Below, piece by piece: positions 1 through 64,000 of a stretch of DNA of 64,000 bases. The position numbers and the translations under genes are program-made. Numbering within the stretch: position 1 is the first letter of the stretch; each line of letters opens with the position of its first letter. The notes under the pieces were generated by a model, which was given only the letters and a program-made list of their open reading frames with translations, searched no databases and was not told where the DNA came from. Source of the stretch: Oerskovia jenensis (lineage in GTDB: Bacteria; Actinomycetota; Actinomycetes; Actinomycetales; Cellulomonadaceae); NCBI RefSeq assembly GCF_016907235.1, contig NZ_JAFBBO010000001.1:1612001-1676000 (forward strand), written 5' to 3'.

Positions 1-687
1 GAGGACACCCCGCTCGACCACGTCGAACGGCTGTCGATGGGCTACCCGGAGAGCAAGTGGGTGGCCGAGCAGATCCTGCGTGCGGCGTCGGCGCGGGGGC
101 TGCCCGTCGTGGTCCACCGGCCCTACGAGATCACGGGCAGCACCGTGGACGGCCACTGGAACACCGAGGCCGCGATCTGCGCGTTCTTCAAGGCGATCGT
201 CGAGATGGGCCGGGCTCCGGACGTCGACCTGCCCCTGGACTTCGTGCCGGTCGACCACCTGGCCCGCGCCGTGGTGCACCTCGCGCAGACCCGGCCCGCG
301 CAGGGGCAGACGTACCACCTCACGAACCCCCGGTACGCGCTGCTGGGGCTCATGGTCGAGCGGCTGCGCGCGCACGGTCACCCGATCGACGTCGTCGACT
401 ACGACACCTGGCTGCACGACCTGTCGGAGTTCTGCAGGGCGCACCCGGAGCACCCGATCGTGTCGTTCCTGCCGATCTTCACGAACATCGCGTCGTCGAG
501 CACGCTCACGGTCAAGGAGCTCTACTTCGAGGGGACGTTCCCGCGGTTCGGCCGGGAGCGGGCGGACGAGGACCTCGCCGGGAGCGGCATCGCCTGCCCG
601 CCGGTCGACGCCGAGATGCTCGACGCGTACGTCCGGTGGTTCCACGCGGTCGGGTACATCGACCGGCCCCGGGTGGGTGCTCGCTGA
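1..687 (+). CDS. Thioester-reductase-like SDR protein, C-terminal part (5' truncated by window)
   Basis: The reading frame is open from base 1, so the N-terminus lies outside the window. The visible 228 residues carry the SDR active-site segment GYPESKWVAEQ (Tyr and Lys spaced YxxxK) near residue 14, followed by VVHRPYEITG and a LDFVPVDHLARAVVHLA segment. This is the layout of the extended-SDR thioester reductase (Thioester-redct) domain that releases products from carrier proteins as aldehydes or alcohols. Whether it is the end of a peptide synthetase or polyketide synthase, or a stand-alone reductase, cannot be seen here. The product ends in VGAR and the next gene starts about 160 bases later. 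Fold assignment is secure; substrate is unknown. Confidence 0.8.
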   Translation, partial: EDTPLDHVERLSMGYPESKWVAEQILRAASARGLPVVVHRPYEITGSTVDGHWNTEAAICAFFKAIVEMGRAPDVDLPLDFVPVDHLARAVVHLAQTRPAQGQTYHLTNPRYALLGLMVERLRAHGHPIDVVDYDTWLHDLSEFCRAHPEHPIVSFLPIFTNIASSSTLTVKELYFEGTFPRFGRERADEDLAGSGIACPPVDAEMLDAYVRWFHAVGYIDRPRVGAR

Positions 688-849
688 CGGGGCTGGCCGG
701 ATCGAGGGACCGGGCCCCGGGCACGGACGCTGCCCGAGGCCGCTTCCTCTCGCCTGCGCAGGACCCGCGGGTGACGATGGTCGGAGGGGTGCCACCGTAC
801 GGGCAGGGGCGGAGCGGTACCCGCAGGCGGGCAGCACCAGGGGGCAGTG

Positions 850-1449
850 ATGCGTGAGCAGTCGTCGGTGTTCGACGAGGGGTCCGTGGCCGAGGTGGAC
901 CTCTGGAGCCGGGTCCAGGAGGGTGACGAGCAGGCGTTCGCGGTCGTCTACCGGCGCTACTCGCGGCGTGTCCACGGCCTGTGCCGCGCGCTGCTGACGT
1001 CGGGCGGGCTGCACGACGACGTCACGGGGCGGTGCGAGGACCTGACCTCGGGCGTGTTCCTGGCGGCGTGGCGCCGACGGCGGGAGATGGTCGTCCGCGA
1101 CTCGGTGCTCCCGTGGCTCCTCGCGACCGCGGCCAACCTCTGCTCGAACGAGCAGCGGGCCGCTCGGCGGCACCGCTGGCTGGTGGCCCGCGTCGCGCAG
1201 GTGCACGGGCGGTCCGCGCCGTCGGCGGACGGCGCCGAGGCGAGCGTGCTCGCGGCGATCCTCGCGGGTCGTGCCCGCCGCGAGATCGCGGCTCTTCCCT
1301 CCGCGCTGCGCGAGGTGGCCGACCTCTGCATCCTCCACGACGTCACGACGCGCGACGCGGCCGCGTTCCTCGAGCTTCCCGAGGGCACGGTCAAGTCGCG
1401 GCTGCACCGCGCGCGGCGCCACCTGGGCCGGGCCGTCCTCGACGGCTAG
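850..1449 (+). CDS. RNA polymerase sigma-70 family (ECF-type) sigma factor
   Basis: A 199-residue sigma factor with a region 2 (DEQAFAVVYRRYSRRVHGLC, then EDLTSGVFLAAWRRR, residues about 27-80) and a region 4 helix-turn-helix near the C-terminus (LPSALREVADLCI through LPEGTVKSRLHRARRHL, about 150-195). It lacks sigma regions 1 and 3, as in ECF factors. Region 2 carries a short insertion (LTSGGLHDDVTGRCEDLT). GTG at 847 directly precedes ATG at 850; ATG was chosen, and the choice changes one residue. No anti-sigma gene lies beside it in the window, so how it is controlled is not visible. It converges on the SDR gene that follows. Confidence 0.85.
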   Translation: MREQSSVFDEGSVAEVDLWSRVQEGDEQAFAVVYRRYSRRVHGLCRALLTSGGLHDDVTGRCEDLTSGVFLAAWRRRREMVVRDSVLPWLLATAANLCSNEQRAARRHRWLVARVAQVHGRSAPSADGAEASVLAAILAGRARREIAALPSALREVADLCILHDVTTRDAAAFLELPEGTVKSRLHRARRHLGRAVLDG

Positions 1450-1482
1450 GGCAGCCCGCCCGGCAGCGCATCGGGACGCCCG

Positions 1483-2406
1483 TCAGTCGAGCCCGTACCG
1501 CGCGTCGAGCTCTACGTCGTGCGGCAGCGTGCCGAACGACGCGGTCCACGCGCCGTCGGCCGCGATCGACTGGCCCGACACGTACGACGACTCGTCCGAG
1601 AGCAGGAACGCGACCACGGCCGCGATCTCCGACGACTCGGCGATGCGCCCGAGCGGTGGGCCCTCGGCGAGCCCGCGCTCCTCCGCCTCGGGGTCGACGG
1701 CGTGCGCGATCTGCGCGTCGAGGTGCGGCGTGCGCACCCCGCCCGGTGCGACGGTGTTGGCCCGGATGCCGTACCGCCCGTACGTGACGGCGACGCTGCG
1801 TGCGAGGGCGTCGATCCCACCCTTGGTCAGCTCGTAGGCCGCGTGGTCGACGAACGACGACCGCCCGTGGATCGACCCGACGTTCACGATCGACCCACCG
1901 CCAACCTGGTCGGTGAACGCCTCGACCGCGGCGGCGGCCCCCCAGAGGTAGCCCAGGCCGTTGATCTCGACGACGTCGCGCGCCGTGCGCTCGATCTCCT
2001 CGGCGCGCGCGGGGTCGCCGAGCGCGTGCAGCGGCGTGGTCCGGGTGATGCCCGCGTTGTTGACCCAGCCTGCGAGCGGCGCGAGGGTCCGGGCGACGCG
2101 CGCGGCCTCGCGGTGCGACTCACGGTCGCGCGAGTCGGCGAGCACCACGGCCGCGCAGATTCCCTCCTCGACGGTCCCCGACCCGGCACTGCGTTCGAGC
2201 CCGACGACGGCCCACCCGTCCGCGGTCAGCCGCGCCGCGATGGCCCGGCCGATGCCCTTGCCGCTCCCGGTCACCACGACGCTGCGGGTCGCGGCTGGTC
2301 CTGGCACGGAGGCTTGTCCGGTCGGGCTCTGGGCGGCCCCCGGTCCTCGCTCGCCGTCCGGCCCGACGGCGGAGCCCGCCCCGGGCGTGCTGGTCGGGTC
2401 GGTCAT
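1483..2406 (-). CDS. SDR family oxidoreductase (last gene of the leftward operon)
   Basis: A 307-residue short-chain dehydrogenase. The NAD(P)-binding TGSGKGIG motif is at residues 46-53, NNAG at 116-119, and the catalytic Ser-Tyr-Lys are Ser178, Tyr191 and Lys195 (YELTK). The first 40 residues are a Pro/Gly/Ser-rich extension not normal for the family; it contains the dispersed motif GPDGERGPGAA. The start ATG sits after AGGAGGACCC, an excellent ribosome site, and overlaps the upstream stop as ATGA, so translation is coupled to the enolase-superfamily gene. Role by context: oxidation or reduction of a sugar or sugar-acid intermediate. The substrate cannot be named from sequence. Confidence 0.88.
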   Translation of the reverse strand: MTDPTSTPGAGSAVGPDGERGPGAAQSPTGQASVPGPAATRSVVVTGSGKGIGRAIAARLTADGWAVVGLERSAGSGTVEEGICAAVVLADSRDRESHREAARVARTLAPLAGWVNNAGITRTTPLHALGDPARAEEIERTARDVVEINGLGYLWGAAAAVEAFTDQVGGGSIVNVGSIHGRSSFVDHAAYELTKGGIDALARSVAVTYGRYGIRANTVAPGGVRTPHLDAQIAHAVDPEAEERGLAEGPPLGRIAESSEIAAVVAFLLSDESSYVSGQSIAADGAWTASFGTLPHDVELDARYGLD

Positions 2407-3860
2407 GGGTCCTCCTGGTCGCCGAGCATGCGGTTGTCGTTCGTCGAGCATGCGGTGGTCGTCGTCGCGGGGTCGATGCCGGACGCCAACCGCATGCTCG
2501 GCAGCGAAGGTGTGGGGTCGAACGTGAAGTACGTGGGCGAGAGCGTGAAGCCCAGGCCGGGGACCTCGGGCGGCAGCGCCGTGCCGTCCGAGAACGTCGG
2601 CCCGCCCTCGACGAGCAGCGGGGCCGGGTCGTAGGGGTTGCCCTGCGGCGACCGCTCGAACGTCTCGACCCCGATCCCCGCGGCGCCGCCCAGGTGCACG
2701 CTGACCTCGGGGTACACGTGGCTCGACGTCACGAGCCCCGCGTCCTGCCAGGACCGGACCAGGGGGTCGGCCGCGGTGAGGCCACCGATCCCGACCACGT
2801 CCACGCGCGCCACGTCGAGCGCGCCGAGCGCAGCGAGCCGCGCGAACACCTCGGGGTCCGTGACCTCGTCGCCGATCGCGAGCGCCAGCCCCGTGACCTC
2901 GCGGATGCGCGCGGCGCCGGCGGCGTCCTCGGGCAGCACGGGGTCCTCGAGCCAGGCGAGCGCGGGCGCTCCGGCCCCTGCGGGACCGCCGATCCCCCAC
3001 GCGTCGAGGTCCGCGAGCGCCTCGTCCGCGTCGCGCCAGCCGAAGCCCACGTCCACGACGACGCCGGTGCGACCGGCCTCGGTCTCGCGGCCCGTCACCC
3101 CGGGCAGCTCGGCGCGCAGGATCGCGAGCAGGTCGCGCATGAGGTGGCGGTCGGGCGAGCGCGAGATCTTGAGCAGCGGCCAGCCCTCGCGGGCACGGTC
3201 GAGCACCTCGTCGGCGACGGCACGGGCCGTGCGACCGGGGGTCGGGTAGGCCGCGACGAGGATCGCGGGCCGCGGCGCCGGGACGACGTGCCCGGCCGCG
3301 TCCCCGCTCGGCTCCTGACCGGGGCGGGCCGACGACGGGACCTGAGCGGCGCCGTCGGGCAGCGCAGACTCCCCGCGCGGACCGGGAGCCGACGGCAGGA
3401 CGCGCGCGGCAGCGTCGGGCAGCGACCGCTCCAGGAGGCGCCACACCGGGAGCCCCGCGACCTTGCCCGCGACGTCCCACAGCGCGACGTCGACCAGACC
3501 GATCGCCCGGCGCACCAGGCCCACGCGCCCCACGATCGCCGAGCCGCGCAGCGCGGCGTCCCACGCCGCCCGCACCCCTGCGGCAGGGTCGTCGACCGCG
3601 AGGTCGCGGCCCACGACGTGCGGCGCGACGAGGCGCTCGACGATCTCCGCCATGGGCGCCTCACGCGTCAGGGCGTAGGAGACTCCCGTGACCTCGGTGC
3701 CGTCGGGCAGCACCGCACGCACCTGGACGCCCACGTACTCGCGGCGCGTGACCGTCATGGCCCCGAGCTGCAGGGGCTGCGGCAGGGCCACGACGGTCGT
3801 CGACGTGCGGACGTCGGTGATGCGCGCGAGCCCGCCCCGGCTCATGGTCCGGCTCGTCAT
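2403..3860 (-). CDS. Enolase-superfamily (mandelate racemase/muconate lactonizing) protein
   Basis: A 485-residue protein with the enolase-superfamily capping domain (1-140) and barrel. Likely metal ligands are Asp270 (VVVDVGFGW), Glu305 (WLEDP) and Glu332 (AIGDE). The SSHVYPEVSVHL segment with His381 resembles the general base of sugar-acid dehydratases. The expected KxK catalytic lysines are reduced to KISRS at 231-235. Two oddities stand out. Residues about 148-197 are a Pro/Ala/Gly insertion with two related units (LPDAAARVLPSAP and LPDGAAQVPSSAR). Residues 452-485 are a tail encoded by a family B palindromic repeat. It overlaps its neighbours by ATGA at both ends. Sugar-acid dehydration is the likely chemistry. 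Confidence 0.82.
   Translation of the reverse strand: MTSRTMSRGGLARITDVRTSTTVVALPQPLQLGAMTVTRREYVGVQVRAVLPDGTEVTGVSYALTREAPMAEIVERLVAPHVVGRDLAVDDPAAGVRAAWDAALRGSAIVGRVGLVRRAIGLVDVALWDVAGKVAGLPVWRLLERSLPDAAARVLPSAPGPRGESALPDGAAQVPSSARPGQEPSGDAAGHVVPAPRPAILVAAYPTPGRTARAVADEVLDRAREGWPLLKISRSPDRHLMRDLLAILRAELPGVTGRETEAGRTGVVVDVGFGWRDADEALADLDAWGIGGPAGAGAPALAWLEDPVLPEDAAGAARIREVTGLALAIGDEVTDPEVFARLAALGALDVARVDVVGIGGLTAADPLVRSWQDAGLVTSSHVYPEVSVHLGGAAGIGVETFERSPQGNPYDPAPLLVEGGPTFSDGTALPPEVPGLGFTLSPTYFTFDPTPSLPSMRLASGIDPATTTTACSTNDNRMLGDQEDP
2421..2502. repeat. Family B palindromic repeat, copy 1 (inside a CDS end)
   Basis: Perfect 16-base inverted arms GCCGAGCATGCGGTTG (2421-2436) and CAACCGCATGCTCGGC (2487-2502), with an extra direct copy CGAGCATGCGGTGG at 2444-2457. 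The same box-box-inverted-box layout recurs at 8153-8230 and 63485-63572. Here it lies within the 3' end of the enolase-superfamily gene and encodes most of its last 33 residues. Confidence 0.85.
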
Positions 3861-4675
3861 TCCGGCTTCTTCGCGAGCGGGACGCCGTAGTCGATGATGA
3901 ACCCACCGTCGACGTAGAGGGTCTGGCCGATCACGTACCGCGACTCGTCGGACACGAGCCAGCTCACGGCGTTCGCGATCTCCGAGGCGTCGGCGAGGCG
4001 GCCCGCGGGGATGCGCGCGAGGATCGTCTCCTCCTTGAGCGTCCCGGCCGCGACGCCCTGACGGAAGACGCCCGTGTCGATGTACCCGGGCGCGACCGCG
4101 TTGACCCGTACCCCGCGCGCGGCCCACTCGGCCCCCGCGGTCGAGGTCAGGCCGATCACGGCCGCCTTGGTCGTCGAGTACGGGGCCCGGCCCGCGGAGC
4201 CGCGCGCCGAGACCGACGAGATGTTGACGATCGCGCCGCAGCCCGCGGCGAGCATGTGCCGGCCCGCGGCCTGGAGGCAGGTGAAGACGCCGTGCAGGTT
4301 GACGTCGACCACGGCCTTCCACTCGTCCCAGGTCAGGTCCTCGATGCCGCGGTGGCGCTGGATCCCGGCGTTGTTGACCAGGACGTCGATGCTGCCGGTC
4401 GCGGCGGCGACCGCGTCGAACGCCGCCCCCACGGCCGCGTGGTCCGTGACGTCGAGGGGCATCCAGACCAGGCCCGGCTCGGCGCGCAGGGCCGCGAGGT
4501 CGAGCGCGGGCAGGTCGTGCTGGACGACGTCGGCGCACACCACGCGGTGGCCGTCGGCCGCGAGCCGCTCAGCGATCTGGCGGCCGATGCCCGCCGCGCC
4601 GCCCGTGACGATCGCGGTGCGGAGCGGGGCGCCGGCCGGGGCGCCGGACGTGGTCGGGGTGGTCGTGGTGCTCAC
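3857..4675 (-). CDS. SDR family oxidoreductase (second gene of the leftward operon)
   Basis: A 272-residue classical SDR. TGGAAGIG at 24-31 binds the nucleotide, Asp75 (PLDVTD) is in place, NNAG is at 101-104, and the active site is Ser153/154, Tyr166 and Lys170 (YSTTK). The C-terminus GQTLYVDGGFIIDYG is typical of sugar and polyol dehydrogenases. The GTG start follows GGAGG with five bases between, and forms a GTGA overlap with the stop of the ceramidase-like gene; its own stop forms ATGA with the enolase-superfamily gene. All four genes of this operon are therefore translationally coupled. NAD-dependent oxidation of a hydroxyl on a sugar-derived substrate is inferred. Confidence 0.9.
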   Translation of the reverse strand: MSTTTTPTTSGAPAGAPLRTAIVTGGAAGIGRQIAERLAADGHRVVCADVVQHDLPALDLAALRAEPGLVWMPLDVTDHAAVGAAFDAVAAATGSIDVLVNNAGIQRHRGIEDLTWDEWKAVVDVNLHGVFTCLQAAGRHMLAAGCGAIVNISSVSARGSAGRAPYSTTKAAVIGLTSTAGAEWAARGVRVNAVAPGYIDTGVFRQGVAAGTLKEETILARIPAGRLADASEIANAVSWLVSDESRYVIGQTLYVDGGFIIDYGVPLAKKPE

Positions 4676-6423
4676 TGGTCCTCCGTGGAAGTCTGCGCTG
4701 GTGCGGGCGTCGTCGCCGCCAGGGTGTCGATGAGGTGGTTCGCGTGCTGCTCGAGCCGCGCGAGCGAACCGGGCGCGAGCGGCGACTGCCACGCCTGGTA
4801 GGCGCCGCGCACGTACGCCTGGTCGGTCGGCAGGTAGACGAAGCCCGGGCCGTTGGTCAGGTTCGCGACCACGACCGGACGGTCGCCCGCGTGCTCGCGG
4901 ACCGTGCGCTGGAAGCGCGAGTACGCCTCGCCCGGGTGCGCGACGAGGAACCCGTCCCCGATCTGCCACACCCAGGTGGGGTGCTCGACGGTCGGGCCGG
5001 TCACGTAGCCGTCGCGCAGGTTGCGCGCGCGGCGCAGCCGCTCGTCGCGGCTGCGCGGATCGATGTCGGCCCACTCGGCCTCCATCTGCGCGAGGCTCGG
5101 CAGGTCCCGCAGCTCCAGCACGACGACGTCACTCACCGCGCGCAGGACGCGCGAGCCCTCGGCGGGGCGCGGCTCCCACAGTCCCAGCGGCGCGCCGGAC
5201 TGCACGACGTGCGTGAGCTCGAGGGCCGTGCCGGGGGGCGGCAGCTCGGCGAGCGCCGCGAGGACCGCGTGCCCGAGCGAGGTGCCGTGCCGGTCGGCGA
5301 CCGCGACGTCCCCCGTGTACTGCTCGCGCGGGGCCAGCTCGCCCGAGGCGCCCTGGAAGAACGCGACGGGTGCCCCGGTCGACGCCTCGACGAGGTCGCG
5401 CATCGCGCCCACGTAGTCCGGGGAGACCAGGGTGTTCTGCCACGCGAGCGTCGTGGGGTGGCACGCGTAGTTGACGATCGTCGCGAGGGGCGTCGTGGTC
5501 GGCAGGGGACCGCTGGCGGCCGCGCAGGCGGGGCAGCGGCTCGCGTCGGCGGTCGACGGCGGGTGGTCGTGCCCGGTCGGTGCCGGGTGATCGTGCCCGG
5601 TGTGTGGCTCGACCCGGCTGAGTCGGCCGATCACGACCGTGTCGTCGGTGGCGGCTCGCGGGACCGACGGGTTGAACCCGATCACGGGGAGCCCGAAGTC
5701 CGCGGTGGCGCCGGACACGGCGGACGTCGTGGCGCCGGACACGGCGGACGTCGTGGCGCCGGACGCACCAGGTGTCGTGTCGACGGGCTCGCCGTGCGAC
5801 CCGCCTGCGCCGAGGATCAGCTCGCGGTCCGCCGCGAGCGAGCAGCGTCCCGTCGTCCACTCGAGCGTGGCGGGGGCGAGCGAGGCCACGGCCTCGCGGC
5901 CCGCGTCGACGGCCTGCGCCGCGAGGTGCTCGAGGTAGGCGGGGACGAGCTCGCCACCTTCGAGGTCGGCGTCGTGGCTGCACAGCACCGGGCCGGCGTG
6001 GGTGTGGGACAACGAGACGAGCAGCCGCTCGGGCGCCAGGTCGAGGCCCGCGAGGACCGCGTCCCGGACGCCGCGCTCGTCGTCGACGCGGCGCCACCAC
6101 GTGGCGTCCACGGTGATCATGACGAGCGGTTCGGCCCGGGGAGCGGCGGGGCGCTCGGGGCGAGCGGCGCCGTCGGGCGGGCCGACCTGCGCGGGGTGCG
6201 CGGCGCCGTCGGGCGTGCTGCGCGACGGCGAGGTGCCCTCCGTCTCCTGCGCGAGGGCGATCGCGGTGAGGGTCATCGCGCGGTGCGTGCCCCGGGAGGC
6301 GTTCCAGTCGGCGGGGCCCCAGTTGCGGGCGCGGATACCCACGGGCGGTGTGACGTCGCGGCGGGCTACGCCTGCCAGTCCGCGGAAACCAGGCACCTTC
6401 ACCTGGTCGTGCAGGGACACCAT
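4672..6423 (-). CDS. Neutral/alkaline ceramidase-like N-terminal domain hydrolase
   Basis: A 583-residue protein with the signature pieces of the neutral ceramidase N-terminal domain: AGVARRDVTPPVG near the start, SLSHTHAGP at 137-145 (probable zinc histidines), NYACHPTTLAW at 318-328 and FFQGASGELAPRE beyond. It has no signal peptide and lacks the rest of true ceramidases. In sugar loci such proteins are often uncharacterised, so a cytoplasmic hydrolase of a lactone or ester is an inference. Three inserts are unusual: a PDGAA-rich stretch (61-98), an exact tandem SGATTSAV repeat (about 221-240) and a histidine/cysteine-rich stretch with two GHDHP units and CPAC (275-300). The ribosome site AGGAGG is strong. 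It is the first gene of the leftward operon. Confidence 0.75.
   Translation of the reverse strand: MVSLHDQVKVPGFRGLAGVARRDVTPPVGIRARNWGPADWNASRGTHRAMTLTAIALAQETEGTSPSRSTPDGAAHPAQVGPPDGAARPERPAAPRAEPLVMITVDATWWRRVDDERGVRDAVLAGLDLAPERLLVSLSHTHAGPVLCSHDADLEGGELVPAYLEHLAAQAVDAGREAVASLAPATLEWTTGRCSLAADRELILGAGGSHGEPVDTTPGASGATTSAVSGATTSAVSGATADFGLPVIGFNPSVPRAATDDTVVIGRLSRVEPHTGHDHPAPTGHDHPPSTADASRCPACAAASGPLPTTTPLATIVNYACHPTTLAWQNTLVSPDYVGAMRDLVEASTGAPVAFFQGASGELAPREQYTGDVAVADRHGTSLGHAVLAALAELPPPGTALELTHVVQSGAPLGLWEPRPAEGSRVLRAVSDVVVLELRDLPSLAQMEAEWADIDPRSRDERLRRARNLRDGYVTGPTVEHPTWVWQIGDGFLVAHPGEAYSRFQRTVREHAGDRPVVVANLTNGPGFVYLPTDQAYVRGAYQAWQSPLAPGSLARLEQHANHLIDTLAATTPAPAQTSTEDQ
5705..5764. repeat. 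24-base tandem repeat, 2.5 units, within the ceramidase-like gene
   Basis: Units at 5705-5728 and 5729-5752 are identical, followed by a half unit from 5753. In the protein they give SGATTSAV twice and a partial third. Exact identity suggests recent slippage, and the length is a multiple of three so the frame is kept. Confidence 0.9.
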
Positions 6424-6457
6424 GGATCCTCCTCGAGCCTGTGCGTCAACCCTCGAA

Positions 6458-6467
6458 TGCTATAGCA
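6458..6467. promoter_or_regulatory. TGCTATAGCA operator, site 1
   Basis: A perfect 10-base palindrome 35 bases upstream of the ceramidase-like gene and about 175 bases upstream of the divergent GntR gene. It is the core of the TTGCTATAGCAA motif found at three other places in this region. Its shape, a short palindrome without a spacer, suits an FCD-type GntR regulator. A TATCCT -10 for the GntR gene itself is at 6592-6597. Confidence 0.7.
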
Positions 6468-6642
6468 TGTAGTGAGGGGGCAAGCCGTCCGGTGGCCCTT
6501 CGCCTCGATGGTGGCACAACGGTGCGCCCCGCGCAGACCTCGCCCCGACCACGCACGGCGGGCGAGCAGCCGGGCCCGGTTCGCCGACCGCTATCCTTCG
6601 GGGCACCTCCCGGATCGGACCGCAGAACACTACGGAGAACCC

Positions 6643-7347
6643 ATGGCGCTCAAGAGCGTGCCCGACCTGAACGTCGCCGACCGCGTGACCGTCGAGCTGC
6701 GAGAGGCCATCTTCAGCGGCGACCTCGCGCCCGGGTCGCGACTGGTCGAGCGCAAGCTCGCCGAACGCCTCGGCACGAGCCACATCCCCGTGCGCGAGGC
6801 CCTCACCCGCCTCACCGAGGAAGGGCTCGTCGAACGCCTCCCCCACCGGGGGGCCCGCGTCGCCGCGCTCACGAGCCGCGACCTCGAGGAGATCTCGAGC
6901 CTGCGCACGCTCCTGGAGCAGTTCGTCGTCGTGCGCGTGCAGGCCGAGTGGGACGCCAAGACCGAGGCCCGCCTGCGCAAGACCGTGCAGCAGATGGTCG
7001 ACGCGGCCGAGCGCGGCAGCTCGGCCCGCGTGTTCGAGCTCGACCGACGCTTCCACGAGCAGCTCTGGGAGCTCGCCGACCACCGGATGCTCATGACCAT
7101 CACGTCCCAGCTCCGTTCCCGGATCACGGGCTTCCTGCGCGCCGCGAACGTGGCGCTCGACCCCGAGGCCCGCGTCGCGCACGCCGAGACGCACAACCTC
7201 ATCATCGACGCGATCGCGAGCGGCGACCCCGAGCGGGCGCGGACCGTCATGGCCGAGCACATCGGCGAGGCCGCGGCACGACTCGAGAGCCACACCGAGG
7301 ACGGCGACGTCGCCGAGGAGCCCACGGTGGAGGCCGGGCGCGCCTGA
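6643..7347 (+). CDS. GntR family, FCD (FadR-like) transcriptional regulator
   Basis: A 234-residue regulator. The N-terminal winged helix-turn-helix reads DRVTVELREAIFSGDLAPGSRLVERKLAERLG and PVREALTRLTEEGLV. An all-helical FCD ligand domain follows from residue 80, with the usual metal-site residues in ELDRRFHEQLW and HAETHNLIIDAI. ATG at 6643 was chosen because GGAG lies seven bases upstream; longer frames run through non-coding-like sequence. It lies between the leftward hydrolase/SDR operon and the rightward genes, and is the obvious candidate to bind the four TTGCTATAGCAA-type sites. FCD regulators usually respond to sugar acids or other carboxylates, which fits the neighbouring enzymes. 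The effector is unknown. Confidence 0.92.
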   Translation: MALKSVPDLNVADRVTVELREAIFSGDLAPGSRLVERKLAERLGTSHIPVREALTRLTEEGLVERLPHRGARVAALTSRDLEEISSLRTLLEQFVVVRVQAEWDAKTEARLRKTVQQMVDAAERGSSARVFELDRRFHEQLWELADHRMLMTITSQLRSRITGFLRAANVALDPEARVAHAETHNLIIDAIASGDPERARTVMAEHIGEAAARLESHTEDGDVAEEPTVEAGRA

Positions 7348-7447
7348 CCGGCGCGGTGGCGGGGCGTCGGTGGCGCGAGCGTCGTCGAGCGTGCAGTCCG
7401 GGTCGTCACGAGACGATCCCGACAGCCCGAACGCCCACGCTCGGCGA

Positions 7448-8158
7448 TCATCGGGCCAGGCGCGCCTCGCGGGACAGGTCGAGGAGCGCGTCGAGCACCT
7501 CGACCGTCGAGCCGCGCACGACGTCGGGCGCCCACTCCTCGGTCCAGGCCCGGCCGTGCGCGACCCACCCGGTCCGCAGGCCCGCGTCCCGGCCCCCGCC
7601 GACGTCCGCGGCGGGATGGTCGCCGACCATCCACGCGACCCCGGCCCCTGGGGCTCCGGGGACGCCCGGGACACCCGCCACCGCGAGCGCCGTCTCGAAG
7701 ATCCGCCGGTCGGGCTTCGCGAAGCCCGCCTCCTGCGAGATCACGACCCCCGGCACGAGGTCCGCGAGGCCGGTCCGGTCGAGCTTGGCCCGCTGCTGGT
7801 CGACCGTCCCGTTCGTCACGACGACGACGGGGATCCCCGCCGAGCGCAGCGCGTCGAGACGCGCGGGCACGCCCGGGTACGGCGCGACCCAGGCAAGATG
7901 CTCGAACAGCAGACGCTCGACCAGGTGCGGGACGTCGTCGGGCAGGTGGAACCGCGCGCGCATCCGCTCGGCGAGCACGGCCCGGGGCGCGTAGCCGTCG
8001 CGGTCGGCCTCGACGAGCCACGCGGCGGCGTCGGAGCCGAGCCCGCGGTCGCTCGCGAACGCCGAGGCCCAGGCCGCGAAGGCCCCGGCCCGGTCGACGA
8101 GGGTGTTGTCGAGGTCGACGAGCACCACGCCGGGGACGGTGCGGCGATGGTCGACCAT
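7448..8158 (-). CDS. HAD superfamily hydrolase
   Basis: A 236-residue haloacid-dehalogenase-type phosphatase. Motif I is LVDLDNTLVD (residues about 13-22), motif II VVVTNGT, motif III lysine in GFAKPD, and motif IV GDHPAAD. A helical cap lies between motifs I and II, as in the phosphoglycolate phosphatase/YjjG group. A short Gly/Pro-rich stretch (GVPGVPGAPGAG) sits before motif IV. The start codon lies within the outer box of a family B repeat. It is transcribed against the GntR gene. Small-phosphate hydrolysis is likely; the substrate is not predictable. Confidence 0.88.
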   Translation of the reverse strand: MVDHRRTVPGVVLVDLDNTLVDRAGAFAAWASAFASDRGLGSDAAAWLVEADRDGYAPRAVLAERMRARFHLPDDVPHLVERLLFEHLAWVAPYPGVPARLDALRSAGIPVVVVTNGTVDQQRAKLDRTGLADLVPGVVISQEAGFAKPDRRIFETALAVAGVPGVPGAPGAGVAWMVGDHPAADVGGGRDAGLRTGWVAHGRAWTEEWAPDVVRGSTVEVLDALLDLSREARLAR

Positions 8159-8230
8159 GCGGAAGGCGCTCCTCGAACATGCGGTGGGCGTCGGAATCGG
8201 GGCGATTCACGACCGTAACCACATGTTCGG
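8153..8230. repeat. Family B palindromic repeat, copy 2
   Basis: A degenerate copy: box GACCATGCGG (8153-8162, covering the HAD start codon), box CGAACATGCGGT (8174-8185) and inverted box ACCACATGTTCG (8218-8229). Order and spacing match the copies at 2421 and 63485. Confidence 0.65.
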
Positions 8231-8342
8231 CAGCGAGGGGGGACGGTCGAGGGATGGACACTTCGTGCGAGGTCCAGCCCGACCTCGCACGTGCTTCGTT
8301 GCCGTGCATCGTTCACTCGAGAACGTGGATGCGAGACTATTC

Positions 8343-8354
8343 TTGCTATAGCAA
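8343..8354. promoter_or_regulatory. TTGCTATAGCAA operator, site 2
   Basis: A perfect 12-base palindrome 78 bases before the GNAT gene. A -10-like TATTCT (8338-8343) abuts it, but no convincing -35 is spaced correctly. The rest of 8231-8432 shows no gene. Confidence 0.75.
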
Positions 8355-8432
8355 ACCGTCAAGGCGAAGCCGCCGACCGCCCCGCGCAAAACCCCCACCT
8401 GCACCGACGCGCCCCGCTCACCGAGGAGCCCC

Positions 8433-9503
8433 ATGGAATTCCGCACCGCGACGCCCGCCGACGTCCCGTCGCTGTACGCGCTGTGGGCCGCCGCGTTCGA
8501 CGCGCCCCTCATGGTCCCCGTCCACGAGACCGACGACGGCCGGCTCGACCGCACGGTCGTCGCGGTCCTCCCTGGCCTGACCCCCGCCGAGGACCGCGTC
8601 GTCGCCTCGGTCTGCTGGACCCCCCGCACTCTCGTCGGGCTCCCCGGCCCCGACGGGGCGACCACCACGCTCACCGTGGGCGGCGTCGCGAACGTCGCCT
8701 CGGCGCCGGACCTGCGCGGGCGCGGCCTGGTCCGCCTCGCGCTCGCCCAGGCCGTCGAGCAGATGCACGCCGCGGGCATGGACGCCTCGCTGCTGTTCAC
8801 GGGCACCCCGGGCGTCTACCGACCGAGCGGCTGGGAGGTCTTCGAGGTCCCGGTCACGCACGGCCTCCTCCTGCCCGACGGCGCCGCTCGCCCCGCGCGG
8901 CCCGGCTCGACCGGGGTCGTCGCTCACCACGAGCGCCCGCCCCGTGCGAACTCCCCCGTCCCCACGACGTTCCCCGCCTGGAGCACCGACCTCCCGTGGC
9001 AGGGCCTCGCGGCCCTGCACGACGCGTTCCACGCCGCCCCTCTGACCACGCGCCGCACGGCCGAGCACTGGGAGCGCCGGATCCCGCTCTGGTACTCCGC
9101 GGCTGAGCTCCTCACGGCGCGGCGCCCCGACGGGTCGATCGTGGGCTACCTGGTCGTGGAGGTCAAGGGTGAGGTGCTGCGCGTGCGGGAGCTCGCCGTC
9201 GGGCCCGGAGACGCGGCGGCACCCGAGCGGCGCGAGGCGCTCGACGCTCTCGACGTGCTCGCGCTCGCCGCCCGTTCGCTGGCCCGCGAGTCCGGGGTGA
9301 CCCGCGTCGAGGTGCGCCTGCCGCGCGTCCCGGCCGCGGCGGCGCTCACCGACGCGCTGCTGACGCCGGGCGGTCGCGAGACGACGTCCGACGCGACCGG
9401 GATGCTGCGCCCGGTCCGGCGCTCGACGGTCGAGATCGACGCCCTGCGCGCCGCGACGAGCGGCCCCGCGGCGGGCTTCCACTGGCCCGGCGACTACCTG
9501 TGA
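8433..9503 (+). CDS. GNAT family N-acetyltransferase, Eis-like two-domain type
   Basis: A 356-residue protein whose first 130 residues form a GNAT domain: MEFRTATPADVPSLYALW, then VGGVANVASAPDLRGRGLVRLAL, the acetyl-CoA pyrophosphate loop. A second GNAT-like half and an SCP2-like C-terminal region follow, as in Eis-type acetyltransferases, where a free C-terminal carboxylate serves catalysis; here the end is WPGDYL. The start ATG follows GAGGAG with four bases between. Residues about 149-170 carry a Pro/Ala-rich stretch starting LPDGAARPARPG that looks inserted. It lies downstream of a TTGCTATAGCAA site, so it may belong to the same regulon, although its link to sugar catabolism is not obvious. 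Confidence 0.8.
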   Translation: MEFRTATPADVPSLYALWAAAFDAPLMVPVHETDDGRLDRTVVAVLPGLTPAEDRVVASVCWTPRTLVGLPGPDGATTTLTVGGVANVASAPDLRGRGLVRLALAQAVEQMHAAGMDASLLFTGTPGVYRPSGWEVFEVPVTHGLLLPDGAARPARPGSTGVVAHHERPPRANSPVPTTFPAWSTDLPWQGLAALHDAFHAAPLTTRRTAEHWERRIPLWYSAAELLTARRPDGSIVGYLVVEVKGEVLRVRELAVGPGDAAAPERREALDALDVLALAARSLARESGVTRVEVRLPRVPAAAALTDALLTPGGRETTSDATGMLRPVRRSTVEIDALRAATSGPAAGFHWPGDYL

Positions 9504-9543
9504 GATGTTCCCGCGCCACGCCCTCAAGCCGCACGCGCCGTCG

Positions 9544-9602
9544 TCGAGATGCGGCCAACGGGGGTCTGCGGGCGCCGCGAACCCCCGTTGGCCGCATCTC
9601 GA
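9544..9602. terminator. 22-bp perfect hairpin after the GNAT gene
   Basis: Arms 9544-9565 and 9581-9602 are perfectly complementary, starting TCGAGATGCGGCC, with a 15-base loop. No T-run follows. It is probably a terminator or palindromic repeat. The 376 bases between 9504 and 9879 hold only this hairpin, the promoter at 9644 and a roughly 200-base leader. Confidence 0.65.
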
Positions 9603-9643
9603 TGCTCTCGCCTCGGCGGACCTGGCGAGTCGTCACCAACCTC

Positions 9644-9672
9644 TTGACATTGCTATAGCACCGGCCTAATCT
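9644..9672 (+). promoter_or_regulatory. Near-consensus promoter with TGCTATAGCA operator in its spacer, site 3
   Basis: The -35 TTGACA (9644-9649) and -10 TAATCT (9667-9672) are separated by exactly 17 bases. The palindrome TGCTATAGCA (9651-9660) lies within the spacer. A protein bound here would block RNA polymerase, so the arrangement predicts repression. The promoter drives the two beta-helix genes through a leader of about 200 bases. Confidence 0.85.
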
Positions 9673-9879
9673 CCGGGAAATGCCCGGTTCATCCGGACGC
9701 AACGAAGCGCATCCATCCTGCTGTCGCGGCCTGCCGCGCCCAGCCTGAACCGTTCCCTCGCACTCCCGTCCCCGGTCACCGCAGCCCCGGCCCGACGGAC
9801 TCCACCCGCACGCCCGTTGCCGCGCGTCGGCCACGCCTGAACGGACCCGTCTCATCGACCCGTCCGAAGGGTGACCCAC

Positions 9880-12144
9880 GTGAAGACCCCCCTGACTGCC
9901 CGCGAGAGCGCGGCAGCCCCCGACCTCTCCCCCGACCCCGCAGCCCCCGCCGACCCCTCGCGCCGCAGCCTGCTGCGCGTCGCGGGCATGGGCGCGCTGA
10001 CCGCGACCGCGTTCGCGCTGTCCACGGGCACGGCGCCCGCAGCCCTCGCCGCACCGCTGGGCCTGAGCAAGGACGAGCCCGACGACGAGGTCCTCGTCGC
10101 GTCGTCCGTCGCCCAGCTCGTGGGCTGGCGCGCGAAGAAGATCGACGACGGGACCGTCGTCCGGCTCCTGGGCCATGCGACCCCCGGCGACGGCGCCGCA
10201 CGCCTGGTCCGCTACGACGCCACGAGCGAGGCGGCCCCCAACGGCGGCACCGTGCTGGCCCCCCTCGGCGCGACCGGCCGCGGCCGGTGGCACACGCTCC
10301 ACACCGGCACGGCCGACTTCCGCTGGTTCGGGATCTTCGGCGCCGACGCCCCCACGGGCAGTGCCGACGACGCGCTCGATGCGCTCGTGAACGACCCGAC
10401 CGTGAGCCGCATCGAGGGGCACACCGACCTCAACTTCGTGCGCCGCCACACCTACGCGCGCTCGCACCTCGAGCTCGACTTCGGCGGCCGGACGATCACG
10501 ACCGAGGGCATCGAGCGCAACGCGCACGACAACCCGTTCGGCGCCGTTCTGTTCTTCCAGGGGACCGTGACCGACGTGGCCCAGCAGCGCACGCTCGCCG
10601 AGACCCTGCCCGACCAGCGCGACGTGTTCGAGGTCGCGGACTCGTCCGCGTTCGCGGTCGGCGACTGGTGGACCGTGCAGGTCGACCCCCGGCCGGGCGG
10701 CGGGCGCGACGAGCGCGAGCTCCAGCGGCTCGTGCAGGTCACCGAGGTCGTCGACGCGGCGCACGTGCGCGTCGACTACCGCAACGGCTGGGAGCTCGCC
10801 CCGGGCCGCGTGCTCGAGTGGCGCAAGGTCGTGCCCGTCGAGCAGGTGCACGTGCGGAACATGACGTTCGTCGGGGCCGGCCCCTACGACGGCCCCCTCA
10901 ACGGCGAGCTGCCCGACGACCGCGAGTACACCGGCTCGCACCCGGTCGCGTACGAGTTCGCGGTGCGCTGCGACGTGTCGGACGTGCACGGCTCCAGGAC
11001 GTGGTGGCCCGTCATCATGCGCCGCTGGAACACGTTCTTCGCGACCGAACGCTGCTCGGTCGCGAACCCGCCCACGGTCTTCTACGGCGGCGCGGGCTAC
11101 CTCACGCAGCAGATCTACTGCCTGTACGGACGCGTCGCGGACTGCCGCTCGCACAACGCCCGCCACCTCAACGACCTCACGGCCTCGGCGTACTGCCTCG
11201 TCGAGAACTGCCACGGCGACGGCGACGACCAGGGCGGCAACCCGTTCACGACGCACGGCCAGTACGAGCACGACCTCGTGTTCCAGGGCAACAGCGGCCT
11301 CATGGACATCGCCAACTCGGGGGCGCAGTGGGGCATCAGCGCCAAGCGCATCACGGTCAAGGGACACGTGGCCTCGTGGTTCACGGTGAGCACCAAGATC
11401 ACCGACCTGACGCTGGAGGACGTGCACGTCGTCGCGCGCTCGACGTTCGACCAGCAGGGCAGCCTCACGGTCAACGCCGACGGCGTGCAGATGCGCGGGT
11501 GCACCGCGTCGTTCTTCGCGGTCGCGCAGCGCTCGAACCTGTCGAAGCGGCCCAACGTCATCGAGGACTGCCACTTCTCGCTGCCGGTCGCCAGCGTGCT
11601 GCACCAGACGCCCGTCGCCAACCCGGTCCACTTCGTCCGGACCGGATTCACCGGGTTCGACGGCACGATCCTGCGCGGCGCGGGGCCGGTCACGTTCACC
11701 GACTGCACGTTCGTCGGCTCGACCGACGAGGCCGCTCCCGCGGCCCCCGCGCTCGTCGGGTCGACCGACGTCACGGTCAACGGCGGGACCCTCACGGGCG
11801 CGGGCATCCAGCTCAGCGGGGTCCGCGACCAGCGGCTCACGGTCCGCGGGGCGGAGCTCTCCGGCACGACGACGGCGGGCGCCCTGGTCTCGCGGGCACC
11901 TGGCCCCGGGACGGTCCAGGTGGACCTGCGGGGCGCGACGCTCGCCGCGAGCGGGACCACCGCCCACGTCGCCCTCGCGGGCACCGACACGCTGACCGCG
12001 GTCGGCACGCGCCTGCGCGGCGGTCGCTACGACCTGGCACCGACCACGCGCGTGCTCCAGTCCGGCTGCGTCGAGCAGGGCGTCGACCGCACCGGCTTCC
12101 CCGAGGGCGACCACGTCCTCGTCACCGACTCGCTCGCGCTGTGA
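9880..12144 (+). CDS. Tat-exported right-handed beta-helix protein, paralogue 1
   Basis: A 754-residue secreted protein. A twin-arginine signal (PSRRSLLRVAGMGALTATAF) ends in an Ala-rich cleavage region near residue 60. After the conserved start KDEPDDEVLVAS comes an N-terminal domain, then a glycine/asparagine-rich repeat region typical of parallel beta-helix polysaccharide lyases and glycosidases, with CHGDGDDQGG and NSGLMDIANSGAQWG turns. GTG at 9880 was chosen because GAAGGG lies eight bases upstream; GTG at 9871 has the same signal too close. Its tandem neighbour is a clear paralogue. The pairing with a sugar importer and catabolic enzymes suggests action on an extracellular glycan. No catalytic triad could be assigned. 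Confidence 0.78.
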   Translation: MKTPLTARESAAAPDLSPDPAAPADPSRRSLLRVAGMGALTATAFALSTGTAPAALAAPLGLSKDEPDDEVLVASSVAQLVGWRAKKIDDGTVVRLLGHATPGDGAARLVRYDATSEAAPNGGTVLAPLGATGRGRWHTLHTGTADFRWFGIFGADAPTGSADDALDALVNDPTVSRIEGHTDLNFVRRHTYARSHLELDFGGRTITTEGIERNAHDNPFGAVLFFQGTVTDVAQQRTLAETLPDQRDVFEVADSSAFAVGDWWTVQVDPRPGGGRDERELQRLVQVTEVVDAAHVRVDYRNGWELAPGRVLEWRKVVPVEQVHVRNMTFVGAGPYDGPLNGELPDDREYTGSHPVAYEFAVRCDVSDVHGSRTWWPVIMRRWNTFFATERCSVANPPTVFYGGAGYLTQQIYCLYGRVADCRSHNARHLNDLTASAYCLVENCHGDGDDQGGNPFTTHGQYEHDLVFQGNSGLMDIANSGAQWGISAKRITVKGHVASWFTVSTKITDLTLEDVHVVARSTFDQQGSLTVNADGVQMRGCTASFFAVAQRSNLSKRPNVIEDCHFSLPVASVLHQTPVANPVHFVRTGFTGFDGTILRGAGPVTFTDCTFVGSTDEAAPAAPALVGSTDVTVNGGTLTGAGIQLSGVRDQRLTVRGAELSGTTTAGALVSRAPGPGTVQVDLRGATLAASGTTAHVALAGTDTLTAVGTRLRGGRYDLAPTTRVLQSGCVEQGVDRTGFPEGDHVLVTDSLAL

Positions 12145-12200
12145 ACCGCACGAGCTCCCCCTGCCCACCCGGAAGAACCCCTGATGAAAGGCCCCTGCAG

Positions 12201-14456
12201 ATGACGAACCTCCTCACGTCCGGACAGACCCCCGGCGAACCGGCGACGACGCCGACCTCGCCCCGCCAGGCCCCCACGGTCGAGGCCCCCTCGCGCCGCA
12301 ACCTGCTGCGCGTCGCCGGGATCGGCGGCCTCGTGGCCGCTGGCGCCCTGATGGGCACGCACCCGGCCGCAGCCGCCACGCCGACCGCCGCGGCGCCGTC
12401 GGGCGTGCTGCCCCTGAAGAAGGACGAGCCCGACGACGAGGTCCTGGTCGCGGCGTCCGTCGCCCAGCTCGTGGGCTGGCGCGCGAAGAAGATCGACGAC
12501 GGGACGGTCGTCCAGCTCCTCGGCCACGCCACGCCGGGCGACGGCGCCGCACGCCTCGTCCGCTACGACGCGAAGAGCGAGGCGGCGGCCAACGGCGGCA
12601 CCGTGCTGGCCCCGAAGGACGCTCCGGGCAAGGGGCGGTGGCACACGCTCCACACCGGCACGGCCGACTTCCGCTGGTTCGGGCTGTTCGGGAAGGACAC
12701 CCCGGCCGACGACGCGCTCGACGCACTCGTGAACGACCCGACCGTGAGCCGCATCGAGGCGCACTCCGACCTCAACTTCGTGCGCCGCCACCGGTTCACG
12801 CGCTCGCACCTCGAGCTCGACTTCGGCGGGCACACCATGACGACCGAGGGCATCGAGAAGGCCGGGCAGGACGACCCGTTCGCAGCCGTCCTGTTCTTCC
12901 GCGGCACCGTCACCGACGACGTCCGCACCCACAAGCTCACGGCCGTCATGCCCGAGCTGCGCGACGACTTCGAGGTCGCCGACTCCTCGCAGTACGCCGT
13001 GGGCGAGTGGTACGCGCTCGAGGTCAACGCCCTCGCGGGCAAGTGGGAGCGCGAGCTGCAGCTCCAGGTCCAGGTCACGCAGATCGTCGACGCGACGCAC
13101 GTGCGCGTCAACTACCTCAACGGCTGGGAGCTCGCCGCAGGGCGCACGCTCACGTGGACCAAGGTCGAGCCCGTGCAGCAGGTGCACGTGCGCAACCTGT
13201 CGTTCGTGGGCGTCGCGGGCGGCGACCAGTACACGGGGTCTCACCCGCTCGCGTTCGAGTACGCGGTGAGCTGCGACGTCGAGAACGTGCACGGGGTCGC
13301 GACGTTCTGGCCTCTGGTCATGCGCCGGTGGTCGACGTTCTTCACGACGTCGCGCTGCTCGCTCGCCAACCCGGCCTCGATCACGTGGGGCGGCGCGGGC
13401 TACCTCACGCAGCAGATCTACTGCCTGTACGGGCACGTGTCCGACTGCCACACCTCGAACTGCCGCCACCTCAACGACTGGACGGCCTCGGCGTACGGTC
13501 TCGTGGAGAACTGCCACGGCGACGGCGACGACCAGGGCCCGTTCGTCACGCACGGCCAGTACGAGCACGACCTGACGTACGTCGGGAACTCCGGGCTCAT
13601 GACGTTCGCCAACTCGGGTGCGGCGTGGGGCTCGTCGGCCAAGCGCATCACGGTCAGCAAGCACGTGTGCTCGTGGTTCGTGGCACGCGTCAAGGTCACC
13701 GACCTGACGCTCGAGGACGTCCAGGTCATCCGCAAGGAGGGCCTCGCGGGCTCGGGCATGCTGTGGGTCAACGCCGACGGCGTCCAGCTGCGCGGCTGCC
13801 AGGCCGACGACACCCTGATCGTGTCGCAGGCGTCGAGCCGCTCGAAGCGCCCCAACGTGATCGAGGGCTCGCGCTTCAACGTCCTGCCGGGGACGCCGAT
13901 CACGCAGGCCACCGTGACCAACCCGATCCACCTGGTCCGCACGACCTTGAACGGGCTGGAGGGTGCGTCGTTCGCGGGCTCGGGCCAGGTGGTCCTGGAC
14001 CAGTGCACGCTCGAGGCGGCCGAGGGCAAGGGCACCGTGACGGCGTCGGGGGACCTGACGATCCGTGGCGGCGTGGTGCGCAACGTCGCGGTCGTCGCGG
14101 CGGGCACCGCCGAGCAGACCGTCCGGGTCGGCGACGGGGCGCGGCTCGAGGGATCACCCGCGGGTGGCACGTTCCTGAGCCGGGCGAAGGCGGACAAGCC
14201 CGTCACCTGGAACCTGGACGGTGCACGATCGGTGGCCGCGTCGGGTGACACTGGTCACGTGAAGCTAGACACAGGTATCAATCGCTGGTCGGCCGTGGGC
14301 TCCACCTTCACGGGTGGTCGCCTCCAGCTCGCCGACGGCGCGTTCGGCGCAGGCTCCTACCTCCTGCACTCGGGCAACGTGGAGAGCGGCGTGCAGCGCG
14401 TCGCGATCCCGGCCGACGGCCCGACGGTCTCCACGACGGGCACGCTCATCCTCTGA
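12201..14456 (+). CDS. Tat-exported right-handed beta-helix protein, paralogue 2
   Basis: A 751-residue paralogue of the preceding gene with its own twin-arginine signal (SRRNLLRVAGIGGLVAAGAL) after an N-terminal extension. The segment after the signal (KDEPDDEVLVAASVAQLVGW and the next 60 residues) is nearly identical to paralogue 1. The central helix is clearly similar, while the C-terminal 200 residues have diverged strongly. Key shared turns are CHGDGDDQG, HGQYEHDL and NSGLM. Paralogue 2 lacks some insertions of paralogue 1. ATG at 12201 follows AAAGG with nine bases between. The 56-base gap to the first gene suggests a joint transcript ending at the 14479 hairpin. Cell-surface or secreted glycan processing is inferred. 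Confidence 0.78.
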   Translation: MTNLLTSGQTPGEPATTPTSPRQAPTVEAPSRRNLLRVAGIGGLVAAGALMGTHPAAAATPTAAAPSGVLPLKKDEPDDEVLVAASVAQLVGWRAKKIDDGTVVQLLGHATPGDGAARLVRYDAKSEAAANGGTVLAPKDAPGKGRWHTLHTGTADFRWFGLFGKDTPADDALDALVNDPTVSRIEAHSDLNFVRRHRFTRSHLELDFGGHTMTTEGIEKAGQDDPFAAVLFFRGTVTDDVRTHKLTAVMPELRDDFEVADSSQYAVGEWYALEVNALAGKWERELQLQVQVTQIVDATHVRVNYLNGWELAAGRTLTWTKVEPVQQVHVRNLSFVGVAGGDQYTGSHPLAFEYAVSCDVENVHGVATFWPLVMRRWSTFFTTSRCSLANPASITWGGAGYLTQQIYCLYGHVSDCHTSNCRHLNDWTASAYGLVENCHGDGDDQGPFVTHGQYEHDLTYVGNSGLMTFANSGAAWGSSAKRITVSKHVCSWFVARVKVTDLTLEDVQVIRKEGLAGSGMLWVNADGVQLRGCQADDTLIVSQASSRSKRPNVIEGSRFNVLPGTPITQATVTNPIHLVRTTLNGLEGASFAGSGQVVLDQCTLEAAEGKGTVTASGDLTIRGGVVRNVAVVAAGTAEQTVRVGDGARLEGSPAGGTFLSRAKADKPVTWNLDGARSVAASGDTGHVKLDTGINRWSAVGSTFTGGRLQLADGAFGAGSYLLHSGNVESGVQRVAIPADGPTVSTTGTLIL

Positions 14457-14478
14457 CGCGGGCCAGTCCGCCTCGACC

Positions 14479-14523
14479 ACGGGGTTGAGGTCGTCAACCG
14501 TGATGTGACGACCTCAACCCCGT
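14479..14523 (+). terminator. 17-bp hairpin terminator after the beta-helix pair
   Basis: Perfect arms ACGGGGTTGAGGTCGTC (14479-14495) and its complement (14507-14523), with an 11-base loop. It ends the beta-helix transcript. No T-run follows, as is common in high-GC actinobacteria. Confidence 0.75.
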
Positions 14524-14602
14524 TCTCGGCACCGACCGAAGATCACGACTCGGTCGCAAGTTGACCTGACGGGCTGTCAGGGCGCAGGATCATCTGGCAT
14601 AG

Positions 14603-14614
14603 TTGCTATAGCAA
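14603..14614. promoter_or_regulatory. TTGCTATAGCAA operator, site 4
   Basis: A perfect 12-base palindrome about 105 bases before the oxidoreductase/ABC operon. A tentative promoter CTGTCA (14574-14579), 18 bases, CATAGT (14598-14603) would place the operator across the end of the -10. A further half-site TAGCAA follows at 14615. Confidence 0.8.
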
Positions 14615-14719
14615 ATAGCAAATAAAGCCGTACTCGCCCGGCTCTCGGCCCCCACCGAGCGTTCGACCAGCACCACCAGCCCCACCCCCGCAGCCCCCGC
14701 AACGACGCAAGGACCGCTC

Positions 14720-16012
14720 GTGACCCGCAATGACGCACCCGTGACCGTCGCCCTCGTGGGCGCCGGCAACCGTGGTCAGACCTACGCACGCTGGATCGCC
14801 GCGCACCCCGACCGTGCGCGCCTGGTCGCGGTCGCAGACCCGCGCCCGTTCCAGCGGTCCCTCGTGAGCGACGGCGCGGCCGCTGCGACCCCCGACGCCG
14901 CCCCCGTCGCACAGTTCGCGGACTGGGAGGACCTGGTCGCAGCAGGCACCCCGGCCCCTCTCGCGGACATGGTCATCGTCGCGACGCAGGACCGCGAGCA
15001 CCGCGACCCGGTCGTGGCTCTCGCCGCGCAGGGCTACGCGATCCTCGTCGAGAAGCCGCTCGCCCCGAGCGCCGAGGAGTGCCGCGACGTCGTCGACGCG
15101 GTCGAGGCCGCGGGCGTCCTGTTCGGCGTGTGCCACGTCATGCGCTACATGCCGTACACGGACCTCATGAAGTCGGTCGTGGACTCGGGCGTCCTGGGCG
15201 AGATCGTCAACGTGCAGCACCTCGAGCCGGTCGGCTGGTGGCACGACGCGCACTCGTACGTGCGCGGCCCGTGGCGCTCGGAGAAGACGTCGAGCCCCAT
15301 GCTGCTCGCCAAGTCGAGCCACGACCTGGACTGGATCCGGTACGTCACGGGCAAGCGGATCACGACCGTCGCGAGCTTCGGCTCGCTCAAGCACTTCCGG
15401 CCCGAGGAGCGTCCCGAGGGCGCTGCGGACCGCTGCCTGGACTGCCCGCTCGAACCGACGTGCCCCTACTCCGCGCCGCGCCTGTACCTGGGCACGCTGC
15501 GCGAGAAGGGCGCGATCTGGCCCGTCACGGTCGTCACGGACGGCACCGACGAGGCGTCGGTGATCGAGGCGCTGCGCACGGGCGACTACGGCCGGTGCGT
15601 CTACGCCTCGGACAACGACGTCGTGGACCACCAGGTCGTCGCGATGGAGCTCGAGGGCGGCGGCGCGGCGACGTTCACCATGACGGCCTTCTCGGAGCAG
15701 GACCACCGCAAGACGCAGATCTTCGGGACCCACGGCTGCCTCGACGGCGACGGCGAGAAGATCCGGGTCACGGACTTCCGGGACGGCTCGGTCACGGTCC
15801 ACGACTCGGGTCACCACGGCGCGACCAACGCGGCCGACGACCACGGCGGCGGCGACTCGGGCGTCATGGACGCGTTCGTCCGTGCGGTCGCGACGGGGGA
15901 CCCGAGCCACGTCCGGTCGGGTGCCGTCGAGTCCCTCCAGAGCCACCTCGCCGTGTTCGCGGCCGAGGAGTCGCGGCACTCGCGCACCGTCGTCGAGGTC
16001 CCGGCCCGTTAG
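14720..16012 (+). CDS. Gfo/Idh/MocA family oxidoreductase
   Basis: A 430-residue NAD(P)-dependent sugar dehydrogenase. The Rossmann motif is VALVGAGNRGQTYARW (about 9-24) and the family EKPLA motif with the catalytic lysine is near 115. The C-terminal sheet domain contains DHQVVAMELEGGGAATFTM. A cysteine group CLDCPLEPTCPYSA (near 240) could bind metal and is seen in one branch of the family. The GTG start follows AAGGA with six bases between. It is the first gene of an operon encoding a sugar importer and further enzymes, and lies behind a TTGCTATAGCAA site. Oxidation of the imported sugar or sugar acid is the likely role. Confidence 0.88.
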   Translation: MTRNDAPVTVALVGAGNRGQTYARWIAAHPDRARLVAVADPRPFQRSLVSDGAAAATPDAAPVAQFADWEDLVAAGTPAPLADMVIVATQDREHRDPVVALAAQGYAILVEKPLAPSAEECRDVVDAVEAAGVLFGVCHVMRYMPYTDLMKSVVDSGVLGEIVNVQHLEPVGWWHDAHSYVRGPWRSEKTSSPMLLAKSSHDLDWIRYVTGKRITTVASFGSLKHFRPEERPEGAADRCLDCPLEPTCPYSAPRLYLGTLREKGAIWPVTVVTDGTDEASVIEALRTGDYGRCVYASDNDVVDHQVVAMELEGGGAATFTMTAFSEQDHRKTQIFGTHGCLDGDGEKIRVTDFRDGSVTVHDSGHHGATNAADDHGGGDSGVMDAFVRAVATGDPSHVRSGAVESLQSHLAVFAAEESRHSRTVVEVPAR

Positions 16013-16025
16013 CAGCACGTCCCGT

Positions 16026-16049
16026 CCGGGCGGCCCTCCGGCCGCCCGG
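16026..16049 (+). terminator. Intercistronic hairpin before the solute-binding gene
   Basis: CCGGGCGGCC (16026-16035) pairs with GGCCGCCCGG (16040-16049) around a four-base loop. It lies between the oxidoreductase and binding-protein genes and may attenuate or stabilise transcript ends. Confidence 0.5.
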
Positions 16050-16152
16050 GCAGAGCAGCACCCCGCAGGGCGCGACGATGCGCTTGGCGGGCTCAACAGC
16101 ACACGGATCAACCAGCACGGTAGTCATCATTCGACGTCAAAGGAGCACGAAA

Positions 16153-17424
16153 ATGACCATGCCGAAGAAGCACGTGGTGACCGCTCTGGCAGCGATCACC
16201 GCCCTCGGCGCTCTCACGGCCTGCGGTGGCGGCGACGCGGCCGGCGGCTCGACCCCCGTCCCCTCGGACGGCGCGGCCTCGGGGTCCGTCACCATGTGGA
16301 CCTACCCCGTCATCGCTGACGAGGCGGCCCACAAGGCGTTCTGGGACACGCAGATCGCCGAGTTCACCAAGGAGAACCCGGACGTCGACGTCAAGGTCGA
16401 GATCTACCCGTGGGCGGGTCGTGACGAGACGCTCGCGACGGGCATCGCGGGCGGCAAGGGCCCCGACGTCGTCTACCTCATCCCGGACCAGCTCCCGAAG
16501 TACGCGAAGTCCCTCGCGGCGGTCGACAACTACATCACCGACAACACGGGCGACCTGCGCGAGAACGCCGCGAAGTCGGTGAGCATCGACGGGGCCATGA
16601 TGGGCGCGCCGCTGATCATGAACTCGAAGCCGCTCGTGTGCAACGCCGCGGCGTTCGACGCGATCGGCGAGTCGGGCAACTACCCGGCCACGTGGGACGA
16701 CCTGATGGCCCTGGCCCCGAAGTTCAAGGACGCCGGGTACGACGTCACGAACTACTGGGGCGCGGTCGACGCGACGCTCAACGAGTCCTTCTACCCGCTG
16801 CTGTGGCAGGCGGGCGGCTCGGTGTTCTCGGAGGACGGCACGGAGGTCGCGTTCGACTCGCCCGAGGGCGTCGAGGCGCTCCAGTTCGTCACGGACCTGG
16901 CCGAGGGCGGCTTCGTCGAGAAGGACCTGCTGACGACCATCCCGGCGTTCGAGCAGACCCGCACCGCGCAGGGCAAGATCGCCTGCACGTGGCAGCAGGG
17001 CCCCGGCGACGTCGCGAGCTTCTGGGGTGAAGAGAACACGGTCGTGCTCCCCTCCCTCAAGCAGGCCGAGTCGATCGGCTACGGCACGGTCGGTTCGCTG
17101 GCCCTCATGAAGAAGGCCGAGAACCTGGACGCGGCGGGCAAGTGGCTCGCGTTCGCGACGCGGCCCGAGGCCTCGGCCGAGTACGCGAAGGCTGCGGGCT
17201 GGTTCACGCCGTACACCTCGCAGACGGGCCTGTACGGCGACGACGCGACCATGGCCGCGCTCGAGGCCACGCTCGACGCCACGACCTCCGGCGACCTCAA
17301 CGAGAAGTCGCGCGAGGTCATGGGCATCCTCGCCCCGGAGATCCAGGCCGCGCTCATCGGCCAGAAGACCCCTGAGCAGGCCATGAAGGACGCGGCCGCC
17401 GCCGCGAACCCGCTCCTCGGCTGA
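16153..17424 (+). CDS. ABC transporter sugar-binding lipoprotein
   Basis: A 423-residue extracellular solute-binding protein of the carbohydrate (family 1) type. A short signal peptide ends in the lipobox LTAC (cysteine near residue 25), so the mature protein is lipid-anchored outside the membrane. The body shows VTMWTYPVIADEAAHKAFWD, KVEIYPWAGRDETLATGIAGGKGPDVVYL and the usual hinge segments (MGAPLIMNSKPLVCN, TWQQGPGDVASFWGE). AAAGGAG lies eight bases before the ATG. Two permease genes follow; no ATPase gene is present, as expected for actinobacterial CUT1 systems that share an MsiK-like ATPase. The ligand is probably the product released by the beta-helix proteins. Confidence 0.93.
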   Translation: MTMPKKHVVTALAAITALGALTACGGGDAAGGSTPVPSDGAASGSVTMWTYPVIADEAAHKAFWDTQIAEFTKENPDVDVKVEIYPWAGRDETLATGIAGGKGPDVVYLIPDQLPKYAKSLAAVDNYITDNTGDLRENAAKSVSIDGAMMGAPLIMNSKPLVCNAAAFDAIGESGNYPATWDDLMALAPKFKDAGYDVTNYWGAVDATLNESFYPLLWQAGGSVFSEDGTEVAFDSPEGVEALQFVTDLAEGGFVEKDLLTTIPAFEQTRTAQGKIACTWQQGPGDVASFWGEENTVVLPSLKQAESIGYGTVGSLALMKKAENLDAAGKWLAFATRPEASAEYAKAAGWFTPYTSQTGLYGDDATMAALEATLDATTSGDLNEKSREVMGILAPEIQAALIGQKTPEQAMKDAAAAANPLLG

Positions 17425-17438
17425 TCTCGCACCACACC

Positions 17439-17482
17439 CACCGGGCCGGGTGGCCGCCGCTGACGCGGCCCTCGGCCCGGTG
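17439..17482 (+). terminator. Intercistronic hairpin after the solute-binding gene
   Basis: Outer stem CACCGGGCCG (17439-17448) with CGGCCCGGTG (17473-17482), and an inner stem GGCCGC/GCGGCC. Such hairpins after binding-protein genes often keep binding-protein mRNA above permease mRNA. Confidence 0.6.
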
Positions 17483-17502
17483 AGGCGAAGGAGAAGAACC
17501 CC

Positions 17503-18525
17503 ATGACAGCAACCACCCCGTCCGGAGACGTCCTCGGTCCCGGCCTCGAGGGCTCCGTGCCCGACGGCGCCACGACCGTCGCGCAGGCACCGTCCGGTGG
17601 GTCCTCGCGCCCCTCGGGCGGAAGCGCGCCGACAGGCCCGACAGGACCATCAGCGTTTCGCCGCACCATGGCCCGCCGCGAGGCCCGGATCGGCCTGCTC
17701 TTCGCGCTCCCGGCCTTCCTGCTCTTCCTCGCCTTCCGGTTCGGACCGGCAATCGCGGGCGTGGGGCTCAGCTTCTTCGAGTACACGATCGGCGGCACCG
17801 CCGAGTGGACCGGCCTCGACAACTTCGAGCGCATGGTCAACGACCCGATCTTCTGGTCCGCGATGCGCGTGACCCTGATCCTCAGCGTCCTGATCGTGCC
17901 GTTGTCGCTCGCGATCTCGACCTTCATGGCGCTGCTGGTCCGTCGCTCGTTCCGTGGCTCGGGCTTCTACCGCTCGGTGTTCTTCCTGCCGGTCGTCACG
18001 AGCCTGGTGCTCGCCGCGACGGTGTTCACGTGGGTCTTCTCGACGGGCGGCCCGTGGTCGCAGCTCATGGGCCTCATCGGGCTGTCGACGGACTCGTGGC
18101 TGGGGAGCACGACCCTGGTCCTGCCGGCCCTGGCGCTCGTGTCGATCTGGTCGCGCTTCGGGTACGGGATGCTCATCCTCCTGGCCCGCATGCAGGACCT
18201 GCCGCGTGAGCTCGAGGAGGCCGCGGCGCTCGACGGCGCGAACGCCTGGCACCGGTTCTGGCACATCATCATGCCGCAGCTCAAGCCGACGCTGTTCTTC
18301 CTGGCGGTCATCGAGACCACGGCGTCGTTCCAGATCTTCGACCTCGTCTACACCATGACGGGCGGCGGGCCCGCCCGCGCGAGCTACAGCCTCGTCTACC
18401 AGATCTACGACCAGGGCTTCAAGTACTTCGACCTCGGCTACGCCAGCACGCTCGGCGTCGCGCTGTTCATCATCACCATCGTCGTTGCGTTGGTGCAGCG
18501 TCGCCTCATCGGGAGGGACAAGTGA
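17503..18525 (+). CDS. ABC sugar transporter permease, MalF/UgpA type
   Basis: A 340-residue inner-membrane permease with six predicted helices (first at LLFALPAFLLFLAFRFG, residues about 65-80). The cytoplasmic EAA loop, which docks the ATPase, reads LPRELEEAAALDGANAWHRF. The first 50 residues are a Gly/Ser/Pro-rich extension containing VPDGATT, one of the dispersed PDGA motifs. AAGGAG precedes the ATG. Its stop overlaps the next gene's GTG by four bases, so the two permeases are made in step. It forms the import channel with the MalG-type partner. Confidence 0.93.
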   Translation: MTATTPSGDVLGPGLEGSVPDGATTVAQAPSGGSSRPSGGSAPTGPTGPSAFRRTMARREARIGLLFALPAFLLFLAFRFGPAIAGVGLSFFEYTIGGTAEWTGLDNFERMVNDPIFWSAMRVTLILSVLIVPLSLAISTFMALLVRRSFRGSGFYRSVFFLPVVTSLVLAATVFTWVFSTGGPWSQLMGLIGLSTDSWLGSTTLVLPALALVSIWSRFGYGMLILLARMQDLPRELEEAAALDGANAWHRFWHIIMPQLKPTLFFLAVIETTASFQIFDLVYTMTGGGPARASYSLVYQIYDQGFKYFDLGYASTLGVALFIITIVVALVQRRLIGRDK

Positions 18526-19448
18526 CCACGCTCGCCACCCCCGGCACCCCGGGGCACCCCGGGACCGCTGCCGGCACCACCACCTCGCCTGCCCTGACAC
18601 CACGCCGCAGGCGCAGCAAGAGCTCGGGCATGGACCTGACGTGGCGCGGCAAGGTCGTGCGCTACGTCGTGCTGAGCCTCGCGGCGGTCGTGACGATCTT
18701 CCCGTTCTACGCGATGGTCGTCCTCTCGCTCAAGCCGGCCGCGGCGATCCAGTTCCCGCAGAGCCTGATCCCCACGAACCTGGGCTTCGCGGCGTACGAC
18801 CGCGTGCTCGGCGCGGGGAACATCTGGACCTGGTTCGGGAACACGCTCATCTACTCGGTCGTGTCCGTGGTCCTGGTCCTCGCGTTCTCCGCGATGGCCG
18901 GCTACGCGTTCGCGAAGAAGAAGTTCCCGGGCCGCGAGGCCATGTTCTGGTCGTTCCTCGCGATGGTCATGGTCCCGTACCACGTGACCCTCATCCCGAC
19001 GTTCATCCTCATGGCGCAGGTCGGCGGCCTGGACACCTACTGGGGCCTGATCCTGCCGACGCTCGCGAACGCCCAGGCGGTGTTCCTCATGCGGCAGTTC
19101 ATCATGGACATGCCCGACGACCTCTTCGAGGCGGCCAAGCTCGACGGCGCGTCCGAGTGGCGCATCTTCACGCGCATCGTGCTGCCGCTGTGCAAGCCGA
19201 TCCTCGCGACGCTCGGCACGTTCGTCTTCCTGTGGCACTGGAACGACTTCCTGTGGCCGCTCATCATGGGCCAGGGCACCGACCACTGGACCCTGACCGT
19301 GGGCATCGCGTCGCTGCAGCAGCAGGACGTGCCGCTCAACATGATCCTCGCCGGCGCGACCATCTCCTTCGTGCCGATCTTCGCCGCCTACCTCGTGGCC
19401 CAGCGCTACTTCCAGGAGGGCGTCACCATGTCCGGAATCAAGGGATAG
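18522..19448 (+). CDS. ABC sugar transporter permease, MalG/UgpE type
   Basis: A 308-residue permease with a basic N-terminus (TPRRRRSKSS), six predicted helices starting at VVRYVVLSLAAVVTIFPFYAMVV, and an EAA loop MPDDLFEAAKLDGASEWRIF. The C-terminal helix ends VAQRYFQEGVTMSGIKG, the usual end of this subfamily. The GTG start overlaps the previous stop. It pairs with the MalF-type permease; the ATPase must be encoded elsewhere. Confidence 0.93.
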   Translation: MTTLATPGTPGHPGTAAGTTTSPALTPRRRRSKSSGMDLTWRGKVVRYVVLSLAAVVTIFPFYAMVVLSLKPAAAIQFPQSLIPTNLGFAAYDRVLGAGNIWTWFGNTLIYSVVSVVLVLAFSAMAGYAFAKKKFPGREAMFWSFLAMVMVPYHVTLIPTFILMAQVGGLDTYWGLILPTLANAQAVFLMRQFIMDMPDDLFEAAKLDGASEWRIFTRIVLPLCKPILATLGTFVFLWHWNDFLWPLIMGQGTDHWTLTVGIASLQQQDVPLNMILAGATISFVPIFAAYLVAQRYFQEGVTMSGIKG

Positions 19449-19453
19449 CACTC

Positions 19454-20557
19454 GTGTCTTCGACCTCACCCAGCCCCCTGCCCGCCGCCGTCGCTCCCGC
19501 CGGTGCCTCCGCCGTCGGGCGCTCCGCCGGTCCCTCCTCGCTCGCCGAGCTCGAGGACCTGCTCACCACGCCCTCCCCCGCGCTCGTCGCGGACATGGCC
19601 GCCCGCTCGGGCGACCTGGTCGTCCTGGGAGCGGGCGGCAAGATGGGCCCGAGCCTCACGGTCCTCGCCCGGCGCGCGCTCGACGCCGCGGGCCGCACCG
19701 GTGACGCGGTCCACGCGGTCTCGCGCTGGTCGGACCCGGCCCAGGCCGACCACCTGCGCGACGCGGGCGTGCACGTCGTGACGGCGGACCTCATGACGGG
19801 CGACCCGGCCGTCCTGGCCGGCCTGCCCGACGGCGCCGACGTCGTCTACATGGTCGGCGCCAAGTTCGGCACGTCGTCGGCCCCCTCGCTCGCGTGGGCC
19901 GCGAACGCCGCGCTCGTGAGCGACGTCGCGCGCCGCTACGCGGACTCGACCATCGCCGCGTTCTCGACCGGGAACGTCTACCCGCTCGTGCCCGTGTCCT
20001 CGGGCGGCTGCTCCGAGGACGACCCGACCGGGCCCGTCGGCGAGTACGCCATGAGCTGCCTCGGGCGCGAGCGCCTGTTCCAGCACGCGGCCCTCACGCG
20101 CGGCACCAAGGTCGCGAACATCCGCCTCAACTACGCGGTCGACCTGCGCTACGGCGTGCTGTGCGACGTCGCGGCGCCGCTCCTCGCGGGCGAACCGGTC
20201 GACCTGACCACGAGCCACGTCAACGTCGTGTGGCAGGGGTACGCGAACGAGGTCGCGCTGCGCGCGCTCGGCCACGCGTCGTCCCCCGCGTTCACGGTCA
20301 ACCTCACGGGCCCGGAGACCGCGTCGGTGCGTCGCCTCGCGGGGCTGCTCGGCGCGGGCCTGGGCCGCGAGGTGTCGTTCACGGGCACCGAGGCCGGCAC
20401 GGCCCTGCTCAACGACGCGAGCCTGTGCCACGAGCTGTTCGGCTACCCCGACGTCTCGCTGCGCACGCTCGTCGACTGGCAGGCGCAGTGGCTCGCCGCG
20501 GGTCTGCCGACGAGCGGCAAGGCCACCAAGTTCACCGTGCGCGACGGGAAGTTCTGA
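19454..20557 (+). CDS. NAD-dependent epimerase/dehydratase family protein
   Basis: A 367-residue extended-SDR protein. The nucleotide-binding motif is VVLGAGGKMGPSLTV (about 56-70), a GxGGxxG variant. The STGNVYPLVP and GEYAMSCLGRERLFQ segments replace the usual YxxxK: the expected active-site tyrosine is in EYAMSCLG, where the lysine position is cysteine or leucine. It may therefore catalyse something other than classical epimerisation, or be a lactone or keto-sugar enzyme. GTG at 19454 follows AAGGGA. It lies six bases after the permease and overlaps the aldolase-family gene by one base (TGATG). Confidence 0.8.
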   Translation: MSSTSPSPLPAAVAPAGASAVGRSAGPSSLAELEDLLTTPSPALVADMAARSGDLVVLGAGGKMGPSLTVLARRALDAAGRTGDAVHAVSRWSDPAQADHLRDAGVHVVTADLMTGDPAVLAGLPDGADVVYMVGAKFGTSSAPSLAWAANAALVSDVARRYADSTIAAFSTGNVYPLVPVSSGGCSEDDPTGPVGEYAMSCLGRERLFQHAALTRGTKVANIRLNYAVDLRYGVLCDVAAPLLAGEPVDLTTSHVNVVWQGYANEVALRALGHASSPAFTVNLTGPETASVRRLAGLLGAGLGREVSFTGTEAGTALLNDASLCHELFGYPDVSLRTLVDWQAQWLAAGLPTSGKATKFTVRDGKF

Positions 20558-21711
20558 TGGGCTCGGTGGTCGACGCCATGAAGCCCGAGTCGCTCGCGCT
20601 CCTGCGCGCCGGCACGGTCGTCCCGGCTCAGCCGCTCGCGCTGACCGCCGACCGCCGGTTCGACGAGCGCCGGCAGCGCGCCCTGACGCGGTACTACCAC
20701 GCGGCCGGGGCGGGCGGCGTGGCCGTGGGCGTGCACACGACGCAGTTCGAGATCCGCGACGTCGGGCTGTACCGGCCCGTGCTCGAGATGGCGGCCGAGG
20801 TCTCGCGCGAGACGACGGGCGGGCACGCGCCCGCGGGGTCCACGGTCACCGGCCCGCGCCCGCTCGTCCAGGTCGCCGGAGCCTCGGGACCGACGGCCCA
20901 GGCCGTGGCCGAGGCCCAGGTCGCCGCGGAGCTCGGCTACGACGCGGTGCTCCTCGCACCGCGTGTCGCGGGGCTGAGCGGCACGCGCGAGGAGGTCGAG
21001 CGCTACCTGCTCGACCGCGCGCGGGCCGTGGGCGAGGTCCTGCCCGTGATCGGCTTCTACCTCCAGGAGGCGATCGGCGGGCCGCGGCTCTCGGTCGACT
21101 TCTGGCGCGAGTTCGCCGCGATCGAGGCCGTGGTCGCGGTCAAGGCCGCGCCGTTCGACCGGTACCGGACCATCGACGTGCTGCGCGGCGTGGCCGAGTC
21201 CGGCCGCGCCGACCAGATCTCGCTCTACACGGGCAACGACGACGCGATCATCGCCGACCTGGTCTCCCAGGTCGACGTCCCGGTCGCGGGGAGCGCGAGC
21301 CCGTACACCGCACGCTTCGTGGGCGGCCTGCTCGGTCAGTGGGCCGTGTGGACGCGCGGGGCGGTCGAGACCCTGCGCCTCGCCCAGGCCGCGCGCGGCG
21401 TCGCCCCCAACGGCACGCTCACCGTGCCCGACGACGCGGCCCTGCGCCTCCTGGTCGCCCGGCAGACCGCGCTCGCCGACGCCAACGCCGCGGTGTTCGA
21501 CTCCCCGAACGACTTCGCGGGCGTCATCGCCGGGGTGCACGAGGTCCTGCGACGCCAGGGACTCCTCGAAGGCATCTGGTGCCTCGACCCCGCCGAGACG
21601 CTGTCCCCCGGGCAGGCCGACGAGCTCACGCGCGTCACGGCCGCGTACCCGTGGCTCGGCGCGTCGGACGACGCGTTCATCGCCGAGCACCTCGACGCGT
21701 GGCTGGGATGA
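20557..21711 (+). CDS. Dihydrodipicolinate synthase family aldolase/lyase
   Basis: A 384-residue TIM-barrel protein of the DapA/N-acetylneuraminate lyase group. The likely Schiff-base lysine is in AVVAVKAAPFDRYRT (about residue 198), on the strand where the family carries GxKxxxxD. ISLYTGNDDAI follows as the next barrel strand. It is some 80 residues longer than DapA, with an extended C-terminal helical region. Aldol cleavage of a 2-keto-3-deoxy sugar acid is the usual role in sugar operons, and fits a route of dehydrogenase, dehydratase and aldolase here. That route is inferred, not shown. The start codon shares a base with the upstream stop. Confidence 0.83.
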   Translation: MGSVVDAMKPESLALLRAGTVVPAQPLALTADRRFDERRQRALTRYYHAAGAGGVAVGVHTTQFEIRDVGLYRPVLEMAAEVSRETTGGHAPAGSTVTGPRPLVQVAGASGPTAQAVAEAQVAAELGYDAVLLAPRVAGLSGTREEVERYLLDRARAVGEVLPVIGFYLQEAIGGPRLSVDFWREFAAIEAVVAVKAAPFDRYRTIDVLRGVAESGRADQISLYTGNDDAIIADLVSQVDVPVAGSASPYTARFVGGLLGQWAVWTRGAVETLRLAQAARGVAPNGTLTVPDDAALRLLVARQTALADANAAVFDSPNDFAGVIAGVHEVLRRQGLLEGIWCLDPAETLSPGQADELTRVTAAYPWLGASDDAFIAEHLDAWLG

Positions 21712-21718
21712 TCCTGCG

Positions 21719-22744
21719 ATGAGCCGCACCCCGAGCGTCGTCAGCGTCTCCCCCGCGCTGCGGGCCGAGTTCTTCGCGCCCGCGGCGTGGGAGACGCTCA
21801 CGGCGCTGACCGACGTCGTCCTCGTCGACGACCCGGCCACGCTGGGTGCGACGCTCGATGCCCGGACGGGCGCTGCGCCGTCGGGCCCCTCGCGTGCGCA
21901 GGTGCTCGTCATCTCGTGGGGCACCCCGCGCCTCGACGCCGCGCTGCTCGACGGCCTGCCGGACCTGCGCCTCGTCGCGCACACGGGCGCGAGCGTCAAG
22001 CCCTTCGTCACGCCCGAGCTGTTCGCGCGCGGCGTGCGCGTGACGCAGGCCGGGCAGGGAATGGCGCAGTCGGTCGGCGAGGTGTCGGTCGTGTTCGCCA
22101 TGGCCCTGCTCCACCAGCTCCCGCGGTTCCACCACGGCCTCGCGTCGGGTGCCTCGTGGGAGGACGCCGAGGCCGCGCCCCCGCGGTACGAGATCGCGGG
22201 CACGCGCGTCGGCGTGATCGGCGCGTCCCGGACCGGGCGCGCGGCGATCACGATGCTCCGCGCGCTCGGGGCCGAGGTCGTGGTCGCGGACCCGACGCTG
22301 TCGGCCGCGGACGCCCGGGCCCTGGGCGTCGCGCTTCTGAGCCTCGACGACCTGCTCGCGACGAGCCGCATCACCATGGTCCACGCGCCCACGCTGCCCG
22401 AGACGCACCACCTCGTCGGGGCACGCGAGCTCGCGCTCATGCCCGACGGCGCCGGGCTCGTCAACACCGCCCGGTCCTGGCTGACCGACGAGGAAGCCCT
22501 GCTGCGCGAGGTCGCGAGCGGACGGATCGACGCGGCGCTCGACGTGTTCGACGCCGAACCGCTGCCCGTCGACCACCCCTTCCGGACCTTGCCGAACGTG
22601 CTCCTCACCCCGCACCACGCGGCCGCGACGGTCCAGGGGCGGCTGCGGCAGGGTTCGATCGTGGTCGAGGAGATCGCGCGCTTCCTCGCGGGCGAACCAC
22701 TGCAGCACGAGGTCGACGAGGCCGCGCTCACGCAGAGGGGCTGA
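21719..22744 (+). CDS. D-isomer-specific 2-hydroxyacid dehydrogenase
   Basis: A 341-residue dehydrogenase. The NAD-binding loop is RVGVIGASRTGRAA (about 161-174). The catalytic Arg is in NTARSWLTDEEAL, Glu in VFDAEPLP and His in LTPHHAA, the normal triad of the phosphoglycerate/glycerate dehydrogenase family. A short stretch DARTGAAPSGPSRAQ near residue 50 holds another GCGCCGTCGGGC motif. It starts seven bases after the aldolase gene and ends the operon just before a family A palindrome. Reduction of a keto acid such as hydroxypyruvate or tartronate semialdehyde would fit the last step of the pathway. Confidence 0.9.
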   Translation: MSRTPSVVSVSPALRAEFFAPAAWETLTALTDVVLVDDPATLGATLDARTGAAPSGPSRAQVLVISWGTPRLDAALLDGLPDLRLVAHTGASVKPFVTPELFARGVRVTQAGQGMAQSVGEVSVVFAMALLHQLPRFHHGLASGASWEDAEAAPPRYEIAGTRVGVIGASRTGRAAITMLRALGAEVVVADPTLSAADARALGVALLSLDDLLATSRITMVHAPTLPETHHLVGARELALMPDGAGLVNTARSWLTDEEALLREVASGRIDAALDVFDAEPLPVDHPFRTLPNVLLTPHHAAATVQGRLRQGSIVVEEIARFLAGEPLQHEVDEAALTQRG

Positions 22745-22752
22745 CCTCGCGT

Positions 22753-22796
22753 GTGTCAGAACGAGCGTGGTCTGGAGGTCACGCTCGTTCTGACAC
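22753..22796. repeat. Family A palindromic repeat, copy 1
   Basis: Perfect 17-base arms GTGTCAGAACGAGCGTG (22753-22769) and complement (22780-22796) around a 10-base loop. It lies between the dehydrogenase and trmL and may also end transcription. Related copies are at 56484, 58370, 61033 and 61097. Confidence 0.9.
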
Positions 22797-22829
22797 GTGG
22801 GGGGCAGGTGCGGTGGGAGAATCGGGACC

Positions 22830-23405
22830 ATGCCCGACGACGTCTCCTCCTCCCCCGTGCCCGCACCGTCGCCCGGGGTCACCGGCGCAGAAGACTGGCG
22901 CCCGCACCTCGGCACCGACGCCGAGCGCCCCGCCCCGACGCTGCCCCACCTCGTGTTCTTCGAGCCGCGCATCCCCGGCAACACGGGCAACGCGATCCGG
23001 CTCGCGGCCGTGACCGGCGCGCGCCTGCACCTCGTCGAACCCCTGGGCTTCGACCTCGACGAGCCCAAGCTCCGCCGCGCGGGCCTCGACTACCACGACC
23101 TCGCCGCGATGGAGGTCCACGCCGACCTCGACGCCGCCCTGGCCTCGATGCCCGAGGCGCGCGTCTTCGCGTTCACGACCAAGGCCACGACCCGGCACAC
23201 CGACGTCGAGTACCGCCCGGGCGACGTGCTGCTGTTCGGCCCCGAACCCACGGGACTGCCCGACGACGTCCTGGCCCACCCCCGGATCACCGACCACGTC
23301 AAGATCCCCATGCTGCCCGGCCGCCGGTCGCTCAACCTGACCAACAGCGCGTCGATCGCGATCTACGAGGCCTGGCGACAGACGGGGTTCGCGGGCGGCG
23401 TGTGA
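22830..23405 (+). CDS. trmL: tRNA (cytidine/uridine-2'-O-)-methyltransferase TrmL
   Basis: A 191-residue SPOUT methyltransferase that modifies the wobble base of certain leucine tRNAs with S-adenosylmethionine. Family motifs are complete: RIPGNTGNAIRLAAVTGA (motif 1), LLFGPEPTGLP (motif 2) and KIPMLPGRRSLNLTNSASIA (motif 3, the knot). The N-terminus has an extra 30 or so residues before VFFEPRIPGNTG. GAGAAT (22817-22822) lies seven bases upstream of the ATG, so the transcript is probably leaderless. It is a housekeeping gene at the border of the catabolic region. Confidence 0.92.
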   Translation: MPDDVSSSPVPAPSPGVTGAEDWRPHLGTDAERPAPTLPHLVFFEPRIPGNTGNAIRLAAVTGARLHLVEPLGFDLDEPKLRRAGLDYHDLAAMEVHADLDAALASMPEARVFAFTTKATTRHTDVEYRPGDVLLFGPEPTGLPDDVLAHPRITDHVKIPMLPGRRSLNLTNSASIAIYEAWRQTGFAGGV

Positions 23406-23532
23406 GGGATTCCCCGTACAGGGTGAAATGTCCATGGAAGGGTTTTCACGGATGTCCTGGCACCGGCGTCCAGGATGGACTGGACAGGTCCGGGGGACGA
23501 CGACGTCCCCTCCCTCGCAGCAAAGGAGCTCC

Positions 23533-23865
23533 ATGCGAACCACAGGAAAGCGCGCCCTGGCCGTCTCCGCCCTCGTCGCCGCAGTCGTCGCCCTCGCACC
23601 GTCCGCGAGCGCGGCGCCGGTCGACGCCGGGCCCTGCACGTTCGACCTGACCCGCACCGGGAACACGTTCCGCCTCGACGCCGGCACGTGCGACTGGGTG
23701 CACCTCGAGATCACCGCGAACGCCTGGGGCATCAACCTCTCCCGGTCGGCCTCGACGACCGACGTCACGACGTTCACGATCGAGGGGCCGGCCTGGTCCG
23801 TCACCAAGGGGCTCGCCGTCGGGCGCCTCGGCGCAGTGACCGGGCCCGTGGTCCGCGTGCTCTGA
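23533..23865 (+). CDS. Small secreted protein of unknown function
   Basis: A 110-residue protein with a clear signal peptide (RTTGKRALAVSALVAAVVAL, cleavage after SASAAP). The mature part of about 80 residues has two cysteines (GPCTFDLTRTGNTFRLDAGTCDW) that probably form a disulfide and a beta-rich composition. AAAGGAG lies seven bases before the ATG. No known family was recognised. It is followed by a strong terminator, so it is likely a single-gene unit. Confidence 0.7.
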   Translation: MRTTGKRALAVSALVAAVVALAPSASAAPVDAGPCTFDLTRTGNTFRLDAGTCDWVHLEITANAWGINLSRSASTTDVTTFTIEGPAWSVTKGLAVGRLGAVTGPVVRVL

Positions 23866-23904
23866 CGGGCGCGTCTTCTCACCACCCGCCGACACACCGG
23901 CGGT

Positions 23905-23941
23905 GACGGGGCCGCCGTCCTACCGGGACGGCGGCCCCGTC
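23905..23941 (+). terminator. Strong GC hairpin terminator
   Basis: 16-base perfect arms GACGGGGCCGCCGTCC (23905-23920) and complement (23926-23941), five-base loop, no T-run. It resembles the hairpin at 27899, which shares the GGGGCCGCCGT arm core and TACC loop. Confidence 0.8.
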
Positions 23942-24042
23942 GTCGTCCACGCGGCGTCGCCCGAGGTCGGCCCACCGCCGTCACCGGACGCATTCCTGGA
24001 CAAGGGGTCCTCTTCTGACGCCCTGCCCGCTACAGTCGTCGC

Positions 24043-24597
24043 GTGCTGTCGCCGGCGGTCGGTCTGCTGCGCGGGGTTCGAGCAGGGTTGCTCGCCACCG
24101 CGGTCGTCGGGCTGTCCCTGGTCTCGCACCGCCTCGCCGGGGGTGCGGCACCGGGAGCCGTCCCGGTCGTGGTCCTCGTGATGCTCACGGCCGTGATGCT
24201 GCGCGGAGTCCTGGGCCGCCGTCTGGCGCTGCCGCTCCTCCTGGGCGTCCTCGGTCTGGGCCAGGTCGTCCTGCACTACACGTTCGAGCAGTGCGCACTC
24301 CTCGCGGCGTCCCCGGCGCCCGCGCACGCGCACGCCGCCGAGAACCCCGTGCCCATGCTCGCCGCGCACGTGCTCGCGACCCTCGTCGTCTCGGTGCTCC
24401 TGACCCATGCCGACCGGGCGCTGTGGACCCTGTGGTCGTGGCTGACCATGCGCTCGGTCCCGCGCCTCCTTCGTCGCCCCGCCTCCCAGGGGCGGGGCGT
24501 CCTCGTCCTCGCCTCGGCGTCCCCCGCCCCCGCCGCCCCCGGCCGCGGCGCGGTCATGGGCCGCGCCCCTCCCGTCCTGGTCCACGCAGCACCTTGA
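24043..24597 (+). CDS. Hypothetical membrane protein at the start of the copper cluster
   Basis: A 184-residue protein with about four predicted membrane helices (AGLLATAVVGLSLV, AVPVVVLVMLTAVML, LALPLLLGVLGLGQVV, MLAAHVLATLVVSVLL). A loop after helix 3 carries HYTFEQC and AHAHAAE, histidines that could meet metal. No family is recognised. GTG at 24043 is six bases after TACAGT (24031-24036), so translation probably starts at the transcript's first base; there is no ribosome site. It precedes YcnI and CopCD genes in the same direction, so a role with copper is plausible by context only. Confidence 0.7.
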   Translation: MLSPAVGLLRGVRAGLLATAVVGLSLVSHRLAGGAAPGAVPVVVLVMLTAVMLRGVLGRRLALPLLLGVLGLGQVVLHYTFEQCALLAASPAPAHAHAAENPVPMLAAHVLATLVVSVLLTHADRALWTLWSWLTMRSVPRLLRRPASQGRGVLVLASASPAPAAPGRGAVMGRAPPVLVHAAP

Positions 24598-24753
24598 CCT
24601 CGGTCGCGGCCCCTGCCGCGACCCGCTCCCTGCCGCCTCGACGGCCCACACGTCGTCGAGCCGTGCCCCCGCGCGTCCACCGACCGCGGGACCGCCGTGC
24701 CCGCGGCGAGAGCGACCCCTGCGTTCGACCACGGAAGGCCTGTGCCTCAGATC

Positions 24754-25494
24754 ATGAAGCGTTCACCGAAGCTCCTCACCGTCGCCGCGGCGACGACCCT
24801 GCTCCTCGCGCTCGGCGCGAGCGGCGCGTCCGCCCACGTGTCGGTCAACCCCGACACGACCACCGCGGGCTCCTACGCCCTCCTGACGTTCGGCGTCCCG
24901 CACGGCTGCGGCGAGTCGTCGACGACGAAGGTCTCGATCCAGATCCCCGAGCCGATCACGAGCGTGACCCCCACGGTCAACCCCGGCTGGGACGTCGAGA
25001 AGGTCATGGTGACCCTCGCGACCCCGATCGACGACGGTCACGGCGGCCAGCTGACCGAGCGTGTCGGCGAGATCGTCTACACGGCGAAGTCGCCGCTGCC
25101 CGACGGGTACCGGGACGCCCTCGTCCTGTCGACCAAGCTCCCCGACGCCGTCGGCGAGACCCTCGTCTTCCCGACCGTCCAGACGTGCCAGGAGGGTGAG
25201 TCCGCCTGGGTCCAGGTCGCGGCCGAGGGCGAGGACCCGCACGACCTCGACCTCCCCGCCCCGACCCTGACGATCACCGAGGCCGAGGACGCGCACGGGG
25301 ACGTCGAGACGGTCTCCGACGCGGCCGCCTCGGAGGCCGCGAGCGCCGACGGCACTGACGACACGGCCGACGCGGCGGGGTCCTCGGACGAGCCGTCGTC
25401 GCTGCCCCTCGTCCTGTCCGGGATCGCCCTCGTGCTCGGTGCGGCGGGGCTCGTCCTGGGCGGCGCCGCGTTCGCCCGCCGCCCCAAGGCCTGA
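24754..25494 (+). CDS. YcnI-family (DUF1775) copper-associated protein, copy 1
   Basis: A 246-residue exported protein. The signal peptide ends GASGASA and leaves histidine as the first mature residue (HVSVNPDTTTAGS), the copper-binding histidine of the YcnI fold. The core GCGESSTTKVSIQIPE, GWDVEK and LVFPTVQTCQEGESAWVQV is typical. A Ser/Ala/Asp-rich linker and one C-terminal membrane helix (LPLVLSGIALVLGAAGLVLG) anchor it outside the cell. The start is uncertain between ATG 24754 and GTG 24742, because GGAAGG at 24733 fits neither perfectly. It is followed eight bases later by copC/copD. Confidence 0.9.
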   Translation: MKRSPKLLTVAAATTLLLALGASGASAHVSVNPDTTTAGSYALLTFGVPHGCGESSTTKVSIQIPEPITSVTPTVNPGWDVEKVMVTLATPIDDGHGGQLTERVGEIVYTAKSPLPDGYRDALVLSTKLPDAVGETLVFPTVQTCQEGESAWVQVAAEGEDPHDLDLPAPTLTITEAEDAHGDVETVSDAAASEAASADGTDDTADAAGSSDEPSSLPLVLSGIALVLGAAGLVLGGAAFARRPKA

Positions 25495-25502
25495 CGCGAC
25501 CC

Positions 25503-27188
25503 ATGAACGTCGCCCGCGTCCTGCGCGGGGTGACGACGGTCGTGGTGTCGGCCGCGGCCGGGGTGGTGCTGATGCTCGCGTCAGCCTCCCCGGCCGCGGC
25601 CCACGCCGTGATCGTCGACAGCGATCCTCGCGACGGCTCCGTCGTCGAGGACTCCCCCGCCCTGCTGACCCTCACGTTCAACGAACCCGTCCAGGTGCCG
25701 CCCGGCGGCGTCGCGCTGCTCGACGCCGCGGGGACGGCCGTCGCCGTCACGCCCACGGCGGTCGACTCCCGGGTGGAGATCGCGGTGCCCGCGGTGCTCG
25801 ACGACGGTACGTACGTCGTGAGCTGGCGCGTCACGTCCGGGGACACGCACCCGGTCGCGGGCGCGTTCACGTTCTCGGTCGGAGCACCGAGCGACACCGT
25901 CGCCGCACCCCCCGAACCCTCGACGTCGGCGGCGGTCTCGACGCTGCGCCGGGCGTCCCAGGCGTTCGTCTACGTCGGGACGCTCGGGGTGGCCGGCCTC
26001 GTGGTGTTCGAGCTCCTCCTGCTCGACGCGACCCCGGGCGCCATGCCGGTGCTCCGGCGTCGGCTCGACCGCAGGCGCCGGGGGCTCGCGGTCCTCGCCG
26101 GGGCGGGGCTGCTCGTCTCGGTACCGGTCACGGCCGTGTGGCAGGCGGGCCGCGGGGTCGGAGCGCTGCTGGAGCCCGAGGTCTGGGGCGCGGCCCTGGG
26201 GTCCGAGTCGGCCCTGGCCGCGCTCCTCGGTCTGGTGGGTCTGGTCGTCGCGACCATGTTCTGCCCCCGGGCGGGCCGGGCGACGCGTCGGCGGTGGCCC
26301 GTCCCGCTCGCGCTCGGCGCCGCCGCGCTGGCCGCGACCTCGCTGACGGTCGTGGGGCACACCCGGACGTTCGGTCCGGCGTGGCTCGTGCTCGGTGCCG
26401 ACGTGCTGCACGTGGCCGCGGGGTCCGTGTGGTTCGGCGGGATCCTGGGGTTGTGCCTGCTGCTGGCGCGCTCGTCGGGTGCGTCGGCCCAGCGGTCGGC
26501 GCGCACGGTCCTGCGCTTCTCGACCGTGGGCGCGTGGCTCGTCCTCGCGCTCGCCCTGAGCGGCGTCCTGCTGGGCTGGCGCATCCTCGGCTCGCTCGAC
26601 GCGCTCGTGACGACCGGGTACGGCCGGACGCTCCTGGTCAAGATCGCCCTGGCGCTGAGCCTCGTGGCGATCGCGGCGTGGAACCGGTACGGGCTCGTCC
26701 CGCACGTCGCGGAGGGTCCCGAGGGGCGTCTGCGTCTGCGCCGGACGGTCGTCGCCGAGGCGTCGGTCCTGACGGTGCTGCTGGTCGTGACCGGGGTGCT
26801 CGTCTCCCAGAGCCCGGTCGAGGCGCAGACCCGGGCCCCTGTCGAGGCGCAGAGCGCCGTGCCCGCCCAGGAGTTCGACGAACCCCTCGGGTCCGGGTCG
26901 CTCCGGGCCCGGGTCACCCCGGGCGCACTGGGCATCAACTCGCTCGAGCTGACCGTGCTCGACGCCGACGGCGCCCCGCTCGACCCCGTCGCTCTCCCCG
27001 AGGTCGGGCTCACGCAGCCCGAGCTGGGCATCGGCCCCTTCACGCCCACCGTCACGCGGACGGGCCCCGGGACCTACCTGGCCTCGATCGACCTGCCGAT
27101 GGCCGGGGCATGGGACGTCACGGTCGGCGTCCGCACCTCGAAGTACGAGAACCCGGTCGTCACGCTTCCCGTGGAGGTCTCCCCATGA
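25503..27188 (+). CDS. CopC-CopD fusion, copper resistance/uptake membrane protein
   Basis: A 561-residue protein. After the signal peptide the mature N-terminus is AHAVIVDSDPRDG, with the copper histidine of CopC, and SGDTHPVAGAFTFSV supplies the second histidine site. Residues about 145-420 form a CopD domain with eight or so membrane helices and conserved histidines (VVGHTRTFG, LGADVLHVAAGSVWFGG). A C-terminal extracytoplasmic domain of about 130 residues (FDEPLGSGSLRARVTPGALG) resembles the YtkA-like domain found on some actinobacterial versions. Copper enters or is held at the outer face. Its stop overlaps the next gene by four bases. Confidence 0.92.
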   Translation: MNVARVLRGVTTVVVSAAAGVVLMLASASPAAAHAVIVDSDPRDGSVVEDSPALLTLTFNEPVQVPPGGVALLDAAGTAVAVTPTAVDSRVEIAVPAVLDDGTYVVSWRVTSGDTHPVAGAFTFSVGAPSDTVAAPPEPSTSAAVSTLRRASQAFVYVGTLGVAGLVVFELLLLDATPGAMPVLRRRLDRRRRGLAVLAGAGLLVSVPVTAVWQAGRGVGALLEPEVWGAALGSESALAALLGLVGLVVATMFCPRAGRATRRRWPVPLALGAAALAATSLTVVGHTRTFGPAWLVLGADVLHVAAGSVWFGGILGLCLLLARSSGASAQRSARTVLRFSTVGAWLVLALALSGVLLGWRILGSLDALVTTGYGRTLLVKIALALSLVAIAAWNRYGLVPHVAEGPEGRLRLRRTVVAEASVLTVLLVVTGVLVSQSPVEAQTRAPVEAQSAVPAQEFDEPLGSGSLRARVTPGALGINSLELTVLDADGAPLDPVALPEVGLTQPELGIGPFTPTVTRTGPGTYLASIDLPMAGAWDVTVGVRTSKYENPVVTLPVEVSP

Positions 27189-27874
27189 CGCGTCCCACCC
27201 GGCCGGGCACCGGCTCGGCGGTCCGCCGCGGTGCCGTCCCCGGCCACCGCACCACCCGGGCAGGCCGTCGGCACGGTGCCCGCGCCGCCGCGGCCATCGG
27301 CCTCGCCGCGCTCCTGACCGTGACGGGCGTGCAGGGAGCGGCGGCCCACGTCCTGCTGGAGACCGCGACGCCGAACGGGGACGGCACCACCACGCTCACG
27401 TTCTCGTTCGAGCACGGCTGCGACGGCGCCCCGACGACGGGCCTCGACGTGACGCTCCCCGCAGGGGTCGAGGCGGTCTCGACCGCCCAGCCGGAGGGTT
27501 GGGCCGCGGAGCAGGAGCCGGGCGTGGTCCGCTGGGAGGGGACCCCCGTCGCCGACGGCACCGCCGCCCGGTTCGAGATCGTCGCCAGCATCACGGGCAC
27601 CGCCGGTCAGGCGTTCTGGTTCCCCACGACCCAGACGTGCACCGTGGGCTCGTCGGACTGGATCGACACCGACCCGTCGGGCGGGCACCCCGCGCCGAGC
27701 TTCGTCGCGACCACCGCGACGCTCGTCCCGCAAGCCCTCCCCCCGGGTTCCCCAGGTGGCCGGGAGGGCGGCTCGGCGGGCGCGAGCCTCGCGCAGACTC
27801 TCGCGGCAGTGGCGGCGGCCTCGCTCGCCGCGGCCTCCGCCGGCGCCTGGTACCTCGCCCGGCGTCGCTCCTGA
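27185..27874 (+). CDS. YcnI-family (DUF1775) copper-associated protein, copy 2
   Basis: A 229-residue protein with a long basic N-terminus (RRGAVPGHRTTRAGRRHG) before a signal peptide ending GAAA and mature HVLLETATPNGDG, again with histidine first. The core FEHGCDGAPTTGLDVTLPAGVEAV and FWFPTTQTCTVGSSDWI matches YcnI. A single helix near the C-terminus (AQTLAAVAAASLAAASAGAW) gives membrane anchoring. It overlaps copC/copD as ATGA. Two YcnI proteins flanking one CopCD suggests a copper relay at the cell surface. The operon ends at the 27899 hairpin. Confidence 0.87.
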   Translation: MTRPTRPGTGSAVRRGAVPGHRTTRAGRRHGARAAAAIGLAALLTVTGVQGAAAHVLLETATPNGDGTTTLTFSFEHGCDGAPTTGLDVTLPAGVEAVSTAQPEGWAAEQEPGVVRWEGTPVADGTAARFEIVASITGTAGQAFWFPTTQTCTVGSSDWIDTDPSGGHPAPSFVATTATLVPQALPPGSPGGREGGSAGASLAQTLAAVAAASLAAASAGAWYLARRRS

Positions 27875-27898
27875 GCGGCACGCCGGGCCGTGCCCACA

Positions 27899-27936
27899 CG
27901 AGGGGCCGCCGTTCCTACCGGAACGGCGGCCCCTCG
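27899..27936. terminator. Bidirectional hairpin between copper operon and xylB
   Basis: 17-base arms CGAGGGGCCGCCGTTCC (27899-27915) and complement (27920-27936) with TACC loop, lying between convergent genes, so it can serve both. Confidence 0.8.
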
Positions 27937-27954
27937 TCGCAAGCGCCCACGACC

Positions 27955-29430
27955 TCAGGTCAGGTCGCGCACCGCCGCGTACCGCGCACGGATCCCGGGC
28001 TCGGGGTCCGCGTCGTACCCCGTGCTCGACGACGTCTCCCACCGGGGAGCCTCCGCCTCGCCCGACAGCACCCACGCCGCCTGGCGAGCCGCGCCGTCGG
28101 CCACGTACTCGCCCGGCTCGGGGACCGTGACGGGCAGGCCGAAGACCTGCGGTGCGATGCGCCGCACCGCCTCGGACTGCGCGCCGCCCCCGATGAGCTG
28201 GAGGCGCTCGACCTGCACGCCCTGCGCGCGCAGGGCGTCGAGCCCGTCGGCCAGGCCGCACAGCATGCCCTCCACGGCGGCCCGCGCGAGGTGCGCGGGC
28301 GTCATGGTCGCGAGGCGCATGCCGTGCAGCGTGCCGCTCGCGTCTGGCCGGTTCGGCGTGCGCTCGCCCTCGAGGTAGGGGACGAGCACGAGACCGTCGG
28401 CTCCCGCCGGGGCCTGGAGCGCGAGCCGGGACAGGCCCGCGTGGTCCACGCCCAGGACCCGCGCGGTCGCGTCGAGGACGCGGCTCGCGTTGAGGGTCAC
28501 CCCGAGCAGCAGGTAGTTGCCCGTGGCGTCGGCGAAGCCGTTGACGAGCCCGCTCGCGTCGGCCGTGGGGGACGCAGCGATCGCGGAGACGACGCCCGAG
28601 GTCCCGATCGAGACCGCGACGTCGCCCGCACGCATGCCGAGGCCCAGGGCCGCGGCCGCGTTGTCCCCCGCGCCGGGGCCGATCAGGGCCCCGTCCGGGA
28701 CGCCCGCCCCGGCTGCCGTCCCCGCCGCCACACCACCAGACTCCCCCGGCCCGAGGACCCGGGGCAGGGCGACGTCCGAGCGTCCGAGCGCGAGCTCGAG
28801 CAGGTCGGTGCGGTAGGCACCGCGCCCGCCGTCGGCCGAGGCGTCGAAGTAGCCCGTCCCGGACGCGTCCGAGCGGTCGGTCACGAGCGCGCCGAGGTCG
28901 GGCTCGAGGCCCTCGCTCCGCGGCCCGTAGCCCGCGATGCGCCACGTCAGCCAGTCGTGCGGAAGCGCCACGGCCGCGACCCGCGCCGCGTTCTGCGGCT
29001 CGGCGTCGCGCAGCCAGCGCAGCTTGGTCACGGTGAGCGACGCGACGGGCACGGACCCGACGGCCTCGGCCCACGCCTTGGCCCCGGCGCCGGGGTCCCC
29101 GGCGCCGAGCTCACGGATCAGGTCCTGCGCGGCGCCGGCCGAGCGGGTGTCGTTCCACAGGAGCGCGGGACGGATCACCTCGCCGTCGGCGTCGAGCACG
29201 ACCATGCCGTGCTGCTGGCCGCCCACGGCCAGGGCCGCGACGTCGTCGAGCCCGCCCGCGACCTCGGCCGCGGTGCGGAACGCCGCCCACCAGGCGTCGG
29301 GCGAGACCTCGGTCCCGTCGGGGTGCGAGGCCGACCCGGAGCGCACGAGCGTCCCGGTCGCGGCGTCGCGGACGACGACCTTGCACGACTGCGTCGAGGA
29401 GTCGATCCCTGCGACGAGGACGGCACTCAT
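27955..29430 (-). CDS. xylB: Xylulokinase
   Basis: A 491-residue FGGY-family sugar kinase that phosphorylates D-xylulose with ATP. The N-terminal phosphate loop is [28 protein letters not shown] is the xylulose-side loop, WNDTRSA follows, and the C-terminal ATPase motifs are IGTSGVVSA and [20 protein letters not shown]. Length and order match the family. It lies downstream of xylA on the same strand, 148 bases away, with a hairpin between that may lower its expression. The pair turns xylose into xylulose 5-phosphate. Confidence 0.95.
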
Positions 29431-29510
29431 GCCACACCTCCACTCACCGCGGGGGCCGACGGCGGCGGGGACGGGTGGCCGGTCGTGGCGGGTCTGGCGG
29501 GCCGTGAGGT

Positions 29511-29539
29511 ACGAGCGGCCGGGAAGACCGGCCGCTCGT
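29511..29539 (-). terminator. Hairpin between xylA and xylB
   Basis: ACGAGCGGCCGG (29511-29522) pairs with its complement (29528-29539) around a five-base loop. Located after xylA in the direction of transcription; a partial terminator or processing site. Confidence 0.65.
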
Positions 29540-29578
29540 TCCCGGAGCCGTCGGCCCCCGCCACCGTGACGCCCGCCA

Positions 29579-30760
29579 TCAGCCGATCAGGTGCTTGAGC
29601 GCGAGCTGGTTGAGGCGCACGAAGCCGAAGTCACGCTCGGCCGCGGCCTCGACGTCGAACTCCTCGTAGGCCGCGCGGTCCGCGATCAGGTCGGCGACGG
29701 TCTCGCCCGCACCCAGGGTGCTCTCGCCGAGCTCGAACACGCCCGCGTGCTTGAACGCGGCCTGGACCTCGGGGTCGGCCCGGTACTCGGCGGACTTGCG
29801 CGCGAGCATCGAGTAGGTCTCCATGTTGGCCTTGGCCGAGTCCCAGACACCGACCTCGTTCTCGGTGCGCGAGGGCTTGTAGTCGAAGTGGCGGGGGCCC
29901 TCGTAGCGGGGTCCGCCGTTGGGGAAGCCGCTCTCGATGAGGTCGACCGTGAAGAACGCGGAGAGCAGGTCGCCGTGCCCGAACACGAGGTCCTGGTCGA
30001 ACTTGATGGACCGCTGGCCGTTGAGGTCGATGTGGAAGAGCTTGCCGGCCCACAGGGCCTGCGCGAGCCCGTGCGTGTAGTTCAGGCCGGCCATCTGCTC
30101 GTGGCCCGTCTCGGGGTTGAGGCCCACGATGTCGCCGTGCTCGAGCTTCGCGATGAGCGCGAGGGCGTGCCCGATGGTCGGGAGGAAGATGTCGCCGCGG
30201 GGCTCGTTGGGCTTGGGCTCGAGCGCGATCTTGATGTCGTAGCCCTGGTCCTTGATGTACGCGGCGGTGAGGTCGAGGCCCTCGGCGTAGCGCTCGTGCG
30301 CGGAGTGGAGGTCCTTGGCGCCGTCGTACTCGGTGCCCTCGCGGCCGCCCCACATGACGAACGTCTTGGCGCCGAGCGAGGCCGTGAGGTCCACGTTGCG
30401 CAGCACCTTGCGCAGCGCGTAGCGGCGGACGCCGCGGTCGTTCGAGGTGAGGCCGCCGTCCTTGAAGACGGGGTGGGAGAAGAGGTTGGTCGTGACCATC
30501 TCGATGGTCAGGCCGGTCTCGTCGGCGGCCTTCTTGACCTCGCCGAGGAGCTGCTCGCGGGTCGCGTCGTCGGAGCCGAAGGGCACGACGTCGTCGTCGT
30601 GGAACGTGAAGCCCCAGGCGCCCAGGTCGGCGAGCTTGCGCACGGACTCGGCCGGGTCGAGGTGGGGGCGGCTGGCTCCGCCGAACTGGTCCTGGCCGGT
30701 CCAGCCCACGGTCCACAGGCCGAAGGAAAAGTTGATGTTCTGGTCGATCGCGTCAGCCAC
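29579..30760 (-). CDS. xylA: Xylose isomerase
   Basis: A 393-residue actinobacterial (class I) xylose isomerase converting D-xylose to D-xylulose with two divalent metals. Visible active-site parts: [12 protein letters not shown] (His/Asp pair), [14 protein letters not shown] (Glu and Lys), [11 protein letters not shown] (Glu and His) and [17 protein letters not shown]. The chosen start is GTG at 30760, because GAGGAG lies six bases upstream and [11 protein letters not shown] then falls where family members begin. A longer frame to 30811 would add 17 residues without a ribosome site. Its promoter faces that of the ROK regulator. Confidence 0.96.
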
Positions 30761-30810
30761 GACAGTCTCCTCGTCGAGATGGGCCGGCTCCGTCATCGAG
30801 CAGGCCGTCA

Positions 30811-30854
30811 TTTGTTGTACGGATGAACTTATGCGGTCCTGTCGGTAAGGTCAA
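30811..30854 (-). promoter_or_regulatory. xylA promoter overlapping the divergent ROK gene promoter
   Basis: On the minus strand TTGACC (30854-30849), a 17-base spacer and TAAGTT (30831-30826) form a good promoter for xylA. The ROK gene's -10, TAAGGT (30846-30851), overlaps the xylA -35, so polymerases would exclude one another. GTTGTACGGATGAAC (30814-30828), just downstream of and overlapping the xylA -10, is a possible but weak operator. Confidence 0.7.
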
Positions 30855-30857
30855 GAC

Positions 30858-32165
30858 GTGAACCGCGACGAGTCCTCGACCGGCGTCAGGACGCCCACCC
30901 GGGCGCGCCCCACGGCCGCCCGCCAGCACACCCTGCGCGAGTACAACCTCGCCCTGGTCTCCCAGGCGCTCTTCGACGCGCCCCGCCCCCGCTCGCGTGC
31001 CGACATCGCGGCGACGACCGGACTCACGCGCGCCACGGTGTCCGTGCTCGTCGATCAGCTCATCGAGGCCCGCCTCGTGCGCGAGCTCCCACCGGTGACC
31101 CCCCTGCGCGCCGGACGCCCCGCCGTCCCCCTCACGCCCGCCGAGCGGACCATCGTCGGACTGGGCCTCGAGGTCAACGTCGACTACCTGGGCGGCACCG
31201 TCCTCGACCTCACGGGGCAGGTCGTCGCGCAGGAGGTCGTACCGGGCGACCTGCACGGCAGCGACCCGGCGGAGGTCCTCGGACGCCTGGGCACGCTCGC
31301 CCGCCGCCTCGTCGAGCAGGTCGAGGCCCAGGACATGCAGGTCGCGGGCGCGCGCCTCGCACTGCCCGGCCTGGTCGACGCCCGCGCGGGCCGCCTCCAG
31401 GTCGCCCCCAACCTCGGCTGGTCCTCGTTCCTGCCCCTGCCGCTGCTCGGCCTGCCCGACCGCCTGCCCGTCGAGATCGCCAACGAGGCCAACCTCGCGG
31501 GGCTCGCGCAGCTCGTGGCCCCGGTCCGGCCGGGCGCCCCGGTCGGGGAGCCGGGGAGCGCCGCACCCTCCGGCCCCCCGACACGGCCCGACGACGCCGC
31601 TCCCCCCGTGCCGTCGTCGTTCCTCTACGTCTCGGGCGAGGTGGGAATCGGCTCCGCGATCGTGATCGACCGCGAGCTCTTCCTCGGCAACCGGGGCTGG
31701 AGCGGCGAGATCGGGCACGTCGTGGTCGACCCGCACGGGCCGCGCTGCCTGTGCGGAGCCACCGGCTGCCTCGAGCAGTACGCGGGCAAGGACGCGATGC
31801 TGCGCGCGGCCGGCATCCCCCTGGACGCGCCGATCGAACGGTTCCTCGACGCGCTCGAGGAGGGCACGCCGTCGGCCCGCGAGGCCGCGACGTCGGCCGG
31901 GACCGCGCTGGGGCGCGCACTCGCGAACTTCGTGAACCTCGTCGACATCGAGACCGTGCTGCTGGGCGGGATCTACACCGACCTCCTGCCCTACCTGCGC
32001 GAGGCCCTGACGACCGAGCTCACGACCCGCGTGCTCGCGTCGCCCTGGACCGAGCTCGACCTGCGGCCCGCGCTCGTCGCGGGGCACGCGGCCATGATCG
32101 GCGGGGCACGCACCGTGCTGCGGGACGTGGTCGCGGCGCCGTCGGCGTGGACGACGAGCGACTGA
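30858..32165 (+). CDS. ROK family transcriptional regulator (probable xylose repressor)
   Basis: A 435-residue ROK-type regulator. The N-terminal helix-turn-helix is SRADIAATTGLTRATVSVLVDQLIEARLV (about 50-78). The sugar-kinase-like domain carries the zinc motif CLCGATGCLEQYAG and the SGEVGIGSAIVIDRELFLGNRGWSGEIGH segment. A Pro/Ala/Gly-rich stretch (PVRPGAPVGEPGSAAPSGPP) is inserted before it. GTG at 30858 is six bases after TAAGGT, so the mRNA is probably leaderless. Its position opposite xylAB, and the usual biology of such repressors, make xylose-responsive control of xylAB the best reading. Confidence 0.9.
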   Translation: MNRDESSTGVRTPTRARPTAARQHTLREYNLALVSQALFDAPRPRSRADIAATTGLTRATVSVLVDQLIEARLVRELPPVTPLRAGRPAVPLTPAERTIVGLGLEVNVDYLGGTVLDLTGQVVAQEVVPGDLHGSDPAEVLGRLGTLARRLVEQVEAQDMQVAGARLALPGLVDARAGRLQVAPNLGWSSFLPLPLLGLPDRLPVEIANEANLAGLAQLVAPVRPGAPVGEPGSAAPSGPPTRPDDAAPPVPSSFLYVSGEVGIGSAIVIDRELFLGNRGWSGEIGHVVVDPHGPRCLCGATGCLEQYAGKDAMLRAAGIPLDAPIERFLDALEEGTPSAREAATSAGTALGRALANFVNLVDIETVLLGGIYTDLLPYLREALTTELTTRVLASPWTELDLRPALVAGHAAMIGGARTVLRDVVAAPSAWTTSD

Positions 32166-32340
32166 CCGGGTCACCTCGGAGCGTCGCGGGCGCGCACCGG
32201 GCGCGCCTGGCGGCGCCCCCGGTGGACGGTGTGACCCGCGACGCACCGCACACCGGGAGAACGCGGGTACCGTCGTTCGTTGGACCACCGGGGACACTCA
32301 TGCCCCCGTATCGGTTGACCCACCCTCGGAAGGACCGGGC

Positions 32341-33114
32341 ATGACGACCACCCACATCCTGCAGGCGCGCGACCTCTAGGCCGGGCACGGCGGTGAGGAC
32401 GTCCTGCGCGGCGTCTCGATCGAGCTCGCGGCGGGGCAGGAGCCCGTGGGGATCGTCGGCCCGTCGGGCGTCGGGAAGTCGACGCTCATGAGCGCGCTGC
32501 TGGGCGAGGTCAAGCCGTCGAGCGGGACCGTGACGTGGGGCGGACGGACCGTGACGCGTCTCGGACGCCGCGACAAGAAGACGTTCAAGGCCGCGGTGCG
32601 GCGCGTGTCGCAGGACGGCCTGCCCGGCATCGACCCCGCGAGCACCGTGACGCACGTGCTCAAGTCCGGGCTGACCGACGCACGCAAGGGCGGGCGCCCC
32701 TCGGGGCAGTCGATCGAGGACCTGCTGGACCTCGTCGCCCTCGAGCACCGCTACGCGGACCGCCCGCTGCGCACCCTGTCGGGCGGCGAGCGTCAGCGCG
32801 TGGCCCTGGCCCGGGCGCTCGCGACCCGGCCCGACGTGCTGCTCCTCGACGAGCCGCTCACGGCGCTCGACCCGACCATGCGCGGCGAGATCGCCGGGCG
32901 GGTCAAGGAGACGGCCACGCGGCTCGGCACGGGCGTGCTCCTGGTGTCGCACGACCTCGAGCTCGTGCACCGCATGACGTCGTCCGCGCACCTCCTGGTC
33001 GACGGCGAGTTCGTCGAGTCCGGCCCGCTGCAGCAGGTCCTCGCGGAGAGCGAGCACCCCGTGGTCCGCGAGCTCGCGGAGGCCGCCCCGCTCGCGGTCC
33101 AGCGCTGGAGCTGA
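32341..33114 (+). pseudogene. ABC transporter ATPase gene with early in-frame amber stop
   Basis: From ATG 32341 the frame reads TTTHILQARDL, then TAG at codon 13 (32377-32379), then AGHGGEDVLRGVSIEL and a complete ATPase: Walker A GPSGVGKSTL, Q-loop VSQDG, signature LSGGERQRVALARAL, Walker B VLLLDEP, H-loop VSHD. The stop falls exactly where a conserved residue before the A-loop should be, so one base change broke an otherwise intact gene. A restart at GTG 32446 would remove the first strand and A-loop and leave little before Walker A. It resembles peptide/nickel-type ATPases; no permease lies beside it. Sequencing error, recent mutation or amber readthrough are all possible. Confidence 0.75.
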
Positions 33115-33157
33115 ACGGAGCGACCTGCGCGGCGCCCTCTGCTACGTGGTCGTCGAG

Positions 33158-33205
33158 CCCGAGGTTCGTCAGGCGACGTGTCGTCGCGGACCGACGAACC
33201 TCGGG
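33158..33205. terminator. Two-stem hairpin between convergent genes
   Basis: Outer arms CCCGAGGTTCGTC (33158-33170) and complement (33193-33205), inner stem GCGACG/CGTCGC. It lies between the broken ABC gene and the aldo/keto reductase, which face each other. Confidence 0.7.
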
Positions 33206-33232
33206 TCCGGCTGCCGGGTCGAGCGGGTGGGC

Positions 33233-34276
33233 TCAGCGCGTCGTGCCGTCGACCGCGAACGGCTCGATCGCCGCGATCTCCTCGGCCGTGAGCGCCGGTG
33301 CGTCGAGGGCGGCGACGTTGTTCTCGAGCTGCGCGACGCTGCTCGCGCCCACGAGCGCCGACGTGATGCGCTCGTCGCGCAGGACCCAGCTCAGCGCGAG
33401 CTGCGCGAGCGACTGGCCGCGCCCGGCCGCGATCTCGTTGAGCGCACGGGCGCGCTCGAGGTAGGTCTCGGAGATCGCGGTGGGCTTGAGGAAGTGCCCG
33501 ACGGCGGCGCGCGAGTCCGCGGGCACCTCGCCCGAGAGGTAGCGGTCCGTGAGGAGCCCCTGCTGGAGGGGCGAGAAGACGATGGTCCCGATGCCCAGGT
33601 CCTCGACGACGTCGAGCAGGTTCTCGCCGTCGTCGTGCCCGGCCTCGGGCAGCTCGACGTGCCGGTTGAACATCGAGTAGCTGGGCTGGTGGATGAGCAG
33701 CGGGGTGCCGAGGTCGGCGAGGATCTGGGCCGCCTCGCGCGTCTGGGAGGGCGAGTAGTTGGAGACGCCGACGTACAGCGCACGCCCGCTCACGACGGCC
33801 GTGTGCAGCGCCCCCATGGTCTCCTCGAGCGGGACCGTCGGGTCGAACCGGTGCGAGTAGAAGATGTCGACGTAGTCGAGGCCCATGCGGGCGAGCGACT
33901 GGTCGAGCGAGGACAGCAGGTACTTGCGCGAGCCGCCGTCGCCGTAGGGGCCGGGCCACATGTCGTAGCCGGCCTTGCTCGAGATCACGAGCTCGTCGCG
34001 GTAGGGGCGCAGGTCGCGCGCGAGGTGGCGCCCAAAGTTCTCCTCGGCCGAGCCGTAGGGCGGGCCGTAGTTGTTCGCGAGGTCGAAGTGCGTGATCCCC
34101 AGGTCGAACGCGCGGCGCAGGATCGCGCGCTGGTTGTCGAACGGGTTGACGTCACCGAAGTTGTGCCAGAGGCCCAGCGACAGTGCAGGGAGGGCGAGTC
34201 CGCTGCGACCGGAGCGCCGGTACGTCATGGACTCGTAGCGGTCGTCGGCAGCGAGGTAGCGGGGTGCAAGAGGCAT
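33233..34276 (-). CDS. Aldo/keto reductase, YghZ (L-glyceraldehyde 3-phosphate reductase) type
   Basis: A 347-residue NADPH-dependent reductase. Opening MTYRRSGRSGLALPALSLGLWHNFGD and FDLANNYGPPYGSAEENFGR are hallmarks of the YghZ/AKR14 group; catalytic Asp, Tyr, Lys and His appear in FDLANNYG, ISSKAGY and FYSHRFD. The C-terminal ALVGASSVAQLENNV binds the cofactor. CAGAAT lies six bases before the ATG at 34276, so a leaderless start is likely. It probably detoxifies aldehydes or L-glyceraldehyde 3-phosphate; the true substrate could differ. Confidence 0.9.
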   Translation of the reverse strand: MPLAPRYLAADDRYESMTYRRSGRSGLALPALSLGLWHNFGDVNPFDNQRAILRRAFDLGITHFDLANNYGPPYGSAEENFGRHLARDLRPYRDELVISSKAGYDMWPGPYGDGGSRKYLLSSLDQSLARMGLDYVDIFYSHRFDPTVPLEETMGALHTAVVSGRALYVGVSNYSPSQTREAAQILADLGTPLLIHQPSYSMFNRHVELPEAGHDDGENLLDVVEDLGIGTIVFSPLQQGLLTDRYLSGEVPADSRAAVGHFLKPTAISETYLERARALNEIAAGRGQSLAQLALSWVLRDERITSALVGASSVAQLENNVAALDAPALTAEEIAAIEPFAVDGTTR

Positions 34277-34356
34277 GCTGCCATTCTGCACCCGGGGTCC
34301 GGGCGGGGTCGCGGGGATTCCCCGACGGCTGGTGCGACCCCGGCCCGGCTCTCGGG

Positions 34357-35403
34357 TCAGGCCGAGTCGCGCACCACGAGGGTCGGGTCGAACACGACCG
34401 ACCGCACCTGCCGCTCGCCCGAGATCTGGTCGACGAGCAGGCGTGCCATCTCGGCCGCCATCTCCTCGACGGGCTGCCGCACGCTGGTGAGGGCCGGGCG
34501 GCACAGCGGGGCGATCGAGCTGTCGTCGAACCCGACGACGGCGACGTCCTCGGGAACGCGCAGGCCGCGAGCCACGATCGCGTGCACGGCGCCCTGGGCC
34601 ATGTAGTCGTTCGCGGCGAACACGCCGTCGAGCCCGGGGACGGTGTCCAGGAGGCGTTCCATCGCGGCCTCGCCGCCCTCGAGCGTGAACTCCCCGGGCT
34701 CGGCGGGCACGTACGCGCGACCGTGCCGGGACACCTCGTCGCGGAAACCCGCGAGGCGTTCCTCGGCGGCGTGCAGGCCGGCCGGCCCGGAGATCACGGC
34801 GAGCTCGTCGCACCCGCGCTCGACGAGGTGCCGGGCGGCCAGCCGCGCACCGTCGCGGTTGGCGACGTCGACGAAGCTGATGGGCAGCGCGGGCTCGGGG
34901 CGGGCGAACAGGACCGCGCGCTGGCCCGCCTCGACGAGCATGCCGGGCAGGGGGTCGTCGGCCTGCGCGGCGACGAGCAGCGCGCCGTCGGCGTTGCCCT
35001 GGCGCAGGTAGGACATGACCTGGGCACGCGCGTCGTCGGTCTCGGCGAGCAGGAGGACGGGGTGCAGGTCGTGAGGCCGCAGGGCGCGCACGAACGCGGC
35101 GACGATCCGCCCGAAGAACGGGTCCGCGAAGACCTGTCCCGTCATCTGGTTGCCCTCGATCTCGGGGTCGACGCCCGAGATCACGACCGCGACCGTCCCC
35201 GTGCGTCCCGTGACGAGCGAGCGCGCGGCCCGGTTGGGCACGTACCCGGTCTGGGCGACGGCCTTCTCGACGACGGCCCGCAGGTCCGGGGCGACGCGCC
35301 GCTGCTGGTTGATCACCCGGGACACCGTGGCGCGCGAGACTCCCGCCACCCGGGCGACGTCCTCGAGCGTCGGGGGCGTCGAGACTCGGCCGTCCTCACG
35401 CAT
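34357..35403 (-). CDS. LacI family transcriptional regulator
   Basis: A 348-residue repressor. The helix-turn-helix and hinge are TLEDVARVAGVSRATVSRVIN (about 12-32) and NRAARSLVTGRTGTVAVV. The periplasmic-binding-like domain ends VAVVGFDDSSIAPLCRPALTSVRQP. TAGCCT (35410-35415) lies six bases before the ATG, giving a leaderless start. The divergent gene has two LacI-type palindromes centred on GCGCTC at its promoter, so this protein likely controls it and responds to an oligosaccharide released from a glycan. Confidence 0.93.
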   Translation of the reverse strand: MREDGRVSTPPTLEDVARVAGVSRATVSRVINQQRRVAPDLRAVVEKAVAQTGYVPNRAARSLVTGRTGTVAVVISGVDPEIEGNQMTGQVFADPFFGRIVAAFVRALRPHDLHPVLLLAETDDARAQVMSYLRQGNADGALLVAAQADDPLPGMLVEAGQRAVLFARPEPALPISFVDVANRDGARLAARHLVERGCDELAVISGPAGLHAAEERLAGFRDEVSRHGRAYVPAEPGEFTLEGGEAAMERLLDTVPGLDGVFAANDYMAQGAVHAIVARGLRVPEDVAVVGFDDSSIAPLCRPALTSVRQPVEEMAAEMARLLVDQISGERQVRSVVFDPTLVVRDSA

Positions 35404-35547
35404 GGGGCGAGGCTAGCAGCGTGGGCGCGGGTCCTGGTGCACCGCGGTGCCCGACGGCGGCGCGCGGCACGGGTGGGCGCGTCGCCGTCGGGCGTGGGTC
35501 GTGGGGTGCGGACCCCGGAACGCCGGGGGGCGAGCGCTGCGACCACT

Positions 35548-35620
35548 GGGAAAGCGCTCTCTTGACGAGGACCCCGCTCACCTGAATACTGACCGACATC
35601 GTGAGAGAGCGCTCTCTCAC
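35548..35620 (+). promoter_or_regulatory. Promoter with two LacI-type operators before the F5/8-domain protein
   Basis: The -35 TTGACG (35562-35567), 17 bases, and -10 AATACT (35585-35590) form a promoter. Operator 1 GGGAAAGCGCTCTC (35548-35561) abuts the -35. Operator 2 GTGAGAGAGCGCTCTCTCAC (35601-35620) is a perfect 20-base palindrome at the start of the transcript. The centre resembles CebR/CelR-type sites in actinobacteria. Confidence 0.85.
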
Positions 35621-35681
35621 GACGTGCGTCCCGCTCGACGTAGAGCCTGGACGCGGTCGACGACGACCTAGGAGAGAACCG

Positions 35682-38675
<2,994 letters not shown>

Positions 38676-38697
38676 CCTCCTGACCTGCCTGTCGATC

Positions 38698-38740
38698 GGC
38701 CCGACCGTCCCGCGACCCTCGTCGTCGGGACGGCCGGGCC
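38698..38740 (+). terminator. Hairpin after the F5/8-domain gene
   Basis: 15-base arms GGCCCGACCGTCCCG (38698-38712) and 38726-38740 with one mismatch, 23 bases after the stop codon. Confidence 0.7.
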
Positions 38741-38831
38741 TCGGTGCGTCCGGGCATCTGCGCACGCGAGCTCCGGGGCCGTCTCGGCACGTGAGGCAGA
38801 TCACACCCACATCTCGCGTCAAGATGCCGAA

Positions 38832-38877
38832 GGGGCAGGGGTCCTTCCTGGTGCATCCGCAAACTGTCGGATGCCCC
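38832..38877 (+). promoter_or_regulatory. Leader with two mutually exclusive stems before the LAHTG protein
   Basis: GCATCCG (38853-38859) can pair with CGGATGC (38868-38874). GGGGCA (38832-38837) can pair with TGCCCC (38872-38877), which overlaps the first stem's 3' arm. Only one stem can form at a time. This could be an attenuator or unknown riboswitch; no known class was matched. The 255-base gap 38676-38930 holds only this and the terminator. Confidence 0.35.
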
Positions 38878-38930
38878 GGCCCCGGTCGGCTCGTGAGAGC
38901 GACGGGGCGAACTCTGCCGAAGGAGCTCAG

Positions 38931-40724
38931 ATGTTCTCCCTGATTCACACGACGCGATGGGTCGCGGGGGTGAGCGCAGCCGCCCTGACGGTCCTGTCGG
39001 GTCTGGCGCTCGCACCGGCCGCCCAGGCGGCACCGGACACGGCCACGTTCGAGATCGGCACGATCTACCGCCTCGACAGCGGCGCGACCGAGAACGCGGG
39101 CGAGGCCCAACCTCAGCCTCAGGGCTACGACACCTACGTGACGTTCGCGTCGGGCCGCCTCCCCGACGGCACGACCGTCGACGCGTCCCAGGTCTACACG
39201 ATCTCCGGCGGCGACTACACGACGGTCACCGTCCCCGCCGACGCCACGATGCCGACGCAGGTCTACCCCCGCGCATTCGCCGCGAACGGCGCACCGACCT
39301 CGTTCGTCGTGTCCTACGGGCTCAACGAGGGCATCTGGCACGGCGGCGGGTTCCCGTCGGGCTCGTCGTGGAACGCGGCCGGCCGGTGGGTCGGCCCCGG
39401 TGGCCGGCCGACCGCCTTCGTCGGTGGGACCGGGGGCTACCTGGGCTCGACGCCCTGGGTCGCCCCGGTCGACGGCGAGCACGTCACCCTGATCGACAAG
39501 TACTACGCGGTCGACATCACCAAGACGTTCGACGACGGCAGCGACCCCTCGGGCCGCATCTTCTACTCGGCCAACGGCACCGACCCGGTCGGCTCGTCAC
39601 GCCACTTCGCCTGGCAGACCGGCGCCGACGGCACGGTCCGCGGCTGGTGGATGACGGGCTGGTTCTCCCAGGTGTGGGAGTACCTGTCCCCCGCCGAGGT
39701 CGCCGCCGGGATGACCGGGGTCTCGCTCGCGTCCGACTACGGCTGGGGTCAGGGGTCGTTGACGGCGCCGCTACCCTCGCAGACCCTCACCGCCGCCGAC
39801 ATCGCGGCCATCTCCGCCAACCCCTACGCCCCCCAGGCCACGCGTGACCTGGTCGCACAGTTCGAGGTGGGCGGCGTGCTCGTCGGCCCCGTGGCGGTCC
39901 ACTCCACGCACCCGTCGACGTTCGTCACCGTGACGGCCGTCAACCACCGCCCCCCACCTGGACCGCGCGCGCGGCCCACCGTCGCGCTCGAGGTCCCCGG
40001 CTGCGTGGCCGACGACGGCAGCACCCCGGTGACGGGGTCGACGACCAACGCCCCGGACGGCAGCACGGTCAGCTTCACCGACTCCTCGGGGACGTCGTCC
40101 ACGACCGTGACGGACGACGCGTTCACCTCGACCGGGGTCCGCCCCGGGATCGAGTACACGTTCACCCTCACGACGCCCGACGACGAAGCCACCGTCGTCC
40201 AGACGTTCACCGCGTGCACGCCGCCTCCCCCCGAGCCGCCCGCTCCCACCATCGCCCTCGACGTCGAGCAGTGCGTCGCGGCCGACGGGAGCTCGACCGT
40301 ACCGGGCACCACGACCGACGCCGCCGACGGTGCCACCGTCACCATGAGCGACGGCACCACCACCACGAGCTCGCTCGTCGCGCACGACACGTTCTCCGCG
40401 GAGCACGTCCGCCCGGCGGTCGACTACGCCTTCACGGTCACCGACGGCGACCGGACCGCGAGCATCCAGGCCCGGTTCCCGGTGTGCCCCACCGACGAGC
40501 CGAGCACGCCCCCGAGCAGCGAGAAGCCCTCGCAGCCCGCCGCGCCCACGACGTCCCACGCCGCCGGTCCGCACACGAAGGCCGCTCCGAACCACGCCGC
40601 CGGCACGCCCGGGAAGCTGGCCCACACAGGTGCGAGCGTGGGCGTCGCGCTCGCGATCGCGGCCGGGGCGGTGACGCTCGGGATCGCGCTGACCACGACC
40701 CGTCGCCGGCACGGCAGCCGCTGA
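38931..40724 (+). CDS. Cell-wall-anchored surface protein with LAHTG sortase signal
   Basis: A 597-residue exported protein. A signal peptide ends AAQAAP near residue 35. An N-terminal domain of about 300 residues (GTIYRLDSGATENAG, aromatic-rich NEGIWHGGGFPSGSSW) was not recognised. Two tandem 80-residue beta-rich repeats follow, each with a cysteine near the start and end (PTVALEVPGCVADDGS and PTIALDVEQCVAADGS). A Pro/Ser-rich stalk leads to LAHTG, a membrane helix (VGVALAIAAGAVTLGIAL) and a basic tail RRRHGSR. LAXTG is the class E sortase signal in high-GC actinobacteria. AAGGAG lies five bases before the ATG. Adhesion or surface-layer function is likely. Confidence 0.8.
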   Translation: MFSLIHTTRWVAGVSAAALTVLSGLALAPAAQAAPDTATFEIGTIYRLDSGATENAGEAQPQPQGYDTYVTFASGRLPDGTTVDASQVYTISGGDYTTVTVPADATMPTQVYPRAFAANGAPTSFVVSYGLNEGIWHGGGFPSGSSWNAAGRWVGPGGRPTAFVGGTGGYLGSTPWVAPVDGEHVTLIDKYYAVDITKTFDDGSDPSGRIFYSANGTDPVGSSRHFAWQTGADGTVRGWWMTGWFSQVWEYLSPAEVAAGMTGVSLASDYGWGQGSLTAPLPSQTLTAADIAAISANPYAPQATRDLVAQFEVGGVLVGPVAVHSTHPSTFVTVTAVNHRPPPGPRARPTVALEVPGCVADDGSTPVTGSTTNAPDGSTVSFTDSSGTSSTTVTDDAFTSTGVRPGIEYTFTLTTPDDEATVVQTFTACTPPPPEPPAPTIALDVEQCVAADGSSTVPGTTTDAADGATVTMSDGTTTTSSLVAHDTFSAEHVRPAVDYAFTVTDGDRTASIQARFPVCPTDEPSTPPSSEKPSQPAAPTTSHAAGPHTKAAPNHAAGTPGKLAHTGASVGVALAIAAGAVTLGIALTTTRRRHGSR

Positions 40725-40746
40725 CCGGTCCGCTGCGGGACACCCG

Positions 40747-40778
40747 CCGCACCTCGAACCGTCCGGTTCGGGGTGCGG
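40747..40778. terminator. Hairpin between convergent genes
   Basis: CCGCACCTCGAACCG (40747-40761) pairs with CGGTTCGGGGTGCGG (40764-40778) apart from one G-T type mismatch. It separates the surface-protein gene from the oxidoreductase fusion. Confidence 0.7.
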
Positions 40779-40850
40779 CTCGCCCCTGCCGCTCTCGATC
40801 GTTCCCCCGGCGGGGTCACGGCCCGTCGGGGCGACGGCCCGTCGGAGGGG

Positions 40851-43127
40851 TCAGGCGTCCGCCGGCGGGATCGGGAAGTTCGCCGAGAACAGGTTGGTCG
40901 GGTCGACCTGACGCTTGACCTGTCGCAGGCGCGAGAGCGTCGGCTCGGGGAACGCCTCGCGCAGGCGCTCGGGGCGGGTGTCGGTCTCGAACGACAGGTA
41001 GAGCCCGTCGGTGTGCGGGTGCACGAGCTCGTCCCACGCGCCGTCGATCCCGCCGGGTCCGCGGCGCGACCCGAAGGCCGCGACGGAGAAGTTCTGCGTG
41101 CGGTGCGCGTACGCCGTCGCGTCGGGCGCGACGTCGTTGACCGCCCCGCCGACCGCGCGGAGCTGGAGGAGCTGCGCGCCGCCGCCGTCGAGGAAGCGGG
41201 CGAGGTCGCGGGCCGTGGCCTGGTCGACGTGCTCGATCAGGCCCGAGCGCGACCCGGGCTCTCCGCCGCCCGAGTGCTGGGCGTCGGCCCGGCGCACGAT
41301 GCCCGAGTACGGCGTCAGCACGGCCTGGTGGTCGAGCAGAGGGGCCGAGTCGGCGAGGGCCTCGAGCGCGCGGATCGCGGCCCCCGTGTCGTCGTCGGCC
41401 CACACGGTCATGAGCTGGGCCATGGGGCCGCGCCCGCCGCGCGCCCCGCTCATGTGCAGGAAGCTCGTGAGCTCGCGCGGCGCCGACTCGACGGTCGCGG
41501 CCCAGCGTTCGAGCAGGCCCGCGGTGTCCGACGCGTCGAGCACCATGGTCGAGTAGACGAGGTCGGTCACGGGCGTCGCCTCGACGTCGACCCAGGTCAC
41601 GACCCCCATGTTGCCGCCGGCCCCGCGCAGGGCCCAGAAGAGCTCGGGGTCGTTCTCGGCGTCGACGACGCGCACCCGGCCGTCCGCGGTCACGATCTCC
41701 GCGGCGACCACGTGGTCGATCGTCAGGCCGTGCTTGCGACCCAGGAGGCCGATGCCTCCCGTCGTGGCGAGGCCGCCGACGCCCACGCCGCCCGAGTCGC
41801 CCGAGCTGATCGCGAGGCCGTGCGGGGAGAGTACCTCGGCGACCTGGCCCCACGTCCCGCCCGCACCCAGGCGCACGCGGTGCGAGCCGTCGTCGGGCAC
41901 GGTGACCTGGTCGAGCGCGCCGACGTCGAGGAGCACGCCGCCGTCGTTGGTGGACCGCCCGCTGATGCCGTGGCCCGCCGAGCGGACCGCGAGCGGCACG
42001 CCCTGCTCGCCGGCCCAGACGACGGCCTCGGCGACCTCGTCCGCAGTGCGCGGGCGCAGCACGATGCCCGGGGCACCCGAGCGCATGTAGGTGTGGCGGA
42101 CCGTGTCGTAGGCACGGTCGCCGGGCTCGACCGCGCGCTCGGTCAGCGCGGCCGGGAGCGACTCGTAGTCGATCCCGTCGCGGCGGGCCGCGAGCGCCAG
42201 GGCGCCGCGACGGCGACCGGCCGGAGCCGTGCCCGCCGACCGGCGCTCGGTCGCGACGAGCTCGCGCAGCGCCGGGGCGACCTCCTCGCCGAAGACCTGG
42301 ATCTCGCGCGGGTCGTCGGTCGCGAGGATGAACCCCGAGACCCCGTCCGCGAGCGCGAGGTCACCGAGCTCCTCGACCCACTGCTCGACGGGGCCCTGGA
42401 GGTAGCCCAGGCGGTTCGCCGTGAACTTGCCGTTGACGTTGACCAGACGGCGCACCGCGCTCGGGTCGCGACCGGCCGCGAGCGCGGCCTCGTCGATCAC
42501 GGCGTTGCCCGTGGCGAGGTCACCGGGCTGGAGGTAGGACAGCGACGGCAGCCAGCCGTCGCCCTTGCGGCCGATGAGCCGCTGCATGCGCGGCTTGACG
42601 GCACCGATCCAGATCGGGATGTCGTGCGCGGGGGCCGGGCCGCGCTTGGCGCCGTCGACCTGGTGGTGCGTGCCGTGCACGCGCAGGGGTGTGCGGTCGC
42701 TCGTGTCCCAGATGCCGCGGATGATGTCGACGGCCTCGTCGAGGGCCGTGACGGCCTCGCCCGGTGTCAGGCGCGGGGCTCCCATGGCCTCGATCGCGTC
42801 CCAGAACGCGCCCGCACCCAGGCCCATGGCGAAGCGTCCGCCCGAGAGCAGGTCGAGGCTCGCGGCCGCGCGGGCCAGGACAGCCGGCGGGCGCAGCGGC
42901 AGGTTGTGGACGTTGGCCGCGACGTGCACGCGCTCGGTCGCGGCGGCCACCCAGGTCATGAGGGTCCACGCGTCGAGGAAGCCCGCCTGGTAGGGGTGGT
43001 CCTGGAAGGTCACGAGGTCGAGCCCCGCGTTCTCGGTGATCTGCGCGAGGCGCACCGGCGCCTGCGGGTCGCTGTTCTGCGGGGTCAGGAAGGTCCCGAG
43101 GATGAGGTCGTGGCCGTAGTCCGTCAT
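40851..43127 (-). CDS. Fusion: luciferase-like (LLM) flavin monooxygenase + FAD-linked oxidase with BBE domain
   Basis: A 758-residue fusion of two flavoproteins. Residues 1-300 form an LLM-class, F420- or FMN-type barrel (LGTFLTPQNSDPQAPVRLAQ, LDLLSGGRFAMGLGAGAFWD, IWIGAVKPRMQRLIGRKGDGW). Residues about 330-758 form an FAD-linked oxidase: RSAGHGISGRSTNDGGVLLDV, with the histidine that usually carries covalent FAD, GVGGLATTGGIGLLGRKHG, and a C-terminal berberine-bridge segment VDPTNLFSANFPIPP. The usual second FAD anchor cysteine in GVGGLATTGG is absent. The linker is Arg/Ala-rich. A MarR regulator is divergent. Coupled oxidation of an unknown substrate is inferred. Confidence 0.9.
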   Translation of the reverse strand: MTDYGHDLILGTFLTPQNSDPQAPVRLAQITENAGLDLVTFQDHPYQAGFLDAWTLMTWVAAATERVHVAANVHNLPLRPPAVLARAAASLDLLSGGRFAMGLGAGAFWDAIEAMGAPRLTPGEAVTALDEAVDIIRGIWDTSDRTPLRVHGTHHQVDGAKRGPAPAHDIPIWIGAVKPRMQRLIGRKGDGWLPSLSYLQPGDLATGNAVIDEAALAAGRDPSAVRRLVNVNGKFTANRLGYLQGPVEQWVEELGDLALADGVSGFILATDDPREIQVFGEEVAPALRELVATERRSAGTAPAGRRRGALALAARRDGIDYESLPAALTERAVEPGDRAYDTVRHTYMRSGAPGIVLRPRTADEVAEAVVWAGEQGVPLAVRSAGHGISGRSTNDGGVLLDVGALDQVTVPDDGSHRVRLGAGGTWGQVAEVLSPHGLAISSGDSGGVGVGGLATTGGIGLLGRKHGLTIDHVVAAEIVTADGRVRVVDAENDPELFWALRGAGGNMGVVTWVDVEATPVTDLVYSTMVLDASDTAGLLERWAATVESAPRELTSFLHMSGARGGRGPMAQLMTVWADDDTGAAIRALEALADSAPLLDHQAVLTPYSGIVRRADAQHSGGGEPGSRSGLIEHVDQATARDLARFLDGGGAQLLQLRAVGGAVNDVAPDATAYAHRTQNFSVAAFGSRRGPGGIDGAWDELVHPHTDGLYLSFETDTRPERLREAFPEPTLSRLRQVKRQVDPTNLFSANFPIPPADA

Positions 43128-43172
43128 GCGTGCGCGCTCCGTGTGCCGCGGGGGCGGCGGTCGTCTCCAAAG

Positions 43173-43193
43173 ATCGTCTGAGTTACAGACGAT
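43173..43193. promoter_or_regulatory. Probable MarR operator between fusion gene and MarR gene
   Basis: ATCGTCTG (43173-43180), five bases, CAGACGAT (43186-43193): a perfect 8-base inverted repeat in the 117-base divergent gap. Size and location suit the adjacent MarR regulator, acting on the fusion gene and probably its own. Confidence 0.75.
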
Positions 43194-43244
43194 ATCATCA
43201 GCAACTCATCTTCCATCGAGATCATTCCGATGTATCCTGGTCCC

Positions 43245-43763
43245 GTGACCCTCGCGACGCCCGACACCACCCGCACCCCCAGCCCCCTCGGCTGGCCGCT
43301 CACCGCGCTCCTGCGCGAGTGGAGCGCGCGCGTCGACTCGCTCGCCGAGGACCTGCCCGACGGGACGCGCTGCTACCAGGTGCTCTCCGCCGTCGTGCAC
43401 GACACCCCGCCCAGCCAGGCCGCGCTCGCAGCGCGCCTCGGCATCGACCGGACCGTCATGACCTACCTGATCGACAAGTACGTCGACTGCGACCTCGTCG
43501 AGCGGCAGGCCGACCCGACCGACCGCCGGACCCGGCGCATCGTCGCGACCGCCAAGGGGCGCGAGGTCCTCGCCGACCTCGACGCCCGCGTCGCCGCCGC
43601 CGAGGAGGACCTGCTCGGCGGCCTCGACGCCGCCGACCGCGCGACCCTGCGCCGCCTGCTCGACCGCGCCGCCGACGGCGCGAGCCACGACGAGGACCGC
43701 TGTGCCGTCGTCGTGCAGGGCATGGACGCCGCGTCCTCGACGCGGGCGCGCGCCACGCGCTAG
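43245..43763 (+). CDS. MarR family transcriptional regulator
   Basis: A 172-residue winged-helix regulator. The recognition helix region is PPSQAALAARLGIDRTVMTYLIDKYVDCDLVERQADPTDRRTRRI, with the DxRxR wing. GTG at 43245 was chosen because TATCCT (43233-43238) is six bases upstream, so the transcript is leaderless; ATG at 43230 would lie before the transcript start. It faces the LLM/BBE fusion across a gap containing a perfect inverted repeat, so it most likely represses that gene until a phenolic or similar ligand binds. Confidence 0.88.
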   Translation: MTLATPDTTRTPSPLGWPLTALLREWSARVDSLAEDLPDGTRCYQVLSAVVHDTPPSQAALAARLGIDRTVMTYLIDKYVDCDLVERQADPTDRRTRRIVATAKGREVLADLDARVAAAEEDLLGGLDAADRATLRRLLDRAADGASHDEDRCAVVVQGMDAASSTRARATR

Positions 43764-43770
43764 CCGCGCC

Positions 43771-44439
43771 TCAGGCCGCAGGACCCGGACCGCGCGACGC
43801 CACAGGAGCAGGGGCGTCGATCGTGCGGCGCGACAGCAGCGCCGCGACCAGGAAGCACACCGCCCCCAGGAGCGTGCCGAGGTTCGCCCAGTACGCGCTC
43901 ACGAGCGAGTCCGTCTGCGGCGCCACGTACGCCCCCACGGCCGACGCGCCGAACGCGACCGACCCCACGAGGTTGAGCCACGTCCCGTGCCACGTGCGCG
44001 CGTCCGTGTCCCACAGACGGCCCCGGTCCCTCGTCGCGACGACCGCGAACGCGCTCGAGAGAAGGAACGCGACCGACCCGTACGCGTCGGGCCGCCAGCC
44101 CGCACCCACGCGCGCGGGATCCGCGATCGCCGCCCCCAGCGCGGCCGCCGTGCTGATGTTGAACAACACCGTCCCGACGAGCTGGACCGCCGCCGACCAC
44201 CAGTCCCACCGGTCGGCCGGGTTCGCGCCCCGTCGCGGGACCCGCCGTCCGCTCAGGATCAGCTGCACCGTCGCGGCGAACGTGAAGAACACCGACCCGA
44301 CGCAGAACGTCACCCCCACGACGACCGGCCCCACGGCCTCGGCGTAGGGCGGCAGTGCACCCACCAGGAAGCACAACGACCCGACGACGAACCCCCACGC
44401 CTCGCGGCGCAGTCGACGGACCCGCTGGTCACCAGCCAT
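43771..44439 (-). CDS. YrhK-like integral membrane protein
   Basis: A 222-residue membrane protein with two similar halves, each with two or three helices: RREAWGFVVGSLCFLVGALPPYAEAV and later WWSAAVQLVGTVLFNISTAAAL, GTWLNLVGSVAFGASAVGAY and LGTLLGAVCFLVAALLSRR. The repeated WxxxxxxxxGSxxFxxGA pattern matches YrhK-like proteins of unknown function. It is transcribed against the MarR gene, with only seven bases between stop codons. Confidence 0.72.
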   Translation of the reverse strand: MAGDQRVRRLRREAWGFVVGSLCFLVGALPPYAEAVGPVVVGVTFCVGSVFFTFAATVQLILSGRRVPRRGANPADRWDWWSAAVQLVGTVLFNISTAAALGAAIADPARVGAGWRPDAYGSVAFLLSSAFAVVATRDRGRLWDTDARTWHGTWLNLVGSVAFGASAVGAYVAPQTDSLVSAYWANLGTLLGAVCFLVAALLSRRTIDAPAPVASRGPGPAA

Positions 44440-44516
44440 GCGCCCAGCGTGGCACGCGGGCGCGCGGCCGTCTCGGCGGGCCCGCCCGCGTCAGGTGCGG
44501 CCCTCGCCGACCGCGC

Positions 44517-45539
44517 TCAGCGCGTGGGTGTCTGCACGACCTGCCCGGCCCACGCGAAGCCGCCACCGAAGCCGATGAGCAGCGCGGGCACACCCGCCGG
44601 GATCTTGCCCGAGTGCCACCACTTCGACAGGCCCAGCGGGATGCTCGCGGCCGACGTGTTGCCCGACTCGGTGATGTCCGTGACGACGACCTTGTCCTCG
44701 AGGCCCAGCGCCTTGGCGAGCGGCTCGATGATGCGCAGGTTCGCCTGGTGCGCGACGAGCACCTCGATGTCGTCGAGCGTCAGGCCCGACTTCTCGACCG
44801 CGGCACGCGCCCGGTCCGCCGCACGCGTGATGGCCCAGCGGAACACCGCGCGCCCGTCCTGCACGAACTTCTCGTCCGGGGCCTCGATGAGCACGGCCGG
44901 GGTCAGCTCGGGCTCCGAGCCCCACGCGACCGGACCGATCCCCGGGGTGTCGGTGCCCTGCACGACGAACGCGCCCGCGCCGTCGGCCGTGAGGATGCAC
45001 GTCACGCGGTCGGTCCAGTCCGTGAAGTCGGTGAGCTTCTCGGCGCCGATCACGAGGGCCGTGGTCGCGGAGCCCGTGCGGATCGCCTGGTCCGCGAGCG
45101 CCAGGGCGTGCGCGAACCCCGAGCACGCGACATTGACGTCCAGGATCACGGGCCCGACGACGCCGCGCAGGTCGGGGGCGTCCTCCTCCTCGGGCGTGGA
45201 CTGGCCGGGCATGACGCCCGTGCGCAGGTTGTACGCCACCCGGCCCGCGGTGTTGGGCGAACGGTCGCGCGCCGTGGCGGTCGCGACGATGATCAGGTCG
45301 ACCTCGCTCGCCGCGACCCCGGCGTCCTGCAGGGCGTGCCGGGCGGCAGCCGTCGCCATGTCGGCCACGGTCTCGTCCTCGGCCGCGACGTGCCGCGTCA
45401 CGATCCCCGTCCGGGACCGGATCCACTCGTCGTTCGTCTCGACCAGCTGCGCGATGTCGTCGTTGGTGAGCGTCTTCTCGGGCTGGTGGTGACCGATCCC
45501 GACGATGCGCGAGCCGGCGGCTCCGGTGAGGGTGAGCAT
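44517..45539 (-). CDS. fabH: Beta-ketoacyl-ACP synthase III (FabH-type)
   Basis: A 340-residue thiolase-fold condensing enzyme starting fatty-acid or related chains from acyl-CoA and malonyl-ACP. The catalytic triad is intact: Cys139 (NVACSGF), His264 (VAHQAN) and Asn294 (SGNTSAAS). GFGGGFAWAG closes the fold. Compared with typical FabH it has an acidic insertion (TPEEEDAPD, about 115-123) before the active-site strand. AATGAT is six bases before the ATG, so a leaderless start is likely. It stands alone, away from other fatty-acid genes, so a special starter unit or secondary role is possible. Confidence 0.88.
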   Translation of the reverse strand: MLTLTGAAGSRIVGIGHHQPEKTLTNDDIAQLVETNDEWIRSRTGIVTRHVAAEDETVADMATAAARHALQDAGVAASEVDLIIVATATARDRSPNTAGRVAYNLRTGVMPGQSTPEEEDAPDLRGVVGPVILDVNVACSGFAHALALADQAIRTGSATTALVIGAEKLTDFTDWTDRVTCILTADGAGAFVVQGTDTPGIGPVAWGSEPELTPAVLIEAPDEKFVQDGRAVFRWAITRAADRARAAVEKSGLTLDDIEVLVAHQANLRIIEPLAKALGLEDKVVVTDITESGNTSAASIPLGLSKWWHSGKIPAGVPALLIGFGGGFAWAGQVVQTPTR

Positions 45540-45739
45540 GGGTCGATCATTCCCCCGGGTGGGCGGATCGACCAACTCGCCGGTGCGGACGCCGCACCGG
45601 GGACGGAGCCCGGCACCACCTCGACCTCACCGAGCGAGATCACCCGCCAGGCACGAGCATGGGAGCACGGGGGCACGACGCAGCGGTGTGACGAGCCGCG
45701 TCAGCCCCGACCTGCATCGACGACGACAGGGGCAACGCT

Positions 45740-46687
45740 ATGTGCACGGGAATCAGGTTCTCGGACGGCCAGGACCACGTCTATCTCGCACGGAACCTCG
45801 ACTGGACGAGCGGGTACGGGGAGCAGGTGGTGATCACTCCCACGGGCTACGCACCGAGGTCACCGTTCGGCGCGGTGCCCGCCATCAGGCACGCGACGAT
45901 CGGCATGGGCATCGTGGAGGAGGACACGCCGCTCTACTTCGACTGCGGCAACGACGCGGGCCTGGCCGTCGCAGGGCTCAACTTCCCGGGGTACGCGGCG
46001 TACGCCCCCGGCCCCGTCGACGGCGCGGTCAACGTCGCCGCGTACGAGTTCCCCCTGTGGGTGAGCTCCCAGTTCGCGAGCGTGGACGAGGTCGAGGCGG
46101 CGCTCAAGGACGTGGTGATCGTCGACAAGCCGATCAACGACAAGTACCCGAGCTCGCTGCTCCACTGGATCATCGCCGACGCGAAGCGCGCCATCGTGGT
46201 CGAGCACACGAGCGAGGGCATGCAGGTCTTCGACGACGACGTCGACGTCCTGACGAACCAGCCCGGGTTCGCCTGGCACCACGAGAACCTGCGCAACTAC
46301 CTCAACACCTCGCCCGAGTTCCCCCAGGAGACCACGCTGGGCAGGGCCCACCTCACCCCGTTCGGCTCGGGCTCGCACATGCGCGGCATCCCCGGTGACT
46401 ACTACTCGCCCTCCCGGTTCGTCCGTGCCGCCTACGTCAACACCCACTACCGGACCAAGGGGACCGAGGAGGAGAACGTCTCCCGCGCCTTCCACACGCT
46501 CCAGCAGGTCGCGATGGTCGACGGGTGCGCCGCGATGGGTTCGGGCGAGTTCGAGATCACGATCTACACCGGGCTCTTCTCGTCCCGGACCGCGACCTAC
46601 TACTGGAACACCTACGAGGACCCGGCGATCCGCAGCGTCGCACTGGCCGAGCACGCGACGGACGGCGAGAAGCTCGTCCTCGCCTAG
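45740..46687 (+). CDS. Choloylglycine hydrolase family, bile-salt-hydrolase type
   Basis: A 315-residue N-terminal-nucleophile amidase. Maturation exposes Cys2 (MCTGIRF). All catalytic-site residues are present: Cys2, Arg18 and Asp21 (ARNLDW), Asn81 (AGLNFPGY), Asn173 (VLTNQPGF) and Arg226 (SPSRFVR). The order and spacing match bifidobacterial bile salt hydrolase (recalled from memory), rather than the more distant penicillin acylases. No signal peptide, so it acts in the cytoplasm. In a likely environmental bacterium the natural substrate may be an N-acyl amide or a signalling lactone. It faces away from fabH across a 200-base gap holding a small hairpin at 45580-45600. Confidence 0.93.
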   Translation: MCTGIRFSDGQDHVYLARNLDWTSGYGEQVVITPTGYAPRSPFGAVPAIRHATIGMGIVEEDTPLYFDCGNDAGLAVAGLNFPGYAAYAPGPVDGAVNVAAYEFPLWVSSQFASVDEVEAALKDVVIVDKPINDKYPSSLLHWIIADAKRAIVVEHTSEGMQVFDDDVDVLTNQPGFAWHHENLRNYLNTSPEFPQETTLGRAHLTPFGSGSHMRGIPGDYYSPSRFVRAAYVNTHYRTKGTEEENVSRAFHTLQQVAMVDGCAAMGSGEFEITIYTGLFSSRTATYYWNTYEDPAIRSVALAEHATDGEKLVLA

Positions 46688-46697
46688 CCACCACGCG

Positions 46698-47603
46698 TCA
46701 GTCGCTGTCGCCGCGGGTGCTTCCCGGGCCGGGGTCGACCTCGCCCAGCAGCCCGTCGACCAGCCCCAGGAACGTCGCCGGGGCGTCCCGCCGCACGCAG
46801 TGTCCCGCCCCGGCGACGCGCACGACCCAGACCGCGCCCGCCAGGGCCTCCGACGCGCGGCGCGCCCCGTCGTCGGGGACGAGCGAGCCGTTCGCCACCT
46901 CGCCCGCGGCGACCACGACCGGCACTCCCCCGGCGAACGCGACGGGCCAGTCGCGCGCGGTCCACTCGTGCGAGACCTCCAGGAGACGCGGCGAGACCGC
47001 CTGCTGCGCACGAGCCCACGGTTCCGACTCCTCGGGCGACCACTGCGGGTAGCGCCGACGGAAGTCCGCGGCGAGCTCCGCCGTCGGGCGTCCGCGGGCC
47101 TCGTCGACGCCCGGGGAAAGGAACACCGGGCGGCCGCCCTCGTCCTGCTCGGCGTCGAGGACCTCCCACGCTGGGTCCTCCAGGACCAGACCGAGGACGA
47201 GCTCGGGGTTCGCCAGCGCGAGCTCCTGCGCCGTCAGGCCCCCCATCGAGTGCCCGACGACGACCACCGGTCGCCCGAGCGCCGCGCGCACCACGCGGGC
47301 CGCGTCGGCCGCGAGCGCCGCGACCGTGAAGGGCTCGTCGGGCAGGTCGGAGCCCCCGTGCCCTCGGGCGTCGAGCGTCAGGACGTCACGGGTGCGCACG
47401 AGGTGGCGGACCGTGCCGGGCCAGCACTCCCCCGAGTCGGTCACGCCGTGCAGGAGCAGGACGGGCGGGCGCTGCGGGGCATCGACCGCTGCCGACCGGT
47501 ACACCGTCCAGGCGTTGTGGCCGGTGCGCCCGGCGACCCGGTCGACAGGCAGGTCGGCGGACGGGGCGGCGGGGACGTCGGTGTCGAGGTGGCTACGGTG
47601 CAC
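46698..47603 (-). CDS. Alpha/beta hydrolase
   Basis: A 301-residue alpha/beta-hydrolase. PPVLLLHGVTDSGECWPGTV holds the oxyanion loop, VVGHSMGGLTAQ the nucleophilic serine (elbow GHSMGG), and GAGHCVRRDAP the catalytic histidine. The acid is probably in the strand near VVVAAGEVANGSLVPDD. GTG at 47603 follows GAGG by eight bases; GAGGAT at the same place could equally be a -10 for leaderless start. It lies tail to tail with the bile-salt-hydrolase-type gene and downstream of the esterase. Substrate unknown. Confidence 0.88.
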   Translation of the reverse strand: MHRSHLDTDVPAAPSADLPVDRVAGRTGHNAWTVYRSAAVDAPQRPPVLLLHGVTDSGECWPGTVRHLVRTRDVLTLDARGHGGSDLPDEPFTVAALAADAARVVRAALGRPVVVVGHSMGGLTAQELALANPELVLGLVLEDPAWEVLDAEQDEGGRPVFLSPGVDEARGRPTAELAADFRRRYPQWSPEESEPWARAQQAVSPRLLEVSHEWTARDWPVAFAGGVPVVVAAGEVANGSLVPDDGARRASEALAGAVWVVRVAGAGHCVRRDAPATFLGLVDGLLGEVDPGPGSTRGDSD

Positions 47604-47650
47604 GGGTAGATCCTCACCCCTCCCGGGTGCCCGCGAGAAACCCGGCAGGG

Positions 47651-49120
47651 TCACCGCCGGTCGAGCGCAGCGCGTTCGTCGTCGCGCGGCGCACGGACCA
47701 CGGGGTCCTGCTCGCCGTCGAAGACCCGCACCGGGCGCGTCTCGTCCCACTGCTGCCAGCCCGGGTCGCCCGTCGTCGCGAACGCGACCCACGCCGAGTG
47801 CATCGCGGTCGCGAGCGACTGCGGGGCGTCGGGTCCCGCGAGCGCGACCGCGTCGGGCGTCGCGAGCCCGTCGAACACGAAGCCGAGCTCGACGGCGTGC
47901 GCCGCCCCGAGGTCGGCGACCGGGCTGCGCCACGCGAACTCGTACACGTACGTCCGCGCCCCCGCGGCCCTGCGGGCGTCGGCGACCTGCTGGAGCGGCA
48001 CGCGCAGCAGGACGTCGGTCGCGAGCGCCCCGAGGACCACCCCCGTCGGTGCCCCGGGCCGGTTGCGGCGGAACAGGCGGACCGCCCGCGCGGAGATCCC
48101 CACCCTGCGACGGGCCACCGCGAGATGCAGCCGTCGGAACGTGCTCAGCAGGCCGGTGGGCACGAACCACAGGCGGTACTCCTCGGTCGTGGCGCCCACG
48201 AGCAGCGGGATCGTCCGGCCGGCGCCCGCGACGAGAGCGTCGTGGGGCGCGCGGGGAACCAGGTCGCCGTCGAGACACAGCGAGAACCCCGGCCCACCCG
48301 TGAGCGGGGTCGCCCCGGCCGTGACGCGGTCCTGCGAGGCGACGAGCGCCTCGGGCAGGACGGTCGCGAAACCCTCACGCGTCGTCGGGACCGCGAGGTC
48401 CTTGCCCATGGCGCGCGTGATGCGCCCGGCCCGGGCCGCCGGCTGCGCGGACAGCGGGCCGCTCTGCACGATCGCGTGGGCGACCAGGTCCGGCGCCGAG
48501 GGGTGGGCCAGGATCGCCGAGACCGTGTTCCCGCCCGCCGACTGGCCCGCGAGCGTCACGCGCCGCGGGTCGCCGCCGAACGCCGCGACCTCGTCCTGGA
48601 CCCACGCCAGCGCCGCGAGCTGGTCGGCCAGGCCCAGGTTGCGCGGGGCGCCGTCGAGCACCGAGAACCCCTCGGCGCCGAGCCGGTAGTTGATCCCGAC
48701 GAACACGACACCGTCCTGCGCGAACCGCGTCCCGTCGTAGCCCGCGAGCGCGTTCGACCCGTGCGCGAGCGACCCGCCGTGCACCCACACGAGCACGGGC
48801 AGGAGCCCCGTCCCGCGCTCGGCCGGGGTGAAGACGTTGACGTGCAGGACGTCCTCCCCCGCGATCCTCACGGTCGGGAGCAGTGCGCCGAGCGCGCCGG
48901 GGTAGGGCGACTGCGGGGACGTGGGACCGTAGCGGGTCGCGTCCCGTACCCCGTCCCACGGCTCGACCGGACGGGGCGCGGCGAAGCGACGGTCGCGGAA
49001 CGGCGGTGCCGCGTACGGCACCCCGAGGAACCGTTCGACGCCGTCGACGACGGTTCCCTCGACCGCACCCTTGCTCGTCAGAACCCGCACCCGGTCGGCG
49101 ACCTCGCTGTCAGCGCTCAT
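47651..49120 (-). CDS. Type-B carboxylesterase/lipase
   Basis: A 489-residue esterase. FLGVPYAAPPFRDRRF and LPVLVWVHGGSLAHGS form the oxyanion region, GQSAGGNTVSA carries the serine nucleophile, the Glu is in GATTEEYR and the His in GAAHAVELGFVF. These are the para-nitrobenzyl esterase/cholinesterase family motifs. No signal peptide, so it is cytoplasmic. The start ATG has only a weak GGCGGG upstream. The next gene in the same direction begins 47 bases on, so both hydrolases may share a transcript. Confidence 0.9.
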   Translation of the reverse strand: MSADSEVADRVRVLTSKGAVEGTVVDGVERFLGVPYAAPPFRDRRFAAPRPVEPWDGVRDATRYGPTSPQSPYPGALGALLPTVRIAGEDVLHVNVFTPAERGTGLLPVLVWVHGGSLAHGSNALAGYDGTRFAQDGVVFVGINYRLGAEGFSVLDGAPRNLGLADQLAALAWVQDEVAAFGGDPRRVTLAGQSAGGNTVSAILAHPSAPDLVAHAIVQSGPLSAQPAARAGRITRAMGKDLAVPTTREGFATVLPEALVASQDRVTAGATPLTGGPGFSLCLDGDLVPRAPHDALVAGAGRTIPLLVGATTEEYRLWFVPTGLLSTFRRLHLAVARRRVGISARAVRLFRRNRPGAPTGVVLGALATDVLLRVPLQQVADARRAAGARTYVYEFAWRSPVADLGAAHAVELGFVFDGLATPDAVALAGPDAPQSLATAMHSAWVAFATTGDPGWQQWDETRPVRVFDGEQDPVVRAPRDDERAALDRR

Positions 49121-49272
49121 CCCGCCATGGTCTCTCCGGCGGCCGGGAGCCGGCGGCGGCGCGCCGGTCGGGCTGGCCCTGGGACGGGCGTTCGGGATCT
49201 CGGAGCGCGGATCTGGAGGGCGCGCGGGGTCTGGGCCTGGCGGGAACGGGCGGGAGTTGCCAGACTGCTGCG

Positions 49273-49686
49273 ATGCCCGACGACGAGGTCGCGACGAGCC
49301 CCCACGACCCGCCACGCCCGACGGCGACGGTCCACCCAGCCCGCCCCGCCCACCCGGTCCGGCGTGCCGTGCTGCTGACCGCCGCTGCGCTGGTGGTGCT
49401 CGTGTGGAGCGCGACGCTCGAGGTCGTGTGCGCCGCGGCGTGGGGCAGCCCGGACGGCTCCTTGGACATGCTGCCCCCCTGCCCGGCGCAGAGCACCCGG
49501 ACGGGCGCCGCGACGGTGTCGGCGGGCGTCGTCGTCGTGAGCCTGGTCCTCCTGCTCGCCGCCCGCCGGCAGGCGTGGGCTCGACGCCCCGGGGCCGAGC
49601 GTCTGGTGTTCGTGGCGTTCGTGCTCGTGACCGCCGTGGCGGTCGTCGCCGCCCTGTTCTCGACCGGGTTCGCCCCGGCGATCTAG
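49273..49686 (+). CDS. Small membrane protein of unknown function
   Basis: A 137-residue protein with three predicted helices (AVLLTAAALVVLVWSATLEVV, AATVSAGVVVVSLVLLLAA, LVFVAFVLVTAVAVVAALF) and a Pro-rich cytoplasmic N-terminus. Two cysteines lie in the first outer loop (VCAAAWG and LPPCPAQ). No family recognised. CAGACT (49261-49266) is six bases before the ATG, indicating a leaderless message. Its stop codon overlaps the -10 of the next gene. Confidence 0.65.
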   Translation: MPDDEVATSPHDPPRPTATVHPARPAHPVRRAVLLTAAALVVLVWSATLEVVCAAAWGSPDGSLDMLPPCPAQSTRTGAATVSAGVVVVSLVLLLAARRQAWARRPGAERLVFVAFVLVTAVAVVAALFSTGFAPAI

Positions 49687-49696
49687 GCTTCGGTGG

Positions 49697-50308
49697 ATGT
49701 CGAGCCTCCAGCGGTTCCGCGGTCGCATCGCCGGGTGGGGCACGGCGTCGGGGACGCGTCTGGTCGTCGGGCGCTGGGTCGCTTCCCCGTTCGGGGCGTT
49801 CGCCGACGTCATGGTCGAGCGGCCCGACGGCGAGCGCATCCTCCTCGCCCCGTCGCACCGCGTCGCGGAGCTCGTCGCCGCGACGTACCGCTTCGACCGG
49901 GTCGAGGTGTGCCCGGTCACCGTGAGCCCGGTGGCCGAGCCCGAGGACTGGCACGTGGTCGCCGGGCCGCTCGAGGCGTGGGTCGACGTCGGGCGCCGCA
50001 CGGCACTCGGTCGCGTGCTGCGTGCGGTGCCCCGCCGGGTCGCCACCTCCCACCGGGCGACGGTCCTCACCGACCCCGTCGCACGGGTCCTGCTCCGCGG
50101 GGTCAGGACGCGCGGGAGCGCGGGGCCGGGCAGGGTCGAGCACTACGGCGCGACCGACGTGCACGAGATCACGGCCGCCCGTGCCGAGTGGGCCGGCGAG
50201 CCGCTGGGCGACCTGCGGGACGTCGACCCGCCCGTCCGGTTCGGGTTCGGCTCGACGCCTCGACGGCCCGTCGTGACCGACGTCGTGACGACGATCGTCC
50301 AGCGCTGA
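49697..50308 (+). CDS. Hypothetical protein, conserved-looking
   Basis: A 203-residue soluble protein without signal peptide. The sequence begins RFRGRIAGWGTASGTRLVVGRW and continues with alternating hydrophobic residues that suggest a beta-rich fold (ILLAPSHRVAELVAATYRFDRVEV). The C-terminal GEPLGDLRDVDPPVRFGFGSTPRRPVVTDVV is well formed, which supports a real gene. No family was recognised. TAGGCT (49684-49689) lies seven bases before the ATG, and its TAG is the stop codon of the upstream gene. Confidence 0.65.
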   Translation: MSSLQRFRGRIAGWGTASGTRLVVGRWVASPFGAFADVMVERPDGERILLAPSHRVAELVAATYRFDRVEVCPVTVSPVAEPEDWHVVAGPLEAWVDVGRRTALGRVLRAVPRRVATSHRATVLTDPVARVLLRGVRTRGSAGPGRVEHYGATDVHEITAARAEWAGEPLGDLRDVDPPVRFGFGSTPRRPVVTDVVTTIVQR

Positions 50309-50347
50309 CGCGTGCACCGACCCGGCCTGTGCCGGATGATCGGTGCC

Positions 50348-51019
50348 ATGCGCAGCACACTCATGCACCACACCGAACAGCCGGGCGAACCGGGAAGCTT
50401 CCAGCTGCAGAACGACCGCATGCTCAAGGTCGACCTCGCGGGCACGGGCGGCTTCTTCTACGCACGGCAGGGCTCGATGGTCGCCTACCAGGGTGACGTC
50501 GACTTCGCGTACCAGGGCGCGGGCGGCGTGGCCAAGATGTTCAAGAAGGCCTTCACCGGTGAAGGCATGTCCCTCATGAAGGTCTCGGGCAGCGGCGACG
50601 TCTTCCTCGCGCAGGACGCCGACCAGGTCTTCGTCCTGCACCTGGAGGGCGAGTCCGTGACGGTCAACGGGGCCAACGTGCTCGCGTTCGAGAGCGCCCT
50701 GACCTGGGACATCAACCGTGTCGAGGGCGCGTCGATGCTCAGCGGCGGACTGTTCAACACGACCTTCACGGGCACGGGGGCCCTGGCCGTGACGGCGTAC
50801 GGGACGCCGGTCGTCCTCGACGTCGACGAGCCGACCTACGTCGACATGCAGGCGGCGGTCCTGTGGTCGACGTCCCTGACGTCCACGATCCGCAAGACCG
50901 CGAAGCTCTCGGCCGCGATCGGCCGCGGGTCGGGCGAGGCGTACCAGCTCGGGCTCACGGGTCGCGGCATCGTCGTCGTGCAGGCCTCCGAGGGCCACCC
51001 GGTCCCGACGTCGAGCTAG
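50348..51019 (+). CDS. AIM24 family protein
   Basis: A 223-residue protein of the AIM24/TRAP-like fold, a double beta-barrel. Typical stretches are LKVDLAGTGGFFYARQGSMVAYQGDVDFAYQG, FTGEGMSLMKVSGSGDVFLAQDADQVFVLHLEGESVTVNGANVLAFE and FTGTGALAVTAYGTPVVLDV. The family is widespread but its biochemical role is not defined. ATG at 50348 is seven bases after GATGAT, so the message is probably leaderless; upstream in-frame codons to 50312 would be untranscribed. Confidence 0.88.
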   Translation: MRSTLMHHTEQPGEPGSFQLQNDRMLKVDLAGTGGFFYARQGSMVAYQGDVDFAYQGAGGVAKMFKKAFTGEGMSLMKVSGSGDVFLAQDADQVFVLHLEGESVTVNGANVLAFESALTWDINRVEGASMLSGGLFNTTFTGTGALAVTAYGTPVVLDVDEPTYVDMQAAVLWSTSLTSTIRKTAKLSAAIGRGSGEAYQLGLTGRGIVVVQASEGHPVPTSS

Positions 51020-51152
51020 GCGCCGCGACCCTCGCGGCTCGCCGGAGCGCCCGACCGCCCACCCGGCGAGCCGCACGGACCCGCGACCAGGGACCGCCGG
51101 CCTCGCGGGGCCGCGCCGCCCCGGCGGCGCGCACGACCAGGAGGAGGACGCC

Positions 51153-52754
51153 ATGATCGGTCTCGAGCTCGTCGTGGTCCTCGGTGTGGTCATCGTGGTG
51201 TGCGGCGTCCTCGCGCGCCGCACCCGCGTGGCCGACCCGATCCTGCTGCTCGTGGCGGGGATCGCGCTCGGGTTCGTGCCCGCGCTGCGGCAGGTGCACC
51301 TGCCGCCCGAGCTCATGCTCCTGGTGTTCCTCCCGGTGCTCCTCTACTGGGAGGCCATCACCATCTCGTTGCGCGAGATCCGCGCGACCCTGCGCGGGAT
51401 CGTCCTGACGAGCACGCTGCTCGTGGTCGCGACGGCGGCCGCGGTCGCCGCGGCGGCCCACGCGCTGGGCCTGCCGTGGGGACCCGCGTGGGTGCTCGGG
51501 GCCGCTGTCGCGCCGACCGACGCGACCGCCGTCGGGGTCCTCGCGCGGGCCCTGCCCCGGCGCACCGTCACGGTCCTGCGGGCCGAGAGCCTCGTCAACG
51601 ACGGCACCGCGCTCGTCCTCTACGGCGTCGCGGTGGGCGTGACCGTGGGCGAGGAGACGCTCAGCGCCGGGCACGTGACCTGGCTGTTCGTGCTCGCCTA
51701 CGGGGGCGGGATCGCGGTGGGCCTGCTCGTCGCGTGGCTCGCGGTCCTGGCCCGGCGCCGCATCGACGACCCGCTGCTCGGCAACGTGGTCGTCCTGCTC
51801 ATCCCGTTCACGGCATACCTGCTCGCCGAGCTGATCGAGGCGTCCGGGGTGCTGGCCGTGGTCGTGTGCGGGCTGGTCATGAGCCAGGTCGGGCCGCGCA
51901 TCGGGCGCGCGGCGACGCGGCAGCAGACCGTCGCGTTCTGGTCGGTCTCGACGTACCTCATCAACGCGTCGTTGTTCGTGCTCGTGGGGCTCGAGGCGCA
52001 GTCCGCGGTGCGCAACCTGGTCTCGGAGGACCTCGTCACGGCCGTCGTCGGGGTCGCGGTCGTGTGCGCGGTCATCCTCGTGGTGCGGTTCGGGTTCCTC
52101 GTGCTCTCGGCGTACACGATCCGCCTCGTGGACCGGCGACCGTCGCAACGGGGGCGGCGCGTCACGAACAGGGCACGCGCGGTCAGCACCGTCGCCGGGT
52201 TCCGCGGGGCGGTGTCGCTCGCCGCGGCGCTCGCCGTGCCGACGACCCTGAGCTCGGGCGCCCCGTTCCCCGACCGGGACCTCATCGTGTTCATCACGTG
52301 CGGCGTGGTCGCGACGACGCTCGTGGTCCAGGGCCTCCTGCTCGCCCCCACGATCAGGTGGGCCCGCCTGCCCGACGACGACGGGGTCGCCCGCGAGCGC
52401 CGCCTCGCCGACGAGACGGCCGCCCAGGAGGCCCTCGACGCGCTGCCCGACGTCGCGGCCTCGCTCGGCACCGACCCGTCGGTCGTCGACCGTCTGCGCG
52501 GGGAGTACGAGGAGCACCTGACGCTGCTGCGCGCCCGGGACGCCGAGGGCGGCGAGAGCGACGAGCAGGACCCCGCGGTGCGCCTCGACGACGAGTACAC
52601 CGAGCTGCGTCTCGCGCTGCTGGCACGCAAGCGCGAGACGGTCGTGCGCCTGCGGGACGAGCGCGCGATCGACGACACGGTCCTGCGCCAGATCCAGGCA
52701 CGGCTCGACCTCGAGGAGATCCGGCTCAGCAGGGGCGACCCGGCCCCGGAGTGA
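51153..52754 (+). CDS. Na+/H+ antiporter, CPA1 family
   Basis: A 533-residue cation/proton antiporter with about 12 membrane helices in the first 400 residues. The ion site shows APTDATAVG and ESLVNDGTALV, the CPA1 signatures with the conserved Asp pair. STVAGFRGAVSLAAALAVP is the conserved arginine helix. A cytoplasmic acidic, coiled-coil-like tail of about 130 residues (RRLADETAAQEALDALPD onward) probably regulates activity by pH. GGAGG lies five bases before the ATG. It stands between unrelated genes. Confidence 0.93.
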   Translation: MIGLELVVVLGVVIVVCGVLARRTRVADPILLLVAGIALGFVPALRQVHLPPELMLLVFLPVLLYWEAITISLREIRATLRGIVLTSTLLVVATAAAVAAAAHALGLPWGPAWVLGAAVAPTDATAVGVLARALPRRTVTVLRAESLVNDGTALVLYGVAVGVTVGEETLSAGHVTWLFVLAYGGGIAVGLLVAWLAVLARRRIDDPLLGNVVVLLIPFTAYLLAELIEASGVLAVVVCGLVMSQVGPRIGRAATRQQTVAFWSVSTYLINASLFVLVGLEAQSAVRNLVSEDLVTAVVGVAVVCAVILVVRFGFLVLSAYTIRLVDRRPSQRGRRVTNRARAVSTVAGFRGAVSLAAALAVPTTLSSGAPFPDRDLIVFITCGVVATTLVVQGLLLAPTIRWARLPDDDGVARERRLADETAAQEALDALPDVAASLGTDPSVVDRLRGEYEEHLTLLRARDAEGGESDEQDPAVRLDDEYTELRLALLARKRETVVRLRDERAIDDTVLRQIQARLDLEEIRLSRGDPAPE

Positions 52755-52943
52755 GCGCGCGGCGGGCGCGCGCCGTGCGGGCGGCCGTCACGAGCGACGC
52801 CCGGCGTGGACCGTCGCCGCGTGGTCATCGTGGCGCCGATCTCGCGGGAGAATGGAGAGCTGGGTGCTGCGTCCCGCGCGGATGCGCCCCACCCCCTTGA
52901 CCTCGATCGCGCAGGAAACTGCAGGAAGCCACAGGACGTTCCA

Positions 52944-54662
52944 GTGCCCTCAGCGGACCAGCCCACCACGACCTCCAGCCCCCTCGCCCCCGACGACTCG
53001 TCGGCGGACCCCGCGGGGGCCGCATCGACCGACGAGACGGCCGCGTCCACGTCCACGACGTCCTCGACGTCCGCGACGTCCTCGAAGGAGCAGGCGACCG
53101 TCCTCGCGGAAGCGGCACGGCGTCGCTCGTTCGCGGTCATCAGCCACCCGGACGCGGGCAAGTCGACGCTCACCGAGGCGCTCGCGCTGCACGCCAACGC
53201 GATCCGCGAGGCGGGGCGCGCCGACGGCAAAGCGGGCAGGCGCACGGTGTCCGACTGGATGGACATGGAGCAGGACCGCGGGATCTCGATCACGTCGGCC
53301 GCGCTGCAGTTCACGTACCGCGACGCCATGATCAACCTCGTCGACACCCCGGGCCACGCCGACTTCTCCGAGGACACCTACCGCGTGCTGTCCGCGGTCG
53401 ACGCGGCCGTGATGCTCGTCGACGCCGCCAAGGGGCTCGAGGTCCAGACCATGAAGCTGTTCGCGGTCTGCAAGCACCGCGGCATCCCCCTCATCACGGT
53501 CATCAACAAGTGGGACCGTCCGGGCAAGGACGCGCTCGAGCTCATGGACGAGATCCAGGAGCGCACGGGCCTGGTCCCCACTCCCCTCACGTGGCCCGTG
53601 GGCGTCGGCGGTGACTTCCGCGGCGTGCTCGACCGCCGGACCGGCCAGTACGTGCACTACACGCGTACGGCCGGTGGCACCACGATCGCCCCCGAGGAGG
53701 TCATGGACCCGGACGCCGCCCTGGAGCGCGAGGGCGACACCTGGACGACCGCGGTCGAGGAGGCCGAGCTGCTCGCCGACACCAACGGCGACCACGACCA
53801 GGAGTCGTTCCTGGCGGGCCAGACCACACCCGTCCTGTTCGGGTCGGCCGTGCAGAACTTCGGCGTCCACGCCCTGCTCGACGTCCTGGTCGACGTCGCA
53901 CCCTCGCCCTCGCCGCGCGTGACCGTCACGGGCGACGCACGCCCCGTCGAGGCGCCCTTCAGCGCGTTCGTCTTCAAGATGCAGGCCGGCATGGACACCG
54001 CGCACCGCGACCGTCTCGCGTTCGCGCGCATCTGCTCGGGCGTGTTCGAGCGCGGCATGGTCGTGAGCTCGGGCCGCACGGGCAAGCCCTTCGCGACCAA
54101 GTACGCGCAGCAGGTCTTCGGACGCGAGCGCACCATCGTCGACACGGCCTACCCGGGCGACGTCGTGGGCCTCGTCAACGCGGCGGGCCTGCGCGTGGGC
54201 GACACCCTGTACCTGGACAAGAAGGTCGAGTTCCCGCCGCTGCCGACGTTCGCGCCCGAGCACTTCGCGGTCATGCGCGCCAAGGACGTCTCGCGCTACA
54301 AGCAGTTCCAGCGCGGCGTCATGCAGCTCGGCGCGGAGGGCGTCGTGCAGGTCCTGCGCTCGGACCTGCGCGGTGACCAGGCGCCCGTGCTGGCCGTGGT
54401 CGGCCCCATGCAGTTCGAGGTCGCCGAGCACCGCATGGCGACCGAGTTCAACGCACCCGTGACGCTCGACCGCCTCGGCTACTCGATGGCGCTGCGGACC
54501 ACGAAGGACTGGGTCGCGAAGCTCAACGAGCAGCCCGGCGTCGAGGTCCTCCAGCGCGAGGACGGCGAGTACCTGGCCCTGTTCCCGGACCGCTGGCGCG
54601 TGACGTCGGTGCGCAACCGCCTCGAGGGCGTGGTCCTGCTCGAGGACGAGATCTTCGGCTGA
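52944..54662 (+). CDS. prfC: Peptide chain release factor 3
   Basis: A 572-residue translational GTPase that recycles RF1/RF2 from the ribosome. G1 is SHPDAGKSTL, G2 RGISITSAA, G3 DTPGHADFSED, G4 INKWDRPGKD; the RF3-specific middle and C-terminal domains follow (GPMQFEVAEHRMATEFNAPV). GTG at 52944 was chosen with AGGA seven bases upstream. The first 45 residues are a Ser/Thr-rich low-complexity leader (STDETAASTSTTSSTSATSS) absent from most RF3 proteins and encoded by ACGTCC-type repeats. A 24-bp hairpin terminates the gene. Confidence 0.96.
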   Translation: MPSADQPTTTSSPLAPDDSSADPAGAASTDETAASTSTTSSTSATSSKEQATVLAEAARRRSFAVISHPDAGKSTLTEALALHANAIREAGRADGKAGRRTVSDWMDMEQDRGISITSAALQFTYRDAMINLVDTPGHADFSEDTYRVLSAVDAAVMLVDAAKGLEVQTMKLFAVCKHRGIPLITVINKWDRPGKDALELMDEIQERTGLVPTPLTWPVGVGGDFRGVLDRRTGQYVHYTRTAGGTTIAPEEVMDPDAALEREGDTWTTAVEEAELLADTNGDHDQESFLAGQTTPVLFGSAVQNFGVHALLDVLVDVAPSPSPRVTVTGDARPVEAPFSAFVFKMQAGMDTAHRDRLAFARICSGVFERGMVVSSGRTGKPFATKYAQQVFGRERTIVDTAYPGDVVGLVNAAGLRVGDTLYLDKKVEFPPLPTFAPEHFAVMRAKDVSRYKQFQRGVMQLGAEGVVQVLRSDLRGDQAPVLAVVGPMQFEVAEHRMATEFNAPVTLDRLGYSMALRTTKDWVAKLNEQPGVEVLQREDGEYLALFPDRWRVTSVRNRLEGVVLLEDEIFG

Positions 54663-54676
54663 GGCGCCCGCCTCGG

Positions 54677-54730
54677 AGGCCCGACGGCGGAGCGCACCCA
54701 CGTACCTGGGTGCGCTCCGCCGTCGGGCCT
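54677..54730 (+). terminator. 24-bp perfect hairpin terminator after prfC
   Basis: Arms 54677-54700 and 54707-54730 are perfectly complementary with loop CGTACC. The arm starts AGGCCCGACGGCGGAGC; its GGCCCGACGGCGGAGC also occurs within the SDR gene at 2360-2375. Confidence 0.9.
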
Positions 54731-54770
54731 CTGCGTGCCGTCGTGCGACCGGGCCGGGCGCGCGAGCGGC

Positions 54771-56360
54771 TCACCTCGCGGCCGCGACTCCCCGGGCCAC
54801 CAGACCCGCCTGGTCGGAGAGCTTGAGCTCCTTCATGAAGAACGCGATGACGAAACCCAGCACCCCGAGCGGCACGAGGTACCAGAAGGCCGGGGCGAGC
54901 GCGTCGGTGTAGGCGTTGACGACGAGGTCGTGCAACGCCGCCGGCAGATCCTTGACGGCCTCCGGCGTGAGGCTCTGCGCGCCGAAGTCCTGCGGGACGT
55001 CGCTCGCGGGCAGGCCCTTGGTCGCGTCGGCCAGGTTGGACGCGAGCCGCGTGGTGAACACGGTCGAGAACACGCTGGTGCCGACCGCGGCCCCGATCTC
55101 GCGCAGGAAGTTGTTGGTGGACGTCGCCACGCCCACCATCTCGGGGGCGACCGAGTTCTGCACCGCGATCACGATGGTCTGCAGCACGAGGCCCAGCCCG
55201 AACCCGAGCACGAAGATCATCGCGCCGAACGTCAGCATCGAGATGTCGGCCGTGAGCTGCGTGAGCAGGACCAGCCCGACCGTCGCGATCCCCATCCCGA
55301 GGATCGGGTAGATCTTGTACCTCCCGCTGCGCGCGATGAGCAGACCCGAGCCGATCGCCGTGATCATCAGGCCCACCGTCATGGGCAGCATGAGCAGCCC
55401 CGACTCCGTGGCGCCGTAGCCCTGCGCCATCTGCAGGAACGTCGGCAGGAACGACAGCGCCGCGAACATCGTCATCCCGAGGATCAGGGCGATCGAGACC
55501 GAGACCGAGAACGTCCGGCTCCGGAACAGGTGGAGGGGGATGAGGGGGTCGGCCACGCGGGTCTCGACCACGAGGAAGGCGATCAGCGCGAGCACCGTCA
55601 GGGCCACGAGCCCGAGGAGGATCGGGCTGCTCCAGTCGTACTTCTTCTCGCTCGTGATCGAGCTCCAGCTCGTGAGGAGCACGATGCCCGCGGTCGTGAC
55701 CGCCATCAGGAGCGCGCCCCCGACGTCGAACCGCGTGCTCGGCCTGCGCGACGGGAGCCGGAGCTTGAACCAGGCGATCCCGAACGCGATCAGGCCGATC
55801 GGGACGTTGAGCCAGAAGCACCAGCGCCACCCCGGCCCGTCCGTGAACCAGCCGCCCAGCAGGGGCCCGGCGACCGTGGCGATCCCGAAGACCGCTCCCA
55901 GAGGACCCATGTACCTGCCGCGGTCCCGGGCCGAGACGATGTCGGCGATGATCGCCTGGCTCAGGATCACCAGGCCACCGGCGCCCAGACCTTGGACCGA
56001 GCGCCACACCACGAGCTCGACGAACGACCCCGACAGCGCCGACCCGGTCGAGCCGACCACGAAGATCGCGATCGCGACGAGGAACGGCAACCGGCGACCC
56101 CGCAGGTCGCCGACCTTGCCGTAGATCGGCATCACGATCGCGATCGCGAGCAGATAGGCCGTGATGATCCAGCCCTCGTCCTCGGCGGCCCCCAGGTCCC
56201 CCACGATGGTCGGCAGCGCCGTGCCCACGACCGACTGGTCCAGCGCGGACAGGAACATCGCGGCCAGCAGGGCGCTGAAGATCACGTAGATCGTGCCCTT
56301 GGACAGCACCAGCTCGGGTTCGCCCGGATTCTCGGTCGAGGAAGGTACGGCGTGGCTCAT
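54771..56360 (-). CDS. MFS multidrug exporter, DHA2 (14-helix) type
   Basis: A 529-residue major-facilitator drug:proton antiporter with 14 predicted helices. Family motifs: LDQSVVGTALPTIVGDL (motif D1), GKVGDLRGRRLPF (motif A), and VAGPLLGGWFTDGPGWRWCFWLNVPIG (motif C). Length matches the group. ATG at 56360 follows AAGGG by nine bases. No adjacent TetR or MarR regulator is seen on its side, so control is unclear. Export of toxic or antibiotic molecules is expected; the substrate is unknown. Confidence 0.93.
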   Translation of the reverse strand: MSHAVPSSTENPGEPELVLSKGTIYVIFSALLAAMFLSALDQSVVGTALPTIVGDLGAAEDEGWIITAYLLAIAIVMPIYGKVGDLRGRRLPFLVAIAIFVVGSTGSALSGSFVELVVWRSVQGLGAGGLVILSQAIIADIVSARDRGRYMGPLGAVFGIATVAGPLLGGWFTDGPGWRWCFWLNVPIGLIAFGIAWFKLRLPSRRPSTRFDVGGALLMAVTTAGIVLLTSWSSITSEKKYDWSSPILLGLVALTVLALIAFLVVETRVADPLIPLHLFRSRTFSVSVSIALILGMTMFAALSFLPTFLQMAQGYGATESGLLMLPMTVGLMITAIGSGLLIARSGRYKIYPILGMGIATVGLVLLTQLTADISMLTFGAMIFVLGFGLGLVLQTIVIAVQNSVAPEMVGVATSTNNFLREIGAAVGTSVFSTVFTTRLASNLADATKGLPASDVPQDFGAQSLTPEAVKDLPAALHDLVVNAYTDALAPAFWYLVPLGVLGFVIAFFMKELKLSDQAGLVARGVAAAR

Positions 56361-56483
56361 CGCGGGGCCCTTCGTGTCGTGACCGGCAGCTTCCTGACGT
56401 GGACGCGGGTCCTTCCAGGGTCGACCGGGCGCACCAGGGCCGCAACACCAACGGGGACGGCGGGGGCGACTGTCGGGCCAGGT

Positions 56484-56525
56484 TGTCAGAATGAGCGAGG
56501 ACCAGGGCCCTCGCTCGTTCTGACA
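56484..56525. repeat. Family A palindromic repeat, copy 2
   Basis: TGTCAGAATGAGCGAGG (56484-56500) pairs with CCTCGCTCGTTCTGACA (56509-56525) with one G-T pair. It lies just after the stop of the dehydratase gene and upstream of the exporter. Confidence 0.85.
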
Positions 56526-56529
56526 GGTG

Positions 56530-57474
56530 CTACCGCGCCAGGTCCGACGGGTCGGTGTTCGCCCCGCACAGCACGACCGCGACACTCTCGCCCGGGTCGG
56601 GCACGTAGGCGCGCGACTCGAGCGCGGCGAGCGCCGCCGCAGCCCCGTGCTCGACGACGAGCCGCCGCTCGTCCCACAGGTGCCGGCGCGCGGCGACGAT
56701 CGCGTCGTCGGACACCAGGACCGAGCGCACGTCGGCGTGCCGCGCGAGCGAGAGCGCCATCTCGGAGGTGCGGCGGGCGCCGAGCGAGTCGGCCGCGACC
56801 GACGCGACGGGGACGTCCACCACGCGACCCGCGTCGAGCGCGGCGCGCAGGGCCTGCGCACCGTCCGGCTCGACCGCCACGACCCTGATCCCGTGCGGAC
56901 GCGCCGCGGCGGCCACCCCGCTGAACAACCCGCCGCCGCCGACCGCGACCACGACAGTGCTGACATCGGGCCTGGCCGCGACGATCTCCTGCAGGAGCGT
57001 GCCCGCGCCCGCCGCGATCAGGGGGTTGTCGTAGGCGTGCGAGGCCAGGGCGCCGGTCTCGACCGCGAAACGCTGCGCGGCGTCGAGCGCCTCGGCGTAC
57101 TCGGACCCCACCTGGTGGACCTCGGCTCCCAGCGTGCGCAGACGCGCGACCTTGACCGGCGGTGCGGTCTCGGGCACGAACACGGTCGCCCGCACCCCGT
57201 GCGCCCGCGCCGCCCACGCGTTCGCCATGCCGGCGTTGCCACCTGACGCGATCACGACCCCGGCGTCGGGCAACGTGCCCGCGTCCAGGTGCGCGCCCAC
57301 GAAGTTCAGCGCACCCCGGGCCTTGAACGAGCCCGTGTGCTGCATGAGCTCGAGCGCGAACACTCCGGTCGCGGCGCCCAGCGCCCCCGGGTCCATGGGC
57401 GCGAGCGCAACGGGTCGCACCTGTCCCGCGATGCGCTGCGCCGCGGCGAGGACGTCCAGGTGGTCGATGGTCAT
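56530..57474 (-). CDS. PLP-dependent serine/threonine dehydratase family protein
   Basis: A 314-residue fold-type II PLP enzyme. The Schiff-base lysine is in HTGSFKARGA (about residue 51), the substrate loop is ASGGNAGMA, and the phosphate-binding glycine loop is VAVGGGGLFSG. The C-terminal VVLCGANTD replaces the usual GNVD. There is no regulatory ACT domain, so it is a catabolic-type threonine or serine dehydratase, or a serine racemase-like enzyme. GGAGGA is at optimal distance from the ATG. The gene lies downstream of a GntR regulator on the same strand, separated by a 31-bp hairpin. Confidence 0.9.
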   Translation of the reverse strand: MTIDHLDVLAAAQRIAGQVRPVALAPMDPGALGAATGVFALELMQHTGSFKARGALNFVGAHLDAGTLPDAGVVIASGGNAGMANAWAARAHGVRATVFVPETAPPVKVARLRTLGAEVHQVGSEYAEALDAAQRFAVETGALASHAYDNPLIAAGAGTLLQEIVAARPDVSTVVVAVGGGGLFSGVAAAARPHGIRVVAVEPDGAQALRAALDAGRVVDVPVASVAADSLGARRTSEMALSLARHADVRSVLVSDDAIVAARRHLWDERRLVVEHGAAAALAALESRAYVPDPGESVAVVLCGANTDPSDLAR

Positions 57475-57573
57475 ACGGAGTCCTCCGGTGGTGGGCTGCG
57501 GACCGGTGGGCCCAGAGAAACACTACGACGTGGCCGCCCGGGCCCCGGCTCGCGCCTCGCGGAGGACGAACGC

Positions 57574-57641
57574 CGAGGTAGAGGGCTGCCGTCGAGGTAG
57601 AGGGTCCCAGCCCTCTACCTCGACGGGAGCCCTCTACCTCG
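57574..57641 (-). terminator. 31-bp hairpin with internally duplicated arms
   Basis: Arms 57574-57604 and 57611-57641 are complementary with one mismatch around a six-base loop. Each arm contains two copies of CGAGGTAGAGGG. It lies just after the GntR stop codon and ends that transcript. Confidence 0.8.
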
Positions 57642-57661
57642 CGGACCGCGCGGGGCGCAGC

Positions 57662-58348
57662 TCACAGCCCCGCCTCGCGGTAGAAGCCCTCGATGTGCTC
57701 GCGGACCGCGTCCGCCGCCCCCGCTCCGTCGCCGCTCGCGACAGCGTCGAGGATCGCCCGGTGCTCGGCACGCAGGCGCACCGCGGTACGGGGCCAGTCC
57801 TCCAACCGTGCGGTCCCTGCCTCGACGTAGGACTCGATCGCCCCGCGGAGCCCGGTCATGACGGCCTCGACGAGCGCGTTGCCCGCGAGACGGACGAGCG
57901 CGACGTGGAACGCCGCGTCGAGCTCACGGAAGCGGGCCGCGTCGAGCGCGGGGTCGTCCATCGCGTCGAGCAGCGCGACTGCCTCGGCGAGCCCGGCGCC
58001 GGCGGCCTTCGCGGCGGCCTGCCCGACCGCCCAGGTCTCCAGCAGCACCCGGGTCTCCACGACGTCCCGGACCACGAGCGTCCCCGACGCGACGTGCAGT
58101 CGCACGGCCGCACCCAGGCCCGCGGCGGGGCGGTCGATCACGGTGGCTCCGGCGTCGGGCCCGGAGCCGACCGCGGTGCGGACGATGCCCATGGCCTCCA
58201 GGACGCGCAGCGCCTCGCGGACCGAGGGGCGCGAGACGCCGAGCTCCTCGGCGAGCGCGCGCTCGGCCGGGAGGCGTTCGCCGAGGCCCCAGCGGCCGGC
58301 GGTCAGGTCCGCCTCGATGCGGGCGAGGACGATCTCGTGGGTGCGCAC
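57662..58348 (-). CDS. GntR family, FCD transcriptional regulator (candidate lut regulator)
   Basis: A 228-residue FadR-like regulator. The winged helix is HEIVLARIEADLTAGRWGLGERLPAERALAEELGVSRPSVREALRVLEAMGIV, then a FCD ligand domain with ELDAAFHVALVRLAGN and RLRAEHRAILDAV. GTG at 58348 is six bases after TACGCT (58355-58360), so leaderless. The lutABC operon 1.9 kb away has two perfect TGTGGTCNGACCACA palindromes at its promoter, a shape used by lactate-responsive FCD regulators, and this is the nearest candidate. That link is inferred. Confidence 0.88.
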   Translation of the reverse strand: MRTHEIVLARIEADLTAGRWGLGERLPAERALAEELGVSRPSVREALRVLEAMGIVRTAVGSGPDAGATVIDRPAAGLGAAVRLHVASGTLVVRDVVETRVLLETWAVGQAAAKAAGAGLAEAVALLDAMDDPALDAARFRELDAAFHVALVRLAGNALVEAVMTGLRGAIESYVEAGTARLEDWPRTAVRLRAEHRAILDAVASGDGAGAADAVREHIEGFYREAGL

Positions 58349-58369
58349 GGGGTCAGCGTAGTGCTGCGC

Positions 58370-58421
58370 GGCGTCGTCAGGACGAGCAAGGCAGCTCGGT
58401 CACGCTCGTCCTGACGACGCC
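58370..58421. repeat. Family A palindromic repeat, copy 5 (divergent)
   Basis: Perfect 18-base arms GGCGTCGTCAGGACGAGC (58370-58387) and complement (58404-58421). The centre CGTCAGGACGAGC differs from the other copies by C-to-T type changes on both arms, so pairing is kept. Confidence 0.75.
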
Positions 58422-58443
58422 CTGCGGGAGGCCGGCTGGGGCG

Positions 58444-59913
58444 TCAGTCGGTGTCAGGCGGAGTCAGGCGCCCGCGCCGCAGGAGCAGGACGACGGTTCC
58501 GCCGACGACGAGCAGGGCCGCCACGCCGACCACCGGTCCGAGCGCGGTTCCCGTCGCGGCGAGCCGGTCGGACTTCTGCGCCTCCCGGGCCCCGTCGGTG
58601 GACGACGGGACCGACGCCGTGGAGGGCGCGCCCTCGGTCGTCGTGCCGGGCGTCGAGCTGCCCGTCGACGAGCCCGTGCTCGACCCGTCGCCCGGCGCGT
58701 CGGCGGTCGGCTCGTCAGTCGGCTCGTCAGTCGGCTCGTCAGTCGACGGCTCCGACGGCTCCGACGGCTCCGAGGAGACGATGACCGTCTCGCTGTCCTT
58801 GAACGGCGCCTGCTCCCACGTCGCGTAGATCTGGCAGTCCTCGCGGAGGGGAGTACCCGTGACGTCGCTCTGATGGTAGGACGTGCCGTCCCCACCGCCG
58901 CGCGCCGTCAGCATGACGGGTCCCTCGTCAGCGACGGCGTCGGCACACAGCCTGACCTCTGCGGGGTAGGTGGGGGCGTCGTGCATGACGAGGACGCCGT
59001 CCGTCGTGAGCTCCGCGTGCCCGGCGGACTCTTCGCACACCTGGACGGGCACGTCCGAGCTGATGGCGATGGGGCTCCCGAAGGCAGTGGTCCTGAGGAC
59101 CCACGAGATCTCCCGCCCGGGCAAGACCGTCGGATTCGTCGCGGTCACGTCGACCCACTCGCGGCCCATGTCTGCGAGCCAGGCGATCTCCGCGTGGTCC
59201 AGTCCGAACATGTCGCAGTTGATCCCGTCGGTGACGCACCAGATCATCGACTGGAGCACGAGCCGCTCCGACACCGCCCCGTCCGCTCGGCCGACGAGGC
59301 CCAGGGGGGACGTGTAGCCGTCGCGGATCATCGTGTCGACAGCGGCGAGCTGCTGCTCGTTCAGACGTTGCGGTCTGGCCAGGGTGGGGAACGGGATCGG
59401 GACGTCCCCTTCCGCGAGCACACCACCCGGCAGCAGGGTGTTGCACGTGTTCAGCAGGGCGTCGGTGCAGAACGACCACGCGGAGACCGGTCCGCCGGTC
59501 GCGGCGTCGTACCTGACGGCGCACAGCGGGGGGTGCGAGTCGGCGTCGGCCGTCCCGTCGACGTCGTAGAGCGGGACGAGCTGTCCCGCGTTGTACGCCT
59601 CGAGCCGCTCGCCGGAGACGAGCGTGAGGTCGGTGTAGTAGCCGGGCCCGGACCACCTCGGGTCGTGGTCCGTGGCGCCGGGGCACATGGGGGCATGGAA
59701 CGTGCCCACGGGGGACGCCGGAGCGTCGAACGTGGCGACCTGTGCGGTCACCGCGAGCGCGTCGTCGGTAGCGGTGGCAGTGGTGGATGCCGCGGTGGCG
59801 ACCGGTGCGGTCGCCGCGAGCCCTCCGGTTGCGGCGACGAGGGCGGTCAGTGCAGCGACGGCGCCGACGACGAGCCTCCGAGAACGCGGGGGTGTCGGTG
59901 TCGGGACAGGCAT
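58444..59913 (-). CDS. Surface adhesin with putative thioester domain and LAATG sortase signal
   Basis: A 489-residue exported protein. Signal peptide (RRLVVGAVAALTALVAATGG). Residues about 60-240 resemble a thioester (TED) domain: Cys149 in WSFCTDALLNTC and Gln221 in LVLQSMIWCVTDG could form the internal Cys-Gln bond used to attach to host or surface amines. A second beta domain follows to about 380. A stalk has repeated SEP and TDEP units. The end is LAATG, a membrane helix (LGPVVGVAALLVVGGTVVLLL) and a basic tail. GGAGG is eleven bases before the ATG. Anchoring by class E sortase is expected, as for the LAHTG protein at 38931. Confidence 0.78.
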   Translation of the reverse strand: MPVPTPTPPRSRRLVVGAVAALTALVAATGGLAATAPVATAASTTATATDDALAVTAQVATFDAPASPVGTFHAPMCPGATDHDPRWSGPGYYTDLTLVSGERLEAYNAGQLVPLYDVDGTADADSHPPLCAVRYDAATGGPVSAWSFCTDALLNTCNTLLPGGVLAEGDVPIPFPTLARPQRLNEQQLAAVDTMIRDGYTSPLGLVGRADGAVSERLVLQSMIWCVTDGINCDMFGLDHAEIAWLADMGREWVDVTATNPTVLPGREISWVLRTTAFGSPIAISSDVPVQVCEESAGHAELTTDGVLVMHDAPTYPAEVRLCADAVADEGPVMLTARGGGDGTSYHQSDVTGTPLREDCQIYATWEQAPFKDSETVIVSSEPSEPSEPSTDEPTDEPTDEPTADAPGDGSSTGSSTGSSTPGTTTEGAPSTASVPSSTDGAREAQKSDRLAATGTALGPVVGVAALLVVGGTVVLLLRRGRLTPPDTD

Positions 59914-60099
59914 GACGAGATGAACCTCCAGCAACGAGAAGAGCGCGAGCCCGAGGATGACGGGCTCGTCGACTCAGCCCACGGCGGGCCGGCAGTCCGC
60001 AGGATAAGAGGCCTTCCTGTGTGACGGAGGCCACTCGGCCGCACGCTCTGCTCCGCCCTGGCGCTCGGGGGCCAGCCGCGTTCTGAAACTCCGTCGACA

Positions 60100-60162
60100 T
60101 GTGGTCCGACCACAGCGACACGATGGTCTACAGTGGCTCGGACATCGTGTGGTCAGACCACA
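60100..60162 (+). promoter_or_regulatory. lutABC promoter with two GntR-type operators
   Basis: Two perfect 15-base palindromes TGTGGTCCGACCACA (60100-60114) and TGTGGTCAGACCACA (60148-60162) flank a -10 TACAGT (60129-60134). The first covers the -35 position, the second the early transcript. Binding by a dimeric FCD regulator would shut the promoter. The rest of 59914-60276 shows no gene. Confidence 0.85.
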
Positions 60163-60276
60163 GCCTGCTCGCCGCCGAGCAGGGGCCGGGAGGGCCGCGC
60201 GGTACCTCCGACGGGCACTCGCCGCCCGCCGGGACCAGACTGAATCCCACCGCCCCCTGCCCGGCTGGAGTACCCA

Positions 60277-61161
60277 GTGCGTATCGCCCTCGCCGCCACC
60301 TGCATCGCCGACGCGATGTTCCCCCAAGCCCCTCGGGCCACCGTCCAGCTCCTCGAACGCCTCGGCCACGAGGTGTTCTTCCCCGAGCAGCAGACGTGCT
60401 GCGGCCAGATGCACGTCAACACGGGCTACTTCGACGAGGCGGTGCCCGTCATCAGGAACCACGTCGAGACGTTCGCGCCCGCGCTCGACGGCGAGTGGGA
60501 CGCGATCGTCGTGCCGTCGGGCTCGTGCACCGGGTCGATCCGCCACCAGCAGGCCATGGTGTGCCGGCGTGCGGGGCAGGAGAAGCTGGGCGCGACCGCC
60601 GAGGCCCTCGCCGCCAAGACCTACGAGCTCTCGGAGCTGCTCGTCGACGTGCTCGGCGTGACCGACGTCGGCGCGCACTTCCCGCACCGCGTCACCTACC
60701 ACCCGACGTGCCACTCGCTGCGCATGATCCGCGTGGGCGACAAGCCCCTCCAGCTCCTGCGGGCCGTCGACGGGATCGACCTCGTCGAGCTCCCCGGCGC
60801 CGAGAGCTGCTGCGGGTTCGGCGGGACGTTCGCGCTCAAGAACTCCGAGACGTCGACCGCGATGCTCGGCGACAAGATGACCAACGTGAAGTCGACCGGC
60901 GCCGAGGTCCTCACGGCGGGCGACTACTCGTGCCTCCTGCACATCGGCGGCGGCCTCTCGAAGCTGCGCACGGGCGTGCGCACCATGCACCTCGCGGAGA
61001 TCCTGGCCTCGACGCAGGACGCGCCGACGCTCGTGTCAGAACCAGCGAGCACTCCAGGTCACGCTCGTTCTGACACGCCTGGCCCGCCGAGCCGCCTGTC
61101 AGAACCATCGAGCACCCCAGGTCACGCTCGTTCTGACAACGAGGCAGAGGCAGCGCGATGA
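60277..61161 (+). CDS. lutA: Lactate utilization protein LutA (CCG-domain iron-sulfur protein)
   Basis: A 294-residue cytoplasmic protein of the L-lactate oxidase complex LutABC. It carries the two CCG domains: QQTCCGQMHVNTG near residue 40 and AESCCGFGGTFALKN near 185, plus YHPTCHSLRM. Normal LutA ends after MHLAEIL near residue 245; here some 45 further residues follow, with a near-perfect repeat SEPASTPGHARSD and SEPSSTPGHARSD. These are encoded by two family A palindromes that lie within the frame. GTG at 60277 follows GGAG by six bases. It overlaps lutB as ATGA. Confidence 0.93.
   Translation: MRIALAATCIADAMFPQAPRATVQLLERLGHEVFFPEQQTCCGQMHVNTGYFDEAVPVIRNHVETFAPALDGEWDAIVVPSGSCTGSIRHQQAMVCRRAGQEKLGATAEALAAKTYELSELLVDVLGVTDVGAHFPHRVTYHPTCHSLRMIRVGDKPLQLLRAVDGIDLVELPGAESCCGFGGTFALKNSETSTAMLGDKMTNVKSTGAEVLTAGDYSCLLHIGGGLSKLRTGVRTMHLAEILASTQDAPTLVSEPASTPGHARSDTPGPPSRLSEPSSTPGHARSDNEAEAAR
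61033..61076. repeat. Family A palindromic repeat, copy 3 (inside lutA)
   Basis: GTGTCAGAACCAGCG (61033-61047) pairs with CGCTCGTTCTGACAC (61062-61076) apart from one mismatch. It lies in the lutA frame and encodes SEPASTPGHARSD. Confidence 0.85.
61097..61138. repeat. Family A palindromic repeat, copy 4 (inside lutA)
   Basis: TGTCAGAACCATCGAGC (61097-61113) pairs imperfectly with GCTCGTTCTGACA (61126-61138). Same orientation as copy 3 and 64 bases from it; encodes SEPSSTPGHARSD. Confidence 0.8.
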
Positions 61162-62804
61162 GTACCTTCCTGGGCTTCCCCACCCGCCGCGGCGCGAAGA
61201 CCCTGCCCGACGGCGGCACGCACCACGGCGCGCCCGGCACCACCGCGGGCCCCGGCTGGGCCGACGACGTGCCGCACCCCGACGCGCCGCTGCGCTGGGG
61301 CGCGACGTTCCCCGAGGCCGCCAAGCAGGCGCTGGGCAACACGCAGCTGCGCCGCAACCTGGCCCACGCGACCTCGACCATCCGGGCCAAGCGTGCGGCC
61401 GTCGTCGGCGAGGTGCCCGACTGGGAGGCCCTGCGCGACGCGGGCTCGACCATCAAGGCCCACGTCCTGAGCGACCTCCCGCACCTCCTCGAAGAGCTCG
61501 AGCGCAACGTGACCGCGCGCGGCGGCGTCGTGCACTGGGCCCGCGACGCCGCCGAGGCCAACCGCATCGTGACGGAGCTGGTCCAGGCCACGGGCGAGAC
61601 CGAGGTCGTCAAGGTCAAGTCGATGGTCACGCAGGAGATCGGGCTCAACGAGGCGCTCGCCGAGGAGGGCATCGCGGCGTTCGAGACCGACCTCGCCGAG
61701 CTCATCGTGCAGCTCGCGGACGACATGCCCTCGCACATCCTCGTGCCCGCGATCCACCGCAACCGCTCCGAGATCCGCGAGATCTTCCTCGAACGCATGG
61801 GCGACGCACCGCCCGACCTGACCGACGCCCCGCGCGAGCTCGCCATGGCCGCCCGTGCACACCTGCGCCGCAAGTTCCTCTCGGCAAAGGTCGCGATCAG
61901 CGGCGCGAACTTCGCGGTCGCGGACACGGGCACGCTCGCGGTCGTCGAGTCCGAGGGCAACGGGCGCATGTGCCTCACGCTCCCCGAGACCCTCATCACC
62001 GTCATGGGCATCGAGAAACTCATCCCCACCTACCAGGACCTCGAGGTCTTCATGGCGCTCCTGCCCCGGTCCTCGACCGGCGAGCGCATGAACCCGTACA
62101 CGTCCCTGTGGACAGGCGTCACGCCGGGCGACGGGCCGCAGGAGTTCCACCTGGTGCTGCTCGACAACGGGCGCACCAAGGCCCTGGCCGACGAGGTGGG
62201 CCGCGCCGCCCTGCACTGCATCCGCTGCTCGGCGTGCCTCAACGTGTGCCCGGTCTACGAGCGCGTGGGCGGGCACGCCTACGGCTCGGTCTACCCGGGC
62301 CCCATCGGCGCGGTCCTCACGCCCCAGCTCGCGGGGTCGACGGGCACGTCGGACCCCAACAACTCGCTGCCGTACGCCTCGACGCTGTGCGGCGCGTGCT
62401 ACGACGTCTGCCCCGTCAAGATCGACATCCCGTCGCTGCTGGTGCACCTGCGGGCGCGCGAGGTGGACCAGGACCGGGGCCGCCCCACGGCCTGGGGAGC
62501 GGCCATGAAGGCCGCGTCGTTCGTCATGTCCACGCCCGGCCGGTTCGAGCTCGCCGAGAAGGCCGGCGGCGTGACCCGGGTCCTGGGCGGGCGATCCGGT
62601 CGCATCTCGTCGCTGCCCTACCCCGGGTCGAAGTGGACCGGCTCGCGCGACCTGCCCGTCCTGCCGAAGCAGAGCTTCCGCGAGTGGTGGGCCACCGACC
62701 ACGCTGCGCACGAGCCCGTCACGCCGGAGGCGCCCGCCTCGCCCCCCTCGCCCGCGGATCCCGCCCCGCCCGCTTCCAGCGACACGACCGGAGACGCCCG
62801 ATGA
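61158..62804 (+). CDS. lutB: Lactate utilization protein LutB (iron-sulfur LUD protein)
   Basis: A 548-residue protein with an N-terminal LUD domain (KVKSMVTQEIGLNEALAEEGI and SGANFAVADTGTLAVVESEGNG) and two [4Fe-4S] motifs near residue 355-430: CIRCSACLNVCPVYERVGGH and CGACYDVCPVKIDIP. The C-terminal domain ends with a Pro/Ala-rich tail (EAPASPPSPADPAPPASS) longer than usual. It moves electrons from lactate oxidation in the LutABC complex. It overlaps lutA and lutC by four bases each (ATGA), so the three are made together. Confidence 0.95.
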   Translation: MSTFLGFPTRRGAKTLPDGGTHHGAPGTTAGPGWADDVPHPDAPLRWGATFPEAAKQALGNTQLRRNLAHATSTIRAKRAAVVGEVPDWEALRDAGSTIKAHVLSDLPHLLEELERNVTARGGVVHWARDAAEANRIVTELVQATGETEVVKVKSMVTQEIGLNEALAEEGIAAFETDLAELIVQLADDMPSHILVPAIHRNRSEIREIFLERMGDAPPDLTDAPRELAMAARAHLRRKFLSAKVAISGANFAVADTGTLAVVESEGNGRMCLTLPETLITVMGIEKLIPTYQDLEVFMALLPRSSTGERMNPYTSLWTGVTPGDGPQEFHLVLLDNGRTKALADEVGRAALHCIRCSACLNVCPVYERVGGHAYGSVYPGPIGAVLTPQLAGSTGTSDPNNSLPYASTLCGACYDVCPVKIDIPSLLVHLRAREVDQDRGRPTAWGAAMKAASFVMSTPGRFELAEKAGGVTRVLGGRSGRISSLPYPGSKWTGSRDLPVLPKQSFREWWATDHAAHEPVTPEAPASPPSPADPAPPASSDTTGDAR

Positions 62805-63466
62805 GCGCGCGCGACGACATCCTGGCCCGCGTGCGCGCGGCCGTCATCACCGACGGCGCGCACCTCGGGGACGCCGTGGCCGCCCAGGCGCCGATCTCCC
62901 GCGAGTACCGGACGGCGGGCGAGCACTCCCCCGGGTCGCCCGAGGCGGTCGAGATCCTGGTCGACCGGCTCGTGGACTACCGCGCGATCGTGCACCGGGC
63001 CGCGACCGAGGACGACCTGGCCCGCACCGTGGGCGAGCTGCTCGCCGACGCGCGCTCCGTCGTCGTGCCCCCGGGGGTTCCCGCGGGCTGGACGAGCGGG
63101 CTCGGGGACGGGACCGCCGTCGTGCACGACTCGCGCGAGGACCGGCGGACGGCGGGCGAGCTCGACCAGGTCGACGCGGTGCTCACCGGGTCGCGGCTGG
63201 CCGTCGCGGACACCGGGACGATCGTCCTGGACGGCGAGGACGACCAGGGGCGACGCGCGATCACCCTCGTGCCCGACCTGCACGTGTGCGTGGTGCGGAC
63301 CGAGCAGGTTTTGCACACGCTGCCCGAGGCCGTGACGATCCTCGCCGCGCACCCGACCCGCCCGCAGACGTGGATCTCGGGGCCGAGCGCGACGAGCGAC
63401 ATCGAGCTCTCGCGCGTCGAGGGCGTGCACGGGCCGAGGACGCTGCACGTGGTCCTGCTGGGCTGA
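62801..63466 (+). CDS. lutC: Lactate utilization protein LutC (LUD domain)
   Basis: A 221-residue LUD-domain protein, third subunit of the LutABC L-lactate oxidation system. MSARDDILARVRAAV opens the typical helix; SRLAVADTGTIVLDG and LHVCVVRTEQVLHTLPEAVTIL form the core, ending SGPSATSDIELSRVEGVHGPRTLHVVLLG, the conserved LUD C-terminus. No iron-sulfur motif, as expected. The ATG overlaps the lutB stop. The operon ends at a family B repeat. Confidence 0.95.
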   Translation: MSARDDILARVRAAVITDGAHLGDAVAAQAPISREYRTAGEHSPGSPEAVEILVDRLVDYRAIVHRAATEDDLARTVGELLADARSVVVPPGVPAGWTSGLGDGTAVVHDSREDRRTAGELDQVDAVLTGSRLAVADTGTIVLDGEDDQGRRAITLVPDLHVCVVRTEQVLHTLPEAVTILAAHPTRPQTWISGPSATSDIELSRVEGVHGPRTLHVVLLG

Positions 63467-63484
63467 GCCCCTCACCCCACCCTC

Positions 63485-63572
63485 GGTGCCGAGCATGCGG
63501 TCGGCGTCGGTTTCGAGCCCGAAACGGACCGCAACCGCATGCTCGGCGAACGACGACCGCATGCTCGGCACC
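63485..63572. repeat. Family B palindromic repeat, copy 3
   Basis: Perfect 19-base arms GGTGCCGAGCATGCGGTCG (63485-63503) and complement (63554-63572), with an additional inner box CAACCGCATGCTCGGCG. It lies between the convergent lutC and TetR genes and could act as terminator for both. Confidence 0.88.
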
Positions 63573-63583
63573 AGGACCGGCGC

Positions 63584-64000
63584 TCAGCCCACCTGGCGCC
63601 GCACCGCGCGGCGCACGCGCTCGGGGTCGAGCGGTGGCCGCCCGTCGGGCCCGGTCGACAGCACGGAGTGCAGCACGAGCCCCTCGATCAGGGCGTCGAG
63701 GTCGGCCACGACGTCCGCGTCCACGTGCCGCCGCAGGGCGGCCTGGCTCGCGGCCATCCACCGCTGCGTGACGGTGCGGAAGGTGGGCTTGCGGGCCGCG
63801 AGCACGTAGAGCTCGAGCGCGACCAGCAGGTCCCGCTGGTAGCTGCCCGACTCGTCGCAGACCAGCGCGACGAGAGACTCGACCGGGTCGCCGCCCTCGG
63901 GGACCGCGTCCATCGCCGCCTCGAAGCGCGCCGCGGCCTGGACCGCGTGCCGCTCGAACGCGAGCCGCAGCAGGTCGTCGAGGTTCTCGAAGTGGTACGT
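63584..64000 (-). CDS. TetR family transcriptional regulator, partial (5' end beyond window)
   Basis: The frame is open to base 64000, giving the last 138 residues. The first visible residues TYHFENLDDLLRLAFERHA are the end of a TetR helix-turn-helix and the start of helix 4 (YYHFxNKxxLL pattern). The rest is a helical ligand domain with RTVTQRWMAASQAALRRHVDADV and a C-terminal RRAVRRQVG. DNA-binding residues are outside the window, so targets cannot be judged; it converges on lutABC. Confidence 0.85.
   Translation of the reverse strand, partial: TYHFENLDDLLRLAFERHAVQAAARFEAAMDAVPEGGDPVESLVALVCDESGSYQRDLLVALELYVLAARKPTFRTVTQRWMAASQAALRRHVDADVVADLDALIEGLVLHSVLSTGPDGRPPLDPERVRRAVRRQVG

Follow-up and report, generated by a model that had tools for sequence, protein, structure and literature searches.

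In a 64,000-nucleotide stretch of the Oerskovia jenensis genome (the window; positions 1,612,001 to 1,676,000 of contig NZ_JAFBBO010000001.1), four copies of a short palindrome stood around a gene for an FCD-type GntR regulator. The locus raised the question of whether these copies were the operators of one regulon, which protein bound them and what the controlled genes did. The original prediction, made from the window alone, was a local four-site regulon of the GntR gene at 6643. We found that this regulon was real and larger than described. With high confidence we propose that the 6643 protein represses its own gene and seven further units through the core TGCTATAGCA, and that an organic acid releases it and so switches on a non-phosphorylative catabolic route. 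Computation shows where the sites lie, that they are conserved and that they occur together with the regulator; binding, repression, the inducer and the order of the pathway are what we infer.

The core TGCTATAGCA occurred at 6458, 8344, 9651 and 14604 of the window, and the full 12-mer TTGCTATAGCAA was exact at 8343-8354 and 14603-14614, so that the palindrome or its core was found without mismatch at all four predicted places (6458, 8343, 9651 and 14603). Shuffled sequences gave an expectation of 0.01 cores, and none of 100 shuffles reached four. It had also been claimed that the window held no further copy, and there was none, even with one mismatch allowed in the core (shuffle mean 0.01); likewise, the 12-mer with up to two mismatches had no additional copy in the window (shuffle mean 0.04). 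Operator 1 (6458..6467, core within ATGCTATAGCAT) lay between the ceramidase-like operon on the minus strand and gntR on the plus strand. Operator 2 (8343..8354) preceded a GNAT gene, operator 3 (9651..9660, core within TTGCTATAGCAC) a pair of presumed beta-helix genes and operator 4 (14603..14614) the Gfo/Idh-ABC operon; no strand was assigned to any of the four. Operator 4 was followed on the plus strand, 2 bp past its core, by a third half-site TAGCA (14616..14620), giving the extended operator TGCTATAGCAnnTAGCA. Each site was just upstream of its gene set as predicted, with core-to-start-codon distances of 34 bp for the ceramidase-like gene, 79 bp for GNAT, 106 bp for Gfo/Idh, 175 bp for GntR and 210 bp for the first beta-helix gene.

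The regulator (6643..7347, plus strand, 234 aa) combined an N-terminal GntR winged helix (PF00392, 67.4 bits against a cut-off of 27, helix domain from residue 13) with a C-terminal FCD domain (PF07729, 77.7 bits against 24.3), and its recognition helix read SHIPVREAL. The operon under operator 1, on the minus strand, began with a neutral-ceramidase-fold protein (4672..6423) and continued with the SDR dehydrogenase SDR2 (3857..4675), an enolase-superfamily (MR/MLE) protein that was a probable acid-sugar dehydratase (2403..3860; PF13378, PF02746) and, as its last gene, a second SDR dehydrogenase, SDR1 (1483..2406); both SDR proteins matched Pfam adh_short_C2. For the first of these proteins, the PDB fold matches at E<=0.001 were only neutral ceramidases (model pLDDT 58.8), and one of them, 2zws, had an E of 9.3e-12 and a TM of 0.45-0.48 on this low-confidence model. 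A ceramidase sequence family was not found for it, with no Pfam or NCBIfam match at 0.001 and no PDB sequence match at E<=1.

The remaining gene sets of the window were on the plus strand. Operator 2 stood before a GNAT acetyltransferase (8433..9503; PF13527). The pair behind operator 3 consisted of two paralogues that were likely beta-helix proteins. Paralogue 1 (9871..12144) had by eye a secretion-signal-like N-terminus; it belonged to no Pfam family, and its best PDB sequence match, at E 0.098, was not significant. Paralogue 2 (12201..14456) was predicted to end in a run of short strands, and the only fold that its model (pLDDT 55.8, C-terminal part confident) matched at E<=0.001 was, weakly, that of a phage depolymerase (E 7.3e-4, TM 0.17-0.20). 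Operator 4 preceded a Gfo/Idh/MocA oxidoreductase (14720..16012; PF01408), an ABC importer with a binding protein and two permeases (16153..19448; PF01547, PF00528 twice) and, at 19454..22744, an NAD epimerase-like protein, a protein without a Pfam family and a D-2-hydroxyacid dehydrogenase. The protein without a Pfam family (20557-21711) showed weak similarity to N-acetylneuraminate lyase (E 0.017). The 6643 gene had been called the single GntR gene, which was correct locally and incorrect for the window, where a second FCD-GntR gene was located at 57662-58348 on the minus strand (helix SRPSVREAL). No core with up to one mismatch was present within about 1.5 kb on either side of this second gene.

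Six exact cores were found in the whole 4.45 Mb genome (4,453,691 bases), two of them outside the window, at genome positions 1602814 and 2404359. The former belonged to the same catabolic cluster, 9.2 kb beyond the left edge of the window, and the latter was 33 bp upstream of sdaA, which encodes an L-serine ammonia-lyase (L-serine dehydratase; TIGR00720, 593.6 bits, cut-off 345.1). A genome scan for the 12-mer with two mismatches allowed added the imperfect site TTGCTATAGCGT at 1602877, paired with the 1602814 core, and two scattered sites. On one side of this pair there were genes for a D-2-hydroxyacid dehydrogenase (2HADH) and then a fumarylacetoacetate-hydrolase (FAH) protein, and on the other side a gene for a third SDR dehydrogenase (SDR3). 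Many copies unrelated to the locus were not found in the genome: five of the six cores were inside the cluster, and the sixth, before sdaA, was kept in relatives. The shuffles, the whole-genome counts and the counts in relatives ruled out that the four window sites arose by chance or as repeats. The four sites of the predicted regulon stood, and its closed set did not, because the genome added 1602814, 2404359 and the imperfect 1602877. The gap between SDR3 and SDR1 was about 9.8 kb in O. jenensis and about 0.5 to 4.1 kb in the other loci showing both halves of the cluster. By eye, this stretch of about 9.8 kb (L007:7664-17000 plus window 1-1482) contained genes for a two-component system and an ArsR-like regulator as well as an adenylation/reductase gene and an ECF sigma-like gene.

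We compared 28 loci with relatives of the 6643 regulator. A core with up to one mismatch was present upstream of gntR in 14 of them, those with a regulator of at least 55% identity over at least 220 residues; no such core was found in the locus DNA examined for the other 14 (12 at 29-40% identity and two short stretches at 56% and 66%). Counted by genome, the orthologue reached at least 55% identity in 18 cases, and all 18 genomes had the equivalent of operator 1 with up to one mismatch. Here each genome was counted once: by coordinates L009, L010, L011 and L019 appeared to be G002, G001, G003 and G004, L018 (G065) appeared to be G118, L021 and L056 were both in G067, and L022 and L055 were both in G068. 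The regulator of our genome was 97-99% identical to those of the named Oerskovia records.

The same gene sets followed the sites in Oerskovia, Cellulosimicrobium-group and Isoptericola loci. The core was exact in 12/12 orthologous loci at the GNAT gene and in 12/12 at the Gfo/ABC operon, while the beta-helix site was exact in six of 12 (five Oerskovia and Isoptericola); the beta-helix genes of the other six, from the Cellulosimicrobium group, had two imperfect sites 71 bp apart. Six Oerskovia genomes contributed to these rows to different extents (divergent 2HADH/SDR3 pair 3/6, GNAT 5/6, Gfo 5/6). The sdaA site was present in all six regulator-bearing Oerskovia genomes and in five of six Cellulosimicrobium-group genomes, where it read CGCTATAGCA towards sdaA. 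It was missing before sdaA of C. terreum and of both Leucobacter genomes, and Isoptericola and a metagenome-assembled genome (MAG) had no sdaA match at E<=1e-60. In the pairs compared, cores were identical at 9-10 of 10 positions, versus 4-25 of 30 in each 30-bp flank. Coordinate mapping assigned all 51 TGCTATAGCR places in 10 further orthologue-bearing genomes to a regulon operator, the sdaA site or a Leucobacter MFS site. The latter was a further operator in two Leucobacter genomes (L057:3467, L058:3526), located just before an MFS transporter gene on a contig other than that of the cluster. Two of the 52 non-Oerskovia relatives (G021 and G034) had one core each; we took these cores as chance occurrences, since their 4-kb surroundings matched no cluster gene.

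The next question was whether the operator belongs to the 6643 regulator. When 396 genomes of the order were searched by pattern, six contained the extended operator TGCTATAGCAnnTAGCA, and a regulator orthologue (E<=1e-45) was present in exactly the same six and in 0/390 others (Fisher 1.9e-13 ignoring kinship; only three of 109 genera). Two of these genomes, G254 and G296, were found via the DNA word alone, and both carried the regulator at 55-60% identity, together with genes for the ceramidase-like protein, SDR2, enolase, SDR1, SDR3, 2-hydroxyacid dehydrogenase and FAH. Among seven Oerskovia genomes, six had the regulator orthologue and exactly six cores each, and the seventh (G006) had no regulator and no core; its sdaA gene, 94% identical, had no site in the 160 bases before it. 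The ceramidase-like gene was also missing from G006 at E<=1e-30, so this genome showed a joint loss. Since regulator, enzymes and sites were gained and lost together, co-occurrence by itself does not identify the regulator as the binder, and the sites vanished with the enzymes rather than with the regulator alone. This would also fit another protein binding the palindrome, with gntR as merely one of its targets. We consider this very unlikely, because no other regulator gene recurred beside the operons in the loci that we read in an unsystematic look, and because the recognition helix of the 6643 protein was unique in its genome and constant in the site-bearing orthologues read.

Nine FCD proteins were encoded in the genome, and the 6643 protein alone carried SHIP, with His in the recognition helix; the others had SR (seven) or GR (one). 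SHIPVREAL was found in all 17 site-bearing orthologues read (genome G005 left out), and the 14 relatives without a site had SR (12), ST (1) or SF (1). On the DNA side, all 47 distinct site rows (operator B of the divergent pair and the second Cellulosimicrobium beta-helix site left out) had GC in the boxes. The operator departed in this from the GT...AC boxes typical of the FadR/FCD subfamily, having GC...GC instead. The helix residues were mapped to FadR contacts, and the His at this position may be the cause of the change from GT to GC. Taken together, the 6643 GntR/FCD protein is very probably the protein that binds the palindrome, and the assignment of the regulon to it is strong by comparison. 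The predicted regulon around this gene agreed with the comparison (6/6 versus 0/390 genomes, five of six cores in the cluster), and proved incomplete with respect to targets outside the window (the 2HADH/FAH operon, the divergent SDR gene and sdaA) and probably gntR itself.

The arrangement of half-sites differed between promoters. The third half-site TAGCA, 2 bp past the core, was present in 12/12 Gfo/ABC rows and 13/13 2HADH/SDR3 rows, but in just one row of the 15 for gntR, and the 37 remaining rows lacked it. In G254, which was outside the row count, the TGCTATAGCAnnTAGCA arrangement recurred in the stretch that separates a beta-helix gene from gntR. In a Propionibacteriales MAG (L020:2386-2409), the gntR operator was flanked by a half-site on both sides, with four half-sites in total.

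Promoters were guessed at two places. Around operator 3, a plus-strand promoter (9644..9672) was suggested by eye, where TTGACA (9644-9649) and TAATCT (9667-9672) enclosed a 17-nt spacer that held the operator; a sigma-70 consensus scan of 5500-15500 listed no promoter, with TAATCT below its threshold. At the divergent pair, operator B contained TAGCGT followed after 6-7 nt by the ATG of SDR3 in 13/13 rows, and operator A contained TAGCAT or TAGCGT followed after 6-8 nt by the ATG of 2HADH in 12 of 13 rows; the remaining row, L056, gave 3 nt because an earlier ATG was met there. If these elements are -10 elements, then both mRNAs of the divergent pair would be leaderless. We dropped the idea that operator B strays from the palindrome in order to build a -10 element, since TAGCAT (as in G254) would serve equally.

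At the divergent pair, the site overlapped what looked like a -10 element 6-8 nt before the start codons, and one could take the palindrome for a conserved element of promoters (-10-like TGCTATAGC) instead of an operator. Such a reading is extremely improbable, given that the site before the beta-helix gene was in the spacer, that the genome held only six copies and that the extended form was missing from 390 of 396 genomes. The spacer and the -10 element are usual places for the operators of repressors. The operator positions relative to the guessed promoters suggest repression. It is unlikely, although less so, that the same GntR protein acts at these sites as an activator or in a dual mode. 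Its mode could not be read with certainty from the sequence, and the third half-site on the 2HADH side was upstream of the guessed -10 element; against activation, the operator was in the spacer or on the -10 element wherever promoters were guessed (the beta-helix genes and the divergent pair).

We prefer repression, in which the 6643 protein, probably as a dimer, would bind TGCTATAGCA. Its targets would be gntR itself, the ceramidase-like/SDR/enolase/SDR operon, the GNAT gene, the beta-helix pair and the Gfo/Idh-ABC operon and, outside the window, the 2-hydroxyacid dehydrogenase-FAH operon, the divergent SDR gene and sdaA. Without substrate, the repressor would sit in the promoter spacer, on the -10 element or near the start point and block transcription. 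An organic-acid intermediate bound in the FCD domain would then take the repressor off and turn on uptake and the non-phosphorylative route, presumably dehydrogenation, dehydration, dehydrogenation and hydrolysis of a diketo acid by the FAH protein to pyruvate and a hydroxy acid.

The function of the regulon was likely sugar-acid catabolism via a diketo-hydrolase route, judging from protein families. The FAH protein (PF01557) matched L-2,4-diketo-3-deoxyrhamnonate hydrolase (8gsr) over residues 2-278, nearly its full length, with an E of 2.1e-51; another FAH-family enzyme, 1gtt, outscored 8gsr but over 69-277. This match, the three SDR proteins, the enolase-superfamily protein and an SMP-30 gene close by are consistent with a non-phosphorylating pathway of the route 3 type acting on deoxy-sugars or on a related sugar acid; the SMP-30 gene had no operator of its own. 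All eight NCBIfam models matched by the enolase-superfamily protein scored far under their cut-offs, and no single substrate could be assigned to the enolase and SDR proteins. As for the role of sdaA, the hydrolase product with three carbons, an acid, might be converted to hydroxypyruvate, then to serine and then to pyruvate. A broader and unlikely reading is that the SHIP helix defines an FCD specificity class for GCTATAGC instead of GT...AC, with plain and three-half-site operators, and that the regulon degrades a sugar-acid conjugate, perhaps with serine. In that case, the beta-helix proteins would release the conjugate, the ceramidase-fold protein would split it as an amidase, SdaA would take off the serine and the diketo-hydrolase route would take the sugar acid.

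Systems of this kind are well known, and the operator is atypical among them. PMC4494728 describes FadR-subfamily (FCD) GntR regulons by comparative genomics, with UxuR, ExuR, LldR and DgoR among those named. As in those regulons, we found a winged helix with an FCD domain, operators of palindromic form, one or two such sites at divergent operons and an extra half-site. PMC4494728 also describes extra boxes 7-12 nt from the operator centre, so the third half-site, with the middle of TAGCA 9.5 nt from the centre, was a known feature. The usual operator there has GT and AC boxes (common TKGT/ACMA), with NanR and BioR as named exceptions; the 6643 operator differed from it in having GC...GC. The original expectation that FCD regulators bind short palindromes of this kind was therefore only loosely right, valid for the palindrome and not for the GT...AC consensus. 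According to PMC8012715, E. coli NanR is also an FCD repressor with repeated half-sites within one operator. NanR uses three direct GGTATA repeats and has a 32-residue N-terminal extension, whereas the basic 6643 site was a palindrome, only some promoters had the third half-site, and the helix domain started at residue 13. At the protein-family level, the cluster resembled route 3 of L-fucose and L-rhamnose (FucF/FucG, LRA5/LRA6) as outlined in PMC11199699, which likewise combines dehydrogenases and a dehydratase with a diketo-acid hydrolase of the FAH family. Beyond that outline it added the neutral-ceramidase-fold protein, Gfo/Idh, GNAT, the beta-helix-like proteins and the serine dehydratase.

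Literature searches returned nothing, judged by title, on the core string TGCTATAGCA as a bacterial regulator site, nothing on GCTATAGC with GntR and unrelated matches only on GntR in Oerskovia or Cellulosimicrobium. The analysis named a regulator, its operator and its targets for a catabolic cluster common to Oerskovia, Cellulosimicrobium, Isoptericola, Leucobacter and relatives. One of these targets, the serine dehydratase gene, lies far away and would have escaped a search by gene neighbourhood alone. The GC operator core and the His for Arg in the recognition helix offer a testable case of a shift of DNA specificity in the FCD family. Finally, one locus (L014), titled Sphaerisporangium cinnabarinum ATCC 31213, had a gene order and identity like those of Cellulosimicrobium, and its label may be wrong.
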